Shown: positions 1-64,000, numbered from the stretch's first letter. The stretch: DNA of 64,000 nt from a bacterium (GCA_030018315.1 JASEGA010000001.1:138673-202672); one strand, 5' to 3'. Made by a program: numbers and translations. The notes: generated by a model not told the origin, from the letters alone.

Positions 1-397
1 ATAAAATAATATCAAAAGAATTTTGGGGAAACTCAAGATGTTCTGCATCACCAACTCTGAAATTTATATTATTAAATCCAAAGGAGTTATTTACTTCACG
101 AGCAAACTCTATCTCTAACTCTGAAATATCAACTCCATCAAAACTAACTTTTTCTTTTACTTCCTTTAGCATATTAAGCAGGAATATATGATACCCATTA
201 CCGCATCTTGCATCTAAGACTTTAAAAAGCTTATCTTTTTTGATTTCTTGTTTAAAACAGGTAACTATATTTTTAAGTTTCTTGTATGTCTCATAGCTTT
301 TAGTATAGCTACCAAGGTTTCTTTGAAAAACTGAATCTTTAAATTGCTCTAAGCTGATTTTAAATCTTCTCTTATATAAGTCATAAATTTCATTCAT
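1..397 (-). CDS. Class I SAM methyltransferase, 3' part outside window
   Basis: The gene starts at an ATG at 397 and runs off the left edge, so only the first 132 residues are visible. They include a SAM-binding motif I of the form VLDARCGNGYH (a variant of the usual DxGxGxG), an acidic motif II (FDGVDIS) and a post-I segment ending VGDAEHLEFPQNSFDII. This is the normal order for a class I methyltransferase of the Methyltransf_11/25 type. The acceptor is unknown; its place in a glycosyltransferase locus suggests a sugar or glycolipid. The start follows a 57-nt stretch that looks like the tail of a different methyltransferase gene, so the gene may sit at a recombination junction. Family is fairly sure, substrate is not. 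Confidence 0.75.
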   Translation of the reverse strand, partial: MNEIYDLYKRRFKISLEQFKDSVFQRNLGSYTKSYETYKKLKNIVTCFKQEIKKDKLFKVLDARCGNGYHIFLLNMLKEVKEKVSFDGVDISELEIEFAREVNNSFGFNNINFRVGDAEHLEFPQNSFDIIL

Positions 398-457
398 CTC
401 ATTATAGTGCCCACTCCATTGGACATGCGTAGCATCTCTCTAATTAAACTTTCTTTC
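398..457 (-). pseudogene. Remnant of a second methyltransferase gene
   Basis: Read on the minus strand this stretch encodes REMLRMSNGVGTI followed by a stop, closely matching KEMIRVSNEVGTI in the broken methyltransferase at 24294-24847. About 50 of 57 bases (401-457 against 24343-24399) are identical. Nothing else of that gene is visible here, so it looks like a scar left by recombination between paralogous loci. Confidence 0.6.
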
Positions 458-467
458 TAATAAATTA

Positions 468-2201
468 TCACAAATCATTTCTATCAGTTCTTATCCACAA
501 TGTATACGAACCAATATTCACACTTTTGAAATGATGAATTCGAAAATAATCAGAAATCAAATTAGAGCTAAATACATCTCTATATTGTTCTATAGTGTTC
601 GAGGCTATTCCATAAACTACACAAGTGGGATTTATATCTTTCAATACTTTTATAAAATTTTCTGGTGTTGTTAAATCTCTACTGCTTACAACAAAGCCTG
701 AATTTATTGCATCTAAATAATAAACTATTTCACAAGGAGCAATAATCCTATCATCGAAATTAATTCTTGATTTCAGAAACCTTACTAAATCCTTCGTGCC
801 TTCTTTGCCATAAGTATATATTACCTGATATTTAGCTTTATATTGAATAATATTTAATGCTAAAGAACTGGAGATAAACATAATAAAAAAAGAAATTATA
901 CAAGCAGATATAAACCGCTGCTTTCTTCCCTTACGATAAAAAATGAATATTGCCAACGATAGGATAAGCAATGAGAAAAGCTTAAATAGCATATTAAGCG
1001 ATTCTTTATGTAATATTAAAACATCAAAATGGCTTCTTATAAATCGCTCCTTTATTACATAATTTGTAAGATATAATAAGTCTCCAACAAAAATGATGTT
1101 GAAAATTAGCACAAGACCAATGATGATAATGAAACTCCTTATGCTATACAATATATCATGTTTAACCTTTGCTACAATATCTGCTATGAGAATACTCATA
1201 ATTGAAACAACAGGGAAAAGATATTTCGGAAAACCATGAGTCATAGGTATAAGGCATAAATAAATCATAAAAATGATTATACTTATTATAATCAGTAAAT
1301 CTTCACTGGTGTCTAAAATTTTACATTGAAAAATTCCATGTAATCTATCAATAATCTTCAATAGCCATAACAATAAAAAGAACGGTGAAAACCATAGGAG
1401 GGCACGAAAAATGTCGTATATAAATTGGGGGTCAAAAATATGTGTACCAACATGGCCTGAAGCTAATTCTATAAAAGATTTAAATATAGAAGATGGAGAA
1501 TAATTAAACTTTAAGCTATATAATATCCAGAACACACCAAAAAATATAAAGCCTAAAATGAAAATTTTTACTATGGAAATACTTTCAATAAATTTTTTAT
1601 TTATAAGAAGATAAAATAAAATAGCAAAAAGTATAAGGGGAGTGGTAAGTTTAGCACTTAATAATAAAGCAAAAACAAATGATAATTGGATTATATTTTT
1701 TGTGTTTAAACATTCCATATTCTTTAAAAATAAAAAAATAAAAGCGAGCATTAAGGTTGTTATTAGCGTATTATCGGGATCTATATGTAACGAGCCTCTA
1801 ATCATAAAAGGATTTATGGAGAATATAAAACAGGCTATTAATGGAACAAAATAATTGTTTTTATCTCTGCAGAGTTTACTGCTAATAAAATAGATAAAAA
1901 CAATTGAGATTAAACAACAAATTAGGCCAAATAACCTAAAAAATATAGTATTTGTCCCAGCTAATTTTCTTATAATACTTAATATAATTGAGTATAAAGG
2001 TGGGTGTGCAAATCCAGCTTTAGTTATGTATGAGAAATTGAGCCAGTGGCGACTGCCAGAAATTTCATCAGCTCCCATAAGGTATGGCACTGAATCAGCA
2101 GATGCCCATTCTTTCAAACTGGGGGTAGCAAAAAAAATATAAATAATTAGTGGTATGATGATTAAATAACGAAGAGGATTATTTGACATGCTATTTTTCA
2201 T
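468..2201 (-). CDS. GT-C family glycosyltransferase (ArnT/PMT-like)
   Basis: A 577-residue membrane protein with roughly a dozen hydrophobic segments. After the first segment comes a periplasmic loop with acidic residues (ADSVPYLMGADEIS) and then the AHPPLYS motif typical of the PMT_2 / ArnT / GT83 glycosyltransferases, which move a sugar from a polyprenyl-phosphate donor to lipid A, protein or a glycan on the outer face of the inner membrane. The C-terminal soluble part has no recognised motif. It lies directly downstream of a broken Dpm1-like GT2 gene whose family makes polyprenyl-phosphate sugars, so donor synthesis and use may once have been coupled. The stop is TGA followed at once by TAA. 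The acceptor cannot be deduced. Confidence 0.8.
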   Translation of the reverse strand: MKNSMSNNPLRYLIIIPLIIYIFFATPSLKEWASADSVPYLMGADEISGSRHWLNFSYITKAGFAHPPLYSIILSIIRKLAGTNTIFFRLFGLICCLISIVFIYFISSKLCRDKNNYFVPLIACFIFSINPFMIRGSLHIDPDNTLITTLMLAFIFLFLKNMECLNTKNIIQLSFVFALLLSAKLTTPLILFAILFYLLINKKFIESISIVKIFILGFIFFGVFWILYSLKFNYSPSSIFKSFIELASGHVGTHIFDPQFIYDIFRALLWFSPFFLLLWLLKIIDRLHGIFQCKILDTSEDLLIIISIIIFMIYLCLIPMTHGFPKYLFPVVSIMSILIADIVAKVKHDILYSIRSFIIIIGLVLIFNIIFVGDLLYLTNYVIKERFIRSHFDVLILHKESLNMLFKLFSLLILSLAIFIFYRKGRKQRFISACIISFFIMFISSSLALNIIQYKAKYQVIYTYGKEGTKDLVRFLKSRINFDDRIIAPCEIVYYLDAINSGFVVSSRDLTTPENFIKVLKDINPTCVVYGIASNTIEQYRDVFSSNLISDYFRIHHFKSVNIGSYTLWIRTDRNDL

Positions 2202-2914
2202 TTAAAAATTAAATTTAAAGTTTTTAGCAATTAAGATACAATATCGAAATAAGGTATCTATTATCTTCATTTTGCTACGTCCTTTAGTCCTTGCGATAAA
2301 GGTAATAGGTAGCTCAATCATAGAGAAGCCAGCTTTTTGAGCTATAATGAGATAATCAACATAGAAATCAAAATGCTTTGTTTTAATTTTATCTCGCAGA
2401 GTTAAAACTACTTCTTTCTTTTGTAATCTATAACCAGATGATTTGTCTCTTATTTTTAAGCCGCTCAAATATGAAAGCATATCATTTACCAATCTACTTA
2501 ATACATATCGCTATATATGAACATTCTTCATAGTGCCACCCGGTATATACCTTGAGCCAATGACAACATCAACATCATTGTGCTCAAGCACTTTTAGAAA
2601 TATTGGTAAATCTTCGGGCTGATGATTAAGATCGGCATCCATAGTCAGAATATGCGTTGCATCTTCAGAAATGTTATGAAAACCAATTTTAAAAGCCAGA
2701 CCGACTCCTAATGGTTTTTCATAATAATATATATGAGACTTTTGGATTTATTTTTAAAGTCTTGTAATAATTCGAAAGCGCCATCATTGCCTTGAACAAC
2801 CAAAATTATTTCATAGTCAACCTTAATACTTCTAAATACATTTATTAATCTACGGATTAATTCAATAATATTTTCTTTTTCATTATAAGCAGCTATAACA
2901 GCAGAAATTTTCAT
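2202..2914 (-). pseudogene. Dpm1-like GT2 (polyprenyl-phosphate sugar synthase), broken
   Basis: Three pieces on the minus strand join into one Dpm1-like glycosyltransferase: an N-terminal SAVIAAYNEKENI segment (2708-2914), a middle segment with the catalytic MDADLNHQPEDLP and VIGSRYIPGG motifs (about 2513-2707), and a C-terminal segment with RDKSSGYRLQKKEV (2202-2492). A one-base change in an AT-dinucleotide run near 2720 shifts the frame and an in-frame TAG near 2510 replaces what is usually Trp or another residue before RYVLSRL. Known family function is transfer of mannose, glucose or an aminosugar to polyprenyl phosphate. Without both lesions the protein would have the family length of about 235 residues. 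Start overlaps the upstream gene by ATGA. Confidence 0.8.
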
Positions 2915-4325
2915 CTTTTCAATTTTATTGTTAATAAAGTTAATAAACCATTAATATTATTTTTAATCTGTTCCAATGACTTTGTATGTGATAATCTTGA
3001 AAAAATATACTTAGGTCTCATATGATATGCAAGATAAATACGCTTATATTCGTTAAACATTGCATCTGGAGAAAAATAATTGGTTCTATATACAGGGAGA
3101 TTATGAAATACATATTTGCTCCAATCTCTTTCTACGATGTAGCCATTAGCATCGAGTTCATCGTACAACTCAGTACCAGGCAAAGGAATTAACATATGAA
3201 TATCGGCAATATCAGCTTTGATTTCTTTTAAAAAACTTAATGTTTTATCTATCTCTCTCCGACTTTCGTTAGGAAAGCCGATTATAATAAAAGCTACTGT
3301 TTCAATACCAATTTTATGGCAGATATCAAATACCTTTTTAACCTTTCCAAGAGTTTGACCTTTCTTAATATAATCAAATGTTTCTTGATTACCTGACTCT
3401 ACGCCAAAAGATAGAGAATAACAACCAGCTCTTTTCATCAAATTTAATAAACTATAATCTAAGGTATTAACATGCACTCCATTTGGTGTAGCCCATTTAA
3501 GGCGCCAGCCTCTGTTAATAATTTCATGACAAATTCCTTCAATGTGAGTGCGATTCAAAGTAAAAGTATCGTCAATAAAATGTATCTCTTCTATATTATA
3601 TTTTGCAATAAGTATTTGTATTTCCTCTATAATATTTCTTACACTTCTCTTCCGATACTTACGTGAAAAAACTCCACGGCTACAAAAAGTACACATCAAT
3701 GGACAACCACGACTCGTAAGTACTGAAGCAAACCGATTTGAGCGCGAGAGAGGATGATGGTAAGCATTCATATCAATTAAGTACCAAGCTGGAAAGGGTA
3801 AAATATCTAAATCGTAAATTGGCTCTCTTTCTCCTGTAAAAATTACTTTACCGTTTTTTTTTAAATAAATTCCATTAACTTGAGCCAGCCCATCAGGGTT
3901 GTTCAACAATGAATCTATTAACTCGCATATATAGTAATTTCGCCTTCTCCACTCACAACAATATCAACTGCTTCTTCATTAATTGTTTCCATAGGCAGAT
4001 GCGTAGGATGAGGTCCTATCAATAAAGTTTTGATCTCCTTATTTATTTCTTTTACAATTCTACATAACTCTAAAGCCTTTTTAATCACTGGTGTTGTAGC
4101 CGTAATGCCTACAAAAAGAGGATTTTCTTTCTCAATAATTATCTTCATATCAGAATTTATCAATCCAGTAGCTTCCATATCGATAATTTTAACAGAATGA
4201 GCATTCTTTTCCAAAATGGCAGCCAAATAGAGTAATCCCATCGGCATAGCTATCCAGGCTGATTTTCTAATCATTCGCGAAGAATCAGAATAAGGGGGAT
4301 TTACTAATATTATTTTATCTCCCAA
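2911..4325 (-). pseudogene. B12-binding radical SAM protein, frameshifted
   Basis: The 5' part (3918-4325) encodes a cobalamin-binding domain: IILVNPPYSDSS, MPMGLLYLAAILEK, then LLIGPHPTHLP and SGEGEITI. The 3' part (2911-3909) continues with the radical SAM domain, cluster motif SRGCPLMCTFCSR (CxxxCxxC), FIDDTFT, and a C-terminal DUF4070-like region. The frame changes by one base in an ACTATATATG run near 3930, exactly where the family sequence continues as a Glu-Leu-Ile helix. B12-radical SAM enzymes catalyse methylations and rearrangements at unactivated carbons. Either the gene is dead or an internal start makes a B12-less radical SAM fragment. Downstream it overlaps the GT2 pseudogene by ATGA. 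An assembly error cannot be excluded. Confidence 0.8.
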
Positions 4326-4348
4326 GATAAAAAACTCCCTAAAGGGGT

Positions 4349-4393
4349 ATATCGCCCTTATGGTAGTATCACGGCTTCTTCTTTATGGTCCAC
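4349..4393. repeat. 45-bp dispersed repeat, copy 1
   Basis: About 45 bases from ATATCGCCCTT to GGTCCAC recur almost unchanged at 24224-24267, 20 kb away. Both copies lie just downstream of broken genes in the glycan locus. No coding sense is evident. Confidence 0.75.
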
Positions 4394-4476
4394 CAGATTA
4401 GAGCTTCTCTTAGACATTAAAATTCACTATTTTTAATCTAATGAGTGCATAAAGTATTGGTCATCTGTTATGCTTT

Positions 4477-5169
4477 TTAAGTGAAAAACTTTACCCTGAA
4501 AAGTGCAACAAGGGCATGTAACATATGATAAGGTTTTATCTTTTTACCCTCTTTTTGAAGTCTAGGTTTATAACCGATAGGAAGCTCACCAATTTTAAAA
4601 CCGCTTTTACACATTTTGCTTACAAACTCAAAATCAAACCCAACTCCATAAGTATCAAATCTCATCTTTCTAACACTTGAGGTCCGATAAAGTTTTGCAC
4701 CTATTATATCTGTAAAATTATAGTTATACCATTTATTGATTAAAAAGGTCGAAATGATAGTTGCAAGATACTCAGGTCTTTCTTTAATAAGTTCCCAGTA
4801 GGATAAGTTCTCGCGCCCCATTAACCTTGAGCCAAAAACAGCATCGTAATTATCACTCTCAGCCAATTTTATCATATCTAAGCATTTTGTGTGTTCGTAT
4901 TCTAAATCTGCAAATTGTATAAAAATATGTTTACCTTTAGCAAGCTTTATTCATGCCTTTACAGATTTTCCAAACCCATAATTTCTATCCTGATAAATTA
5001 TTTTTATGGATTTGTCTCCCATACTCCTAAGTAACTCTCTTGTACCGTCTTCCGAGCAATTATCAATCACAATTATTTCTTTTTCAACATTAAGAGACTG
5101 AGCATCCTTAATAGCTTGAAGAATAGTCTTAACTTCGTTATAGACTGTTACAATTATTGTTAACAGCAT
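4477..5169 (-). pseudogene. GT2 family glycosyltransferase with internal TGA
   Basis: A single reading frame from 5169 to 4477 encodes a GT2 enzyme (IIVTVYNE, IIVIDNCSEDGTREL, FADLEY, AVFGSRLM, YKPRLQKEGKKI) interrupted by TGA at 4951-4953. The paralog at 6712-7401 has Gly at this position, so a single G-to-T change in GGA explains the stop. Apart from it the gene is full length at about 230 residues. The family transfers a sugar from a nucleotide sugar to a lipid-linked acceptor at the inner face of the membrane. Because TGA ends many other genes here, recoding is unlikely and the gene is probably inactive, or expressed only by readthrough. Confidence 0.85.
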
Positions 5170-5230
5170 GATTACTATTTCAAAGGATTAGATTTCAACT
5201 CACAAAGATATTTATCTCAAATAATGCGTT

Positions 5231-5364
5231 AACCACAAATGACACGAATTATCACGAATAAATATAAAGGTTTAGAGAAATACCAAGAACTCCTTTTAAG
5301 TGAAATTTTTGACAATTTATTTCCATTCGTGTTCTTTGTGTCCATTAGTGTTAATTCGTGGTTT
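5231..5364. repeat. Dispersed inverted repeat (AACCACAAATGACACGAAT type)
   Basis: AACCACAAATGACACGAATT at 5231-5250 faces an inverted partner within 5325-5364 (ATTCGTG...TTCGTGGTTT) around an AT-rich centre. Sequences of the same flavour (TCTGCGTATATCTGCGGTTT) recur at 38640-38800. It fills the gap between the GT2 pseudogene and rfbH and may act as a terminator-like hairpin. Confidence 0.6.
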
Positions 5365-5389
5365 AAAAGCTTTCATGCATAATCTGGGT

Positions 5390-6703
5390 TTATTTATTTT
5401 TAAAGAACTCTTTAAACTTTTCAATTACAAAATTTATTTCATCCTCAGTTAACCCAGGATACACCCCAATAAAGAAAGTACTGTTCATAATTATATCAGT
5501 ATTTTTTAAATCACCAATAACCCTATGTTTTATGTCCATGAAAGCTGGCTGTCGTAATAAATTTCCACCAAATAGATTGCGAGTCTCAATTAGATTGCTT
5601 TCAAGAAAATTGGTTAATTCATCTCTGGTAAATTTGCTGTTTTCTCTAACTGTAATAGGAAAGCAGAACCAAGAAGGGTCGCCTTTAGGAGTTACTTGGG
5701 GGAGAATTAGATGCTTTTCATAAGGTTTTAAACCTTCATAAATTCTCTTGAAATTCTCTTTCCTCTTTTGGGTAAATTTTTCCAACTTGTCCATTTGAGC
5801 ACAACCTATTGCAGCTTGTAGGTCTGTCATTTTAAGGTTATATCCAATATGAGAATAGACATATTTGTGGTCATAACCATAAGGCAGTGTGCCAAACTGC
5901 TGGCTAAACCTTTTACCGCAGGTATTGTTTTTGCCGGGCTCACACCAACAATCCCGTCCCCAATCCTTAAAAGAAGCAATTATTTTCTTTAGTGACAGGT
6001 CGTTAGTAAGAACAGCACCCCCCTCTCCTGTTGAAATGTGGTGTGCAGGATAAAAACTACAAGTAGAAATATGCCCGAAAGAGCCAGTATATTTTCCTTT
6101 ATATTTTGAACCAAGAGAATCAGAGTTGTCCTCAATAAACCATAAATTATGTTCTTTTACTATCTTCATAATTTTATCAAGCTCAGCGGGATTACCTAAT
6201 GTATGCGCAATAAAAATTGCCTTTGTCTTTTCTGTTATTGCTTCCTCAATCTTATATACTTGAATGTTATAAGTTTCCAAATCAACATCAATAAATACAG
6301 GAATTAAATTATTTTGAATAATAGGACTTATCGTAGTGGGAAATCCACAGGCAGTAGTGATAACTTCATCACCTGGTTTTAATCTTTTTTCCCCAAGTTT
6401 TGGTGAAGTTAAAGAAGAAATTGCAAGTAAATTAGCTGATGAGCCTGAATTTGTTAATAAACAATATTTTATACCTAAAAATCCAGCAAGTTTCTCCTCA
6501 AATTGCTTTGCGTATCTTCCAGCAGTGAGCCAAAAATCAAGCGAGGCATCAACCAAACTTACCATCTCTTTTTCGTCATAAACTCTCCCTCCGTAGTTAA
6601 TTTTTGTTTCTCCGGGAACAAATTTCTCCTGTTTTTCTCTTAATTTATAAAGTTCCGTAACCTTCTCAAAAATTTCTTTTCTAATTTGCTTTTCTGTTTT
6701 CAT
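5390..6703 (-). CDS. rfbH: CDP-6-deoxy-D-xylo-4-hexulose-3-dehydrase (E1)
   Basis: A 437-residue DegT/DnrJ-fold enzyme. It has the E1-specific replacement of the PLP-anchoring Lys by His in SFYPAHHISTGEGG (His221 in this protein), which makes it a PMP-dependent dehydrase rather than an aminotransferase. It also has the [2Fe-2S] ligand segment DCWCEPGKNNTCGKRF. Length and motifs match RfbH/AscC. It removes the 3-OH from CDP-4-keto-6-deoxyglucose together with a reductase (E3) to give CDP-4-keto-3,6-dideoxyglucose. The preceding enzymes RfbF and RfbG are encoded at 22140-24019 rather than next door; no E3 is visible in the window. The GT2 gene upstream ends 8 nt before the ATG, which suggests cotranscription. 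Confidence 0.93.
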   Translation of the reverse strand: MKTEKQIRKEIFEKVTELYKLREKQEKFVPGETKINYGGRVYDEKEMVSLVDASLDFWLTAGRYAKQFEEKLAGFLGIKYCLLTNSGSSANLLAISSLTSPKLGEKRLKPGDEVITTACGFPTTISPIIQNNLIPVFIDVDLETYNIQVYKIEEAITEKTKAIFIAHTLGNPAELDKIMKIVKEHNLWFIEDNSDSLGSKYKGKYTGSFGHISTCSFYPAHHISTGEGGAVLTNDLSLKKIIASFKDWGRDCWCEPGKNNTCGKRFSQQFGTLPYGYDHKYVYSHIGYNLKMTDLQAAIGCAQMDKLEKFTQKRKENFKRIYEGLKPYEKHLILPQVTPKGDPSWFCFPITVRENSKFTRDELTNFLESNLIETRNLFGGNLLRQPAFMDIKHRVIGDLKNTDIIMNSTFFIGVYPGLTEDEINFVIEKFKEFFKNK

Positions 6704-6711
6704 TATTTCTA

Positions 6712-7401
6712 CTATAATAGTTTTACTCTTATCATTGCAATAATTGCATAAATCATATCAAACCACTTTACCTTTTTGCCTTCTTTAGCTGTCCTTGGTT
6801 TATAATAAACTGGAACTTCGCCAATCTTATAACCCTTCTTGCAAAGTCTGCTTACTAATTCAAACTCTAAAGCCTGGTTATCTGAAACACAACCCAAATT
6901 TTTCAAAATATCGGTTTTAATTAACTTGGGTGCAATCACATCCGTGAAATTTCTATGGTAAAATTTATTAATCAAGAATGTGGATATAATCGACCCAAGC
7001 CAGAATGGACGTTCCTTTATTAACTGTAATTTAGATTTATTTTTTACATTTAATAAGCGTGAACCAAAAACTGCATCCAGATTTTCATCTTCTAATTTTT
7101 TTATCATTGTTAACACATCTGTCATTTTATATTCCAAATCAGCTCCCTGTGCATAGAAATAATCACCTTTAGCCATGCGCATACCTAGTCGCCCAGAACG
7201 CCCAGCACCATAATTTTTGGGCTGAAATACCATCCTGATAGAACCGTCATCAATAGATTTAAGAATTTCTCTAGTGCCATCAGTACTGCAATTATCAATG
7301 ACGATAATTTCTTTATCAATTTTTAACTGCTTGGCTTCTTGAATTGCCTGTGCAATAGTCCTTTTTTCGTTAAAACACCCAATTAGAATAGTTGTCTTCA
7401 T
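6712..7401 (-). CDS. GT2 family glycosyltransferase
   Basis: A complete 229-residue GT-A fold enzyme: TILIGCFNEKRTI, EIIVIDNCSTDGTREIL, a DxD-like QGADLEYKM, AVFGSRLL, and a basic C-terminal YKPRTAKEGKKVKW. It has no membrane segment and is a close paralog of the TGA-interrupted gene at 4477-5169. Similar short GT2 proteins act on undecaprenyl-phosphate or on partly built O-antigen at the cytoplasmic face. Its ATG overlaps the stop of the epimerase gene upstream by ATGA, so translation is probably coupled. Donor and acceptor are unknown. Confidence 0.85.
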   Translation of the reverse strand: MKTTILIGCFNEKRTIAQAIQEAKQLKIDKEIIVIDNCSTDGTREILKSIDDGSIRMVFQPKNYGAGRSGRLGMRMAKGDYFYAQGADLEYKMTDVLTMIKKLEDENLDAVFGSRLLNVKNKSKLQLIKERPFWLGSIISTFLINKFYHRNFTDVIAPKLIKTDILKNLGCVSDNQALEFELVSRLCKKGYKIGEVPVYYKPRTAKEGKKVKWFDMIYAIIAMIRVKLL

Positions 7402-8459
7402 TTTGAATGAAAACTAATTGTTTTTTTTATAGCTGTCATCAAATCCACTTTTACATCTAATCCTAATTGAGATTTCGCTTTTTTCACACTTGGCACATAT
7501 CTCTCAGGTTTAACACCAACCTTAGGTTTTTTCTTTATAATTACTTCAGGCTTATTTTTAAAGCAATCACGTACCATATAAGCCAGCTCCTTTATCGTAA
7601 TTGCTTCATCTGAACCCACGTTATAGGGCTCGCAGGACTTTCCTTTAATTAAAATGGTCCATAACCAGATGGCTAAATCAGCAGCGTAGAGATAGGAGCG
7701 ATAAGGCGTTCCATCGCCGTTGACCTGGATTGGGCCGCCCTTCAATGCATCCCGGATGAAGTTTCCAATGGCGTAATGGATATCTAATGGAAGGTAGGGG
7801 CCAACAAAGGAAAAACAACGGGCAATTTTCGCTTCGATACCATACTCTCTTGAATAAAGCGCACAGAGGAATTCTGCTGTCCGTTTACCCTCTCCTAAGG
7901 CGGAGTTTGGGTCGGTAAAATGGGGTGCACCACAATAATCTTCCAAAATATGGGTCATGTCGAATGGTTGTTTACCATAGACAGCCCCGGAACTGGTCAG
8001 AAGAAATTTCTTGGCATGACACTGAAGAGCAAAATCAAGGGTATGTCTCGTTCCCTCAACAATGGTATCGAACATCAGTAGGGGGGCTTCGTTGTTGAAT
8101 GTGGCACGGGCCGATGTGCTGGCGGCGTGAATGATATGTGAGAATTCCCCTTCTGGAAAATTGAAATTCCTAACATCTCCAATATGAAATTGGATTGCCG
8201 GATTGGCAGCAAGGTGTGGCGCATTCTTTTGGAACGCATCGTAATTCCTTGTAAGGACAAGGGCTGACGCATTAAGATCGAGGTTATCATTCGCCCAGGC
8301 AAAACTCTCCAAAAGCCAGCAGCCGAAAAAACCAGTGCCGCCGGTAATAAATAGACATTTCCCTCGGAGGTCTTCCCAAAGGCCTTCAGTATGGGTTAGA
8401 ATGTGATCTAAATCGCTCGCGAGAGGGTTATCTCGATGTGCTCGCAATGACAGTTCCAT
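7398..8459 (-). CDS. NAD-dependent epimerase/dehydratase (extended SDR)
   Basis: A 353-residue extended short-chain dehydrogenase. The Rossmann glycine motif is TGGTGFFGCWLLE, followed by GDVRNFNF, the catalytic TSSGAVYG (a YxxxK-type region with Tyr and a later EGKRTAE lysine), ARCFSFVGPYLPLD and a YRSYLYAADLA segment typical of NDP-sugar epimerases/dehydratases in O-antigen loci. Roughly 7650-8460 is visibly richer in G+C than the AT-rich last 250 bp and the neighbours, suggesting a transferred or chimeric gene. The first ten codons overlap a fragment of the dispersed TGTCATTGCGAG repeat. It ends in an ATGA overlap with the GT2 gene. Its exact sugar substrate is unknown; a keto-sugar made by RfbH is possible. 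Confidence 0.85.
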   Translation of the reverse strand: MELSLRAHRDNPLASDLDHILTHTEGLWEDLRGKCLFITGGTGFFGCWLLESFAWANDNLDLNASALVLTRNYDAFQKNAPHLAANPAIQFHIGDVRNFNFPEGEFSHIIHAASTSARATFNNEAPLLMFDTIVEGTRHTLDFALQCHAKKFLLTSSGAVYGKQPFDMTHILEDYCGAPHFTDPNSALGEGKRTAEFLCALYSREYGIEAKIARCFSFVGPYLPLDIHYAIGNFIRDALKGGPIQVNGDGTPYRSYLYAADLAIWLWTILIKGKSCEPYNVGSDEAITIKELAYMVRDCFKNKPEVIIKKKPKVGVKPERYVPSVKKAKSQLGLDVKVDLMTAIKKTISFHSK

Positions 8460-8462
8460 TTT

Positions 8463-9521
8463 TTACCTTGAAAAGTACTGCTCATATTCTAAAGGTTTGG
8501 CTATTTGAATAGCAGGTTGTATCTCAAGTGCTCCAAATGACCTTCCATTACAATAATCACATACTTCAAGGAAATCTTTTTCTAAAAGAAACATTCTAAT
8601 TTTCTTTTTCATCTCACAAATATTTATGGTTTCTATTGGCTCTTGAAAAAGATCTATATAATCATTCTTAAAATCCGGAACTGCCAGAATCCTATTAGCA
8701 TTTGCTGCAAAAGGACATCTATATAGTCTGCCATTTGATAAAGTGATAGTATTTTTAGCGCAACAATTTTTAAATATTTCTTTTTGTTGTTCAATATTAC
8801 GATAATGCCTCAATATTTCAGCACAATCAGTCCACCATCGAGCTTTTTCTGCATAAAAAGTTATCTTATTTTGTAGCAATATTTGAGTTAAATCGTTTAT
8901 TTTTCTTGATAGTATGCCATAATCAGGAATAAGTACCAGTACCTTATTATTCTTTAAATATTCAATCTGATGCTCTCTAGGGACAATTGTTCCATTTGTA
9001 TAGATTACGAGTTTGTGAACTTTGGGTTCATCTATTAATCTCTTTATTATTAGATGACTTTCTTTATTCATAAATGGCTCTCCGCCAATAACTCGAAATT
9101 CGTTAACTTCATCTATAATAGCACAAAACATATCTATGGTTTGCATTAATTCTTTAATATCGCAATCCTTGGGTTTTTTGTAATACTGCATAAGATTAGA
9201 GCAATCTCTGCATTTTAAAGAACAGCGTTCAGTAATAATAATATCTACACTTCTCAAAAAAAGTTTATCAGAAGTTAAATAGCTATCGTGACATAAAAGG
9301 CATGTACTAACTGCATATTCAACAAAGTCCGTTGGGGCACTGAATCGGTATTTATAGATATCGAAGTCTCTCAACAATAAATTGCTATCATACCATCTGG
9401 AGTATCCTAAAACATGTAATTGCTCAACTACATCTTTAATATCTGCGGCAGATATTAAAAAAATGGCATCCTTATATTTCTTCTTTAAATTTTGCGTATG
9501 GATTACTTCGATATTACACAT
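8463..9521 (-). CDS. Radical SAM protein, N-terminal domain cut by frameshift
   Basis: From the ATG at 9521 a 352-residue protein is encoded with cluster motif ERCSLKCRDCSN (CxxxCxxC), a GGEPFMNKES motif for SAM binding and a late cysteine-bearing region ending VCDYCNGRS. The segment before the radical SAM domain (AIFLISAADIKDVVEQL) belongs to a Rossmann-like domain whose beginning lies upstream in another frame (9522-9681). The apparent start is therefore probably secondary. Radical SAM proteins of this type occur in glycan loci, but their reactions are mostly unknown. It lies 3 nt upstream of the epimerase gene start, in the same operon. Confidence 0.75.
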   Translation of the reverse strand: MCNIEVIHTQNLKKKYKDAIFLISAADIKDVVEQLHVLGYSRWYDSNLLLRDFDIYKYRFSAPTDFVEYAVSTCLLCHDSYLTSDKLFLRSVDIIITERCSLKCRDCSNLMQYYKKPKDCDIKELMQTIDMFCAIIDEVNEFRVIGGEPFMNKESHLIIKRLIDEPKVHKLVIYTNGTIVPREHQIEYLKNNKVLVLIPDYGILSRKINDLTQILLQNKITFYAEKARWWTDCAEILRHYRNIEQQKEIFKNCCAKNTITLSNGRLYRCPFAANANRILAVPDFKNDYIDLFQEPIETINICEMKKKIRMFLLEKDFLEVCDYCNGRSFGALEIQPAIQIAKPLEYEQYFSR

Positions 9522-9681
9522 AGAAGACTTTGTTTTATTGATATTATTGTCACAAAAGCATTTGACTTTAATTCCTACATGCTTCTCCTACAATTCTAGC
9601 ACCAAATATTATTACCGGAATCCCTTCTCTCTTAATATTCTCAATAGTCTCTTGGTTTAATGAGTTTCCAATAATAGTCAT
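9522..9681 (-). pseudogene. Frameshifted 5' end of the radical SAM gene
   Basis: The ATG at 9681 overlaps the stop of the upstream glycosyltransferase (ATGA) and begins NSLNQETIENIKREGIPV, then IIFGARIVGEA. After a frame change near 9595 the sequence continues GIKVKCFCDNNINKT directly into the protein starting at 9521. Together they form the expected nucleotide-binding-like domain of the full protein. A deletion or indel near the AAGCATGTAGG sequence explains the loss. Confidence 0.75.
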
Positions 9682-10761
9682 CTACCGGCTCCTCTTTTTG
9701 AATATCTTTTATTAGCTTTATACTTACAAACCAATATAATTGGCCAAACGAGCTTTAATTTCATCAATATAGGAAGAATTCTGCTGTCACCCTTTGAGGG
9801 AGAATAAAATTTCAAATTATCTCTAAAATCTGAATCATTGACAATTTCATGAATAAGTTCATAAATCTTTTTTTTATTACTATTATTAATCTGTCCACAA
9901 GTACGAACTAACTGGATTATCGTGTAACTAACATATGTATGTCCAACTTCTTTTCTTACGTCGACACCAGAATTACAATTATTAAGAAAATAGCTTATAT
10001 TTGCGAGAGCTTGCTTATATCCAAACAATTTTTGGAGATTATTGCTTGCCAATATAGTTGCTGATGTATAATTATCGTGAATCAGGTGGTTATATATGAT
10101 TTCTTTTAAGAAAAATATTTCATTTGTATAATTTAAATAATCAAAATTAAAAGCTACATCCTCAAAAGTATGTAAATCAACATTAAAAAGAATATAATTA
10201 TTCTTGATAATTGACAACTTAAATAATCTTCCCCAAGAATATACAAATAGTGGGAATCTATTGAGTTTTTTTAAATATAACATCTAATATAATCTATAAT
10301 ATCCTGTTTTTAGCAGTTTACTGCTTGAAAAAACAGCACTATGTCCGGAGTCAGAAATACCATCTTTAATTTTTTTAAAATCCCCTATTATTATGTCTAC
10401 TTTGTGTTGGTTATAATTTTCAATTAAAATATTTAACGCGTTATTCTCGATGAAATCATCAGAATCAATAAAAAATGAAACTTCCATTTGAATTCTCTAT
10501 GCCTATATTTCTTGCGGTAGCTGGTCCGTTATTTTTTGTGTGTATTACTCTAATTCTGTTGTCACTAAGTGCATATGCATCACATATTTCGTCGCTATTG
10601 TCAGTTGAACCATCATTTATCAGTATTATTTCAATATTTTTATAACTTTGATTAATGATACTTTCGATGCACCGGCGAAAATATTTCTCGCTATTATATA
10701 CAGGAACTATAACGCTTACTAAATCTGGAATAAATTCTCGAGTATTTCTAACTTCTCTCAT
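9678..10761 (-). pseudogene. GT2 glycosyltransferase, frameshift plus TAG
   Basis: Three consecutive pieces make one GT2 enzyme of the EpsJ/CpsI type. The N-terminus has VSVIVPVYNSEKYFRR, LINDGSTDNS and GPATARNIGIEN (10465-10761). The middle has FFIDSDDFIEN (10284-10487). The C-terminus has YSWGRLFKLSIIKNN and EDVAFNF (9678-10283). One T appears to be missing from a T run near 10490, and an in-frame TAG at 10284-10286 separates the last two parts. The complete protein would be about 355 residues, normal for the family. The last piece ends in an ATGA overlap with the next gene, showing the operon was once translationally coupled. Confidence 0.85.
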
Positions 10762-10772
10762 TTTTGCTCCAT

Positions 10773-11831
10773 TTAACAGATAAAATCCTCAGCTGTAAAT
10801 ACTTCTTTATAAGGTACCGGGAGCGGTTTGCCATATATTTTTTTGACCACATAGTCATTAATAAATTTTCTGTCCTCTGCAATAAGACAAGTATCTATAT
10901 AATTACCAAAATATTTAATCTTCAAACCTCTTTCAATAATGTCTTTTAATGGTTCTTTAAAAAAGTTACCCAGTGAGATATAAATATATGGACATGGCAT
11001 CACATCGCCATACTTTGTAATAGACACCATTCTTTTAACTGCTATACAGCCTAAATTAAGACCATACGCTGGAGTTAAATGCGTAAATACATTATACTTT
11101 TTCTCTAATTCTCTTAAATAATTCATATCGTCTCTATTGACAAGGACATCAAAATTCCCTTCCCATTCTCCAACCGGCTTTGCTAATGTTACAAATACTC
11201 CAACGCCTTTTTTATTCAAAAATTCCACAAATTCAATGAACTCTTTTGACCTAACTCTTTGCTTTGTAACTACAGTTTGAACAATAATATTTAATCCGGC
11301 TTTCAAAGCCGCATCAATAGCTCTTATGGCTCTTTCATGCGAACCTTTTTTACGTCTGAATGCATCATGTTCAGTCGCCGAAAGGCTATCAAGACTCAAC
11401 TGAATTTTATCAACGCCTATACTTTTTAAATGTTTTGCCTTTTCTGCATCCAAAAACCAACCATTAGTATCCGAAGTTATGTAAAATTTCTCAGGCTGGA
11501 TAGCTTTAACTACATCATCAAAATCCGGGAATACTAATGGTTCACCGCCTGTAATAACAAAATGCGCAAGCCCCATTTCGTCAGCTTGTCGTGAAAGCTC
11601 CTTTACATCGTTAATTGTAAAAAATCTATCTCGCTTTTCGACTTTAGTTTCTGAACAATGTTTGCAACGAAAGTTACACCTATAATCGTATACAAGTCGA
11701 ATTATAGCTATACTTTCTCCATTTTTAACTTTTTCATCAAATTTCATGACTTTTTCATAGACATACGGTTTTTCTTTTTTTAGCAAGCTCCTTTTTTTTA
11801 TTTCACTTAATTTTAATTGTTGAGTTGACAT
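10773..11831 (-). CDS. Radical SAM/SPASM-like protein
   Basis: The start is placed at the ATG at 11831 because AAGGAG lies just upstream of it; an earlier in-frame ATG at 11888 lacks a good ribosome site. The protein of about 352 residues has RCNFRCKHCSE (CxxxCxxC), FVITGGEPLVFPDF, SLDSLSATEHD, and a C-terminal GCIAVKRMV...GDVMPCPY segment that resembles a shortened SPASM auxiliary-cluster domain. Such proteins modify peptides, proteins or sugars. Position between a NUDIX hydrolase and a GT2 pseudogene favours a role in glycan building, but this is only context. Confidence 0.8.
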   Translation of the reverse strand: MSTQQLKLSEIKKRSLLKKEKPYVYEKVMKFDEKVKNGESIAIIRLVYDYRCNFRCKHCSETKVEKRDRFFTINDVKELSRQADEMGLAHFVITGGEPLVFPDFDDVVKAIQPEKFYITSDTNGWFLDAEKAKHLKSIGVDKIQLSLDSLSATEHDAFRRKKGSHERAIRAIDAALKAGLNIIVQTVVTKQRVRSKEFIEFVEFLNKKGVGVFVTLAKPVGEWEGNFDVLVNRDDMNYLRELEKKYNVFTHLTPAYGLNLGCIAVKRMVSITKYGDVMPCPYIYISLGNFFKEPLKDIIERGLKIKYFGNYIDTCLIAEDRKFINDYVVKKIYGKPLPVPYKEVFTAEDFIC

Positions 11832-11862
11832 AACATTTGTCTCCTTAATAAATCGATTTAAA

Positions 11863-12360
11863 TCATATAAATTTTCGATACATCTCATGAACGGGGATTA
11901 TGTTGTTTGGACATCCGTTGTGCCACGCCCATTGTCCTGGTTCTGGAATCCCTTTTTCATACTTGAGATTTTTATCGAGTGAACTGATTAATGTACATTC
12001 GTATAATAAGCAAATGAAGTGACCACGAACTCTTCTTGAAGGTATTATGACTTCATTAATTGCTAATGGCTCTTTCTTGAACTTTATTTTAGCCCCAAGT
12101 TCACTTGCAGCAACAGCATTAATTCTATCAGAAAGTTTTTCCTTATATCTTACGATACCGCCTGGAATATGCCAGCTGGGCGGATAATAACCATCATCCC
12201 TCCAGGTTAGAAGTGTATGATTCTGTTCATTTTTTATCAGCAAGTCCACATTAACCATCGGAGTAATTCTGCTTACAAAAAGGAATATATCCTCTGGCAG
12301 ACCTTCCGTTGGGTTTTTAATCAAAGATTCTAATAACTCAATTATCTTCTTGATTTCCAT
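11863..12360 (-). CDS. NUDIX hydrolase, GDP-mannose mannosyl hydrolase-like
   Basis: A 165-residue NUDIX protein. The box region GGIVRYKEKLSDRINAVAAS followed by ELG has the spacing of the GDP-mannose mannosyl hydrolase subgroup, which lacks the usual RExxEE glutamates, as here. The preceding SWHIPGG and following VRGHFICLLYEC also fit. GDPMH enzymes split GDP-mannose or GDP-glucose and occur in capsule loci, possibly to control GDP-sugar pools. It overlaps the upstream B12-radical SAM gene by 23 nt. Alternatively it may act on another nucleotide sugar. Confidence 0.75.
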   Translation of the reverse strand: MEIKKIIELLESLIKNPTEGLPEDIFLFVSRITPMVNVDLLIKNEQNHTLLTWRDDGYYPPSWHIPGGIVRYKEKLSDRINAVAASELGAKIKFKKEPLAINEVIIPSRRVRGHFICLLYECTLISSLDKNLKYEKGIPEPGQWAWHNGCPNNIIPVHEMYRKFI

Positions 12361-14086
12361 GGTTAATCTTTCCAGCCTCCCTGTTCCACCAACTTCTCTG
12401 GTCTTTTAAGGAAGCTCTACATATTTCAACAACTTCAGGAAATAAATCTCTGTATTTTTCTAAAAGTTCCCGGGATCGAGAGTCATTTAGAACAAGCGCT
12501 CTTATCTTTTGTTCGGCAGATTGAGCCTCTTTCTCGTTTCCAAGGAGCCGTTCTGCACGACGGATTCCATCCCAAGCAAAAATATGAAAAGGATAAAGTT
12601 TAATTACACTTCTAAATAAAAGCCGAGCTTTGTTATAGTCACCACGTTGAAGATCATAATTATCAGCAAAATTACATTCTAAATTAGCTCTGTAGCACAA
12701 TTCATTCAATTCGTCAGCAGTAATCCAAGGTGAATCAAAATCTCTATAATTAAACAATGTTTTATTCCACGCTTCAGGGGAATTGGTGATACAACCTGCC
12801 TCAATAAACTGGTCGTACATCTCTGAGCCAATAATAGGTGCTGCAATTAAAAACTTTGTCCAATTAGGCTTAAGGTGTTTCTTGACATAAGAAATTGATT
12901 GCAACATCTGTTCTCTTGTCTCTTCTGGAAATCCCAAAATTATATTAATTATGACTATAAGTCCTTTAGATTGAGCATAACGTATTAGGCATTCTGCCTT
13001 ATCAAGGTTGAGATTTTTCTTTATTCGCTTTTGAGTCTCTGGATTGGCAGTTTCGACTGCAAAAGAAATAATGGAAATGTCAATGTAATCAATAAGAGCA
13101 TCGATGATGTCTTCGTTGGTACAATTGATCGATAATGTTTGAGAAAAGGATACTTTTAAATGTTCTATGCCAGAATTATTCATCCCTTCTAATAATTCCA
13201 AAGCCCTTTTGGTTGTCGGGAGTGCCAAATCATCATATATATGAAAGTAATTTGCTCCGTAAGACTTATTTAATTGTCGCATTTCTTCAACTACGTTTTG
13301 TACATCTCTTTGACGCATTTTTCGACCATGTACAGTATGAGCTGCACAAAACGTACAGTTAAATGGGCAGCCTCTTGATGTAAGTAGGAATGCATGCTGA
13401 TATTGCCCCCTATCCACGCCTATCTCATCCTCAAAAACCTGTGCTCCATCAGCATCTTGCCCAACATAACAACTCATTTTTAGTATGCTCCAATCGGGAA
13501 ACGGCAGGTCGTTTAAATTCTTTACTGGAGTGGCTATTTCAGGTTTACCTGTTATATCATACCGAATTGCATCACGCGAATGAACACCCTTAATATCATG
13601 ATTTTCTTCTTGGTGTAACAATGAAGAAAGAAGAAGTGGAAAACTTTCTTCGCCTTCACCTGCCACAACATAATCAACATCACGATTTTCAAGTAGATAC
13701 TCAACAGCGTTGGAGGCATACATTCCGCCAACAATCACTGTAGCACCCGGCCAGATTTTTTTTAATAGAGGTAGGCAACGGCAAAAGAAGTCATGCTGTG
13801 ATGAAAATGAAAAAGAAAAAGCTAAAATATCTGGAACATATGGGGATATAGCATTGATAGCTTCAGACGTAATCAATTCATCTAAATTTGTCGCAAACTT
13901 CGCTGAATCCTGCACGAGATAATCCACACAGGCGATATGCCCTTGGTGCTTTTGTTTTTTAAGAACTGCTGAAAGATATAAAATCCCAAAAGGAAAACAT
14001 CTAATGACACGATTTGCCGTCCCTTTTATAAGATCCGGGAGTGAGAAAATCGGCATATTAACAAAAAGGATGTGCTGTTCTTTCAT
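12338..14086 (-). CDS. B12-binding radical SAM protein
   Basis: A complete 582-residue protein. Residues about 1-190 form the cobalamin-binding domain (FPFGILYLSAVLKK, ILAFSFSFSSQHDFF, VIVGGMYASNAV, VAGEGEESFPLLL). Then comes radical SAM with SRGCPFNCTFCAAHTV, YDDLALPTTK and GFPEETREQM, and a C-terminal TPR-like helical region (ARLLFRSVIKLYPFHIFAW, ERLLGNEKEAQSAEQ). Family members catalyse radical methylations or ring rearrangements; natural substrates in glycan loci are unknown. Its end overlaps the NUDIX gene by 23 nt. It is the only intact one of three B12-radical SAM genes in this locus. Confidence 0.87.
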   Translation of the reverse strand: MKEQHILFVNMPIFSLPDLIKGTANRVIRCFPFGILYLSAVLKKQKHQGHIACVDYLVQDSAKFATNLDELITSEAINAISPYVPDILAFSFSFSSQHDFFCRCLPLLKKIWPGATVIVGGMYASNAVEYLLENRDVDYVVAGEGEESFPLLLSSLLHQEENHDIKGVHSRDAIRYDITGKPEIATPVKNLNDLPFPDWSILKMSCYVGQDADGAQVFEDEIGVDRGQYQHAFLLTSRGCPFNCTFCAAHTVHGRKMRQRDVQNVVEEMRQLNKSYGANYFHIYDDLALPTTKRALELLEGMNNSGIEHLKVSFSQTLSINCTNEDIIDALIDYIDISIISFAVETANPETQKRIKKNLNLDKAECLIRYAQSKGLIVIINIILGFPEETREQMLQSISYVKKHLKPNWTKFLIAAPIIGSEMYDQFIEAGCITNSPEAWNKTLFNYRDFDSPWITADELNELCYRANLECNFADNYDLQRGDYNKARLLFRSVIKLYPFHIFAWDGIRRAERLLGNEKEAQSAEQKIRALVLNDSRSRELLEKYRDLFPEVVEICRASLKDQRSWWNREAGKINHGNQEDN

Positions 14087-14110
14087 TTTTTATTTGCTCC
14101 TGTTTCATTT

Positions 14111-15947
14111 TTAATATCTGACTGGATTGAAATCCACCAGCCGACAGATGTCTATTATTTTCATTACTTTCGGATGGTTTTCCTTGGCTTGGCAGGATAT
14201 CTGAGCAGCATGCGATGGAACGGCAACTACTACGACCCGAATCTCCTCTTCGTCCAAGATGGCGGGAGCATAGATTTTCTTGCCATAAAGGTCCATTTTC
14301 CTTTTGCTCTCGGAAATGTCCACTGGGAACACATTAGAATCGCGAAGCATCCTTGAGCGTCTGAACAGGTTCATGATTGTAAGGGTCATCCCCCAGAGGG
14401 CGACCTTGCCGTATTTCTTCAACAGGATAGCAACATTTTTCTCCAGATTTTCTCGAAGCTGTGGCGGACACGGAATATCATATTTTTGTCCACAATGGCT
14501 GCAATAAATGTAGTCGTTGGCAAACAACTTGATGTTTTCCCAAATGTTCTTTTGTGAACAGTTAGAACAAATACCCGATATCGTTTGCCGACCCATCTGC
14601 GGATCTACCCATTGCAGTTCGATTGAACCTATCTTTATTAAGCTCTGGGCTTCAGAGATATAGCAGAGAATTTCTGAAAATTTCGCATCGCTCATCTTAG
14701 AAATATTGATTTGGGGCAACCGTCTTTGAGATATTTCACCCGGTCCTTGATGATTCCATTCTGGCACGCATATTGGTAAATGTATAAACCTGGAAATGGC
14801 TTGATCAGTGTCAAATGGATATTATATTTCGAATGTTCTCGCCACCATTTCAAGGTATTGTGCGCGGTTTCAACTGTTTCTTCAATGTCACCGAATATGA
14901 AACAACCGTAGAAGGCAATTCCATGTTCATCCACCATCTTAAGTGTGTGCTCAATCTGCTCGATAGTAAAGCCCTTGCGCATACTCTTGAGAATCCGGTT
15001 ATCCGCGCTTTCTAAGCCAAAGAACATAACATCGAGACCGCTGTCTTTCAGAATCGGAAGAAGTTCGGACGTGACTTTGCCAATTCTGAAGTCTGCATAC
15101 CAAGGGATATTGTATTGTTTGATACGGGTACAAAACTCTTTGGCACGGTCGAGAGTTGGTGCAAATATCTCATCTGCCATAGAAATGTATTCGATGTTGT
15201 AACGAGAAACCCAGTAATCAAGTTCGGCAAAAAAAAATCATCAAGTGGTCGCAGGCGATATTTTTGCCAAGCGTATGACAGCAAAAGGTGCAGTGGTACG
15301 GGCAAGATCGACTTCCCAACATACAGATCATTCGATTTTTGTTTATTCCAGCGAAATGTGCCAGTGGAATCTCAAGATACTTTTCAATATCAAATCCCTC
15401 ATAGTCCAGCCAGGAGATCGTACCAATGCTCTCGATGTCCTTGCGCGGATTCGTCTTTTTGAAACAGGAACAATCTTTGAAGATGAGTCCATCAACCTTC
15501 GAAAAATCCCCACCATTTTCCAGGGCGCGTGCAAGCTCACACATTGTCACCTCACCCTCACCGATCACACCAAAATCAACACACTCCAACGATTCCATGG
15601 CCGTTTCTGGGTCGGCAGAAATAATTCCACCGCCAACGACGGCCACGATATTCCTATTGACTCGTTTGGCTGATTCAATGACGTTTTTGACAAGATGATA
15701 CTGAGGCGAAAGCCCCCCAGTCGCAACCACATGGACATTATTCTCTTCCATCGTGCTTTTCTTTTGATGATATCGAAAATATCGCCCTCCGATGATTCAA
15801 ATTCAACGTAAGGACATTGAATCCTGCTTTTTTCATGCTCGAAGAGACATAGGCAATACCAAGTGGGAAGACATACCCGTCACCAACGCTTTGCACCAGG
15901 CGCGGCATGACAAGAAGAAAATTGAGTTTGCGCACATTATTGCTCAT
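14111..15947 (-). pseudogene. B12-binding radical SAM protein with several frameshifts
   Basis: Five reading-frame pieces in order make one protein: a start with LLVMPRLVQSVGDGYVFPLG and LTLNLNH (15738-15947), VVATGGLSPQYHL, VVGGGIISADPE and SRSCPYHCTFCC (15218-15751), a short bridge (15048-15305), GLDVMFFGLESADNRIL (14692-15180), and a C-terminal zinc-ribbon (ICSNCSQ, YCSHCGQ) plus nucleotide-binding-like domain (14111-14767). The switches lie at or near short runs such as A5 at 15270, T9 at 15230 and CCCC at 14715. The region is clearly richer in G+C than its neighbours, suggesting late acquisition followed by decay. Sequencing error in homopolymers is the alternative explanation. Confidence 0.8.
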
Positions 15948-16020
15948 AGCGAATCCTCCTTGTTTGCTAAATAATCTTACCGAACTCAGATACTAACAGC
16001 GAAAAATATCTTTTGCAGGA

Positions 16021-17157
16021 TTAACGTATTTCCAATCCATAGTCTCTTAGTATAGAAATATTTATATTTTTATCGAACTTCTGTCGTATAATTCTTGCTA
16101 CTTCATCGGAGTAACTAGCCGCCATAACAATAACAGCATCTACCGGGTCTGAGTCAAGTATATCAGGAGCAACTATAGGAATATGGGTAGCTGGTGTATA
16201 TTTACCCTGTTTAAATGGTGCAGAGTCAACGACATACTTGATTTTGTCGGTTAAATTTATTAAAGAAATAACTGCAAGTGCCTGATGCCCGGCACCCCAT
16301 ATTGCTACCTTTTTATCCTTAAAACGACGAATATATTCTTCTATTTCATTTTTAAGTTGCGCCTGATGTTTATAAAAATTAGAAATGTCTATCTTCCCCC
16401 TTTTCTTTACAACAGCAGAAATTATGTATTCGTACCACACTTCATTACAGTCAATAATTTCAAAACCATTTAGCCTTAATGTTGTATTTAAAGTTTCCTT
16501 GGTAAAATAAAATAGATGGTCACCTATAAATTCAGAAAAAAGTTTGTTTCGCAAAATCATATCAAAATTTGGCACCTCGACAAGTCCTATAGCGTCATCT
16601 GTCAAATTGTTATATATTCCTCTAAGAGTTGAATTTGGGGCAGGTAGGTGTTCAAGAAAACTCAACATAAAAAAGGCATCAAATGGGGCATAGTTTAATC
16701 TATCAGCACTGCTTTGGATAAATCCTGTTGAAACCTTTAGACCATTTTTGACACACTGCATTACCGATTTTTCTGAATACTCCAATCCATAAGCCTCTAT
16801 ACCAAATTCCTGCATAATGGACAGGAACTCTCCACAGCCACAGCCAATCTCAATAACTTTCTTTCTTTTGAGGGAATATTTTTGTATGAAGCTACCGAAT
16901 TGCTTTCTTCGAAATTCTTTCATTTCCTCTGAAAAAGCAGCGGCGCGTATAACCTCCTTATAATAAGGGACAGGGTCATTGCTTAGCTGTACCAATCCAC
17001 AACCTGAACACTGCCAGACTTTTAGGTCAACTCCTTTATCGCTTTCGAGCGACTCTGCGTCTGGCAAAAATTGAGCAGATTTTGGCATATTCTCATATCG
17101 TAGCAATGGTTCTTCAAAAAATTCATGGTTGCAGACTCTGCATTTGTTTATTGGCAT
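16021..17157 (-). CDS. C-methyltransferase with zinc-binding N-terminus
   Basis: A 378-residue, three-part protein typical of NDP-hexose C-methyltransferases (TylCIII/TcaB9-like). It has an N-terminal zinc site with CRVC and CSGCG pairs, a central class I SAM domain with VIEIGCGCGEFL and SFLEHLP, and a C-terminal KKVAIWGAGHQALA Rossmann-like domain. Known relatives methylate C-3 of 4-keto sugars, which fits the 4-keto-deoxy sugar enzymes nearby. The ATG at 17157 follows AGGAG by 7 nt. Its first 45 codons are duplicated at the front of the neighbouring cytidylyltransferase gene, marking a recombination event. Confidence 0.87.
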   Translation of the reverse strand: MPINKCRVCNHEFFEEPLLRYENMPKSAQFLPDAESLESDKGVDLKVWQCSGCGLVQLSNDPVPYYKEVIRAAAFSEEMKEFRRKQFGSFIQKYSLKRKKVIEIGCGCGEFLSIMQEFGIEAYGLEYSEKSVMQCVKNGLKVSTGFIQSSADRLNYAPFDAFFMLSFLEHLPAPNSTLRGIYNNLTDDAIGLVEVPNFDMILRNKLFSEFIGDHLFYFTKETLNTTLRLNGFEIIDCNEVWYEYIISAVVKKRGKIDISNFYKHQAQLKNEIEEYIRRFKDKKVAIWGAGHQALAVISLINLTDKIKYVVDSAPFKQGKYTPATHIPIVAPDILDSDPVDAVIVMAASYSDEVARIIRQKFDKNINISILRDYGLEIR

Positions 17158-17187
17158 AAAATACTCCTATAGTTCACCTTTTTTCTG

Positions 17188-18003
17188 TCAGATAATTGTT
17201 CTCGGGATACGAGCATTTAATTTAGCGATTTCAGGCCTTCTTTCGAAAAGCTCCAATATATCTTTCATCGTAAATATTTTATCTGGTTCGTAAAGTTCGT
17301 TGTAAATCTCAGTTAATAGCCTATAGTCCTGTTCGTAGTCAAGGACCCATCGATGATGGTGTAGACCTTTGAAGAGTTCAAGACAACCTATCCGAAAAAG
17401 TTCGGGATGCCTTTGCATATATGGTGTGATATGTTCTCTATCAGATGGTCGTTCTGTGTTTTCCCAGGCCTTTTTGAGTGTAGGATAAGAAAAGACGGTT
17501 ACATCTAGCCCAGTTGGGAATTCTCCCCCAAGATAACAAAAATCGTAATTTCCTCTAAAATAATATGTAATCACTGCATCAACTACATTAGGCTCTACAA
17601 CAGGGCAATCGGCCATGATTCTAACAATATGCTGCAAATTATACTTCGTAGCTGCTCGAAAGAATCTATCCAAAGGGTCCTCTTCTCTGCCTCTGAATAT
17701 TGTAACGTCGAGGTTTTCAAATAATCTCATAATGGCTTCATCTCTTTTATTGATAGTAGTTGCAATGATAATCTTTTTGATATTCATGCAATGCTTTATC
17801 CTTTCATAAACATGCACAATGACGGGTTTGCCAGCCAAAGGAAGCAGAACTTTACCAGGTAATCTGGTGGAACCAAGGCGAGCTTGAAGAATGGCTGTGA
17901 CTCCTTTATCGCTTTCGAGCGACTCTGCGTCTGGCAAAAATTGAGCAGATTTTGGCATATTCTCGTAATTATAGCAATGGTTCGTTGAAGAATTCAGTGC
18001 CAC
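17188..18003 (-). CDS. SpsF-like cytidylyltransferase with captured 5' end
   Basis: Residues from about 36 on match SpsF/CMP-sugar cytidylyltransferases: AILQARLGSTRLPGKVLLPL, ATTINKRDEAI, RGREEDPLDRF, VRIMADCPVVEP. The first 35 residues are foreign: MPKSAQFLPDAESLESDKGV is identical to the N-terminal zinc domain of the methyltransferase encoded next (16021-17157). The DNA before that carries the methyltransferase start in a shifted frame. The cytidylyltransferase core seems complete apart from its own first few residues. It likely activates a nonulosonic acid or other sugar acid with CTP, together with the NeuB-type synthase at 20585-22096. An internal ATG inside the captured segment could be the working start. 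Confidence 0.85.
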   Translation of the reverse strand: MALNSSTNHCYNYENMPKSAQFLPDAESLESDKGVTAILQARLGSTRLPGKVLLPLAGKPVIVHVYERIKHCMNIKKIIIATTINKRDEAIMRLFENLDVTIFRGREEDPLDRFFRAATKYNLQHIVRIMADCPVVEPNVVDAVITYYFRGNYDFCYLGGEFPTGLDVTVFSYPTLKKAWENTERPSDREHITPYMQRHPELFRIGCLELFKGLHHHRWVLDYEQDYRLLTEIYNELYEPDKIFTMKDILELFERRPEIAKLNARIPRTII

Positions 18004-18029
18004 ATACTCTACACTTGTTTATGGGCATA
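17901..18029 (-). other. Duplicated 5' fragment of a methyltransferase gene
   Basis: Starting with ATG at 18025-18027, the minus strand reads MPINKCRVCGTEFFNEPLL and then a stop caused by a one-base shift, after which the next frame carries the same 20 residues as the intact gene at 17157. The 62-nt block 17901-17963 is nearly identical to 17033-17096. It is a partial copy of the methyltransferase start fused to the cytidylyltransferase. Confidence 0.85.
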
Positions 18030-18150
18030 ATATCATTTTCACTTTGATAAGACATAAATCAATATTTTTATCGCAGATAAAATCTGCTCCTACAAGGGCG
18101 AACACAGAGGTTCGCCTCTACATTTATGACATTTCAAGACGAAAATGATA
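18030..18150. mobile_element. 121-bp MITE-like element with TA duplication
   Basis: The ends are inverted (ATATCATTTTC at 18030 and GAAAATGATA ending at 18150, with weaker matching for about 30 bp). The element is flanked by TA on both sides. Removing it plus one TA restores GGCATAAAATACTCC, the same sequence that joins start codon and ribosome site in the intact methyltransferase gene at 17154-17168. It therefore inserted between the Shine-Dalgarno sequence and the ATG of the duplicated copy. Inside are two hairpins: GCAGATAAAATCTGC and GCGAACACAGAGGTTCGC. Confidence 0.75.
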
Positions 18151-18162
18151 TAAAATACTCCT

Positions 18163-19983
18163 TTATTCATCATCAATAATCGGAATCAGCATATTCTCTT
18201 TGAATTCTTTCCGGTCCAGAAACGGCGCCATGTCCTCTAACGGCCTGGAAACAAAGCTGCCGTCCTTTTTCTGGTATGAAGATACTTTCGGCGCAGTAAC
18301 ATGTTCATAAGATAATACTACTTCACAAATTACTGGGCCCTCCATATATAATACTTGTCGGACTTTCTCTCTAATATCCTTATGAGAATTCAATTGTATA
18401 GAAGGGATTCCAAAACTATCTGCAATTTTCCTTACATTGGGCAATGTTAAACCACTTGCAGGGTCACTAGCCACAAGACGACCTTTAAAGTAATTATTTT
18501 GAGTTGCACGTATGGAGGCATAACCTTGATTATTTAAGACAAAAAATTTTATCGGTAGGTTTAATCTCTTTACAGTTTCCAATTCCTGCATATTCAAACA
18601 AAATCCACCGTCACCCTCAATGCATACGGTTCTTTTCCTACCACTTGCAATACACCCACCAATACTTGCAGGTATCCCAAATCCCATTGGACCAAGTCCT
18701 TCACTGTTAAATATCCGCATCCCTTCTTTTACTCTGAATGCCTGCATAGTTACTTCGCTACATGCCCCTGAACTTCCGGGTATTAACAAATCATTTTCAG
18801 ACATTTCATCAGATAAAACATCAACCAGTACATAGTTATTTACATGCCCTTCTTGTTTCCAATATTCAGGCAACACGACAGGATACTTTGCCTGCCACTC
18901 TTTACATTTTTTTAACCAGTTAGTTCTATCAATGAGTTCTATTTTATCCCTCTGTTTGATAAATTCTTGAATAAACGCTTTCGCATCACTGCAAATAGGT
19001 ACATCAATAGGCATATCCATTTTATTGATTTCATTTGAATCAATGTCGACCATCACTTTTTTTGCACCCCGTGCAAAATTCCTATGATTATATCCTGTTT
19101 GCCCAAAGTCAAGACGTGCCCCAATGATTAAGATGAAATCTGAATTTTGTTGACTAAAATTGGCGCCCCGTTGACCAACAGCACCGGGCCGCCCTGCAAA
19201 AAGCTTATGTGTCTCTGGAATAAAATCAATTGCTTTCCAGGTTGTCAGAACAGGCACCTGCAAAATCTCTATAAGCTTCAAGAAATCTTCTATACCATCA
19301 GCAAGTCTTACACCGTTCCCAACCAGCATTACTGGCCTCTCAGATTGATTTAATAACTGGATTGTTTTACTTACTTGCTGTCTGAGTAAATCTAAATTTG
19401 TTGGTTGCTCTATTTCGTCTGGTTTAAATCCAACTAACTTTTTTTCGTCAATCATCATTGCTTGAACATCCAGTGGAATATCAATCCATACAGGGCCGGG
19501 TCTTCTATTTTTTGCAAGATAAGTCGCTTTCTCTAAATGGTATCGGATAGTTGACGGCTCTTTCACAGTAACAGCATATTTTGTAATTGGAGATACAAGT
19601 CTTACAATATCAATTTCCTGAAATCCCATTTGTCTAACACCTCTATCTCCAACCATATCAGACCGCTTTACTTGTCCAGAGATGAATATACATGAAGTTG
19701 AGTCAAGCCAGGCAGCTGCAACACCTGTGATTGTATTCGTGCCTCCAGGACCGCTGGTAACAAGAGCAACCCCAAAATTATTCGTGTATTGTCCATATGC
19801 GTCTGCAGCAATAGCACAGGCCTGTTCATGAAGATTACATATATAATCCAAATTTGGATTTCTCCCCAACGAATCTACAAGATGCATACAAGCGCCACCC
19901 GGAAGCATAAAAACATGTTTTACACCAATACTCTCAATAAAATTGAAAACGAAATCTGAAAGCTTGATTAATTTTTTATTCAC
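18163..19983 (-). CDS. Thiamine-diphosphate enzyme, acetolactate synthase-like
   Basis: A 606-residue ThDP enzyme with the usual three domains. The N-terminal PYR domain has FMLPGGACMHLVDS and the catalytic Glu in NLHEQACAIAADAYG. A central domain with DIPLDVQ and RPVMLVGNGVRLADG follows, then a C-terminal PP domain with IEGDGGFCLNMQELETVK and NNQGYAS (GDG-NN motif). It is longer than most acetolactate synthases, and no regulatory subunit or branched-chain genes are near. Context with RfbF/G/H recalls YerE, which adds a two-carbon unit from pyruvate to CDP-4-keto-3,6-dideoxyglucose in yersiniose synthesis; this is a proposal from context. The start is a GTG sharing its G with the TAG stop of the upstream gene, so translation is coupled. 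Confidence 0.85.
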   Translation of the reverse strand: MNKKLIKLSDFVFNFIESIGVKHVFMLPGGACMHLVDSLGRNPNLDYICNLHEQACAIAADAYGQYTNNFGVALVTSGPGGTNTITGVAAAWLDSTSCIFISGQVKRSDMVGDRGVRQMGFQEIDIVRLVSPITKYAVTVKEPSTIRYHLEKATYLAKNRRPGPVWIDIPLDVQAMMIDEKKLVGFKPDEIEQPTNLDLLRQQVSKTIQLLNQSERPVMLVGNGVRLADGIEDFLKLIEILQVPVLTTWKAIDFIPETHKLFAGRPGAVGQRGANFSQQNSDFILIIGARLDFGQTGYNHRNFARGAKKVMVDIDSNEINKMDMPIDVPICSDAKAFIQEFIKQRDKIELIDRTNWLKKCKEWQAKYPVVLPEYWKQEGHVNNYVLVDVLSDEMSENDLLIPGSSGACSEVTMQAFRVKEGMRIFNSEGLGPMGFGIPASIGGCIASGRKRTVCIEGDGGFCLNMQELETVKRLNLPIKFFVLNNQGYASIRATQNNYFKGRLVASDPASGLTLPNVRKIADSFGIPSIQLNSHKDIREKVRQVLYMEGPVICEVVLSYEHVTAPKVSSYQKKDGSFVSRPLEDMAPFLDRKEFKENMLIPIIDDE

Positions 19984-20564
19984 TATGTAATTTCTGTTAA
20001 CAAATCTAAAATCTCAGGTAGAGTCAATTCACCATTATTCCATGGTTGAGAAACCAAATATGATTGTATTCCTAATTTCCTTGCACCTTCAACATCTTTG
20101 GTTTCGTCATCAATAAAAAAATCCACTTTACCAAACCAATCTAAATATTCTACTTTACTTTTATCATAGATTGGCATGTATGTATTTGGACGACTGGATG
20201 GTATGAAACTAATTGTCCTTATCCATTTTCCAAAATGCCACAAAACCCATTCCACTGCTGCAGCAACCGTATGTTTTGGCCTTGTAGTCAATGCTATATG
20301 TCTAAAGTCCTCACCGTATTTTTTAAACCACCTTACTACATTTTCATCTGGTTTCATGGCCTTTGCTTTATTCGAGTTTCTGTAAGCATCTAATAGTTTA
20401 AAATAATCCTCTTTTCCCAATCCCAACAGGTCATTTGGTGGATTAATTGTTAGATTTTGATAACTCAAGTGGCAATCCGGATTCGAGGGCAGCCAGCTAT
20501 TTTCTAACCAGGACCTCGTTAAGTCATTTAACACATCATCAATATCCCATACAATCGTTTTCAT
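19983..20564 (-). CDS. HAD-like phosphatase
   Basis: A 193-residue HAD-superfamily protein. Motif I is TIVWDIDDVLNDL (DxD), motif II lies in IALTTRPKHT, and motif III/IV in VDFFIDDETKDVEGARKLG. It resembles the 5'-nucleotidase-like / Cof-less small HADs. In a glycan locus with a NeuB-like synthase it could remove phosphate from a sugar-acid phosphate, as in nonulosonate pathways. Its last base pair is shared with the GTG start of the thiamine-diphosphate enzyme, and its start lies 20 nt after the NeuB-cupin gene, which argues for one operon and pathway. Confidence 0.75.
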   Translation of the reverse strand: MKTIVWDIDDVLNDLTRSWLENSWLPSNPDCHLSYQNLTINPPNDLLGLGKEDYFKLLDAYRNSNKAKAMKPDENVVRWFKKYGEDFRHIALTTRPKHTVAAAVEWVLWHFGKWIRTISFIPSSRPNTYMPIYDKSKVEYLDWFGKVDFFIDDETKDVEGARKLGIQSYLVSQPWNNGELTLPEILDLLTEIT

Positions 20565-20584
20565 TGCCCATTTAGTAATTTAAA

Positions 20585-22096
20585 CTATTCCATCCAATAG
20601 GTTAGATAGGTTTTACGATTCTTATTCTTTAATATCGTTTTATCAGTATAATAAGAATCCTCATTATAATGCGTAGATGAGATTTCTTCAATTATGGCAC
20701 CTGTTTTTGTTGCGAAACTATGTCTTACACCACGTTTTATTGTTATAACATCCCCTGAACTGTATTTTTGTTCTTTTCCATCAAGACTCAACAAAATATC
20801 ACCATAAAGGATGACAAAGGTTTCTTCTTTCTCTTTATGATATTGCTCAGGATGTTTTTGGTTAGGTAAAACGATAATTAATTTTTTACAATATTCACGA
20901 TTAACCACTGTAATCATAGTAACTCCATATTCATCAAAACGGTCAACTCCATAATGATGGGAAATCTCCAAACTTGCTTTACCAGGGACAATCACTTTTC
21001 CTTTCTTTAATAATTTTTTTACCTTTTGCACAATTGAATAAATTTTTTCCCTTGTTTCTGTCACTTTAACATTTTCAAACATTATCGGCTCATTGATATT
21101 GAAATCCTTCTCCGCATTATATTCAGTGTACTTGGACATATCATTGGCAACCAGTTGATTATCCTGATTAGGGAATGCAAAAAATGTATTTGATAAATCT
21201 ATCCTTTCTCCTTTTAAAATCCTCTTACTTGCAAAAACGCCACGTCTAAATTGTCTAAGGTCAGCCAGTTCCTTTTTAGTAAACTTTGCCCTTTCACCAC
21301 AAATACCACACATTTGAAAAGCTAAATTGGCTGACTTCAACCATTGTGCAATTTGCTCTGGAGTCGCTGAATAAGCATTTTTTGGAAACTCATCTGTCTC
21401 AACGGCGACATGCTTCTCAAATATACTCGCACCTTTGGCTATAGCAATTTTTATGGCATCCATATTGTTAGGATCTTCATGAGTTGAAAACCCAACCGTT
21501 ATATCAGGATATCGTTTTATAAATAAATCAATTTGATTTAATTGTAAATTTTCTGCCTTCGTGGGATACTCTCCAACACAATGCATAATTGCCAGTTGTT
21601 TTTCTCTATGCTGGAAAAAACTAACTACTTTATCAATTTCATCCAAAGATGAACCAGCTGTTGAAGCAATAATCGGTTTGTCCGATTTAGCAATTCTCTC
21701 CAATAAAGGCCAATCAGTAAAGGAACAGCTGCCAATTTTAATAATATCAAAACCATGTTTTTCTATCAAATCAACTGAATTCTTATCAAAAGGTGTGCAA
21801 ATTGAGACAAAACCAAGATTAGTAATTTCATTTTTTAACCTCTTAAATTGATTTTCAGTAAGTCGTGTTTCTTGAAAACGTTTGATATACTTTATATCGG
21901 TTCTGTTCTTAAAATCTGGATGGATAAATGTATCTAAATGCCGATACTGAAGTTTAAATCCAAAATTGAAGTCAAAATTCTTACTGACCTTATGTATCTC
22001 TCTAATAATCCTTAAGCCATGTTCAACACTTCCCATATGGTTATTAGCCATCTCAAAAATAAACAAGTTATGAAAAATATTATCCCTTACTTTCAT
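20585..22096 (-). CDS. NeuB-family sialic-acid-type synthase with C-terminal cupin
   Basis: 503 residues in three parts. Residues 1-270 form a TIM-barrel NeuB domain (FEMANNHMGSVEHGL, GFKLQYRH, IIKIGSCSFTDWPLL, GFSTHEDPNN). Residues about 280-350 form an SAF/antifreeze-like domain (RQFRRGVFASKRILKGERI). Residues about 380-503 form a cupin (SLEISHHYGVDRFDEYGV, EKEETFVILYGDILLSLDG, GVRHSFATKTGA). The NeuB domain condenses a hexose-type sugar or its phosphate with phosphoenolpyruvate to give a nonulosonic acid. The cupin, like WxcM or mannose-6-phosphate isomerase cupins, may bind sugar or metal. Fusions of this kind are less usual than plain NeuB (about 350 residues). The SpsF-like gene could activate the product. 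Confidence 0.87.
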   Translation of the reverse strand: MKVRDNIFHNLFIFEMANNHMGSVEHGLRIIREIHKVSKNFDFNFGFKLQYRHLDTFIHPDFKNRTDIKYIKRFQETRLTENQFKRLKNEITNLGFVSICTPFDKNSVDLIEKHGFDIIKIGSCSFTDWPLLERIAKSDKPIIASTAGSSLDEIDKVVSFFQHREKQLAIMHCVGEYPTKAENLQLNQIDLFIKRYPDITVGFSTHEDPNNMDAIKIAIAKGASIFEKHVAVETDEFPKNAYSATPEQIAQWLKSANLAFQMCGICGERAKFTKKELADLRQFRRGVFASKRILKGERIDLSNTFFAFPNQDNQLVANDMSKYTEYNAEKDFNINEPIMFENVKVTETREKIYSIVQKVKKLLKKGKVIVPGKASLEISHHYGVDRFDEYGVTMITVVNREYCKKLIIVLPNQKHPEQYHKEKEETFVILYGDILLSLDGKEQKYSSGDVITIKRGVRHSFATKTGAIIEEISSTHYNEDSYYTDKTILKNKNRKTYLTYWME

Positions 22097-22139
22097 TTGT
22101 GATCTCCTTTATATTCGTATAATTATATGCTTCATTGCT

Positions 22140-23213
22140 TCAGCATTTCTCCATATCTGAAATGTAATCATTTATTTGGGCAACACAAATATCATATAAA
22201 TCATCTTTGTCACTCTTTTTATACCACTCAACTGTCTTTTCAATACATTTTTCAATACTCCATATAGGACTCCAATTTAGATAGGTTCGTGCTTTGTTTA
22301 TATCTAAAGTTAAAGTTTTTATCTCATGGGGAGATTCGTCTGGAGCAGTCCTCCAACTCCCTTGACCGTATTTTTTTATAAATAGTTCCACTAATTTTCT
22401 TACTGTAATTATTGAATCGCTATTTGGGCCAAAATTCCATGCCCCACAATATTTTTTTGGCTTTTCATACATTTTTGAACCCAAAAGTAAATAGCCCCAT
22501 AATGGCTCCAGCACATGTTGCCATGGCCGGATAGCATCAGGGTTTCTTACCTCAATTGGTTCCCCTTTTTTAAATGCCCTTACACAATCAGGGATGATTC
22601 TATGTTTTCGCCAGTCGCCACCACCAATCACATTGCCTGACCTTACGGAAGATAAACTTTTTGCGTGCTTTTCAAATTCTTGAGGATTAAAAAATGAATT
22701 CCTGTAAGCAGCAGTCACAAGTTCAGAACATCCCTTACTGGAACTATAAGGGTCATATCCTCCCATTGGATCATTTTCACGGTATCCCCAGACCCACCCC
22801 TTGTTATCATAACATTTGTCACTGGTCACATTTATGATAACTTTCACTGAATTAGTCTGGTGAGCTGCCTCAAAGATATTGACTGTTCCTAATATATTAG
22901 TCTCATATGTTTCTCTGGGATTTTTATAAGATTCTATAACTAAGGATTGAGCAGCAAGATGAAAAACGAACTCTGGTTTATATTTATCAAAGACAGCTTT
23001 TAGTTTTTTGTAATCTCTCACATCTCCAATAATATGGGTAATCTTCTCTTTTAGATTAGTAACAACAAAATTATCATCCTTTGTATAAGGCTCCAATGCA
23101 TATCCTATAACATTTGCACCAAGCTCCTTCAACCAAATGGAAAGCCAAGACCCCTTAAAGCCAGTGTGCCCTGTTACTAAAACAACTTTATTTTTGTAAG
23201 AATTGTTGAACAT
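22140..23213 (-). CDS. rfbG: CDP-glucose 4,6-dehydratase
   Basis: About 357 residues of an extended SDR with the RfbG signature KVVLVTGHTGFKGSWLSIWL at the N-terminus, GDVRDY, VTSDKCYDN, YSSSKGCSELV (Tyr-x3-Lys), GNVIGGGDW and IRPWQHVLEP. It turns CDP-glucose into CDP-4-keto-6-deoxyglucose using bound NAD. The start is set at the ATG at 23213, because GAGGAGG lies upstream; a TTG at 23237 overlapping the rfbF stop is the alternative. The gene directly follows rfbF, as in Yersinia and Salmonella O-antigen loci, but rfbH is 16 kb away. Confidence 0.95.
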   Translation of the reverse strand: MFNNSYKNKVVLVTGHTGFKGSWLSIWLKELGANVIGYALEPYTKDDNFVVTNLKEKITHIIGDVRDYKKLKAVFDKYKPEFVFHLAAQSLVIESYKNPRETYETNILGTVNIFEAAHQTNSVKVIINVTSDKCYDNKGWVWGYRENDPMGGYDPYSSSKGCSELVTAAYRNSFFNPQEFEKHAKSLSSVRSGNVIGGGDWRKHRIIPDCVRAFKKGEPIEVRNPDAIRPWQHVLEPLWGYLLLGSKMYEKPKKYCGAWNFGPNSDSIITVRKLVELFIKKYGQGSWRTAPDESPHEIKTLTLDINKARTYLNWSPIWSIEKCIEKTVEWYKKSDKDDLYDICVAQINDYISDMEKC

Positions 23214-23233
23214 TGGTGTAATCCGTGGCCTCC

Positions 23234-24019
23234 TCAATCGCTAGGTTGCCATGGTATCTTACCACTTTCCCAAATTTCGTTCAATAATAAATAATCACGA
23301 TATGTATCCATACATTGCCAGAAGCCATCATGGTGGTAAACTTTTAATTGCTTCTCTCTCGCTAATCGCTCAAGAGGTTCTTTCTCAAAAACACAATTAT
23401 CATCTGATGTTAGATATTTAAAGAGTTCTTTACGAAATACCATAAACCCACCATTTATATCACCCTCTAAACCATGGACTTTTGGCTTCTCCCTAAATTC
23501 TATAACATCATTGCCCTTTGTAATTAATTCTCCCCAACGAGTAGGTGGATTTATACCAATAAGGGTTCCAATAGCTCCATGACTCATATGGAACTTGACT
23601 AATTTATTCAAATTTACATCTCCTAATCCATCTCCATAAGTAACCATAAAGTTATCTTCTGAAATATACTTTTCGCACCTCTTAATTCTTGCGCCAGTCA
23701 TAGCTTTGTCACCAGTTTCAACTAAAGTAACTTTCCATCCAACCTCTGGATGAGTTCTGTGGATTTTGATATTCTTATGACTACTCAAAGTCACTGTAAA
23801 ATCTGAATTATAAAACTCATAATTAAGAAAATAATTTCTAATAACATCGCCTTTAAAACCCAGTGCTAAAACAAACTCCTTGAATCCATAATGAGCGTAT
23901 ATATTCATAATATGCCATAAAATTGGCTTCCCTCCAATCTCAACCATTGGCTTGGGCCGATATTCGGTCTCCTCTTTCAGTCTCATCCCAATTCCACCAC
24001 AAAGGATTATTGTTTTCAA
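23234..24019 (-). CDS. rfbF: Glucose-1-phosphate cytidylyltransferase
   Basis: 261 residues with the RfbF nucleotide-binding start TIILCGGIGMRLKEETEYRP followed by KPMVEIGGKPILWHIM, FVLALGFKGDVIRNYF, VTYGDGLGDVNLN and YHHDGFWQCMDTYRD. Length is the family norm. It makes CDP-glucose from CTP and glucose-1-phosphate, the first step of all CDP-3,6-dideoxyhexose pathways. It leads the rfbF-rfbG pair, with TTGA overlap of stop and possible start. The 270 bp upstream contain no gene, so a promoter may lie there; no convincing -35/-10 was picked out. Confidence 0.96.
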   Translation of the reverse strand: MKTIILCGGIGMRLKEETEYRPKPMVEIGGKPILWHIMNIYAHYGFKEFVLALGFKGDVIRNYFLNYEFYNSDFTVTLSSHKNIKIHRTHPEVGWKVTLVETGDKAMTGARIKRCEKYISEDNFMVTYGDGLGDVNLNKLVKFHMSHGAIGTLIGINPPTRWGELITKGNDVIEFREKPKVHGLEGDINGGFMVFRKELFKYLTSDDNCVFEKEPLERLAREKQLKVYHHDGFWQCMDTYRDYLLLNEIWESGKIPWQPSD

Positions 24020-24293
24020 TTTTCCTCCTTTTTATTTATAATTATAAAAAATAATAAAAGTTTGTCAAGTTTTTATTTATCAAAAGCTCTAAAAAGGTCA
24101 TAGTTTTAAAACTTTGAGTAAGTTAAGGAGTCTAATCCTTAATGATAATCTCTCTTTTACACTTTATTCCGTGGCCTTCAATCTTAAATGCATCTACAGT
24201 AGAGCTCTCAAAGCGTGCAGGTGATATCGCCCTTTAGGTAGTATCACGGCTTCTTCTTTATGGTCCACATAAGATTAGCACTTAATAACCCTT
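24020..24293. other. Gene-free stretch with dispersed repeat copy
   Basis: This AT-rich 274-bp gap upstream of rfbF holds the second copy of the 45-bp repeat (24224-24267, matching 4349-4393). Nothing else recognisable was seen. The promoter of the rfbF-rfbG pair should lie near 24020-24100. Confidence 0.5.
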
Positions 24294-24847
24294 TCAATAT
24301 AAGAAACTTATAAACTCTCGAATCTCATTAGGAGTAAATATCACTATAGTGCCCACTTCATTGGACACGCGTATCATCTCTTTAACTAAATTTTCTTTCT
24401 GCTTATCAGTGATATGTTCAATAAAATCTGCAGCTACTATTTTATCAAAGAGATTCTCTTTGAGAGGTAAAGTTGTTGTTGCATCAGCTAATATAAATCT
24501 TACCTTATCTTCCATGTTATAATATTTACATAAATACTTAGCTACTTCAATTGATTTCATTGAATAATCGATACCTAATGCTTGAGCACCAAGTCTTGCC
24601 GAGTGATAAGTAAATGTTCCAATACCTCAGCCTACATCTAATATTTTCTCATCCGATTTAGGATTCAAGGCATTCAAGATGATCTCTATTCTTCGCCATA
24701 GGGGGAAAAGCCTTGTGGCTGGCAATAATCACCTATTTGAAATTGAAATGATTGAAGTGGTATCCGTTCGTCGTAATCACAAGCAGTAATATTTTCACCT
24801 TTCGGGCTCATTTCCTGCCTTAAAAGTTTTACGAATTTTTTTATCAT
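24294..24847 (-). pseudogene. SAM methyltransferase, frameshift plus TGA
   Basis: From an ATG at 24847 the minus strand encodes the start of a methyltransferase (MSPKGENITACDYDERIP). The frame then shifts near a CCCCC run at about 24700 and continues RRIEIILNALNPKSDEKILD with motif I DVG-stop-GIGTF, where TGA at about 24627 stands in place of the usual Cys or Gly. The intact tail (24294-24560) has FDKIVAADFIEHITDKQKEN and SNEVGTIVIFTPNE, then stops early. Two lesions and a short C-terminus show a dead gene. A related scrap lies at 398-457. Confidence 0.8.
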
Positions 24848-24957
24848 TATCAAAACCTCTCAAAGCTCGTTCCATTCACTTTTTCCAACTCTCTTACATC
24901 AACCTCAATTCTCATAATAATCTTCGAAAATTGGAAAAATCTAATCCCTTTTTATAC

Positions 24958-25791
24958 TCAGCCGTTTTTAGTTTTACCAATCTCATCTTTTATTCGTTGC
25001 TCCTCTGTAGCTAATGTGCCATTTGAGGATGATTTTCTCTGTCTGTCCCAGAGAATAGCAAGAGGTGCGTAGTAACTTATAGCAGAATTCACGCACACAA
25101 GGAATCCAACAATCCCGTCCAGAAAACCTCTTTTTATAATATACTTATGAAGAAAAGCTAAAAATGGTTTAAGACAAAGGTACCATACCCAATTATAATG
25201 TGTAACCTTCACTCCCTTTGTTTGATACTCTTCAGCAGTGAGAGACGAATATCTAACCATTTTTGTGAAATAAGATGCAAAACTATCACCTCCATAGTGA
25301 ATAAAATGATTCTTTAATACTCCAACCTTGCCATGGGGCCGGAAAACATCAAGCACTTTTAAAGATAAATCATAATGTCCCTTCTCTTTGTTAAAGAGTC
25401 TTAAATAGCGAGGGTCGTACCATGTACAATGCCTAATTTCACGCCCTAAAAATATAGTTAATCCTCTCATCAAATAGGCATCATATTTAGGGCCTTGCTT
25501 TAACACATTTTTTATCTCATCACAAATCTCAGATGGGAAATACATATCCGAATCTACAGAAAGCACCCATTTATAAGATGTCTTTTTTAAAATGAAATCT
25601 CGCTCCAGAGGAAAGGTTTCAAATTCTTTTTGATATATCTTATCCGTGTACTTGCGGCAAATTTCTACAGTCTTATCAGTGCTGTAGCCGTCTAAGACTA
25701 CAATTTCATCTGCCCATTTCAAGCTCTCTAAACATTTCTCTATATTTCTTTCTTCATCTTTAGTTATTATTGCTACAGATAATTTCTCCAT
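24958..25791 (-). CDS. GT2 glycosyltransferase, WaaE/LgtF-like
   Basis: About 277 residues. It starts at the ATG at 25791, preceded by GAGGAGG at the right spacing; an upstream GTG in frame overlaps the previous gene. Motifs: LSVAIITKDEERNIEKCLES, IVVLDGYSTDKTVEI, SVDSDMYFPSEI (DxD) and GGDSFASYFTKMVRYS. This is the pattern of the WaaE/KdtX/LgtF family, which adds glucose to heptose or a similar sugar in lipopolysaccharide core. A hydrophobic segment near the C-terminus (LDGIVGFLVCVNSAIS) may attach it to the membrane. Confidence 0.85.
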   Translation of the reverse strand: MEKLSVAIITKDEERNIEKCLESLKWADEIVVLDGYSTDKTVEICRKYTDKIYQKEFETFPLERDFILKKTSYKWVLSVDSDMYFPSEICDEIKNVLKQGPKYDAYLMRGLTIFLGREIRHCTWYDPRYLRLFNKEKGHYDLSLKVLDVFRPHGKVGVLKNHFIHYGGDSFASYFTKMVRYSSLTAEEYQTKGVKVTHYNWVWYLCLKPFLAFLHKYIIKRGFLDGIVGFLVCVNSAISYYAPLAILWDRQRKSSSNGTLATEEQRIKDEIGKTKNG

Positions 25792-25793
25792 AT

Positions 25794-26540
25794 TTACCTC
25801 CTCACGCACTTCAAAATTAATATCTCACCCATCAACAGCTCTCTAGAACTTAATATCTTACGCATAAAGTTATCTTTTACCTTAACCAATGTTACTATCT
25901 TAGACAAAAGAGCTAAAAACCATAATAGTAAGCGTAGAGGTAATTTCCGAGTAGATATGACATTCCTATTAGTAGTTATACTTTCAATCTCAAATCCTGC
26001 TCTTTTCAGAGCAAAATATATTTCAGGGAATCCCATAGGGTTGATGTGTAAAGTATAAAGATGGTTTTCACGGCTAAAAAAACCACCAAAATAATCATAA
26101 TATCCAATTAGTAAATAGCGTAATCTTGAAAAAATACTTAGTATATTAGGAGTAGTAATAATCAATTTTCCATTAGGTTCAATAATTCTACCATATTCTT
26201 AAAATAACTGATAAACGTTCATTAAATGTTCGATACCTTCTACACATACAATATATGTAAAAAAAGAATCTGGGTAAGGTAATCTTTCATTTAAATCAAG
26301 TTTTTGAAATTTTATATCTTTCGGTTCAAATACTTTCTCCTCTATATCTCCAGCCCAAACTTCAAATCCCATTTCTCTTAAATGAAAAGATAGCTTTCCC
26401 CTCCCTGCTGGAGCATCTAAAACTCGTCCTCCCCGCCTGCAAGATGTCGGGCAGGTCTTCTCTTGAGCTATCATTTTTAAAACTTTATGATGCAACCCCG
26501 GTGCTGTACCCATATCTTCAATCTTATCCATTGCCTCCAT
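25794..26540 (-). pseudogene. SAM methyltransferase with internal TAA
   Basis: One reading frame from 26540 to 25794 encodes a methyltransferase (RVLDAPAGRGKLSFHLREMG, GDIEEKVF, VCVEGIEHLMN, KLIITTPNILSIFSRLRYL) interrupted by TAA at about 26199-26201. The N-terminal region also holds ten residues, TCPTSCRRGG, encoded by an imperfect palindrome (CCTGCCCGACATCTTGCAGG) that looks like a repeat inserted in frame just before motif I. The full protein would be about 248 residues. It lies 9 nt downstream of the GT4 gene. Confidence 0.8.
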
Positions 26541-26548
26541 AATATACT

Positions 26549-27670
26549 CTATTTATGTGCCAATACTTCTCTATATAATTTTTCTATTTCTTTAATTTGC
26601 ATCTCTACACTAAACTTTTCTATAACTTTTTCTCTTGCTTTTTTTCCAATTTTATTTCTTAGATTTTGGTTTTGTAATAACTCAATTATAGTTTTAGCAA
26701 TACTTACAGCATCTGGCTCTAAAAGGAAGCCATCCACCTTATCTTCTATTATCTCCTTTGGGCCACCCATATTTGTAGCTATAACGGGTTTGGCACAAGC
26801 CATTGCTTCTATAATTGTCCTACCAAATGCCTCTGGCTCAATTGAGGTATTCACTATTACATTGCACAAATTCATAAGCTCTGGTATATCCTTTCTAAAA
26901 CCTGTAAATATCATATCCTCTTTTAGCTCATGTATTTCTGTATACTCAAAAAGCTGCTTTTTATAACTTTCTTCCCCTTCCCCTACAACTAAAAATATTA
27001 CATCTTTATGGAGGTTGTAAACAAGGGGTATCCCCTTGTTTAAACTACCTTTTACAATTCTTGCAGTATCTATAAAAAGCCTATGCCCCTTCCAGGGGTC
27101 AAGTCTTGAAAATATACCTACAACCTTCTTTGTCTTTTCAATATTAAATTCATTGTAAAGATACTCTATATCCAACCCTGATTTAAAAACCTCAGTATCT
27201 ACTGCATTGTAAATTTGCCTAATTTTATCCACTTTTACATACGAAAATTTCTCCTTAACAGCTTCGGATATTGCAATAATTCTGGTTGAAAGCTTTGCAA
27301 TCACTCTATCACGCCAGCCAGCAGATTCTACAGCCCTTACATGCCAAATAAAGGGGATGCATAAAAGTTTAGAAACTAATGCTGTATAAAAAGCATATCT
27401 TGTAGTCGCTGAATTGCAATGTATAATTTCAGGATTAAGCTTTCTTATTTCAGATAATAATTTTAGGGGTCTAACAATTTTATAACAGATATTTTTATTA
27501 GTTAATTGTTTTGTAAACTCACACTTATTTGGAATAAATACAATTGGTCGAAAGTAGGGGCTTGATTTATCAAGCCCTTGCAATATTAGCAATAGACTCT
27601 GCTGCCCACCTCCTGGTGGCTCAATTGGCGTGTCAACATATAAGATTTTCTTTTTACCAGAAACTCTCAT
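26549..27670 (-). CDS. GT4 family glycosyltransferase
   Basis: A 373-residue GT-B enzyme. N-terminal loop EPPGGGQQSLLLILQGL, then IWHVRAVESAGWRD, the hinge RQIYNAVDTEVF, the C-terminal nucleotide-sugar domain VVGIFSRLDPWKGHRLFIDT, and the ExE-type motif TSIEPEAFGRTIIEAMACAK. These are standard for GT4 retaining transferases such as WcaL/PimA-like enzymes. It probably works at the cytoplasmic face on the lipid-linked repeat unit. Donor cannot be read from sequence. Confidence 0.9.
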   Translation of the reverse strand: MRVSGKKKILYVDTPIEPPGGGQQSLLLILQGLDKSSPYFRPIVFIPNKCEFTKQLTNKNICYKIVRPLKLLSEIRKLNPEIIHCNSATTRYAFYTALVSKLLCIPFIWHVRAVESAGWRDRVIAKLSTRIIAISEAVKEKFSYVKVDKIRQIYNAVDTEVFKSGLDIEYLYNEFNIEKTKKVVGIFSRLDPWKGHRLFIDTARIVKGSLNKGIPLVYNLHKDVIFLVVGEGEESYKKQLFEYTEIHELKEDMIFTGFRKDIPELMNLCNVIVNTSIEPEAFGRTIIEAMACAKPVIATNMGGPKEIIEDKVDGFLLEPDAVSIAKTIIELLQNQNLRNKIGKKAREKVIEKFSVEMQIKEIEKLYREVLAHK

Positions 27671-27706
27671 TTTTCAAGCATTTCTGATATATTTTATAAT
27701 ATGCTA

Positions 27707-28432
27707 TTATTGTCCCTTTAAAGCCAGTACTCCTATAGCTGCTCCTGAAACTAGGCGAGCTTTAAAAAATATATTCTTAATGAACTCTTTTGTTTTATCA
27801 GGAATCCAGCTCAAAGCCCCATCTAAATCAAATGCTCGCGACGACACGTATATCTTCATTTTTACTATCTTTAGACTACAAATTTGACACAGCTTTTTTA
27901 CTTTCTCTTCGTCAAATGATTGAATATGCCCATCCTTATAGAACATTTTGAGACAGTGAGGGCATAGAGTTTGTTGCAAGGTCTCTTTGTAAGGAGTTGC
28001 GAATAATACATATCTACTTGAAACCCTTCGTAGTTCATACAATGCCTTTAAAGGAACGTCCAAATGTTCCAATACCTCAACAGCACTTACTATATCAAAG
28101 AAGTTTGACTTGAATGGCAAGTTAGTTATTTCAGCTACGACAAACTTACACCCCTTGAACTTTTTCTTTGCAAAATGTAGCCGATTCAAGGATAAATCCT
28201 CACCTACAACAGTCTTTGCAATACCTTTCTGTAAAAAAGTATTACATAAATAGCCATCACCACACCCTACATCTAATATGCTTCCTATCTTCTTCCTCGG
28301 CAATAAAGAAAATACAAGCTGTACACGCTTTTCCTCTGAAGGGTCTTCCTGAGGAATGAACCGTTTAAATTCACTCTCTTTATCATAGAAATTTTTCCAG
28401 TTTATTTTATCTTTCAAGCAGATGCTTACCAT
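27707..28432 (-). CDS. Class I SAM methyltransferase
   Basis: 241 residues with motif I ILDVGCGDGYLCNTFLQKG, motif II VVGEDLS, KGCKFVVAEITNLPF, and SAVEVLEHLDVPLKAL. A later CPHCLKMFYKDGHIQSF segment with a Cys-x2-Cys and His could bind zinc. Methyltransf_11/23 type; small molecule or glycan methylation is likely. It lies 37 nt from the GT4 gene in the same direction. Confidence 0.85.
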   Translation of the reverse strand: MVSICLKDKINWKNFYDKESEFKRFIPQEDPSEEKRVQLVFSLLPRKKIGSILDVGCGDGYLCNTFLQKGIAKTVVGEDLSLNRLHFAKKKFKGCKFVVAEITNLPFKSNFFDIVSAVEVLEHLDVPLKALYELRRVSSRYVLFATPYKETLQQTLCPHCLKMFYKDGHIQSFDEEKVKKLCQICSLKIVKMKIYVSSRAFDLDGALSWIPDKTKEFIKNIFFKARLVSGAAIGVLALKGQ

Positions 28433-28491
28433 TATAGTTTGGAATAACTATACTTATACCTCTCACTACTCCTTCTTTGAATAAATAGTTA

Positions 28492-29394
28492 TTATATCGC
28501 CACTTCTAAAATAAGAAGAGAAAATATTATACAAAACCAATTAAAAAGACTACGCACAATTCCCCTGTACCATCTTTTCCCAAGAATTCTGATATCTTCT
28601 ACCTCTCTATTTTGGTTAAATTTATCAAGCCCTAATATTCGGAGAAGACTTATTTTAAAACTTGCAAAGTTTGAATAAAAATTATCTCTGTACGATTTTT
28701 TAATGACTTTAAAGCCAGCTTTTCTAAGCATCTCTGAGAGAGTAGACTCAGTAAATTGATAAAGATGGCGTAGAGCATCAAGTGCATACCACTCTTCTTT
28801 CCATATTCTTCTCCCAAGAGTGCTAAAGTTTGGTATCTCAATCACTAAAAGCCCATTGCTCTCCATACTCTTATTTACTTTATACTACAGCAACTTTTGC
28901 GGGTCATAAATGTGCTCTAAAACATGCCATAGTATCACTACATTAAAGAACTTGGACTCCAATTTTATCTCTTCTATATCACCGTGTATCACATTCTTAA
29001 GTCCCAGTGTTTTAGCATAGTTGCAAGCATATTCTGACATTTCAACTCCATAAGGCTCAAATCCTGCCTCCATCATTTTTAACAAAAACTCACCTCGCTG
29101 TGAACCAATGTCAAGAATTTTGCCACATTTTATATATTTTTTTGTCATTTTTACTCTCTTAGGTTTTAGGAAGGGATAAGGTTCATTTAACTTTTTCTTT
29201 CCTTTGCCATAATATTCATCTGGATAATATTTTAGAATTTCATCTTTTTCTGGTCTTGGATTTAGAAACACGAGCCCACATTTTTTATATCTCACAATAT
29301 TAAACTCCTCATTAGTAGGGAAAACCCAATCCTTGCCATAGAAAAGGAGCTCTGTATCTTTACCTTCACAAAGATTACAGTTTACTTCTTCCAT
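28492..29394 (-). pseudogene. SAM methyltransferase with internal TAG
   Basis: A single frame from 29394 to 28492 encodes an N-terminal zinc-binding segment (CNLCEGKDTELL, YKKCGLVFLNPRP), motif I ILDIGSQRGEFLLKMMEAG, LWHVLEHIYDPQKLL, then TAG at about 28882, and then ESNGLLVIEIPNFSTLGRR. The frame is otherwise open for about 300 residues, the usual length for these type-12/23 methyltransferases. It overlaps nothing and starts 3 nt before the flippase stop. The stop lies between a helix and the next strand, where the family continues without a gap. Confidence 0.82.
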
Positions 29395-29396
29395 TT

Positions 29397-30701
29397 CTAT
29401 CTTTTAAAGATTTCTTTTTTCAAGAATAATAAATCAGATTTTGACACTACTCCAATTATTTTTATTGGCTCTATCCCAATCCTTTTTTTAATGAAATAAA
29501 AAAGTAATATAAGGCCTGCAATCTCTGTAATTATTGTAGCACTTGCTGCTCCTTCCATACCAAATTTAGGGATGAGAAAATAGTTAAGTATTATATTAAC
29601 TGCAATATTCCCTCCAGCAATCCACATTGGTATACGCTGAAGGGCTGCACTCTGAAGTACACTCCTTGAAAGTGTTGAGAGAAATATAAAAGGCAGTGTC
29701 CAGATGACTATTTGGAGTACTCTAATAGAAGATAAATATTCTTTCCCATATAGTATTGGTATTATTTTATAAGCAAAAATAGTAATAATTATGGAAAGTA
29801 GGATTGCAATTGTAACAAGAATTTTTGCCACTTTCTCAAAATAAAGGCAAAACTCCTCTCTTTCATTTAAAAAGGTCCTTGAGAATACTGGATATATTGA
29901 ACTTATGAAAGAACCCGGAATTGGCAAAAATACAAAGATAAACATTGTAGCAACTGAATAAAGACCTACAAAACTCGCTCCCTTCATACTTTGGAGCATC
30001 ACGATATCAATGTAAAGATACAGCGTTACAAAAAGAAAATCAACCATAAATGGCCAGCTCTCTTTTAGTAGAAATTTACTTAATTGAAGGGTAAACTTTA
30101 TCCTATTTTTTATAAATATTTTATTACAGATTAATATGTTTATCCCTAATATAAATAGAGCTGTAATTGGTCTAACAGTAGAAATACCAATGAGCCTATA
30201 GCCTATAAAGAGAAATGAAAGAATGAGTGCAAAACTCAAAATCCTTTCTATAGCTTGAACGATTGCTGTAATATCGAGCCTCTCAAAAGCTGGATATATA
30301 CAACCATAAGAAGAACTGACATTTTCTATTATCATAGCCAGTCCAAAGAGGTAAATGATTATCTTCGTATCCACTGGTAATGAAATAAAAGAAGTAATGG
30401 CAAAAGCAACCCCAAACATAACGACAGAAGCCACTACCCTCAATAAAAGAGTAGTTCCAACATATACTTCTCTATCTTCCTTCTTCTTTGCCACTTCTCT
30501 TATCATAAGCAGACTCAACCCTAAACCAGCAACCGGGCTAAAGAAGCCAATAAATGCGAGACCAAAATTGTATTTACCATAATCTGTGGCTCCAAGATAT
30601 CTTGCCACAAATATACCAAGCACAAAAGATAAGGCTTTAATTACAGCCTGTGAACTAAGCAGAGAGAGTGTATTTCTAATAAACCTCGTTTCTGTATCCA
30701 T
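29397..30701 (-). CDS. Wzx-type polysaccharide flippase
   Basis: A 434-residue membrane protein with about 12-14 hydrophobic segments and the Polysacc_synt motifs: RNTLSLLSSQAVIKALSFVL at the start, FVARYLGATDYGKYN, and SIYPVFSRTF in the middle. It belongs to the MOP/Wzx superfamily that flips undecaprenyl-diphosphate-linked repeat units across the inner membrane. With the O-antigen ligase/polymerase-like protein at 31935 and the Wzc/Wza-type genes further right it makes a Wzx/Wzy-dependent pathway likely. Confidence 0.9.
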   Translation of the reverse strand: MDTETRFIRNTLSLLSSQAVIKALSFVLGIFVARYLGATDYGKYNFGLAFIGFFSPVAGLGLSLLMIREVAKKKEDREVYVGTTLLLRVVASVVMFGVAFAITSFISLPVDTKIIIYLFGLAMIIENVSSSYGCIYPAFERLDITAIVQAIERILSFALILSFLFIGYRLIGISTVRPITALFILGINILICNKIFIKNRIKFTLQLSKFLLKESWPFMVDFLFVTLYLYIDIVMLQSMKGASFVGLYSVATMFIFVFLPIPGSFISSIYPVFSRTFLNEREEFCLYFEKVAKILVTIAILLSIIITIFAYKIIPILYGKEYLSSIRVLQIVIWTLPFIFLSTLSRSVLQSAALQRIPMWIAGGNIAVNIILNYFLIPKFGMEGAASATIITEIAGLILLFYFIKKRIGIEPIKIIGVVSKSDLLFLKKEIFKR

Positions 30702-30883
30702 TATAATACAAAATTAAAATGTAAAAATCAAATATCAAAATTATCCCAATGGAATCGAGACAAAATTATTCCCTCTGCTCATGGGATTGCACACTTCATT
30801 TTTGGATAGCTAAACTCTTAACACTAAACTACCTTTTGAGATAATGCACCGCCCCTTTGCTTGTAACCTTACATTAACCTTGT

Positions 30884-31309
30884 CTATTCTCTTTCTAAGA
30901 ATTTTACTAAATGCTTCGCAAATTCCCTGATGATTTTAGGGTCATTTTTAAGGTGGTTGAAGACTTTTTGTAAATCAATCTGAAAATATTCATGCACAAG
31001 TATGTTACGAAATCCTACCAAATCTTTCATCTTATCGGATAACTTGTTGGTAATAATCTTATTCTAAGCAAGTGTATCAAATAGCCCTACATATTCATCA
31101 GGGTGCCCGAAATTCTTCAGTGTAATAAGCCTCATAGTAGCATCCATACACGCCTGTATCCCCTGTTGCAATTGTCTTTCAACAATAGATTGGATTTCCC
31201 AACTATTTTTGTATTTCTTAAAGATAATAGATTGATACCCATTTAAGCGGGTACAAGTTTGCTCCATTATGTCAAGAGAGGTCTTTAATTTTTCATTTTG
31301 AATATCCAA
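30884..31309 (-). pseudogene. hepT: HepT toxin (HEPN ribonuclease), internal TAG
   Basis: Starting at TTG 31309, the frame encodes a DUF86/HepT protein: LNGYQSIIFKKYK, then QLQQGIQACMDATMRLI, and after an in-frame TAG at 31064-31066 the catalytic HEPN motif GFRNILVHEYFQID (Rx4H followed by the Tyr that MntA modifies in known systems). The end is TAG at 30884-30886. The open length of about 140 residues is normal for HepT. Truncation before the active site would abolish RNase activity. It overlaps the mntA remnant by 17 nt. Confidence 0.82.
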
Positions 31310-31760
31310 AAGTCCCCTCTTTTATTCTCTTCACCATCTCTTTCCAAAAGTATTCTCGCATAGGCTTTGTGTCAAAATATTTAAGTTCTGCTTTAAATTC
31401 AAAATCAAGTCTTCTTTCTCTATCTCTTTCAAATATAACATTTCTACATTTTATAACTTCTTATAACTTCGTGAACAAAAACTGGTGGTGCATCATTAAG
31501 AATAGAGAGGTCAATCTTGCCAAATGATTTGCCTACAAATTCATTAAGTTCTATTTCCATCTTTATTTTTGCCTCCAATGTATCAGAATAAGGATTTTTA
31601 TCATCAAGTAAAATTCCAACATCTACATCTGGGATGCGTTTTGCCCCATATGAACTACCTGCTAATGAGCCAAAAGATAGACTGCAATAACCCATTTCTT
31701 ATTCTCTACATGCTCTCGAATTTTGTCTTTAATTGTATTCAGATTTTTAAATCTACCCAT
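31293..31760 (-). pseudogene. mntA: MntA antitoxin (nucleotidyltransferase), two frameshifts
   Basis: The ATG at 31760 starts GRFKNLNTIKDKIREHVENK. Loss of one T before FGSLAGSSYGAKRIPDVDVG shifts the frame into the MNT nucleotidyltransferase signature (GSxxG...DVDVG). A perfect tandem duplication of TTATAACTTC at 31451-31470 shifts it again; deleting one 10-bp copy restores a continuous ending FERDRERRLDFEFKAELKYF to a TGA at 31293. Known MntA AMPylates and silences HepT. Both halves of this pair are thus broken. Confidence 0.83.
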
Positions 31761-31888
31761 TTTTAAACGCATATGAAAATAATATACTTTTAAAATCCAA
31801 ATAGTCAAGTCTTTTTCTACTCCACTCAAGTAATATAAAACTGTAAATTAAAGTTAAAACCTTCGCCTACAGTTACACCATAGTCCTA

Positions 31889-31920
31889 TGTAGCCGAGCC
31901 CTTTAGGACTCGCATCTACA
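31889..31920. repeat. TGTAGCCGA palindromic repeat
   Basis: A 32-bp palindrome-like unit starts TGTAGCCGAGCCCTTTAGGA and ends CTACA. The same family is found inside the HPr-kinase-like gene (44487-44525), and a looser member lies within the element at 18030-18150. Confidence 0.6.
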
Positions 31921-31934
31921 ACTTGTAACTCTTT

Positions 31935-33296
31935 TTATTGGGAAACCAATGTAGATTCTTCAGATTCAAGTGTTGGCATCACCATTATCATTGCTGCCAA
32001 AAACCAGAAAGGCTCCATTATTCTTATTATCATAAAAGAGTTAGCAGTTATTGCATGTACAACTACACCTGAAAATGCACCAAGCCCACCAAGAGCTACA
32101 CCTTTATATAGACCCGGTGGTGTCTTATTATATACAACACGAAAATTATTAAAAATGGATACAAGTAGAAAAATGAAAGCTAAAAAACCAACTGCACCAA
32201 GTTCAATAAAATTCCTTACCCATTGCCCATCAAGAAACCCGTAACCAACTAACCCTGTCCCAAATATAGGATGTTTGACATATATCGTCCGGATAGCTTC
32301 ACGCCAGCTTGATAGCCGAGCACCTGCAGAACTCTCTACTGCCACACCAAAGATACGCTCAGCTTGTCTTCTTTCTGGCTCAGGTACATTAAAAGTATAT
32401 TTTATTCTACCAATTACAACAACGGGTCTTATTAAAAAGAAAACCAATACTAACGCAAGGACTCCAATTATAAGTCCTTTCTTCTCACTAAAGAAGAGTA
32501 TGGTCAGATACACAAATGGAAATGCCATATAAGAGGCTCTGGATTGAGTGTAAGCTAAACAGAGAGAAGAGATAGCTAATAATACAAATAGAGAGACCTT
32601 TGTTCTAATAGAAGGCTGATGTAACAAAATACCTGTTGCAAGTGCCATCATTATCAGAAGGTAGCCACCAAGAGTATTTGGCTCACCTGCCCCCTCAAAT
32701 GGGGCTGTTATTCTTTCCATTTTCCCTATTAGGGAAGCAGCATATATGCAAGTTATACCACAAGTTATGAGCAAAAATACAAGGTAAAGTTTTATATGCT
32801 TCTCATTTCGTATAAGGTTAACTGCCATAAAATATACAAGAAAATACTCAAGATATTTCATAATATAGAATGAGCCAGATACTAATCTCACATTACCTCT
32901 TAACATGCCAAGAGTCGTAAATAACACACAGCAACCTGCATATATTGCAATTGGTTTGTTTAATGGAGTATGCCTAAAAATACCTAATTCCTTATGAACT
33001 GCTATACGAGCAAGCCAGGAGAAAAAGATTATCCCCACTATTACATCATCTACTCGAATAGATAACTCCCTTTCAGGAAGCTTAGCTAAAGTCAATTCAG
33101 GTGAAAGTAGCATTGAAAGAATTAAGACAACAAGACCTGCATTTGGGTTTATAAAAGTGATAAATGCTACAGCTATCCCTAAGAAGACCACTGCTATAGG
33201 TATCTTTGCTGGTAAGAGTGGTATAATTCTACCCATAAATACTGTTAAAAGAATTACTACAAAAAGCAGTATTACAGTATTCCTATCTATCCTCAT
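31935..33296 (-). CDS. O-antigen ligase/polymerase-like membrane protein
   Basis: 453 residues and about 12 membrane segments with a large periplasmic loop containing SSAGARLSSWREAIRTIYVK followed by HPIFGTGLVGYGF; this Arg-rich loop and the hPxxGxG motif identify the Wzy_C/WaaL family. It would polymerise repeat units or ligate finished polymer in the periplasm. Length suits either. It lies between the Wzx flippase and the Wzc-like kinase, as expected for a Wzx/Wzy pathway. Confidence 0.87.
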   Translation of the reverse strand: MRIDRNTVILLFVVILLTVFMGRIIPLLPAKIPIAVVFLGIAVAFITFINPNAGLVVLILSMLLSPELTLAKLPERELSIRVDDVIVGIIFFSWLARIAVHKELGIFRHTPLNKPIAIYAGCCVLFTTLGMLRGNVRLVSGSFYIMKYLEYFLVYFMAVNLIRNEKHIKLYLVFLLITCGITCIYAASLIGKMERITAPFEGAGEPNTLGGYLLIMMALATGILLHQPSIRTKVSLFVLLAISSLCLAYTQSRASYMAFPFVYLTILFFSEKKGLIIGVLALVLVFFLIRPVVVIGRIKYTFNVPEPERRQAERIFGVAVESSAGARLSSWREAIRTIYVKHPIFGTGLVGYGFLDGQWVRNFIELGAVGFLAFIFLLVSIFNNFRVVYNKTPPGLYKGVALGGLGAFSGVVVHAITANSFMIIRIMEPFWFLAAMIMVMPTLESEESTLVSQ

Positions 33297-33349
33297 AATA
33301 AATAAAAATGTAAAATGAAAAATTCAAAAATACAGTCCAAAATTCAAAA

Positions 33350-33724
33350 TTATCTTTTACCTTTCAAAGTCGATATACTTGCCCCAAGAATATTAGAAAG
33401 CTCCTTTGCTTCTTCCAATAATGGGGCCACCGATTCTGCACTTGTTTTTCCAGAATCTATTAAAAGACTAAGCCAAAATTTACTCTCATTAGCTGACTTT
33501 AATGAGTAATTTAAGAAATTAGCAAAATCTTTTTTAGAACTTGAAGCCTAAGTCTCTATAATATTTGCCCCAATACTTGTCGCGCTTCTAAGCAATTGCT
33601 TCCCAATCATCTCACAAGGATAGCTGTTCTTGGGTAATTTTTCAATAAATTGAATAATGCCCAAGGCATACCGATAAGTACGGTCTTTTATATCAATTTT
33701 TAATTTTGACTTGTGATTTTGCAT
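33350..33724 (-). pseudogene. Four-helix bundle protein with one internal TAG
   Basis: One frame from ATG 33724 to TAA 33350 (124 codons) encodes a protein of the 23S rRNA-intervening-sequence / four-helix-bundle family: YRYALGIIQFIEKLPKN, QLLRSATSIGANIIE, SSSKKDFANFLNYSLKSANE, EEAKELSNILGASISTL. A TAG at 33548-33550 interrupts it after the IIE helix end. Size is exactly the family norm. The function of the family is not established. Confidence 0.8.
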
Positions 33725-33755
33725 TTTACTTTTTTAATTTTTAACTTCCAAAGAT

Positions 33756-35651
33756 TTAAACTTTGGTTCGTTTTTTAAAAAATTTACGCACTCTCGGCTT
33801 CTCTTCAGTATATTTATACCTGTAATACTTACTATAATAGTAGCCAGTATCAGGCTCCAACTCATATGCCTTAATATTATTCAAAACTATTCCTATTATA
33901 TCTGTTTTAGTATGCTCTAACGCTATTTTAGCCCTGTATAGTGCTCTCCTTGCTACCTTACCTGCTTGATGTACTAAAATAGCACTCTCTATCTTTGAGC
34001 CTAAAACAGCTGCATCAGGTAATGGAAGAATGGGGGGACAGTCAAAAATGACTATATCAAATGCTTTCTTAACTTTATCTACAAAATCTGTAAAGGCACG
34101 TGAGTTTAATACACCGATTAGATTAGGAGGTAGGTAACCAGAGCTTATGAAAGTTAAATTCTCAATCCCAGGTGTCTTGGTCACACCCTCCATCCCCATT
34201 TTACCCAATACAAAATCAACTGCCCCCTTTTTAACATCCTCAAATTTTAACTTCCTTAATAGTAAATCTGTTAAACCTGGCTCTTTTGATACCCCAAACA
34301 ATCTATGTAGTCTAGGCCGCCTGAGGTCAGATTCTACAAGTAGTGTCTTTTTACCAGCCTGTGCCATAGCAACAGCACAATTGATTGCACTTAGAGTCTT
34401 ACCCTCCTCGTGGATAGTACTTGTAAATAAAATGGTATGTATATTTTTGTCCATAAGCGCAAAATCAATATTCGTCTGTAATATACGGTAACTCTCTGCC
34501 ACAGACGATTTAGGTGAATAATGAGTAATTAACTGCTTTTCCAAAGCAAACTCCGTCTCACCTGTTGTTTTATCAAACTTAATTTGCGGAATTATCCCTA
34601 ATACAGGTAACTTCAAATAATCCTCTACATCTTCTATCCTTCCAATAGAGGTATCAATATTTTCTGCCACAAATGCAAAGACAAACCCTATAAATAAGCC
34701 CATTAATGCACCAATCACAATATTTATCGTCTTACGTGGATTAATTGGTGATACCGGTACCACAGCCGGATTAATGATAGTTACAGGCTCAGTCTTTTCC
34801 GCCTCTGCTATAAGTGCTTCTCTATATTTTGTGTTGAGTAAAGAATACATATCTGCTGATAGTGTAACCTCACGAGCAAGACGCTCACGTTCTATTTCAC
34901 TTGATTCCCAAATTTTAGCCTCTTGTTTTAAAGAGTCTACTTGTGCTTTCAACTGCTGTACCTTTGGATACCAATCTGTATAAGTTTGACGTAGTTGATA
35001 AAGGGTAAACTCAAGGTCTGCAACTTTATCTTTGCTACCAGGCAAATACACCTGACCCTCACTCATCCTGTTTTTAACAAATATTCTAAGAGCATCTTCA
35101 GCAGTCCTAAGCTTAGATCCAATAATATCAATTTGAGACTCAATGAATTCCCTTGCCTCCTTTACCTGCCGCCTCTTCTCTTCTGTCCGTTTACCCTTAT
35201 ACGCATAGGCTACAGCATTAACTATCTGTGTAGCTACTTCAGGGTCAGAGGATAAAGCTTTTATTTCAATAATATTAGTAGACTTAACCTGCTCCGCTGA
35301 CACAGCACCTTGCAGACGAGCAACAGCATGCTCAACCTCTAAAGGAGTACTCTCAGCCTTGATAAGTCCTAACCGCCGCGCTGCCTCCTCCATCACGATA
35401 TGGCTCTTAATCATTTGGACCTCTGAAGCCATCACATCAGCCGGATTATATGCAATCAGGGCAGTGAGTAGTTCCTGTGATGTAGCACTCTCTATCACTT
35501 TTACTCTTGTCACCGCTTCATATACAGGATTCTGTCTCCTGGTATAGACTGAACTAACTACAGTAACTACAACAAATGTCAATATAACAATCTTGAAGCG
35601 ACGACGAAAAATTCGTAGATAATCGTAAAAATTAAAGCCACCCTTATCCAT
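33756..35651 (-). CDS. Wzc-like polysaccharide tyrosine autokinase
   Basis: 631 residues. Residues about 1-330 form a Wzz chain-length domain: short cytoplasmic start, first membrane helix near residue 17, a long coiled periplasmic part, and a second helix (NPRKTINIVIGALMGLFIGF) with its proline-rich start. Residues about 385-600 form a BY-kinase with Walker A HEEGKTLSAINCAVAMAQAG, Walker A' LLVESDLRRPRLHRLFG and Walker B IVIFDCPPILPLPDAAV. The C-terminus has the Tyr cluster TGYYYSKYYRYKY, the expected autophosphorylation tail. It controls polymer length and works with the Wza-like exporter. The ATG follows GGAGGTGAATA, a strong ribosome site. Confidence 0.94.
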   Translation of the reverse strand: MDKGGFNFYDYLRIFRRRFKIVILTFVVVTVVSSVYTRRQNPVYEAVTRVKVIESATSQELLTALIAYNPADVMASEVQMIKSHIVMEEAARRLGLIKAESTPLEVEHAVARLQGAVSAEQVKSTNIIEIKALSSDPEVATQIVNAVAYAYKGKRTEEKRRQVKEAREFIESQIDIIGSKLRTAEDALRIFVKNRMSEGQVYLPGSKDKVADLEFTLYQLRQTYTDWYPKVQQLKAQVDSLKQEAKIWESSEIERERLAREVTLSADMYSLLNTKYREALIAEAEKTEPVTIINPAVVPVSPINPRKTINIVIGALMGLFIGFVFAFVAENIDTSIGRIEDVEDYLKLPVLGIIPQIKFDKTTGETEFALEKQLITHYSPKSSVAESYRILQTNIDFALMDKNIHTILFTSTIHEEGKTLSAINCAVAMAQAGKKTLLVESDLRRPRLHRLFGVSKEPGLTDLLLRKLKFEDVKKGAVDFVLGKMGMEGVTKTPGIENLTFISSGYLPPNLIGVLNSRAFTDFVDKVKKAFDIVIFDCPPILPLPDAAVLGSKIESAILVHQAGKVARRALYRAKIALEHTKTDIIGIVLNNIKAYELEPDTGYYYSKYYRYKYTEEKPRVRKFFKKRTKV

Positions 35652-35772
35652 TATTCACCTCCTTAATTCATCTTTAATTAACTTCATAACCCAACTTCTA
35701 CACTGGCTTCATAACCTTTACTTTTTTATCCATTGTTCTTCTTTATTTGATTTTTGCAATTTAATTTTCCAT

Positions 35773-36000
35773 CTAACTTGACGATATTTTACCTTCCATT
35801 CTTTCTAATATTTTGCTATGTTCCAATACCATTTGGGCAATCTCTTTAACCATTTGGGCAATCTCTTTAACCATTTGGGCAATCTCTTTTTGACCAGTCA
35901 ATATTTGCATCTGCATCTTACCATTACTTCTCCATATATAGGCAAGGATTATCCCTAAGAAGGCTACGCCTACCCCCATTAACCCTATTGCTATCCCCAT
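35773..36000 (-). CDS. Small membrane-anchored coiled-coil protein
   Basis: 75 residues: one membrane helix (IGLMGVGVAFLGIILAYIW) followed by a heptad-like stretch in which KEIAQMV occurs three times, encoded by three 21-nt tandem units at about 35823-35886. A paralog lies at 48141-48425 with the same anchor and the same QMVLEHSKILER-like ending. Function unknown; oligomerisation by coiled coil is likely. The repeat number probably varies by slippage in steps that keep the frame. Confidence 0.6.
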   Translation of the reverse strand: MGIAIGLMGVGVAFLGIILAYIWRSNGKMQMQILTGQKEIAQMVKEIAQMVKEIAQMVLEHSKILERMEGKISSS

Positions 36001-36107
36001 ACTACCTCCATTACAAACTCAATCACACTCCTATTCTTAACAAACACCAACTTTTTGCTTCTATCTTTTCTATCGTCTGTTTTCTGTATAATCTATAGTT
36101 TCATTTC

Positions 36108-36503
36108 CTATCTGCTTTTGAAGTGGAACTCAACAACTTTTTCAGGCTCATCAAAGCATACTCTAAACCTATCAAAAATATCAAGCCTACCGATAATGTT
36201 AAAACCAATCCCGAGATGCCTTGAAAATCCTATAGTGGCATCAAATTCTTGGTCTGCAATCCTGACAATAACTTTATGCAAATATACAATTATTTGCGAG
36301 CCATCACCAACAATGATATAAACCTTTCTTCCTTTTTGGAGTTCTAAATTTAAAACCTCCGTTATACTTGAATGAAATATTGAATAGCTCGCTCCAGAGT
36401 CCACATAAGCTTTAAGTTCTACCCACTCCTCTCCAGCTTTGAATTTGATAGGGACTATGGGGACCAACTTATCCCTGAATTGAATATACGGAAATTTTAT
36501 CAT
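36108..36503 (-). CDS. Retropepsin-like aspartic protease domain protein
   Basis: 131 residues with the single-lobe aspartic protease motif YVDSGASYSIFH (DSGA) and a later GFSRHLGIGFNIIGRLDIF that fits the family C-terminal strand. Such proteins act as dimers if catalytic. It overlaps the DUF5678-like gene upstream by ATGA. Its substrate is unknown. Similar small pairs are common in archaea and uncultured bacteria; whether they are active proteases is not established. Confidence 0.7.
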   Translation of the reverse strand: MIKFPYIQFRDKLVPIVPIKFKAGEEWVELKAYVDSGASYSIFHSSITEVLNLELQKGRKVYIIVGDGSQIIVYLHKVIVRIADQEFDATIGFSRHLGIGFNIIGRLDIFDRFRVCFDEPEKVVEFHFKSR

Positions 36504-36724
36504 ACTAATAGTAGTAAAGTTACCAACTCTTCATCGGTAGGGAGATATGCTATAGAGACCTCTTTTTCAGGATATTTTTCTTTTGCTCGTTTGAAAACTT
36601 CCAGTTCGGAGTCCCCCATCGCTGCTATCTCATTATTTACCAGAGCTAAATATTTGCCAGGATATTTTTCCGATAATTCTTGTGAATGCTTTAGTAAAAA
36701 TTCATGTGCTTCCATCCTTTTCAC
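36500..36724 (-). CDS. DUF5678-like small protein
   Basis: 74 residues: ELSEKYPGKYLALVNNEIAA, then VFKRAKEKYPEKEVSIAYLP and a hydrophobic tail. This matches the DUF5678 pattern that often precedes retropepsin-like genes. A start at the ATG at 36715 (EAHEFLLKH) is also possible; AAGGAAG lies upstream. It sits between two aspartic-protease-like genes and overlaps the downstream one by ATGA, so they are surely cotranslated. No function is known. Confidence 0.65.
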   Translation of the reverse strand: MKRMEAHEFLLKHSQELSEKYPGKYLALVNNEIAAMGDSELEVFKRAKEKYPEKEVSIAYLPTDEELVTLLLLV

Positions 36725-36739
36725 TTCCTTTTTACAAAA

Positions 36740-37156
36740 TCAATGCCAAAATCTGAAACCCCGACAAGTCAGGGAATTCATTAACAAGAACAACTCTATC
36801 GGCTTCAATTCACCTGTCTTTGTATCTACTGTTGAAGCCATGCCTTCAAGGGCAAGAAGGCCTAACAGCTCAGTATCGTTTTTTTCGCCAAAGATTACAT
36901 CAGAAACACCTTCACCTTTACCATTAATCATAAAACAAGCATCTCCCCAATCTCTTTCAATAATTTCGCCATTGGCAAGTCTAAGTTTCTTTTTGTGGAT
37001 TGGTGATACCCCCAATCTTTTGAGTCTTTCTTTTTTTATAACAGAAAAAGCTGCCCCAGTATCAATTATCAAATCCAATTCTTCATATTTAGAGACATCA
37101 AGTGGATTAGCAATTTTGACTTTTGTCTTCAATTGTAAATTTGCTTTCATTCTCAA
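36740..37156 (-). CDS. Retropepsin-like aspartic protease domain protein
   Basis: 138 residues with DLIIDTGAAFSVIKKERLKR (DTGA) and LRLANGEIIERDWGDACF, then a hydrophobic GLLALEGMASTVD. This is a second, divergent single-lobe aspartic protease of the gag-asp/clan AA type, 16 nt upstream of the DUF5678-like gene. It keeps the catalytic Asp. Together the three genes form a small operon just downstream of the peptide-modification locus; a link to that locus is only a guess. Confidence 0.68.
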   Translation of the reverse strand: MRMKANLQLKTKVKIANPLDVSKYEELDLIIDTGAAFSVIKKERLKRLGVSPIHKKKLRLANGEIIERDWGDACFMINGKGEGVSDVIFGEKNDTELLGLLALEGMASTVDTKTGELKPIELFLLMNSLTCRGFRFWH

Positions 37157-37324
37157 AATATTATATCAAAAATTATAAATTAAGTCAAGAGATTTCTCTA
37201 TCTTGGCTAATATTTTGCTTTAGCTATCTTAAAGCACTGTTTTTTTCAATATTAACTGCCCAAACTATTTCAGTTTTTCCATGTAAAGTCCTCAGTTAAC
37301 TCATTATCTTGACAGCCGCTGTAG

Positions 37325-38557
37325 TCATCGCTGGATTTTAGCAATGGAGTGAAAAACAGCCAGACTCTGATTAAGACGACATTTAAGATGAAATTCGAGT
37401 CTATTTCTTTGAGAAGGATACCGTAAAGCCAGGACTGCTGAAGGCGGAAAGAAGCTCTGCCAGACGAATCTTATTTTCTGTAAATTACCTTGACACATAG
37501 CTAAATGTAGGAAATAAGAAAGCCCAGTAAAATTGCCCCTTCCTGTCATTCTGAGCCCTTCGCTCTCTGTCATTCTGAACGAAGTGAAGAATCCCCTTCT
37601 GCTCAGGGTAAACTCCGCGAAGAATCTCCTCTCCCAATAGCTAAGCTTTTTTGGTCTTAACTCATCCAGCACATCGCCTGGAATGTTATCCAGTCCTATA
37701 AGTTTTGAAGTTAGATATAAAGAATAATAAAGTGGACGGTCAAGATTAAACCGGCGTGCTTCATTAATTAGAAGCTCCCAATTCAACTCTTTTTCATATG
37801 TCTTGATAGTTTTAGCAATATCATAAAGAAAAATCAATTTGTTAAATGAATGGGCTGGCTTTCCTGCATGCTCAGAGAGATGAATTAGTAAATGGTGGGG
37901 AGCAAGGCTTAGAGTACCAACTCCATAAACTTTGACACTAATAGCTTCATTCCAAATCTTTTCCATATCAATCTTGGATGCATACATAAAAGCAGGAAGA
38001 GTAGAGTTTACTAAATGCCAGTGAAAGTGGACTGAAACAGTGTCTTTATGATATTCTATACTATTAAAACAATCAACAGTAGAACGTTGGAGACAACTTC
38101 TGTAATCCTCGTTAGTTGAGTAGCCAAAAGCTCTCATCTTTTCATCTATTTGTGGTAACTTTTCTTTCTTCACAAGCAGGTCAACATCAGACATCGGTCT
38201 TAGGGCTAAATTTTTATACACAAGCTCAGCTAATGCTATACCCTTTAAAAGGATAACTTTGATGTTATTTTTATTGAGCATCTTTAAAACTTGCTCCAAT
38301 TCCTTATACATTAGAATATTGCGTGTAAGGTTACCATAATATTCTTGCTCTAATTCTTTAAGTACTCTCTTAGGAATGTAGCTCCCATTAGTTTCTTTCA
38401 GATAGTGATAAAATATGCAAGAAATTCCATTAGCCTTTGCCTTATCAAGAACAATAGCCCAGTCCAAATCATCATCCAAAAATCTATTTATTTCAGTTTT
38501 TTCACCCAAATCAGCCCGAGTTACTGCCACTATTAACTTATTTTCTTTTGTAACCAT
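37325..38557 (-). CDS. Nucleotidyltransferase-family protein (PF14907 type)
   Basis: 410 residues. The signature is VILLKGIALAELVYKNLALR followed by PMSDVDLLVKKEKL, the DxD centre of the putative nucleotidyltransferase family often found with PqqD-like and HPr-kinase-like genes. The middle has HHLLIHLSEHAGKPAH and YDIAKTIKTY, and the end has RFVWQSFFPPSAVLALRYP. Inside the C-terminal third, residues RGFFTSFRMTESEGLRMTG are encoded by a dispersed TGTCATTCTGA repeat (37544-37608) that keeps the frame. The reaction is unknown; it may add a nucleotide to a peptide or protein. It is the last gene of the proposed RiPP operon. Confidence 0.8.
   Translation of the reverse strand: MVTKENKLIVAVTRADLGEKTEINRFLDDDLDWAIVLDKAKANGISCIFYHYLKETNGSYIPKRVLKELEQEYYGNLTRNILMYKELEQVLKMLNKNNIKVILLKGIALAELVYKNLALRPMSDVDLLVKKEKLPQIDEKMRAFGYSTNEDYRSCLQRSTVDCFNSIEYHKDTVSVHFHWHLVNSTLPAFMYASKIDMEKIWNEAISVKVYGVGTLSLAPHHLLIHLSEHAGKPAHSFNKLIFLYDIAKTIKTYEKELNWELLINEARRFNLDRPLYYSLYLTSKLIGLDNIPGDVLDELRPKKLSYWERRFFAEFTLSRRGFFTSFRMTESEGLRMTGRGNFTGLSYFLHLAMCQGNLQKIRFVWQSFFPPSAVLALRYPSQRNRLEFHLKCRLNQSLAVFHSIAKIQR
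37544..37608. repeat. TGTCATTCTGA repeat inside a coding gene
   Basis: Two TGTCATTCTGA units and a CTCAGGGT end mark a member of the dispersed repeat family also seen at 43506-43571, 44908-44966 and 55040-55085. Here it lies within the nucleotidyltransferase gene without a stop or net frame change, adding about 20 residues. Confidence 0.75.
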
Positions 38558-38579
38558 TTAGCCACCTAAATTAAATTTT

Positions 38580-38618
38580 TCGTAATAGTTTAGTTTTTCT
38601 ATCCCGATTTATCGGGAC
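38580..38618. repeat. Shared 20-bp motif plus CCCGATTTATCGGG hairpin
   Basis: On the minus strand TAGAAAAACTAAACTATTAC lies about 25 nt before the start of the nucleotidyltransferase gene. The same motif occurs at 39371-39389 upstream of the S26-like gene and (with one change) at 51537-51557 upstream of the Wza-like gene. Beside it CCCGATTTATCGGG forms a 6-bp hairpin also present at 56007-56020 as CCCGATAAATCGGG. The rest of 38620-38800 is a dispersed AATCTGTG/TCTGCG repeat. Confidence 0.6.
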
Positions 38619-38799
38619 TCTAAAATATTAGTACACAGATAAAAAAGTTAAAAAAATCTTGTGTAAATCTCGTGCTAATCTGTGGTTACTTTTTTCATTT
38701 CTTAGCTTCTCTTTCAATCCCTGTTAATTTTATTTAATCAGTGTAAATCTGTATGCTATTTTTATACTTAATCTGTGCTAATCTGCGTATATCTGCGGT

Positions 38800-39339
38800 T
38801 TATTTTATATCTCTGTATTCTCTGTAGTTTATACATATTTTTACCTTATGCCAAACTCTACGCAAAAATAAAGGAAATTGAAATACCGCCTCTTGTCCTA
38901 AAGCTAAATAATATGATAGATAAGCAATTAAATAGCCAAGAATGCAGTTAAACTTAGTCTCAAGGTTAATTGACTTACCATTCCTCTCTATTGCTATTAC
39001 TTTGCCATAGACATCCTCTGCATAAACTGGTGGGTCACCATACTGACTTGCATCACCTTTGGTGAGCAGATTTTCTTTTCCATTACGGTCTACTCTTTTC
39101 CTAATTACACGGTGTACAGTAAAATCACCTTTTAAGTCTCTATTATAGACGACAATATCTCCAACCTTTGTATCCTCAAATTTTATTGGCTTAACAGTAA
39201 CAATATCACTTCTCCTTATAAAAGGATGCATACATCTCCCCTTGATATTCATCCGGACTGGCAGTCCCTTACTCAATTGCTCAACAAATATTTCCCTAAT
39301 TTTACTAAGCCTGCCAGAACTTAAATCCAGACTATCCAT
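38800..39339 (-). CDS. S26/S24-like peptidase with Cys in place of Ser
   Basis: 179 residues. The signal-peptidase fold is clear: NIKGRCMHPFIRRSDIVTVK is the GxSMxP box with Cys36 where Ser is expected, then VGDIVVYNR, FTVHRVIRKR (His76, the dyad His of SipW/Sec11-type enzymes) and LLTKGDASQYGDPPV. A hydrophobic C-terminal segment (ILGYLIAYLSYYLALG) may anchor it. If active it would be a Cys/His peptidase and could cut the leader from a modified peptide; otherwise it is a pseudo-enzyme. It lies between the UPF0489-TPR and nucleotidyltransferase genes of the proposed RiPP operon. Confidence 0.75.
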   Translation of the reverse strand: MDSLDLSSGRLSKIREIFVEQLSKGLPVRMNIKGRCMHPFIRRSDIVTVKPIKFEDTKVGDIVVYNRDLKGDFTVHRVIRKRVDRNGKENLLTKGDASQYGDPPVYAEDVYGKVIAIERNGKSINLETKFNCILGYLIAYLSYYLALGQEAVFQFPLFLRRVWHKVKICINYREYRDIK

Positions 39340-39392
39340 CTTAATCGTTACCTTTTCTTTACTCGTTTTGTAATAGTTTAGTTTTTCTAAAA

Positions 39393-39435
39393 TGTCATTG
39401 CGAGCCCTGAACTCGTTTCACTCCTCGCAATGACA
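39393..39435. repeat. 43-bp palindromic repeat with perfect 12-bp ends
   Basis: TGTCATTGCGAG at 39393-39404 is exactly inverted as CTCGCAATGACA at 39424-39435. It lies upstream of the S26-like gene next to the shared TAGAAAAACTAAACTATTAC motif. It belongs to the same TGTCATT family as 37544, 43506 and 44908. Confidence 0.8.
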
Positions 39436-39526
39436 ACTCTTACCCTTTCTTTTAGAAATACTTACCTAGTTACCTCGCCTTTTGCTAATTCCATAAAATA
39501 CAGAACACAGGCACTTTAATCTATAA

Positions 39527-41107
39527 TTATCCTTTCCTCAAATGCAAAGTAAAATACAGAGTTTGCCTAAGTTGAAAGATGAGTATTTTCGGCAATAGAT
39601 TAATTACTCTTTTAAATGCTTCTATTACATTATAAAATGTCCCATTGTGTAGAGTGAGAGTTAAAAGTCTTACAACGACTGCGAGTCTATCGGACCAACC
39701 TGTCTGAATAGCCCGGTTATACTCCTGAATAGCAAGAGTTTCATCTTCTATCTTTGAGTAAATGAAGCCAAGCCAGTAATGGGCTACCGAGTTGAGCGAA
39801 TCTAACTCAACACATTTCTTAAACTCTTTTTTTGCTTCATCCCATTTACCTTGTCTTATATAAACATACCCAATACCATAATGAGCGCTAAAGTCATCTC
39901 CAGATAGTTTAATTGCCCTTTCATATTCAACTATTGCTTTATCCCACATTTTGTTTTTACTAAATATGCTTCCTAATCCACAATGAGCATTTGCATCCTC
40001 TGGGTCTAATTTTAGTATTTTATTATATTCATTTTTGGCTTGCCCCAATTTTCCATTCCGCTCATATAACCTTCCAAGATTGTTATATGCTGTTCTATAG
40101 GTAGGGTCAATCTTAATCGCTTTCTTATAAAAGAGTGAAGCCTTGTCAATTAACCCTTTTTCCAGATATAAGGAAGATAAGTTATAGCAACCTGAGGCAT
40201 CGTCAGGTTTTAACTTAAGTAAGTTTTCATACTCATAAATAGCATCGTCGATTCTTCCCTCCAACCTATGAATGTCTGCTTGTTTTCTATGATGCGTTAT
40301 CTTTCTAAAATCTCCTTCTAATTGTGTATTCTTAAGAATCTCCTTAAGTTCGTCTCCCAAATATTTATACCTGAGTGGTGTAAAACCGCCCTCTACAGAA
40401 TAAGCAATAGTCACAAGATTCGTCCTTATCTCTTTTCTTTTAAGATATTCTACTAATTCTTCTGGGAAGAACCATGGTCTCCTCTCTTTAATAAGGTCGT
40501 TATTGGACAAAATTGATTCTAATACAAAGAAGTCAGTGTCTATATCAAGAAGCACTTCTTCTTGAATTCTGGGTAAATCGGGTAATCTACAGGCAGTGAA
40601 TTTTTTGCCATAAATTCTGGTTGTAATGCAGTTATCCTTAATCTCTACGGGTTCTGACCCTTTAGGATTTTTTTTCATAAGACGCTTGATAATATTTTTA
40701 ATCATTTTATTTTCTCTTTTTGTAATTTTTTGCTTTGAGTCACCCGGAATAACCCAATAAACCTCTCTTACAATTCCATCTCTTAACGCTGGATAAAGAT
40801 AATTACCTATATTTACTAAGCTTTCTCTTTTCTTCCCAAACTGCTCCCATAAGATGCTCATTTCTAACATACGCTTAACTTCATTAACACTCTTTGCCTC
40901 TTCTAAAATCTGGTACGGGTCTTTTATATCTATCCATGCAAAATCTATATGGGCATCTATATGCAGTAATATCTTATCCCTTTTCCCCATTCTTTGCCAA
41001 GTAAAATAGGCTTCATTGTGGTCTTCCATCATGACGACATCCTTTATTGGCTCAACTCCTACTAATTTGCCTTGTGATTGACTAATTGGCATCTTTAATA
41101 TCTTCAA
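39527..41107 (-). CDS. UPF0489 domain protein with C-terminal TPR repeats
   Basis: 526 residues. Residues about 1-240 match UPF0489: VVMMEDHNEAYFTWQRMG, LLHIDAHIDFAW and LLDIDTDFFVLES, whose His/Asp clusters recall the arginase/deacetylase metal site. Residues about 265-500 hold five or more TPR units (ASGCYNLSSLYLEKGLIDKA, AYNNLGRLYERNGKLGQA and similar). The TPR part may hold partner proteins or the peptide substrate. The start lies 26 nt inside the upstream CxxC-CC gene, implying coupled translation. The enzymatic role is not known. Confidence 0.78.
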   Translation of the reverse strand: MKILKMPISQSQGKLVGVEPIKDVVMMEDHNEAYFTWQRMGKRDKILLHIDAHIDFAWIDIKDPYQILEEAKSVNEVKRMLEMSILWEQFGKKRESLVNIGNYLYPALRDGIVREVYWVIPGDSKQKITKRENKMIKNIIKRLMKKNPKGSEPVEIKDNCITTRIYGKKFTACRLPDLPRIQEEVLLDIDTDFFVLESILSNNDLIKERRPWFFPEELVEYLKRKEIRTNLVTIAYSVEGGFTPLRYKYLGDELKEILKNTQLEGDFRKITHHRKQADIHRLEGRIDDAIYEYENLLKLKPDDASGCYNLSSLYLEKGLIDKASLFYKKAIKIDPTYRTAYNNLGRLYERNGKLGQAKNEYNKILKLDPEDANAHCGLGSIFSKNKMWDKAIVEYERAIKLSGDDFSAHYGIGYVYIRQGKWDEAKKEFKKCVELDSLNSVAHYWLGFIYSKIEDETLAIQEYNRAIQTGWSDRLAVVVRLLTLTLHNGTFYNVIEAFKRVINLLPKILIFQLRQTLYFTLHLRKG

Positions 41108-42296
41108 GAAAACAGATATGCTCTCTTATCTTTTCTAAATCTCTAAGGAAAGTTATCCTTTCCTCAGTAGTTTCTAAATTTAGCTGTTTTATTATATGGA
41201 GAAGGGAAAGTAGCTTACTTCTGTTTTCGGAAATTTTTTGAACAAACGAACTCAACTGCTCGGTAGGCGGAGCCGGAACTTTTTTAGAAATTAAAGGAGT
41301 ATCCAAGAAATGAGATAAGAAGTAAAAGAGCGGATAAAATGTTGAGTATAAATTCATGACAGTAACTATCTCTATTTTTACTGGGTGTACCTTTTTATAA
41401 ACGAGTAGATAAATATATAGAGAAAGTAATCTTCTTGGTAAGCTGTTAAGTGATAGCTTATAATTAAAAGAAAAGTTATCAGTCTGTATATAAGGGGCAA
41501 TCCGCAGATAAGGGGTTAAAGCCACAAGTAGGCGGGTTACCTTATTATCTTCATAGGTGGTCAAGCCATCTAAATTCAAGAATTCAGCCCATATTTTTAG
41601 CATCTCCGTAAGACTTTTTCTCTCTCTGTGTAGCATAGACTCTGAGATGTGTCTCTTAAACTCCTTTGAGCCAAACTTACTAAAACTTTTGGTACAAGCA
41701 ATTTGGAAAGCAGAAAAATCAAGATAATTTTTGTCATCCATATACTTTTGAGATTGGTCACGAATAAAAGCTTCCAGGTGTATATATTCACTCCAAGTTT
41801 TATCCTCATCTTTATCAGTTTTTTTAAAGTAATTTTTCCTCAGCCATTCTTCAATCAAATTTTCTATCTTATCATATTGAAATTGAATCCCTCTTCTCCT
41901 CTTATTTGGATTTGCTATCTTTATATTTGAACATGAATTGAAGTCAAGGTGGATAATAATATGTTTATTATCAACAAAAGTAGGATACAAAGGGTCCTGT
42001 CGGCACATCATTGGCTTATTTTTCTCACCATATTTCTTCTGAATAAGACATAAGCCATCCTTATCAAGGAACCAACATCCGCCACGACCCCTTGAGTATA
42101 CGACTTTCCCATTTTCTTGAGATGAAATAAAATATCTCAAATATGGGTATCTTTTTAATAAAAAGTTGCTGTTTTCAGCATCCATTCCAATATTACCTGG
42201 TCGCCTACAACATTTTCCCCTATTATTACACTTTGTACAATCGTAAGAGAAGATATTATTAATAAATGGAGAGTAAATTTTCATGTCTTTAATCAT
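41082..42296 (-). CDS. YkgJ-like CxxC-CC cluster protein
   Basis: 404 residues. The N-terminus has YDCTKCNNRGKCCRRPGNIG and later KPMMCRQDPLYP, the CxxC...CC...C pattern of the YkgJ/FliB-like zinc or iron-binding family. The rest is largely helical with no recognised motif. In FliB-type proteins this domain belongs to a radical-type lysine methylase; here it may be an extra redox or methylation component of the peptide pathway. It begins at the base after the stop of the radical SAM gene (TAA then ATG), so the two are coupled. Confidence 0.72.
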   Translation of the reverse strand: MIKDMKIYSPFINNIFSYDCTKCNNRGKCCRRPGNIGMDAENSNFLLKRYPYLRYFISSQENGKVVYSRGRGGCWFLDKDGLCLIQKKYGEKNKPMMCRQDPLYPTFVDNKHIIIHLDFNSCSNIKIANPNKRRRGIQFQYDKIENLIEEWLRKNYFKKTDKDEDKTWSEYIHLEAFIRDQSQKYMDDKNYLDFSAFQIACTKSFSKFGSKEFKRHISESMLHRERKSLTEMLKIWAEFLNLDGLTTYEDNKVTRLLVALTPYLRIAPYIQTDNFSFNYKLSLNSLPRRLLSLYIYLLVYKKVHPVKIEIVTVMNLYSTFYPLFYFLSHFLDTPLISKKVPAPPTEQLSSFVQKISENRSKLLSLLHIIKQLNLETTEERITFLRDLEKIREHICFLEDIKDAN

Positions 42297-43361
42297 TTAA
42301 CCATACATAGCTATCTTCTTTTTGGCTCTGAGCTTAGCTAACTCCTTAAAATATGGGACACAGGCACTTAAATCGCCCATCTCTGCCCACCCCTGCACAG
42401 GACACCAGCAACAATGACTCCAATATTTACAATCATTACACTTGTAATTCTTATTAGGCTTTGCTGATTTAACCCAATTTGTAAGTTCGTTCCATCCCTC
42501 TGCAAGACTACTCTTTCGTAGGTCATAACGAGGAAAATGGAAGTCTAAACAGAGGTTTAGCTCTCCATAGGGATTTATAGCCAAAGAGTTCCTGCCAGCG
42601 CTGCAATAAAAAAACTGGTCTTTACTAATGAAGGGCTTGCTCTCTTTTTGAACTCTCTCTTCTTCGGTATCCGCAGACGGGTAATTCTCCATCTCAAGGT
42701 CAACCCCTTCTTTTGGTGATAGACGATAAAGAAGCGGCCCGGGTGAACCATCAAAGTTGGGCATGATTATGTAGCTGTATCTAAAACGAATTCCCTGTGC
42801 TCCGGCGAGTTCTTTTACCCTGTCAAATTCCTTTAGGTTTGGGGTCATGACCACCATCTTCAAAATAATGGGGATATTCCTATTTTGAAGCAGTTTAATT
42901 CCTTGCAAACAGCGGTGGAAAGAACCAGGAACCCTGGTAATCTTTTCAAAGATTTCAGCGGTTACACCGTAAAATGATATTTCTACTTTGTTAATACCTA
43001 TATCATGAAGATAATCCGCTACCTTGGGAGTAATGAGAGTTCCATTTGTGAGAATGGTGGTGTAAAAGCCTCTCTTCTTGGCATGTGCAAGGATTTCCAA
43101 GCAATCTTGCCTGGCAAAAAGCTCACCTCCGGTAAGAGTCAGCATAATGCATCCTGCCTCAACTAATTGGTCTAATATAGAGCAGACCTCTTCTGTGGTG
43201 AGCTCCTCCTTTCCTGGCTCAGGCACTATGTTGCAGTGGCAACACTTGAGATTACAATTATAGGTAAGCTCAAATTGTGCCTCAAATGGAATATTCTTCT
43301 CGTAGGTCCGGTTGTAAAAGTCTTTCCAGAATGTCTCTTCTCCGATGCTCTTAATATCCAT
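42297..43361 (-). CDS. Radical SAM/SPASM peptide maturase
   Basis: Start at the ATG at 43361 (a TTG nine codons earlier overlaps a GACAAC-TCTT-GTTGTC palindrome). About 354 residues. The radical SAM core has LTYNCNLKCCHCNIVP (CxxxCxxC) and MLTLTGGELFARQD. The C-terminal SPASM region has FYCSAGRNSLAINPYGE followed by CNDCKYWSHCCWC and a last Cys in LSACVPYF, enough ligands for auxiliary Fe-S clusters. SPASM enzymes build thioether, C-C or C-O bonds in peptides. It follows the candidate precursor gene and precedes the YkgJ-like gene without a gap. Confidence 0.87.
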   Translation of the reverse strand: MDIKSIGEETFWKDFYNRTYEKNIPFEAQFELTYNCNLKCCHCNIVPEPGKEELTTEEVCSILDQLVEAGCIMLTLTGGELFARQDCLEILAHAKKRGFYTTILTNGTLITPKVADYLHDIGINKVEISFYGVTAEIFEKITRVPGSFHRCLQGIKLLQNRNIPIILKMVVMTPNLKEFDRVKELAGAQGIRFRYSYIIMPNFDGSPGPLLYRLSPKEGVDLEMENYPSADTEEERVQKESKPFISKDQFFYCSAGRNSLAINPYGELNLCLDFHFPRYDLRKSSLAEGWNELTNWVKSAKPNKNYKCNDCKYWSHCCWCPVQGWAEMGDLSACVPYFKELAKLRAKKKIAMYG

Positions 43362-43505
43362 ATAAAATCCGACAACTCTTGTTGTCAAGCATAAAAAAAC
43401 CGAATCTGCTTAAAAAGACCACGTACAGAAGGCATAACTGACTCTGGGAGTGTCATGCTGAACCTTGGCCTGTCGCCAGGACAGGCTCATTTCATTACTT
43501 CACAC

Positions 43506-43571
43506 TGTCATGCTGAACTCGTTTCAACATCTCTAAAAGTGTTGGGATTCCGAAACAAGTTCGGAATGACA
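43506..43571. repeat. 66-bp inverted-repeat element near precursor gene
   Basis: The left end TGTCATGCTGAACTCGTTTC and the right end GAAACAAGTTCGGAATGACA are inverted with about 17 of 20 bases matching. A related half unit lies at 43451-43470. It is located between the precursor gene and the radical SAM gene and could form a hairpin in the operon transcript that lowers downstream expression. Confidence 0.7.
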
Positions 43572-43650
43572 GGAACGGCAAAAGCAATCGTCCTGACCCT
43601 TTTTCAGCAGACTCACACCGGTGTCACATAACCAAAAGAACTGAACTGTG

Positions 43651-43827
43651 TTAGGAGCTAGCCCCTGAGTCTCCTGCCCTATTGGACTGCCTACATCCTG
43701 TTGCTGTGCAGCCTTGCGTGCCAGAAGTCCTTGTGCCTGAGCTCGTCGAGCATGTTCCCAGCACTGCTTGCTCATGGTTTAACTTCACCATAACCACAGC
43801 TGGCTCTGTATATTTTTTCTTCTCCAT
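43651..43827 (-). CDS. Candidate RiPP precursor peptide
   Basis: 58 residues from the ATG at 43827. The leader-like half is EKKKYTEPAVVMVKLNHEQA followed by VLGTC; the pattern Y-x2-P-x-V-x2-V-x-L-x2-EQAVL-x2-C resembles short leaders of PqqD-dependent peptides. The core-like half has Cys26, Cys40 and Cys45 among many Ser, Thr and Gly and ends GDSGASS. The ribosome site AAGGAGGTGA six bases ahead is the strongest in the window. It lies between an HPr-kinase-like gene and a radical SAM gene. Three Cys and three radical SAM enzymes would suit thioether or similar crosslinks, and Ser/Thr could be phosphorylated. A chance reading frame is the alternative, but start and context argue against it. 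Confidence 0.7.
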   Translation of the reverse strand: MEKKKYTEPAVVMVKLNHEQAVLGTCSTSSGTRTSGTQGCTATGCRQSNRAGDSGASS

Positions 43828-43833
43828 CTTTTT

Positions 43834-43842
43834 CACCTCCTT
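43834..43842 (-). promoter_or_regulatory. Strong Shine-Dalgarno of the precursor gene
   Basis: AAGGAGGTG is fully complementary to the 3' end of 16S rRNA and is well spaced from the ATG at 43827. Most other genes of the operon have weak or no such site, which fits high production of a small peptide relative to its enzymes. Confidence 0.75.
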
Positions 43843-43870
43843 TTTATTTCACAAAAAACTTTATCATCAA

Positions 43871-43941
43871 CAGGGATTTTAAGAGATGGAAAGAGATTTT
43901 TCTTTTTCATTTTTATCTCTTAAATTCTCTTTCAATCCCTG
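43871..43941. repeat. 27-bp imperfect inverted repeat before precursor
   Basis: CAGGGATTTTAAGAGATGGA at 43871 and AATTCTCTTTCAATCCCTG ending at 43941 can pair at both outer (8 bp) and inner (about 7 bp) parts around an A/T-rich loop. It lies in the leader of the precursor transcript. The half CTCTTTCAATCCCTGT also occurs at 38711-38727. Confidence 0.5.
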
Positions 43942-43943
43942 TC

Positions 43944-44879
43944 TCATTTCCTCTTTCTTATAAACTCAACCACAGTTTTATCCTTTACAAACCCTAATTT
44001 TTTACAGTTTATTTTACTAATTAAGTCTTCGCAAACCTCTAATATAAGGTCCATCCTTTCTCTATCCCAGAATGGTAGGAATAGTAAAGGTAGTAAATCA
44101 CGCATAGTTCCGCGCCCCAATATTTTATTGACTGGTGCGTGTTCAATAAAGAATATCCTTTTGAGTGGTACACTCTCTGATAATGCAGCCGCAGCCATAC
44201 CAGGCCACGGAGTCCCATAGAGCAAGAATTTGTCCTTATATTTTTTTATAATGATGTGCTCATCGCTAAGGATATTCACTCTTTCTTCATTCTTATAGAA
44301 TTCAGCCATAGTACTCTTCCCGGTGCCTGTCCCACCGAGTAGGGCGATTCCCCTCCCTCTATCATTGATTCCTAACCCATGGACCATTATTCCCTGCTTT
44401 TTAGCTAATAGATTTACTATAATAAGCTCCACAAGAGGCTGCATAAGCAAAGGAAGTAACCAAATTGCAGCCGAAGGCTTCAGCTTTCGTAGCGCTCTAC
44501 GAACCCTAAAGGGTTCGGCTACAGAACTTGGCAGATGTAATCTCTCTAACTCAGGCTCAATATACACATCCCCGGAGCTAAAATCAGGCTCCATAAGACA
44601 GACTTTGCTCTTCTTATTAGTCATAGTATCGTAGATTTCAATAATGTATCTTGACTCATCACAGTAAAGTTTCCAGTATCCCTCTCTTTCTCCATCAAAT
44701 AGCATCTTATCTTTTGAGTATTCTGGGAGATGGTCACAGTGGATTCTAAGATTGACATCGGCTTTGTCACTGGAGATAAAGTCCTGATAATACGGATGGG
44801 GCCAATCAATTATCTGTGCCCTCTGCCACTTAATTGATATACCAACTCCACCAATCTTAAATTTAAGTTCCTCGCTCAT
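43944..44879 (-). CDS. HPr kinase-like protein
   Basis: About 311 residues from the ATG at 44879; a GTG at 44903 lies inside a repeat element. The P-loop is IALLGGTGTGKSTMAEFYKN, with MVHGLGINDRG before it and ILSDEHIIIKKY after it, as in HprK/P and PEP-carboxykinase-like domains. Related proteins sit in many PqqD and lasso peptide loci, where one class phosphorylates a Ser of the peptide. The first 140 residues are poorly conserved. Residues VAEPFRVRRALRKLK are encoded by a TGTAGCCGA palindrome (44487-44525) inserted in frame. It lies directly upstream of the candidate precursor. Confidence 0.82.
   Translation of the reverse strand: MSEELKFKIGGVGISIKWQRAQIIDWPHPYYQDFISSDKADVNLRIHCDHLPEYSKDKMLFDGEREGYWKLYCDESRYIIEIYDTMTNKKSKVCLMEPDFSSGDVYIEPELERLHLPSSVAEPFRVRRALRKLKPSAAIWLLPLLMQPLVELIIVNLLAKKQGIMVHGLGINDRGRGIALLGGTGTGKSTMAEFYKNEERVNILSDEHIIIKKYKDKFLLYGTPWPGMAAAALSESVPLKRIFFIEHAPVNKILGRGTMRDLLPLLFLPFWDRERMDLILEVCEDLISKINCKKLGFVKDKTVVEFIRKRK
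44487..44525. repeat. Palindromic repeat inside the kinase gene
   Basis: Two adjacent hairpins, CGTAG-CGCT-CTACG (44488-44501) and GAACCCTAAAGGGTTC (44501-44516), with flanks matching the repeat at 31889-31920. It is read through by the HPr-kinase-like gene without a stop. Confidence 0.75.
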
Positions 44880-44895
44880 CTTGGTTCTGTAATTT

Positions 44896-44990
44896 GAAAC
44901 CACAAGATGTCACCCTGAGCAAAACGAAGGGTCTATGAGATTCTTCGGCTTCGCCTCAGAATGACATTTCTGATGAAATCTTGTGGTTTC
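44896..44990. repeat. 95-bp nested inverted-repeat element
   Basis: Outer arms GAAACCACAAGAT (44896-44908) and ATCTTGTGGTTTC (44978-44990) are a perfect 13-bp inverted repeat. Nested inside is a 59-bp unit from TGTCACCCTGAG to CTCAGAATGACA (44908-44966). ATTT borders both sides. It separates two genes of the RiPP operon and supplies the alternative GTG start of the kinase gene. Confidence 0.8.
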
Positions 44991-45004
44991 ATTTTAAATT
45001 CATC

Positions 45005-46069
45005 CTATTCTAGAAGATGACTATTCTGCGCTAATTTATGAGCCAGTTGGCAAAAGTAATCTATAGGTTTCTCATAATCACTATTTTCCAATTTTGCTAA
45101 AGCTGGACATTGAGAACAGAGATAAAATATCTTGCAATCCTTACACTTAGAATTAGTCTGATATTTTAATGACCGAATCTCAGGATAAAGGGTATAAAAT
45201 CCATCCCTAAATGCACCTTTTTTTAAGTCAAAACTCGGTTTTCGCATAAAGGTGCAAAAAATTAGCTCCCCATAAGGACTAATATGGAAAGAATACGTTC
45301 CGGCTGCACAGCGGAATAAATTATCTGAAGGAATAAAATTTTCTTTTTTAAGATAGCTTTCCTGACATTCTCCATTATCTTGAAAAAATCTATCAAGACT
45401 GGCTATCTCTTCCAGCGAGAGCCTAAAAGAGCAAGGTTCTGGTGAGCTGTCTAATTTGGGATAAAGCATTGCATTTAACTTGAATTCTATCCCTAAACTT
45501 TCAATAAAGTCTCTTATTTTATCCAGCTCATGGTAGTTAAGACAGGTTGCCTTGGTCTTGATTTTAAGAGGCAGTTTCTTATCTAAAATCATTTTAATTG
45601 CTTCCATTGCCTTTCTGAACGAACCATGTACCCGGCTTATTTTTTCATAGGTATCTTGGGTTACACCATTTAAGGTAAGCTCAATAGAAAAAGGTGGTTC
45701 TTGGGCAAGATACTCTACAATTTCCGGCGTCATCAACGTGCCATTGGTTAATATTGAGATGAGAAACCCTTTTCTCTTGGCAAAGCGGTAAATCTCCAAG
45801 AAATCGCTTCTCATAAGTGGCTCTCCTCCAGTAAAAGAGAGCCATAGGCAACCTTGTTGGTGTATTTGGTCTAAAATATTGGTTATCTCTTGAAGACTAA
45901 GTTCTTCTTTGGTTGTATCCTCTGTAACATAGCAATGAACGCATTTTAAGTTACAGCGGAAAGTAAGTTCCATCTGACCTTTAATTGGTATGGACTTACT
46001 TCCCATTTTTTGGTGGAAGTCTAAGCTAAAATCGCGATACTCAACTTCGGTTATTTTAAGGTCGTCCAT
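45005..46069 (-). CDS. Radical SAM/SPASM peptide maturase
   Basis: 354 residues. Cluster motif LTFRCNLKCVHCYV, SAM motif LSFTGGEPLMRSDF, substrate-side TNGTLMTPEIVEYL and the SPASM ligands FRCAAGTYSFHISPYGELIF, CKDCKIFYLCSQCP and YFCQLAH. It is a close paralog of the enzyme at 46071-47147 and more distant from 42297-43361. The start is one base after the stop of the upstream paralog (TAAGATG), so they are translated together. Likely modifies the Cys/Ser/Thr-rich peptide encoded at 43651. Confidence 0.9.
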   Translation of the reverse strand: MDDLKITEVEYRDFSLDFHQKMGSKSIPIKGQMELTFRCNLKCVHCYVTEDTTKEELSLQEITNILDQIHQQGCLWLSFTGGEPLMRSDFLEIYRFAKRKGFLISILTNGTLMTPEIVEYLAQEPPFSIELTLNGVTQDTYEKISRVHGSFRKAMEAIKMILDKKLPLKIKTKATCLNYHELDKIRDFIESLGIEFKLNAMLYPKLDSSPEPCSFRLSLEEIASLDRFFQDNGECQESYLKKENFIPSDNLFRCAAGTYSFHISPYGELIFCTFMRKPSFDLKKGAFRDGFYTLYPEIRSLKYQTNSKCKDCKIFYLCSQCPALAKLENSDYEKPIDYFCQLAHKLAQNSHLLE

Positions 46070-46070
46070 C

Positions 46071-47147
46071 TTAATCTACTAATATTGCTTTCATCTGGTT
46101 TCGTCTATGAGCCAATTCACAGAAGTAGTTTACCGGTATTTGGGGATCGCCATTTTCCAATTTAGCTCTAGCTGGACACTGAGCACATAGGTACCAAATC
46201 TGGCAATCTCTACACTTAGAATTAGTCTGATATTTTGCAGAACGAATTCTGGGAAATAGCTGATAAAATCCTTCTTTAAAGGGACCCTGACGCAAATTGA
46301 AACTGGGACTACGCAGTAGATGGCAAAGTTGCAATTCTCCATAAGGGCTGATATTAAATAAACTGACCCCACCTCCGCAACGAAACAGATTATCCGGTTC
46401 ATAAAGCTCGTGGTCAGCCTGTAAACACTCCTTCCATTCCTGGCGCATATTATTATCGCTATATTCAATATCCATTATCTCTTTAGAAGATAGACGAAAC
46501 TGGCATGGTTCCTTGGAGCCGTCTAACTTGGGGATAAGGATGGAATCATACCTATACTTTACCTTTCCCAATCCGTCTACCCATTCTTTTATCTTCAATA
46601 TTTCTCCCCGATTAAGAGTCATACCATTAGATTTCAAGGTCAATGGAAGCTCTTTTTCCATGATAAGATTAATCCCTTGCATACAACTTTGAAATGAACC
46701 AGGGACCTGAGTTATAGACTCGTAAGTCTCTGCAGTTATGCCATTAAGAGTAATATCAATCATAAATGGTGGATATTCTGTTAAATAATCAGCAATCTCA
46801 GGTGTGATAAGAGTGCCGTTAGTAAATATGGTGATAAGAAAACCTTTATGCTTTGCATATGTATAGATATCTAAAAAGTCGCTTCGTATCAGGGGTTCAC
46901 CGCCAGTAAGACAAAGCCATAGACAGCCCTCATTATGTAATTGGTCAAGAATGTTAGTAATCTCTTGAAAAGTGAGCTCCTCTTTGGTCTTGTCTTCTAC
47001 AACATAACAATGGAGACACTTAAGGTTACAACGAAAGGTAAGTTCCCATTGCCCCTGAATGGGTACCCCTTTTACTTGCATCTTATAGTAAAAATCTTCG
47101 CTGAAATAATCCTCATACTCTATTTTATGTATCCTGGAGCATTCCAT
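46071..47147 (-). CDS. Radical SAM/SPASM peptide maturase
   Basis: 358 residues. LTFRCNLKCLHCYVVED (CxxxCxxC), LCLTGGEPLIRSDFLDI, then FRCGGGVSLFNISPYGELQL, CRDCQIWYLCAQCPARAK and YFCELAHRR for auxiliary clusters. Two close paralogs in tandem (with 45005-46069) suggest successive modification of different residues or a heterodimer. It starts 25 nt after the PqqD-like gene; fused or adjacent PqqD-radical SAM pairs are a hallmark of RiPP pathways. Confidence 0.9.
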   Translation of the reverse strand: MECSRIHKIEYEDYFSEDFYYKMQVKGVPIQGQWELTFRCNLKCLHCYVVEDKTKEELTFQEITNILDQLHNEGCLWLCLTGGEPLIRSDFLDIYTYAKHKGFLITIFTNGTLITPEIADYLTEYPPFMIDITLNGITAETYESITQVPGSFQSCMQGINLIMEKELPLTLKSNGMTLNRGEILKIKEWVDGLGKVKYRYDSILIPKLDGSKEPCQFRLSSKEIMDIEYSDNNMRQEWKECLQADHELYEPDNLFRCGGGVSLFNISPYGELQLCHLLRSPSFNLRQGPFKEGFYQLFPRIRSAKYQTNSKCRDCQIWYLCAQCPARAKLENGDPQIPVNYFCELAHRRNQMKAILVD

Positions 47148-47172
47148 AATAAAAACAACAGATGAGAAGGTA

Positions 47173-47481
47173 CTACTTCCTCTCGCCTACTTCTCTTATT
47201 ATACCACCTATTTTTTCTAATTCTTTAAAAAATTCTATAAGGTCATTTTCAGCCTTCTCATGACTTACATCAAACTCATCACATATTATCTCTTTAATAT
47301 CACGCACCTTTCTTTTACCATCAATAAGTTCCCAAATACGAGCTGAAACATCATCTCGCAAAAGATAGATAGCGTTGACATCAGCCAGTCTTCGCCTAAT
47401 TGGAACTAAAATAACTTCGTCATCAATTACCCTTGTAGGAACATTAGGGTCTTTCTCAAAACATTTTTCTAAGTAATCCAT
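47173..47481 (-). CDS. PqqD-like leader-peptide-binding protein
   Basis: 102 residues with the PqqD/RRE fold pattern: DEVILVPIRRRLADVNAIYL, then ARIWELIDGKRKVRDIKEII and EFDVSHEKAENDLIEFFKEL. Such proteins bind the leader of a RiPP precursor and present it to radical SAM enzymes. It opens the proposed ten-gene operon, whose order then is two radical SAM enzymes, kinase, precursor, third radical SAM enzyme, CxxC-CC protein, UPF0489-TPR, peptidase-like and nucleotidyltransferase. A related orphan is at 56149-56454. Confidence 0.88.
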   Translation of the reverse strand: MDYLEKCFEKDPNVPTRVIDDEVILVPIRRRLADVNAIYLLRDDVSARIWELIDGKRKVRDIKEIICDEFDVSHEKAENDLIEFFKELEKIGGIIREVGERK

Positions 47482-47508
47482 TTAAATTTATACTCCGAAT
47501 TTTCTTAG

Positions 47509-47787
47509 CTATTGCGTGATTCTATCATATTCTAAACTTCTAGGGAATACTCTCAAAATAATTACATTACTCTGTTCAATGCCATAAATAATCCGGTAAT
47601 CACCACTTCTATATTTGTAAATCTTGCCCTTTAAATCCTTAGGCAAATATTTCATCTTATCTCAAATAGAGGGTTTATCTCTAATCTGTTTTATAGCTCC
47701 TTGAAACTGTTTCTTAAGCTTAGGATTCCTTCTTGTCAAACTTTTCATCTCTTTAGCTGCTCGTGGGGATATCAGGAGTTTAGTCAC
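47509..47787 (-). pseudogene. RelE/ParE-type toxin with internal TGA
   Basis: From GTG 47787 to TAG 47509 a 92-residue RelE-family protein is encoded: LLISPRAAKEMKSLTRRNPK, GAIKQIRDKPS, LKGKIYKYRSGDYRIIYGIE and a late RVFPRSLEYDR. A TGA at 47662-47664 interrupts it where the family often has Gly. The GTG overlaps the antitoxin end (GTGACTAA). The interrupted toxin is probably inactive. Confidence 0.8.
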
Positions 47788-47992
47788 CAAAGACCTCACT
47801 AATGGATAAGCCTTTTCCAGACTTCACTGCTTTTAATCCCTCCCTCAGCGAATTAAGAAATTCAATGTCCTTAGCCAAAAGAGTATCCTCATAATCTATT
47901 TTATTCATCAACTTGATTAATCTTACCCAATCCTCATATCGAATAACGACCTCCTCTTTTTCACCTGATTCTGATAAAACTACTTTAGGCAT
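47780..47992 (-). CDS. Antitoxin of the RelE-type pair
   Basis: 70 residues: VVLSESGEKEEVVIRYEDWV, then KDIEFLNSLREGLKAVKSGK and a GLSISEVFGD ending common to RelB/Phd-like antitoxins. An N-terminal strand followed by helices suits toxin binding. It overlaps the toxin gene by 8 nt. With the toxin broken, the antitoxin may persist for protection or simply be relic. Confidence 0.7.
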   Translation of the reverse strand: MPKVVLSESGEKEEVVIRYEDWVRLIKLMNKIDYEDTLLAKDIEFLNSLREGLKAVKSGKGLSISEVFGD

Positions 47993-48140
47993 TTTTATCG
48001 CCTCCTATAAAAATACTTCTTATTTATTACATTATCACACAATTTTATTCATTTGTCAAGTCAAAATACAAAAAATGTGGTTAAAAGGTAAAGATTAGAT
48101 TTGATATTTAATATTTAATTTTTGGTTTGAATATGTGGGA

Positions 48141-48425
48141 CTAATTGGACGATTTTCTACTTTCTATTCTTTCCAATATTTTACCATGCTCCAATACCAT
48201 TTGGGTAGTCTCTTTGACTATTTGGGAAACTTCTTTAACTATCTGTGCAATTCCAATTTGTCCTTGCTCCATATGCTCTAAAGAAGGCATCATTTGCATC
48301 TGGAGTTTACCATTACTTCTCCATATATAGGCAAGAATTACACCTAAGAGAGTTATACCTAACCCCATCAATCCTGTTGCTATACTCGTACTACCTCCAT
48401 CTCTTATTTTCTGCAGTATTGCCAC
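48141..48425 (-). CDS. Small membrane-anchored coiled-coil protein (paralog)
   Basis: 94 residues with a membrane helix (GLMGLGITLLGVILAYIW) and a heptad-like region (QIVKEVSQIVKETTQMVLEH), closely related to the protein at 35773-36000 but with diverged rather than identical repeat units. An N-terminal extension is present. The gene lies 19 nt downstream of the large TPR lipoprotein's neighbour region and is co-directed. Function unknown. Confidence 0.55.
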   Translation of the reverse strand: MAILQKIRDGGSTSIATGLMGLGITLLGVILAYIWRSNGKLQMQMMPSLEHMEQGQIGIAQIVKEVSQIVKETTQMVLEHGKILERIESRKSSN

Positions 48426-48444
48426 TTACTGCATAATTTATGCC

Positions 48445-50640
48445 TTATTTTAGTCTCTCTAATGCTTGTTTGGATTTGGCGGTAAGGTCAGGAACATCGC
48501 CCCTTTCTATTACCATTTGATAGAACTTTTTTGCTTCCTCTTTTTCATTTAATGCTTCCTCGCATTTAGCTGATTTATATAATACAGGGGTTATAAATTT
48601 ATTTTCAGAATAGAGATACTTTACCTTAAGATATGAGGTCAATGCTTCCTTATAATTTTTGAGTTTAAAGTAAACTTCACCAAGTTCATATCTTGCTTCA
48701 GGTAATAATTCAATAAATCCACTCTCAAGAACAAGATTGAATTCATCAATTGCTGATTCAAATTTTTCTTGAATTGAAAGTAATTTTCCAAATTCAAGCC
48801 TTGCTTGAGCTAATACTTTTGGGTCATTCTCAGTGGCTAAAAGATTTTCAAAAGGCGCTCCACTCAGTAAACAGAAGTGCATAGCCTCATCGTATTTCTT
48901 ATTAATGTAGGCTACATTTGCAAATTGGTAATAAGTATCTTTATTTGGGTAATGCTCAACTAACAATTTAGAGACCTCGTAAGCTGCATCAGGACGCTTA
49001 AGTGCAAGAAAGCTGGCTACCATTCCTTTCCATGCCTCCATTTGGGTAGTAGCACATTTGCTTGCTACTTCATAATTGGAAAGAGCAGCCTCATAACTTT
49101 TGTTATGATAGGCAATTTCACCAAGAAGTAATGATACGCGAGAGTCTTTTTCTGGGTAGGTTATTAATAATTTTTCCGCTTCCTTATATTTCTCAAGCTT
49201 GTAAAGGGAGAGCGCCATCCAATAAAGGGGTTCTGGTTTTTGAGTCTCCTTGTAAAGTGATTCATACCTTGAGAGCGCTTCTTTGTATTCGCCATTTTCA
49301 AAGTAAGCATTGGCAGCTGTAAGTTTTGCAGTGTAAGTAGTTAACTGGCTAAACCACTTAATAGCCTCGTTGTAATGCTTTTGCTCATAGTATATTCTGC
49401 CTATTGATTCAATTGCAATATTTCTATATTCTGGGTAATTAAGTAGCTTTTCATATACGGTAAGGGCTTTTGGATAGTCTTTTAAGGCATAGTAAGTCTT
49501 GCCCAAACCAGCTATTCCAAGCACAGTCTCACATTTAGAATAGAATTGGATGGCTTCATTGAACTTTGATAAATTATAAAATGTTTCTCCTAATAAGAAA
49601 TTGGATTGCTCCTCATATTTTCCGCTTATTTTCTTTAACCTTGTAATAGCTTCCTCATAATCACCCTTTTCATAAAACGCTTTTGCAATAAGGAATTCAG
49701 TTTGAGGTAGTAGATCTGGTTCAGTTACAGCTTTTAAGTAGGATATACTTTGTTCATAGTTTTTAAGTTCAAGTGAAGCAAACCCAACAGAATACAAGGC
49801 ATACTCCTGATATTTACCCTGTTTTACGAGTTTATAGAATTCAATAGCTTTTGCATATTCTTTGAGTTTAAAGTAGCCTTCACCAAGCCAATAATAAGCT
49901 TCATCCGGTCTCTTATCCTTTATTTCTGTAAATATTGTAATCCCAGAATCTATGACTCCAATCTCATAATAAGAAAGTCCAATACGAAGAGAGGCATCGA
50001 CTGAGAATTTTGGGTATAACCTCTTTATAAGCTTAAATTCTTCAATTGCATCTTTATATTGATAGGTTCGGTATAAACATTCTGCGGCAAAATATTTTGA
50101 ATCCGGAACTAATTCAGACTCCTTGTAAGTTTGAGCAAAGTTTATAAACTCACGGCGTGCCAGTTTATACACGCCATCATTAAAGAGTCCCATAGCAAAT
50201 TTGAATTCATCATCTATTTTAGAAATACCTACCTGAGCCTCAGGTATACCTACCACTCTCTCTTTAGCGGGTGCCTTCTTTTTTATTACCTGCTCTCGTT
50301 CTACAATAGACTCTTTTATTATTGCCTCTTGTGTAGAGACATCAAGAACCACAGTCTCTGGTGCTCTCAGAGGTTCAACTGACTCCAGGACTCTTGGGGG
50401 TTCAATCTCAACAACCTTGGTAGTTTCAACTAACTCCGGTACTCTCAGGGTCTCAATCTCAGCAACTTTAGTAGTTTCTATTAGCTCTGGTACTATCAAG
50501 GTTTCAATCTCAGCAACCTTGGTAGTTTCTCCTAATGCAGTATATAGAGGAGTTTCCATTCTACCACTATGCATTCCCTCACGTGGTGCGCAAGAGAACC
50601 CTAAAGTAAAGAGAAGAATTAAAAAACTAAATTTATGCAC
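48445..50640 (-). CDS. Large TPR-repeat lipoprotein
   Basis: 731 residues. It starts at a GTG preceded by AAAGGAGGTTTAA. The N-terminus is a lipoprotein signal (FLILLFTLGFSCAPREG, lipobox LGFSC). Residues about 35-90 contain three tandem 17-residue units of the type ETTKVAEIETLRVPELV. From about residue 140 there are some 15 TPR-like units (FNDGVYKLARREFINFAQTY, DYEEAITRLKKISGKYEEQ and others), similar to BamD/YbgF and to TPR proteins in exopolysaccharide loci. It is likely a periplasmic scaffold, perhaps linking export proteins. Confidence 0.85.
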   Translation of the reverse strand: MHKFSFLILLFTLGFSCAPREGMHSGRMETPLYTALGETTKVAEIETLIVPELIETTKVAEIETLRVPELVETTKVVEIEPPRVLESVEPLRAPETVVLDVSTQEAIIKESIVEREQVIKKKAPAKERVVGIPEAQVGISKIDDEFKFAMGLFNDGVYKLARREFINFAQTYKESELVPDSKYFAAECLYRTYQYKDAIEEFKLIKRLYPKFSVDASLRIGLSYYEIGVIDSGITIFTEIKDKRPDEAYYWLGEGYFKLKEYAKAIEFYKLVKQGKYQEYALYSVGFASLELKNYEQSISYLKAVTEPDLLPQTEFLIAKAFYEKGDYEEAITRLKKISGKYEEQSNFLLGETFYNLSKFNEAIQFYSKCETVLGIAGLGKTYYALKDYPKALTVYEKLLNYPEYRNIAIESIGRIYYEQKHYNEAIKWFSQLTTYTAKLTAANAYFENGEYKEALSRYESLYKETQKPEPLYWMALSLYKLEKYKEAEKLLITYPEKDSRVSLLLGEIAYHNKSYEAALSNYEVASKCATTQMEAWKGMVASFLALKRPDAAYEVSKLLVEHYPNKDTYYQFANVAYINKKYDEAMHFCLLSGAPFENLLATENDPKVLAQARLEFGKLLSIQEKFESAIDEFNLVLESGFIELLPEARYELGEVYFKLKNYKEALTSYLKVKYLYSENKFITPVLYKSAKCEEALNEKEEAKKFYQMVIERGDVPDLTAKSKQALERLK

Positions 50641-50700
50641 TTAAACCTCCTTTTAGTATAAAACTGTAAAGATTGTTCAGTTTTTACACTTTAATTAATA

Positions 50701-51534
50701 TTACCTCATTAAAAGATATATAGTAAGACAAAGACTAATGACAGGAACAAATCGGTTAGCAAATTCAAGTGTCTCAATAATGATATTTCTCTTCCTGGGA
50801 ACAATAACCACATCACCGGGAATCAAAATAGCATCACTACCTTTTTCTAAGTTTATTGTTGAACTTTTCTTACTTTTTATCACTTTTATATGCTTAAGGT
50901 CGGCGTCTTTCGTAAAGCCACCTACTTTGTCCATCAAGTCGGATAATACCATCTCTTTGCTTTCTGAAGGTAATGGACCCGGCCGTAAGACTTCGCCAAG
51001 AAATATAACATCTTTAAGTGCAGGCACCTGTATTATATCTAAAGGCTCAAGCATCACTTTATAAGCTGCCTTTATATCAAACCTTATCTCCAAGCCAGTC
51101 TTCCTTGTTAGGTATATTTTATCCACATCAGCATTTTTAAGTGCCCCCTTTGCAAACCCTAAAGCATCAACAACTGTATTACCATTTTTAAAGCTGTAAA
51201 CACCGGGCTCCAAAACTTGTCCAAATACATAGACCTTGTTCTTAGCAGGCTGAACCATAAGGACAGAGACAAAAGGATTCTTAACCCAAAGTTCAATCTT
51301 CTCAGCTATTTCCTTTTCAAGTGAGTCACAGGTCAAAGATTCTGCTTTCACCTTACCTGCAAGTGGCAAAAATATAGTGCCATCACTACCCACAGCTACA
51401 CGCTTCTCAGTTAACTCATCTACACCAAGAACAGAGACTTCAAGTATATCACCTACTTCTATAATATCACATTGGGCTGTGAGAGGAATATACAATAAAA
51501 TGCTAAGAAATGGAAGCAACCAATTTATTCTCAT
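50701..51534 (-). CDS. Wza-like polysaccharide export protein (SLBB)
   Basis: 277 residues. A signal peptide (WLLPFLSILLYIPLTAQCD) is followed by a Poly_export domain (IIEVGDILEVSVLGVDELTE, VGSDGTIFLPLAGKVKA), two SLBB-type domains (VYVFGQVLEPGVYSF and VIFLGEVLRPGPLPS) and a final membrane segment. It would form the outer-membrane or periplasmic export channel working with the Wzc-like kinase at 33756. The upstream 25 bp contain the shared TAGAAAAACTAAACTAT motif. Confidence 0.9.
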   Translation of the reverse strand: MRINWLLPFLSILLYIPLTAQCDIIEVGDILEVSVLGVDELTEKRVAVGSDGTIFLPLAGKVKAESLTCDSLEKEIAEKIELWVKNPFVSVLMVQPAKNKVYVFGQVLEPGVYSFKNGNTVVDALGFAKGALKNADVDKIYLTRKTGLEIRFDIKAAYKVMLEPLDIIQVPALKDVIFLGEVLRPGPLPSESKEMVLSDLMDKVGGFTKDADLKHIKVIKSKKSSTINLEKGSDAILIPGDVVIVPRKRNIIIETLEFANRFVPVISLCLTIYLLMR

Positions 51535-51554
51535 ATCGTGATAGTTTAGTTTTT

Positions 51555-51806
51555 CTATAATCTTTTTATTAATCCATCAGCTGATGGATACTGCTTTACA
51601 GCTTCAGCTAATCGTCTTGCAATAGGTTTAGCTAACCTTTTCGTGATTTCAGTTATTTCTAACCCTACTATCTCACCTTTTTCGTCATACTCTAACCTTA
51701 CACCATCTTCTTTCTCTTCCGAATGCACAGAGGCGCCTTTTTTTAAAGAAACATACAATACATCCACGTCTTCATCAAACCATATCTTTATTTTATCTTT
51801 ATCCAC
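51555..51806 (-). CDS. DUF2283 protein
   Basis: 83 residues with the DUF2283 pattern KIWFDEDVDVLYVSLKKGAS and RLEYDEKGEIVGLEITEITK. DUF2283 genes typically follow DUF4258 genes and are thought to be toxin-antitoxin-like partners, though the role is unproven. Its start overlaps the end of the DUF4258 pseudogene by 19 nt. Confidence 0.75.
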   Translation of the reverse strand: MDKDKIKIWFDEDVDVLYVSLKKGASVHSEEKEDGVRLEYDEKGEIVGLEITEITKRLAKPIARRLAEAVKQYPSADGLIKRL

Positions 51807-52083
51807 CGTATTCCCTCATTCCTTTCTATCTCTCGGTTTATATCTCTGCATGGATAAATTGTTACAACCTTTAATTTATCATTTTCCTTAATATATGGAA
51901 TTACAAGATATGTATGAATACCTCTAATCTTCGTTTTTCCCATCGCTACCATTGCTTTTGAAAATAAATCATAAAAGAGATAATCAGGAGATTCCAACAC
52001 ATTTTTCACCTTGGCCCGCTCAGCTTTCGCTCTTTAATTTTTCTTTTAGCATGGTCAGAAAATATTATTTGGGCACTTTGCAT
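51788..52083 (-). pseudogene. DUF4258 protein, frameshifted
   Basis: The ATG at 52083 starts SAQIIFSDHAKRKIKERKLS, the DUF4258 beginning, and runs into a stop at AGGTGA. The other frame continues AKVKNVLESPDYLFYD and LKVVTIYPCRDINREIE, its expected remainder. The shift lies near GGGCC at about 52028. With the shift repaired the protein would be about 98 residues. Confidence 0.75.
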
Positions 52084-52122
52084 TTAAATCTTTACAAATT
52101 AGTTGTAGTAGTTTTAGAGTCA

Positions 52123-53088
52123 TCACGGGCTCTCTTTTGGAAGTTCATTTTCACTAATCATTCTCTTAATAGAAACCACGGGCGACGATACAGACAAATC
52201 GATAAGTTTTGCCTCTTTTAACTTTTTACCATCTGTCCCAAACATTACCTCAACAATAGGAGACATTGGTTTTCCTATTGTTTCTTTTGTTACTACTCCA
52301 ATTTCTTTTGTTGAAAGTTCAACATAAGTACCACGCGGATAAATACCTACTTCTTCAATAAAAGCTTTAATAACACTGGCATCAAATGGGGCACCATTCT
52401 TTTCTATTATTGCTGTCAGAGCATTGTATGAAGAACACTTTTTGCTTACCTCTGGGTCCGGGTGTTGTATCATAGTGATGTAGAAATCTACTATAATTAA
52501 AATCTTTGTTAAAGGATGAATTTCACCCTTGATATCAAGAGATGGGCATCCTATATCATCTAAGCGCTCATGATGCTGGTATATAATAGATTTGACAGTC
52601 TCACTTATTCCGTCTACCTTTTCTAAAAGTTTAGTATCATCAAGCCACTTCTCTTTTGCTATAAGATATTCTTTGTTTTTTATTTTTAATATTTCTGAAG
52701 GTGGCATATGACGACCGATACAGTGAAGTAACGAAGCAGTGCCAAGTTCTATTAAATCATTGAAAAGAAGCTTTAGATTATACCCAGTAGCCAGACACAG
52801 TATACATACATTTACTGAATGCATGGGGACATAATTCTCTAAAGTAGGCATAGTGTATGCCATATCTATCACACCACTCTCATCTGAACCCACCGTATCT
52901 ACAAGAAGCTTTACAATTTCTTTTGGAGATTCAAATCTGACCCCTTTTTTATCAACTTTACTAAACAAATCTTTAAGGTATGCAACTGCTTTTTCATACA
53001 CAGAGGAAACGGTAACTTCACGCTGAGGTGTAAGGGGTTGAGGAAACTCAAATTTGCCACCCCCTTTTAACGCTTCCCTAAATTTCAT
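52123..53088 (-). CDS. Degenerate HD-GYP domain protein
   Basis: 321 residues. The fold is that of HD-GYP c-di-GMP phosphodiesterases: MHSVNVCILCLATGYNLKL, ASLLHCIGRHMPPSEILK, IIYQHHERLDDIGCPSLDIK, LTKILIIVDFYITMI. The metal and signature residues are altered: HD is HC, GK is GR and GYP is GCP. It may therefore sense rather than hydrolyse c-di-GMP. It lies in the export region near the ExeA-like ATPase. Confidence 0.78.
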   Translation of the reverse strand: MKFREALKGGGKFEFPQPLTPQREVTVSSVYEKAVAYLKDLFSKVDKKGVRFESPKEIVKLLVDTVGSDESGVIDMAYTMPTLENYVPMHSVNVCILCLATGYNLKLLFNDLIELGTASLLHCIGRHMPPSEILKIKNKEYLIAKEKWLDDTKLLEKVDGISETVKSIIYQHHERLDDIGCPSLDIKGEIHPLTKILIIVDFYITMIQHPDPEVSKKCSSYNALTAIIEKNGAPFDASVIKAFIEEVGIYPRGTYVELSTKEIGVVTKETIGKPMSPIVEVMFGTDGKKLKEAKLIDLSVSSPVVSIKRMISENELPKESP

Positions 53089-53140
53089 AGCTACACTTTC
53101 CTACTTAAATCACCCCAATAGACTTAAATTTCAAAAATCA

Positions 53141-53476
53141 TTAAAGCCAAAATAATTGATTAATAATGTCCTCTCTTGTCTTTTTGAAAAGAAAATTAGA
53201 AAGCTTGACGACGGTCTCGGAAAGAGACAGTTGCTTTGAAACTATTATACCATAATGTCTCTTATTTGTTTTTGTATATTTAAGATGTAGTTTTATAAAA
53301 TGCCTCACATTAAAAGTAAAAATAGCCTTCTTTTGGCTAATAGCAAATTCAAGTTGCTCCTCATCGTCAAGTCCCCATTTCTGTAATTCATATGCGCTTA
53401 CCACATCATATCCTTTAAGCCGAAGTGAGATAGCAACCCTCTTATGGACATCTTCGTCCAAATATAGACTTAGCAT
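53141..53476 (-). CDS. DUF5615 PIN-like toxin
   Basis: 111 residues: SLYLDEDVHKRVAISLRLKG, VVSAYELQKWGLDDEEQLEF, AIFTFNVRHFIKLH. Asp residues in LYLDEDV and FTFNVRHF give the PIN-like acidic core of DUF5615, usually the toxin half beside DUF433. It starts 6 nt after the DUF433 gene stop. Likely RNase activity is inferred from fold only. Confidence 0.8.
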   Translation of the reverse strand: MLSLYLDEDVHKRVAISLRLKGYDVVSAYELQKWGLDDEEQLEFAISQKKAIFTFNVRHFIKLHLKYTKTNKRHYGIIVSKQLSLSETVVKLSNFLFKKTREDIINQLFWL

Positions 53477-53479
53477 CTC

Positions 53480-53779
53480 TCATTTAGGTTTGAGGGTTCT
53501 ATCAGGAGCTAACTTAAGGTTAAACTCTTTCTCTATATATTCAAGCGAATCCTCCTCAATATCTTCTTCTATTTCATTTTTGTGATCATGGTAGTAAGCA
53601 AGTGTATCAAAGAGCTGGGCAGGTGTAATATTTGGGAAACCATCAAGTATATCTTCTATTGACATACCCGCTTTGTAATGGATAACAAGTGCCTTCACAG
53701 GTAATTTAGTCCCCTTAACAAACGGGACTCCATCTATTTTCTCTATGTACTTATACTCGGATTTCACAACTAATGGCAT
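53480..53779 (-). CDS. DUF433 antitoxin
   Basis: About 99 residues from the ATG at 53779 (GGAG upstream; an earlier TTG at 53797 is possible). Motif GVPFVKGTKLPVKALVIHYK followed by AGMSIEDILDGFPNITPAQL is the DUF433 winged-helix pattern. It forms the upstream half of a toxin-antitoxin pair with DUF5615. The pair interrupts the region between the ExeA-like ATPase and the HD-GYP gene. Confidence 0.82.
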   Translation of the reverse strand: MPLVVKSEYKYIEKIDGVPFVKGTKLPVKALVIHYKAGMSIEDILDGFPNITPAQLFDTLAYYHDHKNEIEEDIEEDSLEYIEKEFNLKLAPDRTLKPK

Positions 53780-53810
53780 ATTTATATCTCCATTCAAATA
53801 AATTCTACGA

Positions 53811-53873
53811 CAAAGTAAAGCAGATATCAGGCCTCAATTTACTACCCGGTCTTAACGCATCACGAAATTTCAT
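53811..53873 (-). other. Remnant copy of the HD-GYP gene start
   Basis: On the minus strand an ATG at 53873 reads KFRDALRPGSKLRPDICFT then stops, resembling the HD-GYP start KFREALKGGGKFEFP at 53088. It lies after the ATPase gene, on the other side of the toxin-antitoxin pair. This suggests that a paralogous gene start was left behind when the pair arrived. Confidence 0.55.
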
Positions 53874-53892
53874 TTGCACAGCATTCTACGAA

Positions 53893-54702
53893 CTATTCAG
53901 CCCGGTCTTTAACTACATCACTCACTATATCTTTATCTATCATTTTAACTTTGTTGAAAAAGCCAGATAAAAGTGATAAGTCACATACTGTATTTATACG
54001 TCTCGGTATTCCATCAGAGTAGTTGTATATCTCATTTATTGCATCATTAGTAAAAATCTCTCTTTTCAGCCCCACTATACCAAGCCTGTACCGTATATAA
54101 TTTTGGGTGTCAGTATAATTAAACTTACTGATAGAACATCTGAGTGTAATCCGTTGTGCAAGTGACTTTAGTCTATCAATTGTTTTAATAATTTCGGGCT
54201 GACCCGATAGTAAAAGAGTTAATAATTGCCTATTTTCGTAATACATATTAAGAAACAGCCTACACTCTTCAAATACAGCATCGTCATCTATAGTGTGAGC
54301 TTCATCTATAATTATAACTGTATTTTTACCATTTAATATACTATCAATTAATAATTTTTCTAAAGTATGTAAAACATCCGACTTTTTATATGGGGCAGAA
54401 TCACCGGTTAGCCTGTAGACTATTTCTCGCAGTAACTCAATGTTATCCATCAAAGGATTAGATATATAGGCAAACTTCCTACCTGTATTTTTAAACTCAT
54501 CAGTAAGAGCATTTAAGACAACAGTCTTGCCACAGCCAAACCCACCAAAGAGTATGCCACATCCCTTCTCTCCATTGACCAAGTATTGTAAGCGTATCAA
54601 TGCCTCTTCATGACTCTCAGACCTGTAAAAGAAACGGGGATCAGGTACATTTTTAAATGGCTCTTCAGTTATTCCCCAATATTCATTATAAACTCCTTGC
54701 AT
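53893..54702 (-). CDS. ExeA/GspA-like AAA ATPase
   Basis: 269 residues: EYWGITEEPFKNVPDPRFFY, Walker A ILFGGFGCGKTVVLNAL, Walker B TVIIIDEAHTIDDD, sensor GQPEIIKTI and a C-terminal GIPRRINTVCDLSL. This is the ExeA-type ATPase common in exopolysaccharide/exosortase loci next to Wzc and Wza homologues. No exosortase was found in the window. It may energise or regulate export. Confidence 0.88.
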   Translation of the reverse strand: MQGVYNEYWGITEEPFKNVPDPRFFYRSESHEEALIRLQYLVNGEKGCGILFGGFGCGKTVVLNALTDEFKNTGRKFAYISNPLMDNIELLREIVYRLTGDSAPYKKSDVLHTLEKLLIDSILNGKNTVIIIDEAHTIDDDAVFEECRLFLNMYYENRQLLTLLLSGQPEIIKTIDRLKSLAQRITLRCSISKFNYTDTQNYIRYRLGIVGLKREIFTNDAINEIYNYSDGIPRRINTVCDLSLLSGFFNKVKMIDKDIVSDVVKDRAE

Positions 54703-54976
54703 ACTTTAATATAAAGTAAGCAGTAAAATACAATTTGTCAAGAAAAAAAGTGATTTTGTGTAGTTGCCAATAACAAAATGTTAAAAATAATTACTAAAAA
54801 AATGGCGGGGGAGGATTTTACTAAATATTTAATAAACTCTCCAATAGAAATTTCATTCGCTGAAATGCCTATCCCTAAACAGCGGGGGCGTCAGTTGGTT
54901 TTAATATAAAGAGAAAAACAATAAGGGCTCACGCCTATTTTCTTTTCACATAATTAGAAAAATTTTTGAAAAATCC
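54703..54976. other. Gene-poor stretch with a small plus-strand ORF
   Basis: AT-rich gap upstream of the ATPase. On the plus strand ATG 54778 to TAA 54909 encodes 43 residues ending EMPIPKQRGRQLVLI. It has no convincing ribosome site and is not recognised; it could be a scrap of a mobile element gene. Confidence 0.3.
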
Positions 54977-55137
54977 TTGCTTTGTTGAATAAATATTTTT
55001 GGCACCTTTGATTTTCAACCTCTGACTTGGTTTTAGACAATTTTGACCTTGTCATTCTGAACAAAGTGAAGAATCTCATAAATCGGTGTCAATCAAGGTG
55101 TTGCAAGTTTTGTAAAGCGAATTATTCAACAAAGCAA
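54977..55137. mobile_element. 161-bp MITE-like element
   Basis: TTGCTTTGTTGAATAA (54977-54992) is exactly inverted at 55122-55137. The middle carries a TGTCATTCTGAACAAAGTG unit of the dispersed repeat family. No coding sense or clear target duplication was found. Confidence 0.65.
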
Positions 55138-55316
55138 TTTTTTGACACTTAATGGGAATAGAAAAATTGTGTAAAAGCAATAAATTCCTTATTTAAGAGA
55201 AATATATATCTGTGACTATGGTTTTATTTTCAACCTCCATGGAAAGAGATTTAATTTTTATTAATTTTCTTGAATTTATTTAAATAAAAGAAGTAGGTAA
55301 GCTGTCCCCCATCCTC

Positions 55317-55730
55317 TTACCCCCATTTTACTTTTTTATTTTGTTTTAAGTACTGGTTTTTTGTTCCCTCAGGAATCTCCACAGGAATAGTTGGACTTTC
55401 AAGAGTAGATGGACTATATTCTAAAGCTAACTTACTGCTTTCTCCTTTTTCTACACATCTTACCCACTTTACATGTGTCCAATCGAGCCACCCATCATAT
55501 AACCTTACCCGAACTCTTCTATTTGTGTTATTAATGTATTGGTTTACTGAACTACCTATTGCTTTTACATACCACCAGGCAAGCTCGTGACCTGCAGTCC
55601 CAAAGCTATCCCATTTGTTATCGTCATAGTTATATAAATCCATAACAGCCCCACTTATGGGATCCCATCCATTGTCATACATATATGCCATAAACATTAG
55701 TGTGGTTGTACCAAAGTTGTGAAATTCCAT
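55317..55730 (-). CDS. Uncharacterised protein, probable fragment of a secreted one
   Basis: 137 residues, not recognised. It has aromatic-rich, beta-type sequence (VMDLYNYDDNKWDSFG, ELAWWYVKAIGSS, NRRVRVRLYDGWLDWTHVKW) like carbohydrate-binding or discoidin-like domains at the ends of secreted proteins, but no signal peptide. The start has no obvious ribosome site. It may be the remaining C-terminal part of a lost secreted protein. The gap to the next gene on the left is AT-rich repeat sequence. Confidence 0.45.
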   Translation of the reverse strand: MEFHNFGTTTLMFMAYMYDNGWDPISGAVMDLYNYDDNKWDSFGTAGHELAWWYVKAIGSSVNQYINNTNRRVRVRLYDGWLDWTHVKWVRCVEKGESSKLALEYSPSTLESPTIPVEIPEGTKNQYLKQNKKVKWG

Positions 55731-56148
55731 ACAGGACCTACAATTGTTAAAAAATTGCAGAAATGGAATATTGAGATTTCTTTATGTTTTTATCCAAAAA
55801 TCATTGAGAAGTAGAAAAAAATTATTGAAAGATAAGCGAAAAACATTGAAATTTTTCTGTATTTTATTGTGAAATATAGAAAATTATAGGTTTAAAACTA
55901 CTACTAAATATAGAAAATTTTGATTTAGTTTGGGCTAGATGTAGTTATAATCCCCTGATAGGATTTGATATTCTATTTGTCCTAGCTTTAAGATATGGTT
56001 ACAAATCCCGATAAATCGGGAAACCTCCTCTCTTTCACTCAAATATTGTAACCATCACTTAAAGATACTCCATCTAATTTTAACAAAATACAGCCTTATA
56101 TCTGTCATTCTAATTGTAGTAGAGAATCTACCCAATCACAATAATTTC
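55731..56148. other. Gene-free AT-rich stretch
   Basis: No gene was seen. It contains a CCCGATAAATCGGG hairpin at 56007-56020 (same family as 38603-38616) and weak similarity to the TGTCATTCT repeat at about 56104. Confidence 0.5.
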
Positions 56149-56454
56149 TTAACGACTACCTGAAATCAGAGTTATTCCACCCAGTTTCTCAATATCTTTA
56201 ATAAATGTAATTAAATCATTTTCTGCTGTTTTAGGACTGACTTCAAACTTATTAGTTAGATTCTCACTAATCTCTTTGAGACTTTTTTTACCATCTAATA
56301 ATTCCCAGATGAAAGCTGATGTCTCATTTAAGACAACGATAGAATGCGCTTCCACAGCCTCTGCCTTTATAGGAACAAGGATAACTTCATCCACGACTTT
56401 ACGATAGACAAAGTTAGGATTTCTTTTATATATACGGGATAAAAAATTGTGCAC
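56149..56454 (-). CDS. Orphan PqqD-like protein
   Basis: 101 residues related to the protein at 47173-47481: DEVILVPIKAEAVEAHSIVV, AFIWELLDGKKSLKEISENL and TAENDLITFIKDIEKLGGI. It starts at GTG 56454. No intact radical SAM gene is next to it, but a truncated one lies at 61998-62120 beyond the secreted proteins and the IS110 element. It may have lost its partner or could serve the main locus. About 90 bp upstream, in another frame, DQMRLGLPIFELGFKPDSE is possibly a remnant of a further gene. Confidence 0.8.
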   Translation of the reverse strand: MHNFLSRIYKRNPNFVYRKVVDEVILVPIKAEAVEAHSIVVLNETSAFIWELLDGKKSLKEISENLTNKFEVSPKTAENDLITFIKDIEKLGGITLISGSR

Positions 56455-56560
56455 AGTACCTCATATCTCAAATTTCTCACAAAATCTACTATCTCACTGT
56501 CCGGTTTAAACCCTAATTCAAAAATCGGTAAACCCAACCTCATTTGGTCAAAGAGTTTTT

Positions 56561-58690
56561 TCAAATGAAAACAAATTTTTTAGAAATTGCCCCACTTTCT
56601 GTAGTTAATCTTATAAAATATACTCCAGATGTCAAGTCTATTTTTGTATTTATCTCATGCCGACCACTATCAGACACACCATCAAATAATGACTTGATAT
56701 TCCTACCTGCCACATCATACAAAGATAACTGAATTCTACCTCTTTTAGACATTGAATACCTTATAGTTATCTCTTTTCCGCTGATTATATTTCCTTTTAC
56801 AAAAAGCAAGTTATCACCTACTGTAGAGAAATCACTACGAACTTCTTCTATACTTACACCCGGATGATACTTTATCGTTACAATATCCATACCCGTAAAT
56901 GCATCACTGTACGAAGTGCCAGTGACATATATATTGCCAGCATCATCAACCACTACAGCTGATGCGCCATCAGCATAATAAGAGTTGTTATATCTTGACT
57001 CCCATAGTAATTCACCAGCCGAAGAATATTTAAGTGTTGCAAAATCACACCCTGTCCGATTGCCATAACTACCACCCGTCAGAAATACATCACCAGCTTC
57101 ATCAATCGCTATGTCTGTCACAAAATCGTAAGATTTAATTGGACCATTATACTCTTTATGCCAGAGAAGTTCACCATCCGAAGAATACTTAAGAACTAAA
57201 TAGTCAGCATTATCATTAGACCAAGAAGAAGTGCCACCAATATAAATATTGCCAAAAGCGTCACATTTGATTGCAGTTGGGATATCATTACCATTACCAA
57301 TAGAATTGTAATACTGCACCCAAAGAAGTTCACCAGAAGGCGAATACTTTATTGTTAGGAAGTCATAACCACCAGTAGCATTATAACTTGCACCTGTTAT
57401 GTATACATTATTATAAGAATCTTTACAAATTGCACAGGGGTAATCATCACCATTCCCTACACCATTAAACCACTTTACCCAGAGAGTATCACCACTTGAT
57501 GAGTACTTAATTGTGAGGAAATCATAATTGTTTGTAACTCTGCGAGCCTTGCCAGTTATGTAAATATCATCATTGGACGCCACAACAATTCCTGCAGGTG
57601 AAGCTGTACCTCCTAACGGATATCTCCGTGTCCAAATGACATTACCTTGAGAGGAATATTTAATAGTCGCCCAATCATATTCTCCATACACTAAACCACT
57701 ATATCCAGTGACTATAATATTACCATTATTATCAACAGCTATTGCACTTGAGAAATCACGGTTATAGTCGTAGTATTGAGTCCATAACACACTGCCTTGC
57801 TGAGAATACTTAATTAATTTATAATCATAATATGTCTGACTAGAACTTGTCCATCTTGTGCCTAAGAAATAGCAATTACCTTCTTTATCAACCACAAATC
57901 CTGCAGGTGCTGAGCCATCAGTCCTTTTCCAAATAGTGTCGCCATCTAATGAATATTTAATAATCATTGAGGCATCCCCATTCTGCCAGAAGGTCTCACC
58001 CGGCTGATATACAGGCCAGCCGGTTGGATAACTGTAAGCTCCACAAGTCAGTACATATAGGCAGAAAGGAGTAAGGAATAAGTCAACCGCTTTGTCAGAG
58101 CAGATGCTGCCATCCCACTGTGAGTATCTTCTCACCCAGACAGTGTCGGGTAAGTTTTGACTCGGAACAGTATAATGGAGGTACCCATCACGCCGATGAT
58201 GAGAAATGTGCGACCCAGACAAGCTAATCATTTTATTTGTAAACAGATTAAGTGCAGTAGCTACAGTATCTTTTACTTCAAAAGTTATATATGCTAAGAT
58301 GCCACTACCAGTTTGATAGTGTTCGCCTAGGATGGCCTCCATGCACATTAGAGATGGGAAAGGACTGTCTTGGAAACTCCAAGAAAAAAACTTTGTGCTA
58401 ATGCCACCTTGTGATAGGAAAGGTCCTCTTTCAATGTTGATTAATTTTAAATTAGAGCTATCAGTTCCGTTCCACCTCAGCCCTACTTGATAAGTATGAA
58501 GCATATTAATATTAGCAACTCTAATCTCAACCTGAAAAGTATCGCCAATCGCTAAATTTTTAACTGTATCGGGATAGACATAAAGCGAACAATTGTCCGC
58601 AGGATCCCGTGAATAAGGGTTCTCTCCTGAAAAAGATAAGTGTGAAAACACAACACCCACTGTGATAATATCCACTATCCTTCTACACAT
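56561..58690 (-). CDS. Secreted SBBP-repeat protein with cohesin-like N-terminus
   Basis: 709 residues. The ATG follows GGAGGTGTGAT. A short N-terminal hydrophobic segment is likely a signal peptide. Residues about 30-150 look like a cohesin-type beta domain (YPDTVKNLAIGDTFQVEIRV). Then come about nine SBBP/beta-propeller repeats of about 50 residues, each with TIKYSSSGD-LWVxxYN and VDNNGNIIVTGYS type motifs. The last 80 residues (LSLYDVAGRNIKSLFDGVSD and SGVYFIRLTTESG) form the type-IX-like or FlgD-like C-terminal sorting domain. Cell-surface or secreted; ligand unknown. Confidence 0.87.
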   Translation of the reverse strand: MCRRIVDIITVGVVFSHLSFSGENPYSRDPADNCSLYVYPDTVKNLAIGDTFQVEIRVANINMLHTYQVGLRWNGTDSSNLKLINIERGPFLSQGGISTKFFSWSFQDSPFPSLMCMEAILGEHYQTGSGILAYITFEVKDTVATALNLFTNKMISLSGSHISHHRRDGYLHYTVPSQNLPDTVWVRRYSQWDGSICSDKAVDLFLTPFCLYVLTCGAYSYPTGWPVYQPGETFWQNGDASMIIKYSLDGDTIWKRTDGSAPAGFVVDKEGNCYFLGTRWTSSSQTYYDYKLIKYSQQGSVLWTQYYDYNRDFSSAIAVDNNGNIIVTGYSGLVYGEYDWATIKYSSQGNVIWTRRYPLGGTASPAGIVVASNDDIYITGKARRVTNNYDFLTIKYSSSGDTLWVKWFNGVGNGDDYPCAICKDSYNNVYITGASYNATGGYDFLTIKYSPSGELLWVQYYNSIGNGNDIPTAIKCDAFGNIYIGGTSSWSNDNADYLVLKYSSDGELLWHKEYNGPIKSYDFVTDIAIDEAGDVFLTGGSYGNRTGCDFATLKYSSAGELLWESRYNNSYYADGASAVVVDDAGNIYVTGTSYSDAFTGMDIVTIKYHPGVSIEEVRSDFSTVGDNLLFVKGNIISGKEITIRYSMSKRGRIQLSLYDVAGRNIKSLFDGVSDSGRHEINTKIDLTSGVYFIRLTTESGAISKKFVFI

Positions 58691-58728
58691 ATCACACCTC
58701 CATTTTTTCTTATTTACACACTTTTAAC

Positions 58729-60381
58729 CTACAACAGACGCACTACTTTGAATGTCCTGTCTATTTCGCCCTCTATCCGAATAAAGTAGACTCCATTAGA
58801 GACCCCAGTTGGAAGTGATAAATTATGCTGTCCTTTGCCCATCATACCGTCAAATAGGTAAGCGAGCATCCTGCCAGATAAATCGTATAGTATAGCCTTA
58901 ATATAGGATGCCTTCTCAAGTGAAAAACTAATCGTCCGACCTAAAAATGAAACGGACTCCTCTTGCATTTCTTTCTGACTCTCTAAAATACCTTGAGACT
59001 GTACATACTTTATTGTAGCATAGGCAAACCCAGTAATACTACTTGGACTGCCACCAGTTATATAAACATTGCTCTCGTTGTCCACAGCAATGCCCCACGC
59101 CCCACAAGCCCAAGTCTCATGCGCAAACCCAGTGTAACGAGCTACCCAGAGCTCATTACCATCTTTATCATACTTGACTGTTGCAAAGTAATCATTCCAA
59201 TCTTCTCCACTACTATACCCAGTCACATAAACACCGCCTTCATCATCTACACAAATTGCATTAGCAATGTCCCATTTTGGGAGATGTGTATTCCCTGCAT
59301 CATACCTTTTCGACCATAAAAGGTCGCCATCAGGAGAATACTTAAGCGTAATGTAGTCAAGACGTGTAGTTGATGTCATACTCACACCTGTCACATAGAC
59401 ATTGCCAATAGCGTCAATTACTAAATCGCAAGCCTCATCGTCATTTTCAGGACCACTATACTTCTGAACCCAGAGCTCGTTGCCATTTCTGTCATACTTA
59501 ATTGTAGTAATATCTCCAACAAAACCATTCACATAATAACTACGCCCCGAAATATAAACATTACCATAGCTATCTGCCTTAATAAGATAAGAATAATCAT
59601 CTTTATTATTTGGCCCGTTGTATCTTGCAACCCATAATTCGTTCCCCCAACAGTCGTACTTGATGGTTGTGTAGTCATAACCATAGCCACCACCAAACCC
59701 CTTACTTGCCCCGGTTACATAGATATTTGATGGACTGGATGGGTCTACTGTCACCCTATATGCTATATCTGCAGAGTTTGCCGGTCCATTATATTTTACT
59801 CGCCACACCTCATCCCCATTTGCATTATACTTTATTGTACAAAAATTTACTCCCCCCTCTGCATTTTTATCATCTGAGCTGCCAGTGACATACACATGCC
59901 CCCTATCATCAATTGCTAAATCCAAAGCCTGATTCCAACCAATATTTGCTGTGCCATGATATGTCCTCACCCAGAGCTCATTCCCATCTTTATCATACTT
60001 AACTGTCACCCACTTCTCATCCCCAGTACTTGGATTCTTGCTTACACCTGTCACATAAATATTGCAGGAATTGTCAACTGCCATTGTACCCCATGCACTG
60101 AAGAAAGGACCGTCATCCCAATGTTCCAGACTATCATAACGAGCTGACCAAAGCTCATTACCATCATTGTCATACTTAATAATTAAATAGTCAGCTCCTG
60201 TAACTTTACCTACACTTGACCCAAACACACAGACATTGCCTTCATTATCCAATCTGAGAGCCTTTGCTACATCACTACTATCTGCTGGTCCATTGTATCT
60301 TCTCACCCATGCAGTATCTACCTGAGCTAATGCTACTCCATTAAAAAGGAGCCCTAAAATTAGAAACTTATACCAATTCAT
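58729..60381 (-). CDS. Secreted SBBP-repeat protein
   Basis: 550 residues with signal peptide WYKFLILGLLFNGVALAQVD, eight or so SBBP repeats (TIKYDRNGNELWVQKYSGP, VDDEGGVYVTGYSSGED and similar) and a C-terminal sorting-like domain (KAILYDLSGRMLAYLFDG, SNGVYFIRIEGEID). The repeats are predicted to form a beta-propeller. Strong ribosome site AGGAGGTAAGT before the ATG. It is a paralog of the protein at 56561-58690, 38 nt downstream, so they are probably expressed together. Confidence 0.88.
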   Translation of the reverse strand: MNWYKFLILGLLFNGVALAQVDTAWVRRYNGPADSSDVAKALRLDNEGNVCVFGSSVGKVTGADYLIIKYDNDGNELWSARYDSLEHWDDGPFFSAWGTMAVDNSCNIYVTGVSKNPSTGDEKWVTVKYDKDGNELWVRTYHGTANIGWNQALDLAIDDRGHVYVTGSSDDKNAEGGVNFCTIKYNANGDEVWRVKYNGPANSADIAYRVTVDPSSPSNIYVTGASKGFGGGYGYDYTTIKYDCWGNELWVARYNGPNNKDDYSYLIKADSYGNVYISGRSYYVNGFVGDITTIKYDRNGNELWVQKYSGPENDDEACDLVIDAIGNVYVTGVSMTSTTRLDYITLKYSPDGDLLWSKRYDAGNTHLPKWDIANAICVDDEGGVYVTGYSSGEDWNDYFATVKYDKDGNELWVARYTGFAHETWACGAWGIAVDNESNVYITGGSPSSITGFAYATIKYVQSQGILESQKEMQEESVSFLGRTISFSLEKASYIKAILYDLSGRMLAYLFDGMMGKGQHNLSLPTGVSNGVYFIRIEGEIDRTFKVVRLL

Positions 60382-60535
60382 ACTTACCTCCTATAAAGTT
60401 CATAGGTAATAGTATTAGTAAATTAATACTAAGACTATGTACCTATAAAGATTATTTTAGCTTTACTGTGCAACTTTTTATGATAAAATATCTAAAAACT
60501 TGCATGTCCTTTCAACAGGTCGACAGCTTGTAACC

Positions 60536-60690
60536 CTCCTTATGGTCCCAATTGCCGGGAACCATTTGCCAAAGATCGCTGCTTCCTGCTGGTCTAACTG
60601 GGAACTTTTATTTAGGATACTATGGATCCTGGTTGATACCGGGATAACATTTATTTCCCAGGCTAAGTTTAGTTAGACACTTGCAGGATA
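60536..60690 (+). ncRNA. Candidate bridge RNA of the IS110 element
   Basis: The leader can fold into three stems: GGTCCC (60544-60549) with GGGAACC (60557-60563), CTGGGAA (60598-60604) with TTCCCAG (60655-60661), and nested in the latter ATCCTGGT (60626-60633) with ACCGGGAT (60638-60645). Known IS110 elements encode a bridge RNA in this position whose loops pair with donor and target DNA. Its downstream part contains a 14-base near copy of the right end. Folding was judged by eye. Confidence 0.55.
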
Positions 60691-60724
60691 CTGTTGAAAG
60701 CTCATTAGCAAGAAAGGAGAAACC

Positions 60725-61972
60725 ATGTATTACTTAGGGATAGATGTGGCTAAAAGAAGCCATCGTGCCGTAGTACTTGATTCACAGGGAGAAAAGCTGA
60801 GTAAATCATTCTCCTTCGACAATTCGCAAGAAGGAATGAAATCTCTCACTTTGTATCTCGAGAAGCGACCCATCTCTAAAACTGAACTCCTTACAGGTAT
60901 GGAAGCCACTGGAAATTACTGGGAAAATCTGTATTCCTTCCTCACTAATAAAGGCTTTAAAGTAATCCTACTCAATCCATATCAGGTTAATAAGTTCCGT
61001 CAGGCGCTTGGTAAAAAAGCTAAAACTGACGACATTGATGCTCTCGTGATCGCAGGGCTTTTGAGATCAAATGAATATCAGAATTCCTATGTCCCCCCAG
61101 AGAAGATCGAGAATTTAAGAGAACTTACAAAACTAAGATACGAATTCATAAAGGACTTGAGAAACTACAAACGTCAGGCCATGTCGCTTCTAAACCTTGT
61201 TTTCCCAGAATATCAGAAGACAGTTATTAAAAACCCTTCTGCTATCGCTTCCGCTGCAATTCTTAAGGAATATCCAACAGCAATACACTTAGCACAAACT
61301 AAGCCCAAGAAAATTGAGCGCATTGTCAGGTCTATAAAGGGCAACAATTTTAACATCAGGGAGATCGAGCATCTTATTTCCACAGCCAAAGATTCCATTT
61401 ATTCAGGAAAGAGCGCAGAGATAAGAGGTATGAATCTCAAAATGATACTCTCCCATATCCAGAACTTTGAAGAATCTATCAAGACCATCGATGACCAGAT
61501 AGACGCTATTCTGTTCCCCTCACAGGATGATAATAATCAGCCGGGAGGAAATCTTTTTACCATACCAGGTGTTGGGCCAAAGATAGTTGCTACTTTCCTC
61601 TCAATAGCAGGAGAAAATGGGAATGCTTTTGAAAAAGGGACTAAAATCATAGGTCATATTGGGTTCTTTCCTCAAATCTTTGAATCAGGGGAGAAGAGAA
61701 AAGATAATAAGATTTCAAATCGAGGCCCAAAGTATGCTCGTTGGGGGTTCTATATAGGGAGTGTAACCTGCATCAAGCATAATCCTGAGTTCCGACAACT
61801 ATATCATAATAAGATCTCTCAAGGGAAGACTGGAAAGCAAGCGATTATATATGTGGGCAAAAAGCTTATTCACATGATGCTTAGCATGGCTGAATCTGAC
61901 GAAACTTATAGTCCTGAACAAGTGTTTAAGCCTATTCACTTATACAAATGTCAAAGAGCAACAGTTACTTAA
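60725..61972 (+). CDS. IS110-family transposase (recombinase)
   Basis: 415 residues. The N-terminal RuvC-like DEDD domain has YYLGIDVAKRSHRAVVLD, TGMEATGNYWENLYSFL and KKAKTDDIDALVIAGLL. The C-terminal Transposase_20 domain has FTIPGVGPKIVATFLSIAG, the conserved Ser region GFFPQIFESGEKRKDNKISN and KHNPEFRQLYHNKISQGK. Full length and intact, with AAGGAG before the ATG, so the element may be active. It is the only clear plus-strand gene of the window, consistent with recent insertion. Confidence 0.95.
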   Translation: MYYLGIDVAKRSHRAVVLDSQGEKLSKSFSFDNSQEGMKSLTLYLEKRPISKTELLTGMEATGNYWENLYSFLTNKGFKVILLNPYQVNKFRQALGKKAKTDDIDALVIAGLLRSNEYQNSYVPPEKIENLRELTKLRYEFIKDLRNYKRQAMSLLNLVFPEYQKTVIKNPSAIASAAILKEYPTAIHLAQTKPKKIERIVRSIKGNNFNIREIEHLISTAKDSIYSGKSAEIRGMNLKMILSHIQNFEESIKTIDDQIDAILFPSQDDNNQPGGNLFTIPGVGPKIVATFLSIAGENGNAFEKGTKIIGHIGFFPQIFESGEKRKDNKISNRGPKYARWGFYIGSVTCIKHNPEFRQLYHNKISQGKTGKQAIIYVGKKLIHMMLSMAESDETYSPEQVFKPIHLYKCQRATVT

Positions 61973-61997
61973 AATTTTTTACTTTTGTACTTGACAC

Positions 61998-62120
61998 TTA
62001 TAGGATGTCTTTCCCTATCTCTCCACCTTTCGTATTGCAATACACACAGTTAAGATTACACCGATAGGTGAGAAACCACATAACTTCTATAAGTGGTATC
62101 TTTGGAATAACTTTATGCAT
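61998..62120 (-). pseudogene. 5' fragment of a radical SAM gene cut by the IS
   Basis: An ATG at 62120 reads HKVIPKIPLIEVMWFLTYRC followed by NLNCVYCNTKGGE and a stop near the IS end. TYRCNLNCVYC is the CxxxCxxC motif, so this is the start of a radical SAM enzyme. No continuation was found on the other side of the element, suggesting deletion of the rest. It may once have partnered the orphan PqqD-like protein at 56149. Confidence 0.8.
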
Positions 62121-62160
62121 AAGATTTTATTTTCTCATCTCACTTACCAATCCCGAGGTT

Positions 62161-63945
62161 CTACAGTAAGATAATCTTATTTGTCCTACTTGTATTTCTT
62201 CCTTTTATCTGGCAAAAATATATGCCAGATGGGACATATAGACCTTGGTTATCAGTCCTATTCCAAGTAAATGTGTAACTACCTGCACCTAAATTACTGC
62301 TAAAAATAGTCTTTACTAAACGCCCACAAATATTATAGATGCTAATAGTAACAGGCTCCATGCCTTCAATAGAGAATTGAATTGAGATAGATTTATGAAA
62401 AGGATTTGGATAAATACTAAAATTAGAGGCTGTTGGCAGTGATACTTCAGCTACTCCAACCAAAGGTTGGTTGCTCTTAGCATAATAGATTTCTTCCTTA
62501 TTTTCTTGGGCCCCATCCGGATATGCCCACCAGGTTATGTGCCCATAACCACTATTGTCAATTGTAAACCATCTAATACTACCAAAAGTACCCCAGTCAT
62601 AGAAATTATTATTTGTCACACGTGCAGTTTTCCATTCTCCTTTAATATTTGTACCATACAGAACTTCAGGATAAATGGTGGTATAACCTCTTACAAAAAC
62701 AAAGTGAGTTTTATTATTTCCATCCACAGCAATAGATGGTGACATAGTATGAATTGTCATTTCTAACCCAAGGTCTACACATTCCCAGCTACCACTCTCA
62801 TTCGTCGCATACCAGATGTAGTGGGGAGCGCTGCGGTCCTCCTTCCAAGTAAGATATATTTTACCATTAGCAGATACAGCAAGTGAAGGACACATATCAC
62901 CTTTATCACTTGTACTGACCTTTGTACTCACCCAGCTCCCACTTTCATTTGTGATATACCAGATATCAAAAGTGTTAGGAGAGCCCACTACTCCCTTAGA
63001 ATAAGCAATATGTATATGACCTTGGGGAGAAATAGCAATAGAAGGAAAACAACAGCCCCCAGTCTCATCTATTTTTGAAACCACCCAGCTACTAGTCTTA
63101 TTTGTAGCATAACAAAGGGCTTTCTGAGGATAATTGCAAAATGCAATATGGGCATAGCCTTCTGCATCTAATGCAAGGTTCGGGTCATCACCACCCATAG
63201 TATCAATGATTACACCCTCCCAGTATCCACTCTTGTTTGTAGTATATCCAAGTGCCCGGCGCTGAGAACAGGCAACATTTAATGCAATATGAGCACTGCT
63301 ATCATTATCTACTGCAATAGAAGGCCATCTCTTAGCACCACTTGGAAGAGAGGTGATCTGCTCAGAAACCCAGCTACCACTTTTATTTGTCAAGTAGAAG
63401 AGCTCGTATGTCGTTTGGGATGTCCCTGAACAATAAGCAATATGTGCCTTACCATTTGCGTCTACTGCTATAGAAGGATAAAAGTCACAAATAGCATTGT
63501 AAGTGAGACGCTGTATTGTCCAGGTAATCTCTAAAGTATCTTCTGGCGGTTCAGGACCCTCAGTCTTTATCAGCCAGACATCCTGCTGCCCACCATATGT
63601 AGTTGTACCAGCTATGATATAGCCACCATCTTTAGTCTGTGCTCCTGAGCGACCGTCATCCGTATGATCTCCACCATACGTCCTTGTCCAAATTGTATCA
63701 CCAAGCGAATCTGTCTTTATTAACAAAATATCATCCTCACTGTATGGACGACGAGTTGTACCAGCTATGATATAGCCACCACCTGTTGTCTGTGCCATTG
63801 AGTAGCTTATCTCGCTATAAGTTCCACCATATGTCTTTGTCCATAAGGTGTCCGGTGCCTGGGCAAGTAACTTTATTACTAAGAGAAGCAGTGCCATCCC
63901 AACAAAAAGAATTATTGGGAATTTGTAATTAGTAAATCGTTTCAA
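62161..63945 (-). CDS. Large secreted protein with C-terminal sorting domain
   Basis: About 594 residues from a TTG at 63945 preceded by AAGGGTGAG; an upstream in-frame TTG at 63981 is less likely. The signal region is FPIILFVGMALLLLVIKLLA. Two repeats of the form TLWTKTYGGTYSEISYSMAQ and GYIIAGTT follow, then about seven beta-propeller-like units (SIAVDNDSSAHIAL, WYITNESGSWVSTKV and similar). The end is a FlgD-like sorting domain (ISIYNICGRLVKTIFSSNLG, PSGIYFCQIKG). Likely surface exposed. Confidence 0.85.
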   Translation of the reverse strand: MKRFTNYKFPIILFVGMALLLLVIKLLAQAPDTLWTKTYGGTYSEISYSMAQTTGGGYIIAGTTRRPYSEDDILLIKTDSLGDTIWTRTYGGDHTDDGRSGAQTKDGGYIIAGTTTYGGQQDVWLIKTEGPEPPEDTLEITWTIQRLTYNAICDFYPSIAVDANGKAHIAYCSGTSQTTYELFYLTNKSGSWVSEQITSLPSGAKRWPSIAVDNDSSAHIALNVACSQRRALGYTTNKSGYWEGVIIDTMGGDDPNLALDAEGYAHIAFCNYPQKALCYATNKTSSWVVSKIDETGGCCFPSIAISPQGHIHIAYSKGVVGSPNTFDIWYITNESGSWVSTKVSTSDKGDMCPSLAVSANGKIYLTWKEDRSAPHYIWYATNESGSWECVDLGLEMTIHTMSPSIAVDGNNKTHFVFVRGYTTIYPEVLYGTNIKGEWKTARVTNNNFYDWGTFGSIRWFTIDNSGYGHITWWAYPDGAQENKEEIYYAKSNQPLVGVAEVSLPTASNFSIYPNPFHKSISIQFSIEGMEPVTISIYNICGRLVKTIFSSNLGAGSYTFTWNRTDNQGLYVPSGIYFCQIKGRNTSRTNKIILL

Positions 63946-64000
63946 AATTTTCTCACCCTTTCTATAATTTTGCATTCCCAACCTGTCCCATGTCAGGACG

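Follow-up and report, generated by a model that had tools for sequence, protein, structure and literature searches.

A candidate radical SAM peptide cassette with lasso-type tailoring enzymes in a WOR-3 bacterium

What kind of product requires three radical SAM enzymes, a kinase, a nucleotidyltransferase and a small Cys-containing peptide encoded side by side? This question is raised by a locus in a 64,000-nucleotide stretch of DNA (GCA_030018315.1, JASEGA010000001.1:138673-202672; hereafter the window) from a candidate division WOR-3 genome of 1.95 Mb in 74 contigs. The original prediction, made from the sequence alone, proposed ten co-directed genes with short gaps that form an undescribed pathway for a multiply modified peptide.

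Gene content of the locus

All ten reading frames were found on the minus strand between 37325 and 47481. The short gaps were only partly borne out, as five of the intergenic gaps measure 125, 113, 268, 187 and 242 nt; repeat-like interspersed sequence is present in at least the first and the third of these. The UPF0489-TPR gene overlaps the upstream CxxC-protein gene by 26 nt, and a strong ribosome-binding site precedes the precursor gene (AGGAGGTGAAAAAG-ATG). For the kinase, ATG 44879 is the most likely start codon, since GTG 44903 further upstream sits in a repeat-like stretch. The features are as follows.

47173..47481, minus strand: PqqD-like RiPP recognition element, 102 aa (Pfam PqqD 3.4e-12, above cut-off)
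46071..47147, minus strand: rSAM1, 358 aa, with CNLKCLHC and a SPASM-like Cys pattern (Radical_SAM 6.1e-21)
45005..46069, minus strand: rSAM2, 354 aa, an rSAM1 paralogue (Radical_SAM match; 56-57% identity to rSAM1)
43944..44879, minus strand: HprK-like peptide kinase, 311 aa (conserved residues, AlphaFold2 model, Foldseek)
43651..43827, minus strand: RiPP precursor, 58 aa, leader MEKKKYTEPAVVMVKLNHEQAVLGT, core CSTSSGTRTSGTQGCTATGCRQSNRAGDSGASS (leader HMM, Cys spacing, ribosome-binding site)
42297..43388, minus strand: rSAM3, 363 aa, second subfamily (Radical_SAM 3.5e-21, SPASM 3.2e-04, tree)
41082..42296, minus strand: FliB/KgrB-like Fe-S protein, candidate N-methylase, 404 aa (sub-threshold FliB match, Cys positions)
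39527..41107, minus strand: UPF0489 peptide arginase domain with TPR repeats, 526 aa (UPF0489 above cut-off; OspR 8brp 2e-07)
38800..39339, minus strand: S26-type peptidase, candidate leader peptidase (TIGR02228 above cut-off; motif comparison, 18 loci)
37325..38557, minus strand: NTP_transf_5, candidate phospho-Ser glycosyl/nucleotidyl transferase (PF14907 6.8e-51)
56149..56564, minus strand: apparent remnant of a second cassette, with a PqqD gene (2.5e-16) and a fragment LPIFELGFKPDSEIVDFVRNL whose likeness to kinase C-termini was judged by eye

The PqqD-like, UPF0489-TPR, S26-like and nucleotidyltransferase calls of the original prediction all proved sound by these family matches. Its three SPASM radical SAM enzymes hold as radical SAM proteins (Pfam Radical_SAM, about 1e-21 to 1e-25), but the Pfam SPASM match is borderline in rSAM3 (21.4 vs a cut-off of 21.5) and absent below E 0.01 from rSAM1 and rSAM2. 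The C-terminal Cys residues of rSAM1 follow a SPASM-like arrangement (C257, C275, C312-x2-C315-x5-C321-x2-C324, C343). In a phylogenetic tree, rSAM1 and rSAM2 fall in one clade with enzymes of Omnitrophota and of locus L055 (support 100/99), and rSAM3 groups in a separate clade with enzymes of L055 and L063/L066 (support 93/87).

A conserved precursor and its enzyme partners

Searching the 58-residue peptide against 147 genomes of the phylum returned weak matches, two of which (L022/L045 and L024/L055) adjoin PqqD and radical SAM genes. A leader profile was iterated from three sequences; its final version gave 28 matches, all in cassette loci; the less related loci L102-L136 gave none. The window precursor matches this leader HMM at 4.5e-12. 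The leader consensus reads K-x-Y-x-x-P-x-[VI]-x-x-V-x-L-x-x-E-x-AVL, followed by the first Cys, and the core of single-enzyme cassettes conforms to C-K-x(10-17)-C-x(3-9)-C-x(5-7)-[ST]. An exact C-x13-C-x4-C, the commonest spacing, occurs in 8 of 25 tabulated cores including that of the window, and the last three Cys of the L055 peptide are spaced likewise. No curated family in NCBIfam or Pfam convincingly covers these precursors.

The enzymes recur together with the peptide. When an alignment of the radical SAM proteins was scanned against 84,980 species, 80 loci were returned, the best of which share a PqqD protein, a radical SAM enzyme, the precursor, an HprK-like kinase, an S26 peptidase and NTP_transf_5. 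The gene order PqqD-rSAM-precursor-HprK-S26-NT5 recurs in about nine phyla, and the same leader and Cys spacing accompany these enzymes in Aminicenantes, Cloacimonadota, Deltaproteobacteria, Nitrospinae, Omnitrophota, Clostridia, Chloroflexota, Acidobacteria and WOR-3. The original prediction had proposed looking in related genomes for the same gene set with a small Cys-containing peptide, and both are there; the refutation it envisaged, a peptide not conserved beside its enzymes, fails because the peptide is conserved. These sequence comparisons strongly support the 58-residue peptide as a genuine and conserved RiPP precursor. In L063 (Omnitrophota), a PqqD domain and a precursor are fused in one protein, twice, which is direct evidence for the recognition domain acting on this leader.

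Beyond the recurrent set, the window locus carries two extra radical SAM genes. It forms a sub-type with L055 and L063/L066, characterized by 'EQAVL' leaders, a first Cys without the following Lys, and several radical SAM enzymes that fall into two subfamilies. L063 and L066 belong to one Omnitrophota genome and have about 115 nt in common at their ends, and the locus there therefore probably contains at least six radical SAM genes.

Could the peptide instead be the source of a small redox cofactor, in the manner of PqqA or mycofactocin, rather than a secreted modified peptide? PqqD partners are shared with those pathways, and models of mycofactocin and PqqE maturases are among those that the radical SAM proteins match, with scores under the cut-offs. 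Cofactor precursors, however, have a fixed short core, whereas the three spaced Cys and the constant C-terminal Ser/Thr are kept here around sequence that varies highly among precursors. The peptide is also accompanied by a kinase and a nucleotidyltransferase in the style of lasso peptides. We therefore regard a cofactor as very unlikely, and a modified peptide as the preferred product.

The lasso-like partners raise a different comparison. The best NCBIfam match of the PqqD-like protein is the lasso PqqD model (9.3e-07, below cut-off). No match to the B2 protease family (Transglut_core3) was found in this genome at E 0.001, and the locus is therefore not considered a lasso pathway despite its similar recognition and tailoring; no Asn-synthetase-like lasso cyclase was seen among the cassette proteins. 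An exosortase-linked system was likewise set aside, as no exosortase was found in this genome.

Kinase, nucleotidyltransferase and peptidase

Across 20 cassettes, the kinase has invariant H167, P-loop G182-K188-T190 (residues 182-190) and D206. Residue 207 is Asp in 18 of the 20 and Glu in the window and in L046. The AlphaFold2 model of the window kinase (pLDDT 88, pTM 0.87) retrieved HPr kinase/phosphorylase as the first Foldseek match in the PDB (E 8.7e-06, probability 1.00), with low TM-scores of about 0.4 of the target. Known lasso kinases carry a His-Lys-Asp-Asp motif and mostly phosphorylate a C-terminal Ser (PMC9266682, PMC10368454), BsfK being an exception that phosphorylates Ser3. The features of such a kinase (the His, the P-loop Lys, two Asp and the HprK fold) are all present in the cassette enzyme, with Glu replacing the second Asp in the window, which upholds the earlier HPr-kinase-like call. 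No relatives of the kinase were found in viral contigs.

The precursors would provide a matching acceptor. Among the closed precursors found by the profile, 25 of 27 end in Ser or Thr, compared with a background in the same loci of 10% for long frames and 15% for all frames of at least 50 residues. The exceptions among cassette peptides end in Pro (L091) and Gly (L101); a candidate peptide at L046, not found by the profile, also ends in Pro. This bias fits a peptide as the kinase substrate, and the C-terminal Ser/Thr is the likely target, a role that the original prediction had missed.

A non-peptide substrate such as exopolysaccharide would place the kinase and the nucleotidyltransferase in a surface-polymer operon. 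Genes for Wzz, Wzy_C and Poly_export/SLBB do surround the cassette in this genome, and L062 has DegT, Glycos_transf_4 and WbqC neighbours. Elsewhere, however, the neighbours are unrelated (C25 peptidases at L070/L074, an amidohydrolase at L061) and the kinase still stays with the precursor. Together with the C-terminal Ser/Thr bias, this makes the surface-polymer explanation improbable, and we retain the peptide as substrate.

In pseudomycoidin biosynthesis, PsmN, although named a nucleotidyltransferase, attaches hexoses to the phosphate of the C-terminal Ser. We take PsmN to be a member of PF14907, the family of the NTP_transf_5 protein. On plasmids, only distant relatives of the latter were found; on a Crinalium plasmid, an HPr kinase gene lies about 6 kb from one such relative, and no such gene is present on the other two plasmids viewed.

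The S26-type protein exceeds the TIGR02228 signal peptidase cut-off (59.1 bits vs 51.85), and Cys replaces the nucleophilic Ser in its motif GRCMHP. Counted by eye, all but two precursors carry Ala, Gly, Ser, Thr or Asn immediately before their first Cys. Such small residues would suit an S26-type cut at this position.

Kinase, PqqD and radical SAM proteins together also recall SynChlorMet, and the locus might be merely a diverged form of that cassette (ScmC kinase-like, ScmD PqqD-like, ScmE/ScmF radical SAM). The L057 kinase has ScmC as its best match (9.5e-08), PqqD matches ScmD (3.2e-06) and the radical SAM proteins match ScmE/ScmF, but the scores are far under the curated cut-offs (31.7 of 125; 27.3 of 100; 68-88 of 400), and membership was rejected on this ground. 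To our knowledge, the SynChlorMet cassette also has no S26, NTP_transf_5, arginase or FliB-like genes. A diverged SynChlorMet cassette is thus a less likely account than a distinct one, if the most serious of the alternatives.

Apparent local additions, proposed pathway and known systems

The UPF0489 match (1.2e-07; 32.6 vs a cut-off of 27) places the TPR-fused protein in a peptide arginase family that converts Arg to Orn, an assignment missing from the original prediction. Its arginase domain matches the OspR structure 8brp at 2e-07. The motifs EDHNEA, DAHID and LDIDTDFF take the place of EEH(N/H)EAF, DXHXD and LDIDLDYF, and all six Mn ligands are therefore kept.

The frame and the Cys cluster of the adjoining CxxC-CC protein are confirmed, but all of its family matches are sub-threshold (NCBIfam FliB 6e-4, CxxCxxCC 9e-4; FliB 1.2e-6 in the genome search). 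FliB is a [4Fe-4S] lysine methyltransferase with a Cx4Cx3CC motif and eight conserved Cys. The window protein has eight Cys in its N-terminal third (20, 23, 29, 30, 74, 83, 98, 122), in which Cx2Cx5CC stands in place of Cx4Cx3CC. It scores 19-28 bits against a FliB cut-off of 85, the match being confined to the Cys domain, and because of this we left it unassigned to FliB. A single-sequence structure prediction was uninformative (pLDDT 36). The likeness to FliB and KgrB had also escaped the original prediction.

Neither protein has relatives in 146 other WOR-3 genomes, and the pair therefore looks like a local addition; no such genes were seen in related cassettes either. Their role here is therefore argued from position and chemistry. 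In enteropeptins, an arginase makes Orn from Arg and the Fe-S methyltransferase KgrB converts it to N-methyl-Orn. By analogy, the window pair could produce N-methylornithine from one of the three core Arg, and the presence of the two suggests ornithine or N-methylornithine. Core Arg was dropped as an arginase marker, since Arg also occurs in related cores without the arginase.

Sequence comparison and modelling, in our view, establish the precursor family and its leader motif, the enzymes that constantly accompany it, and the fold and active site of the kinase. The product of the locus is probably a ribosomal peptide whose core holds three Cys and whose C-terminal Ser is tagged. The free PqqD protein would bind the YTEPAV leader and present the peptide to the radical SAM enzymes, which may introduce cross-links into the core, most likely Cys thioethers. 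The HprK-like kinase would phosphorylate Ser58, after which NTP_transf_5 may add a sugar or nucleotide to the phosphate, as PsmK/PsmN do in pseudomycoidin. The arginase would turn one or more core Arg into ornithine for N-methylation by the FliB-like Fe-S protein, and the S26-type peptidase would cleave just before the first Cys. For the tailoring module, our best reading is that the C-terminal Ser is phosphorylated and perhaps phospho-glycosylated, as happens in paeninodin and pseudomycoidin, but in a pathway that lacks lasso enzymes.

More tentatively, and slightly short of an even balance, the cassettes may represent an undescribed radical SAM peptide class that crosses phyla, phosphorylated and possibly glycosylated on the C-terminal Ser/Thr by lasso tailoring without lasso folding, to which the WOR-3 member adds N-methylornithine through its TPR-fused arginase and FliB-like methylase. 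The proposal of an undescribed pathway for a multiply modified peptide survives as a RiPP pathway with a conserved precursor, but its PqqD/kinase/nucleotidyltransferase module is known from phosphorylated lasso peptides, and its grouping of PqqD, HprK-like and radical SAM/SPASM proteins is SynChlorMet-like. In the open-access papers searched, we found neither the exact cassette nor SynChlorMet by name.

Modification of the core by radical SAM enzymes and phospho-tailoring of the C-terminus, known separately, appear joined here in one conserved cassette. The cassette is spread over many uncultured phyla, and its precursor signature is simple enough for mining. For the NTP_transf_5 family, which is poorly understood, and for HprK-like peptide kinases, it supplies a substrate that can be tested, and it is also a candidate route to N-methylornithine.

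Among known systems, the phosphorylated lasso peptides (paeninodin PadeK, pseudomycoidin PsmK/PsmN, bsf) share with the cassette a discrete PqqD-like protein, a YxxPx[LVI] leader (lasso leaders have the motif YxxPxL), an HprK-like His-Lys-Asp-Asp kinase, a nucleotidyltransferase and the C-terminal Ser; the radical SAM enzymes, the S26 peptidase and the three-Cys core set the cassette apart. SynChlorMet (NCBIfam TIGR04248-TIGR04251) likewise brings together PqqD-like, HprK-like and two radical SAM/SPASM proteins, but differs in its accessory genes. The enteropeptin pathway (KgrB, KgrD) combines radical SAM chemistry on a Cys/Arg peptide with an arginase and an Fe-S methyltransferase, a likeness drawn from the enzymes; KgrD, however, is from a different arginase family (pfam00491), and we know of no kinase module in that pathway. 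The UPF0489 arginases OspR, FlmR/OhkR and BipC are related to the window domain by homology and metal-ligand motifs, but the window arginase is TPR-fused and is encoded beside a precursor type absent from the list in PMC12703449.

Cysteine at the S26 peptidase nucleophile position

Motif comparison placed a Cys at the nucleophile position of the S26 peptidase in the cassette and in L046, a locus from the same phylum (WOR-3), versus a Ser in the other 16 loci. The two loci with the Cys-type peptidase are the same two that encode Asp-Glu kinases.

Window 38800-39339: S26 peptidase, nucleophilic Ser replaced by Cys (GxCMHP)
L046 4647-5249: S26 peptidase with the same replacement and motif

Repeats and small genes around the cassette

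Window 35773-36011 and 48141-48400: small gene, one copy on each side of the cassette
Window 47547-47992 (minus strand): toxin-antitoxin-like gene pair
Window 43500-43570 and 44905-44990, plus the final part of frame 37325-38557: repeat-like sequence, interspersed

The flanking copies lie 12.4 kb apart and are 80-82% identical. Two partial copies of the 43500-43570 stretch occur elsewhere in the genome, and the C-terminal part of the nucleotidyltransferase (37325-38557) contains a similar string at the protein level, FRMTESEGLRMT. In the toxin-antitoxin-like pair, the second frame, RelE-like by eye, is broken by an in-frame stop.

Additional PqqD and radical SAM loci

Window 56149-56564 (minus strand): second PqqD gene; ahead of it lies a fragment resembling the C-terminus of the HprK-like kinase

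This gene and fragment are probably the remnant of another cassette. The same genome harbors further radical SAM loci on contigs 35 (L015), 9 (L016), 29 (L017), 38 (L019) and 43 (L018), several of them with PqqD and HprK-like matches. These loci adjoin small YxxPx[VILM] peptides of types other than the cassette precursor; L015 has a tandem duplication of its peptide gene.

L017 6778-7155 (minus strand): 125-residue protein, with a radical SAM gene on one side and a candidate precursor on the other; its DSGSTYS motif, judged by eye, resembles a retroviral-type aspartic protease

Features accompanying related cassettes in other phyla are as follows.

L063 (Omnitrophota) 6239-6781 and 9834-10367: PqqD-precursor fusion proteins
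L070 13180-16218 and L074 3705-6782 (two Chloroflexota genomes): gingipain-type C25 peptidases near the cassette
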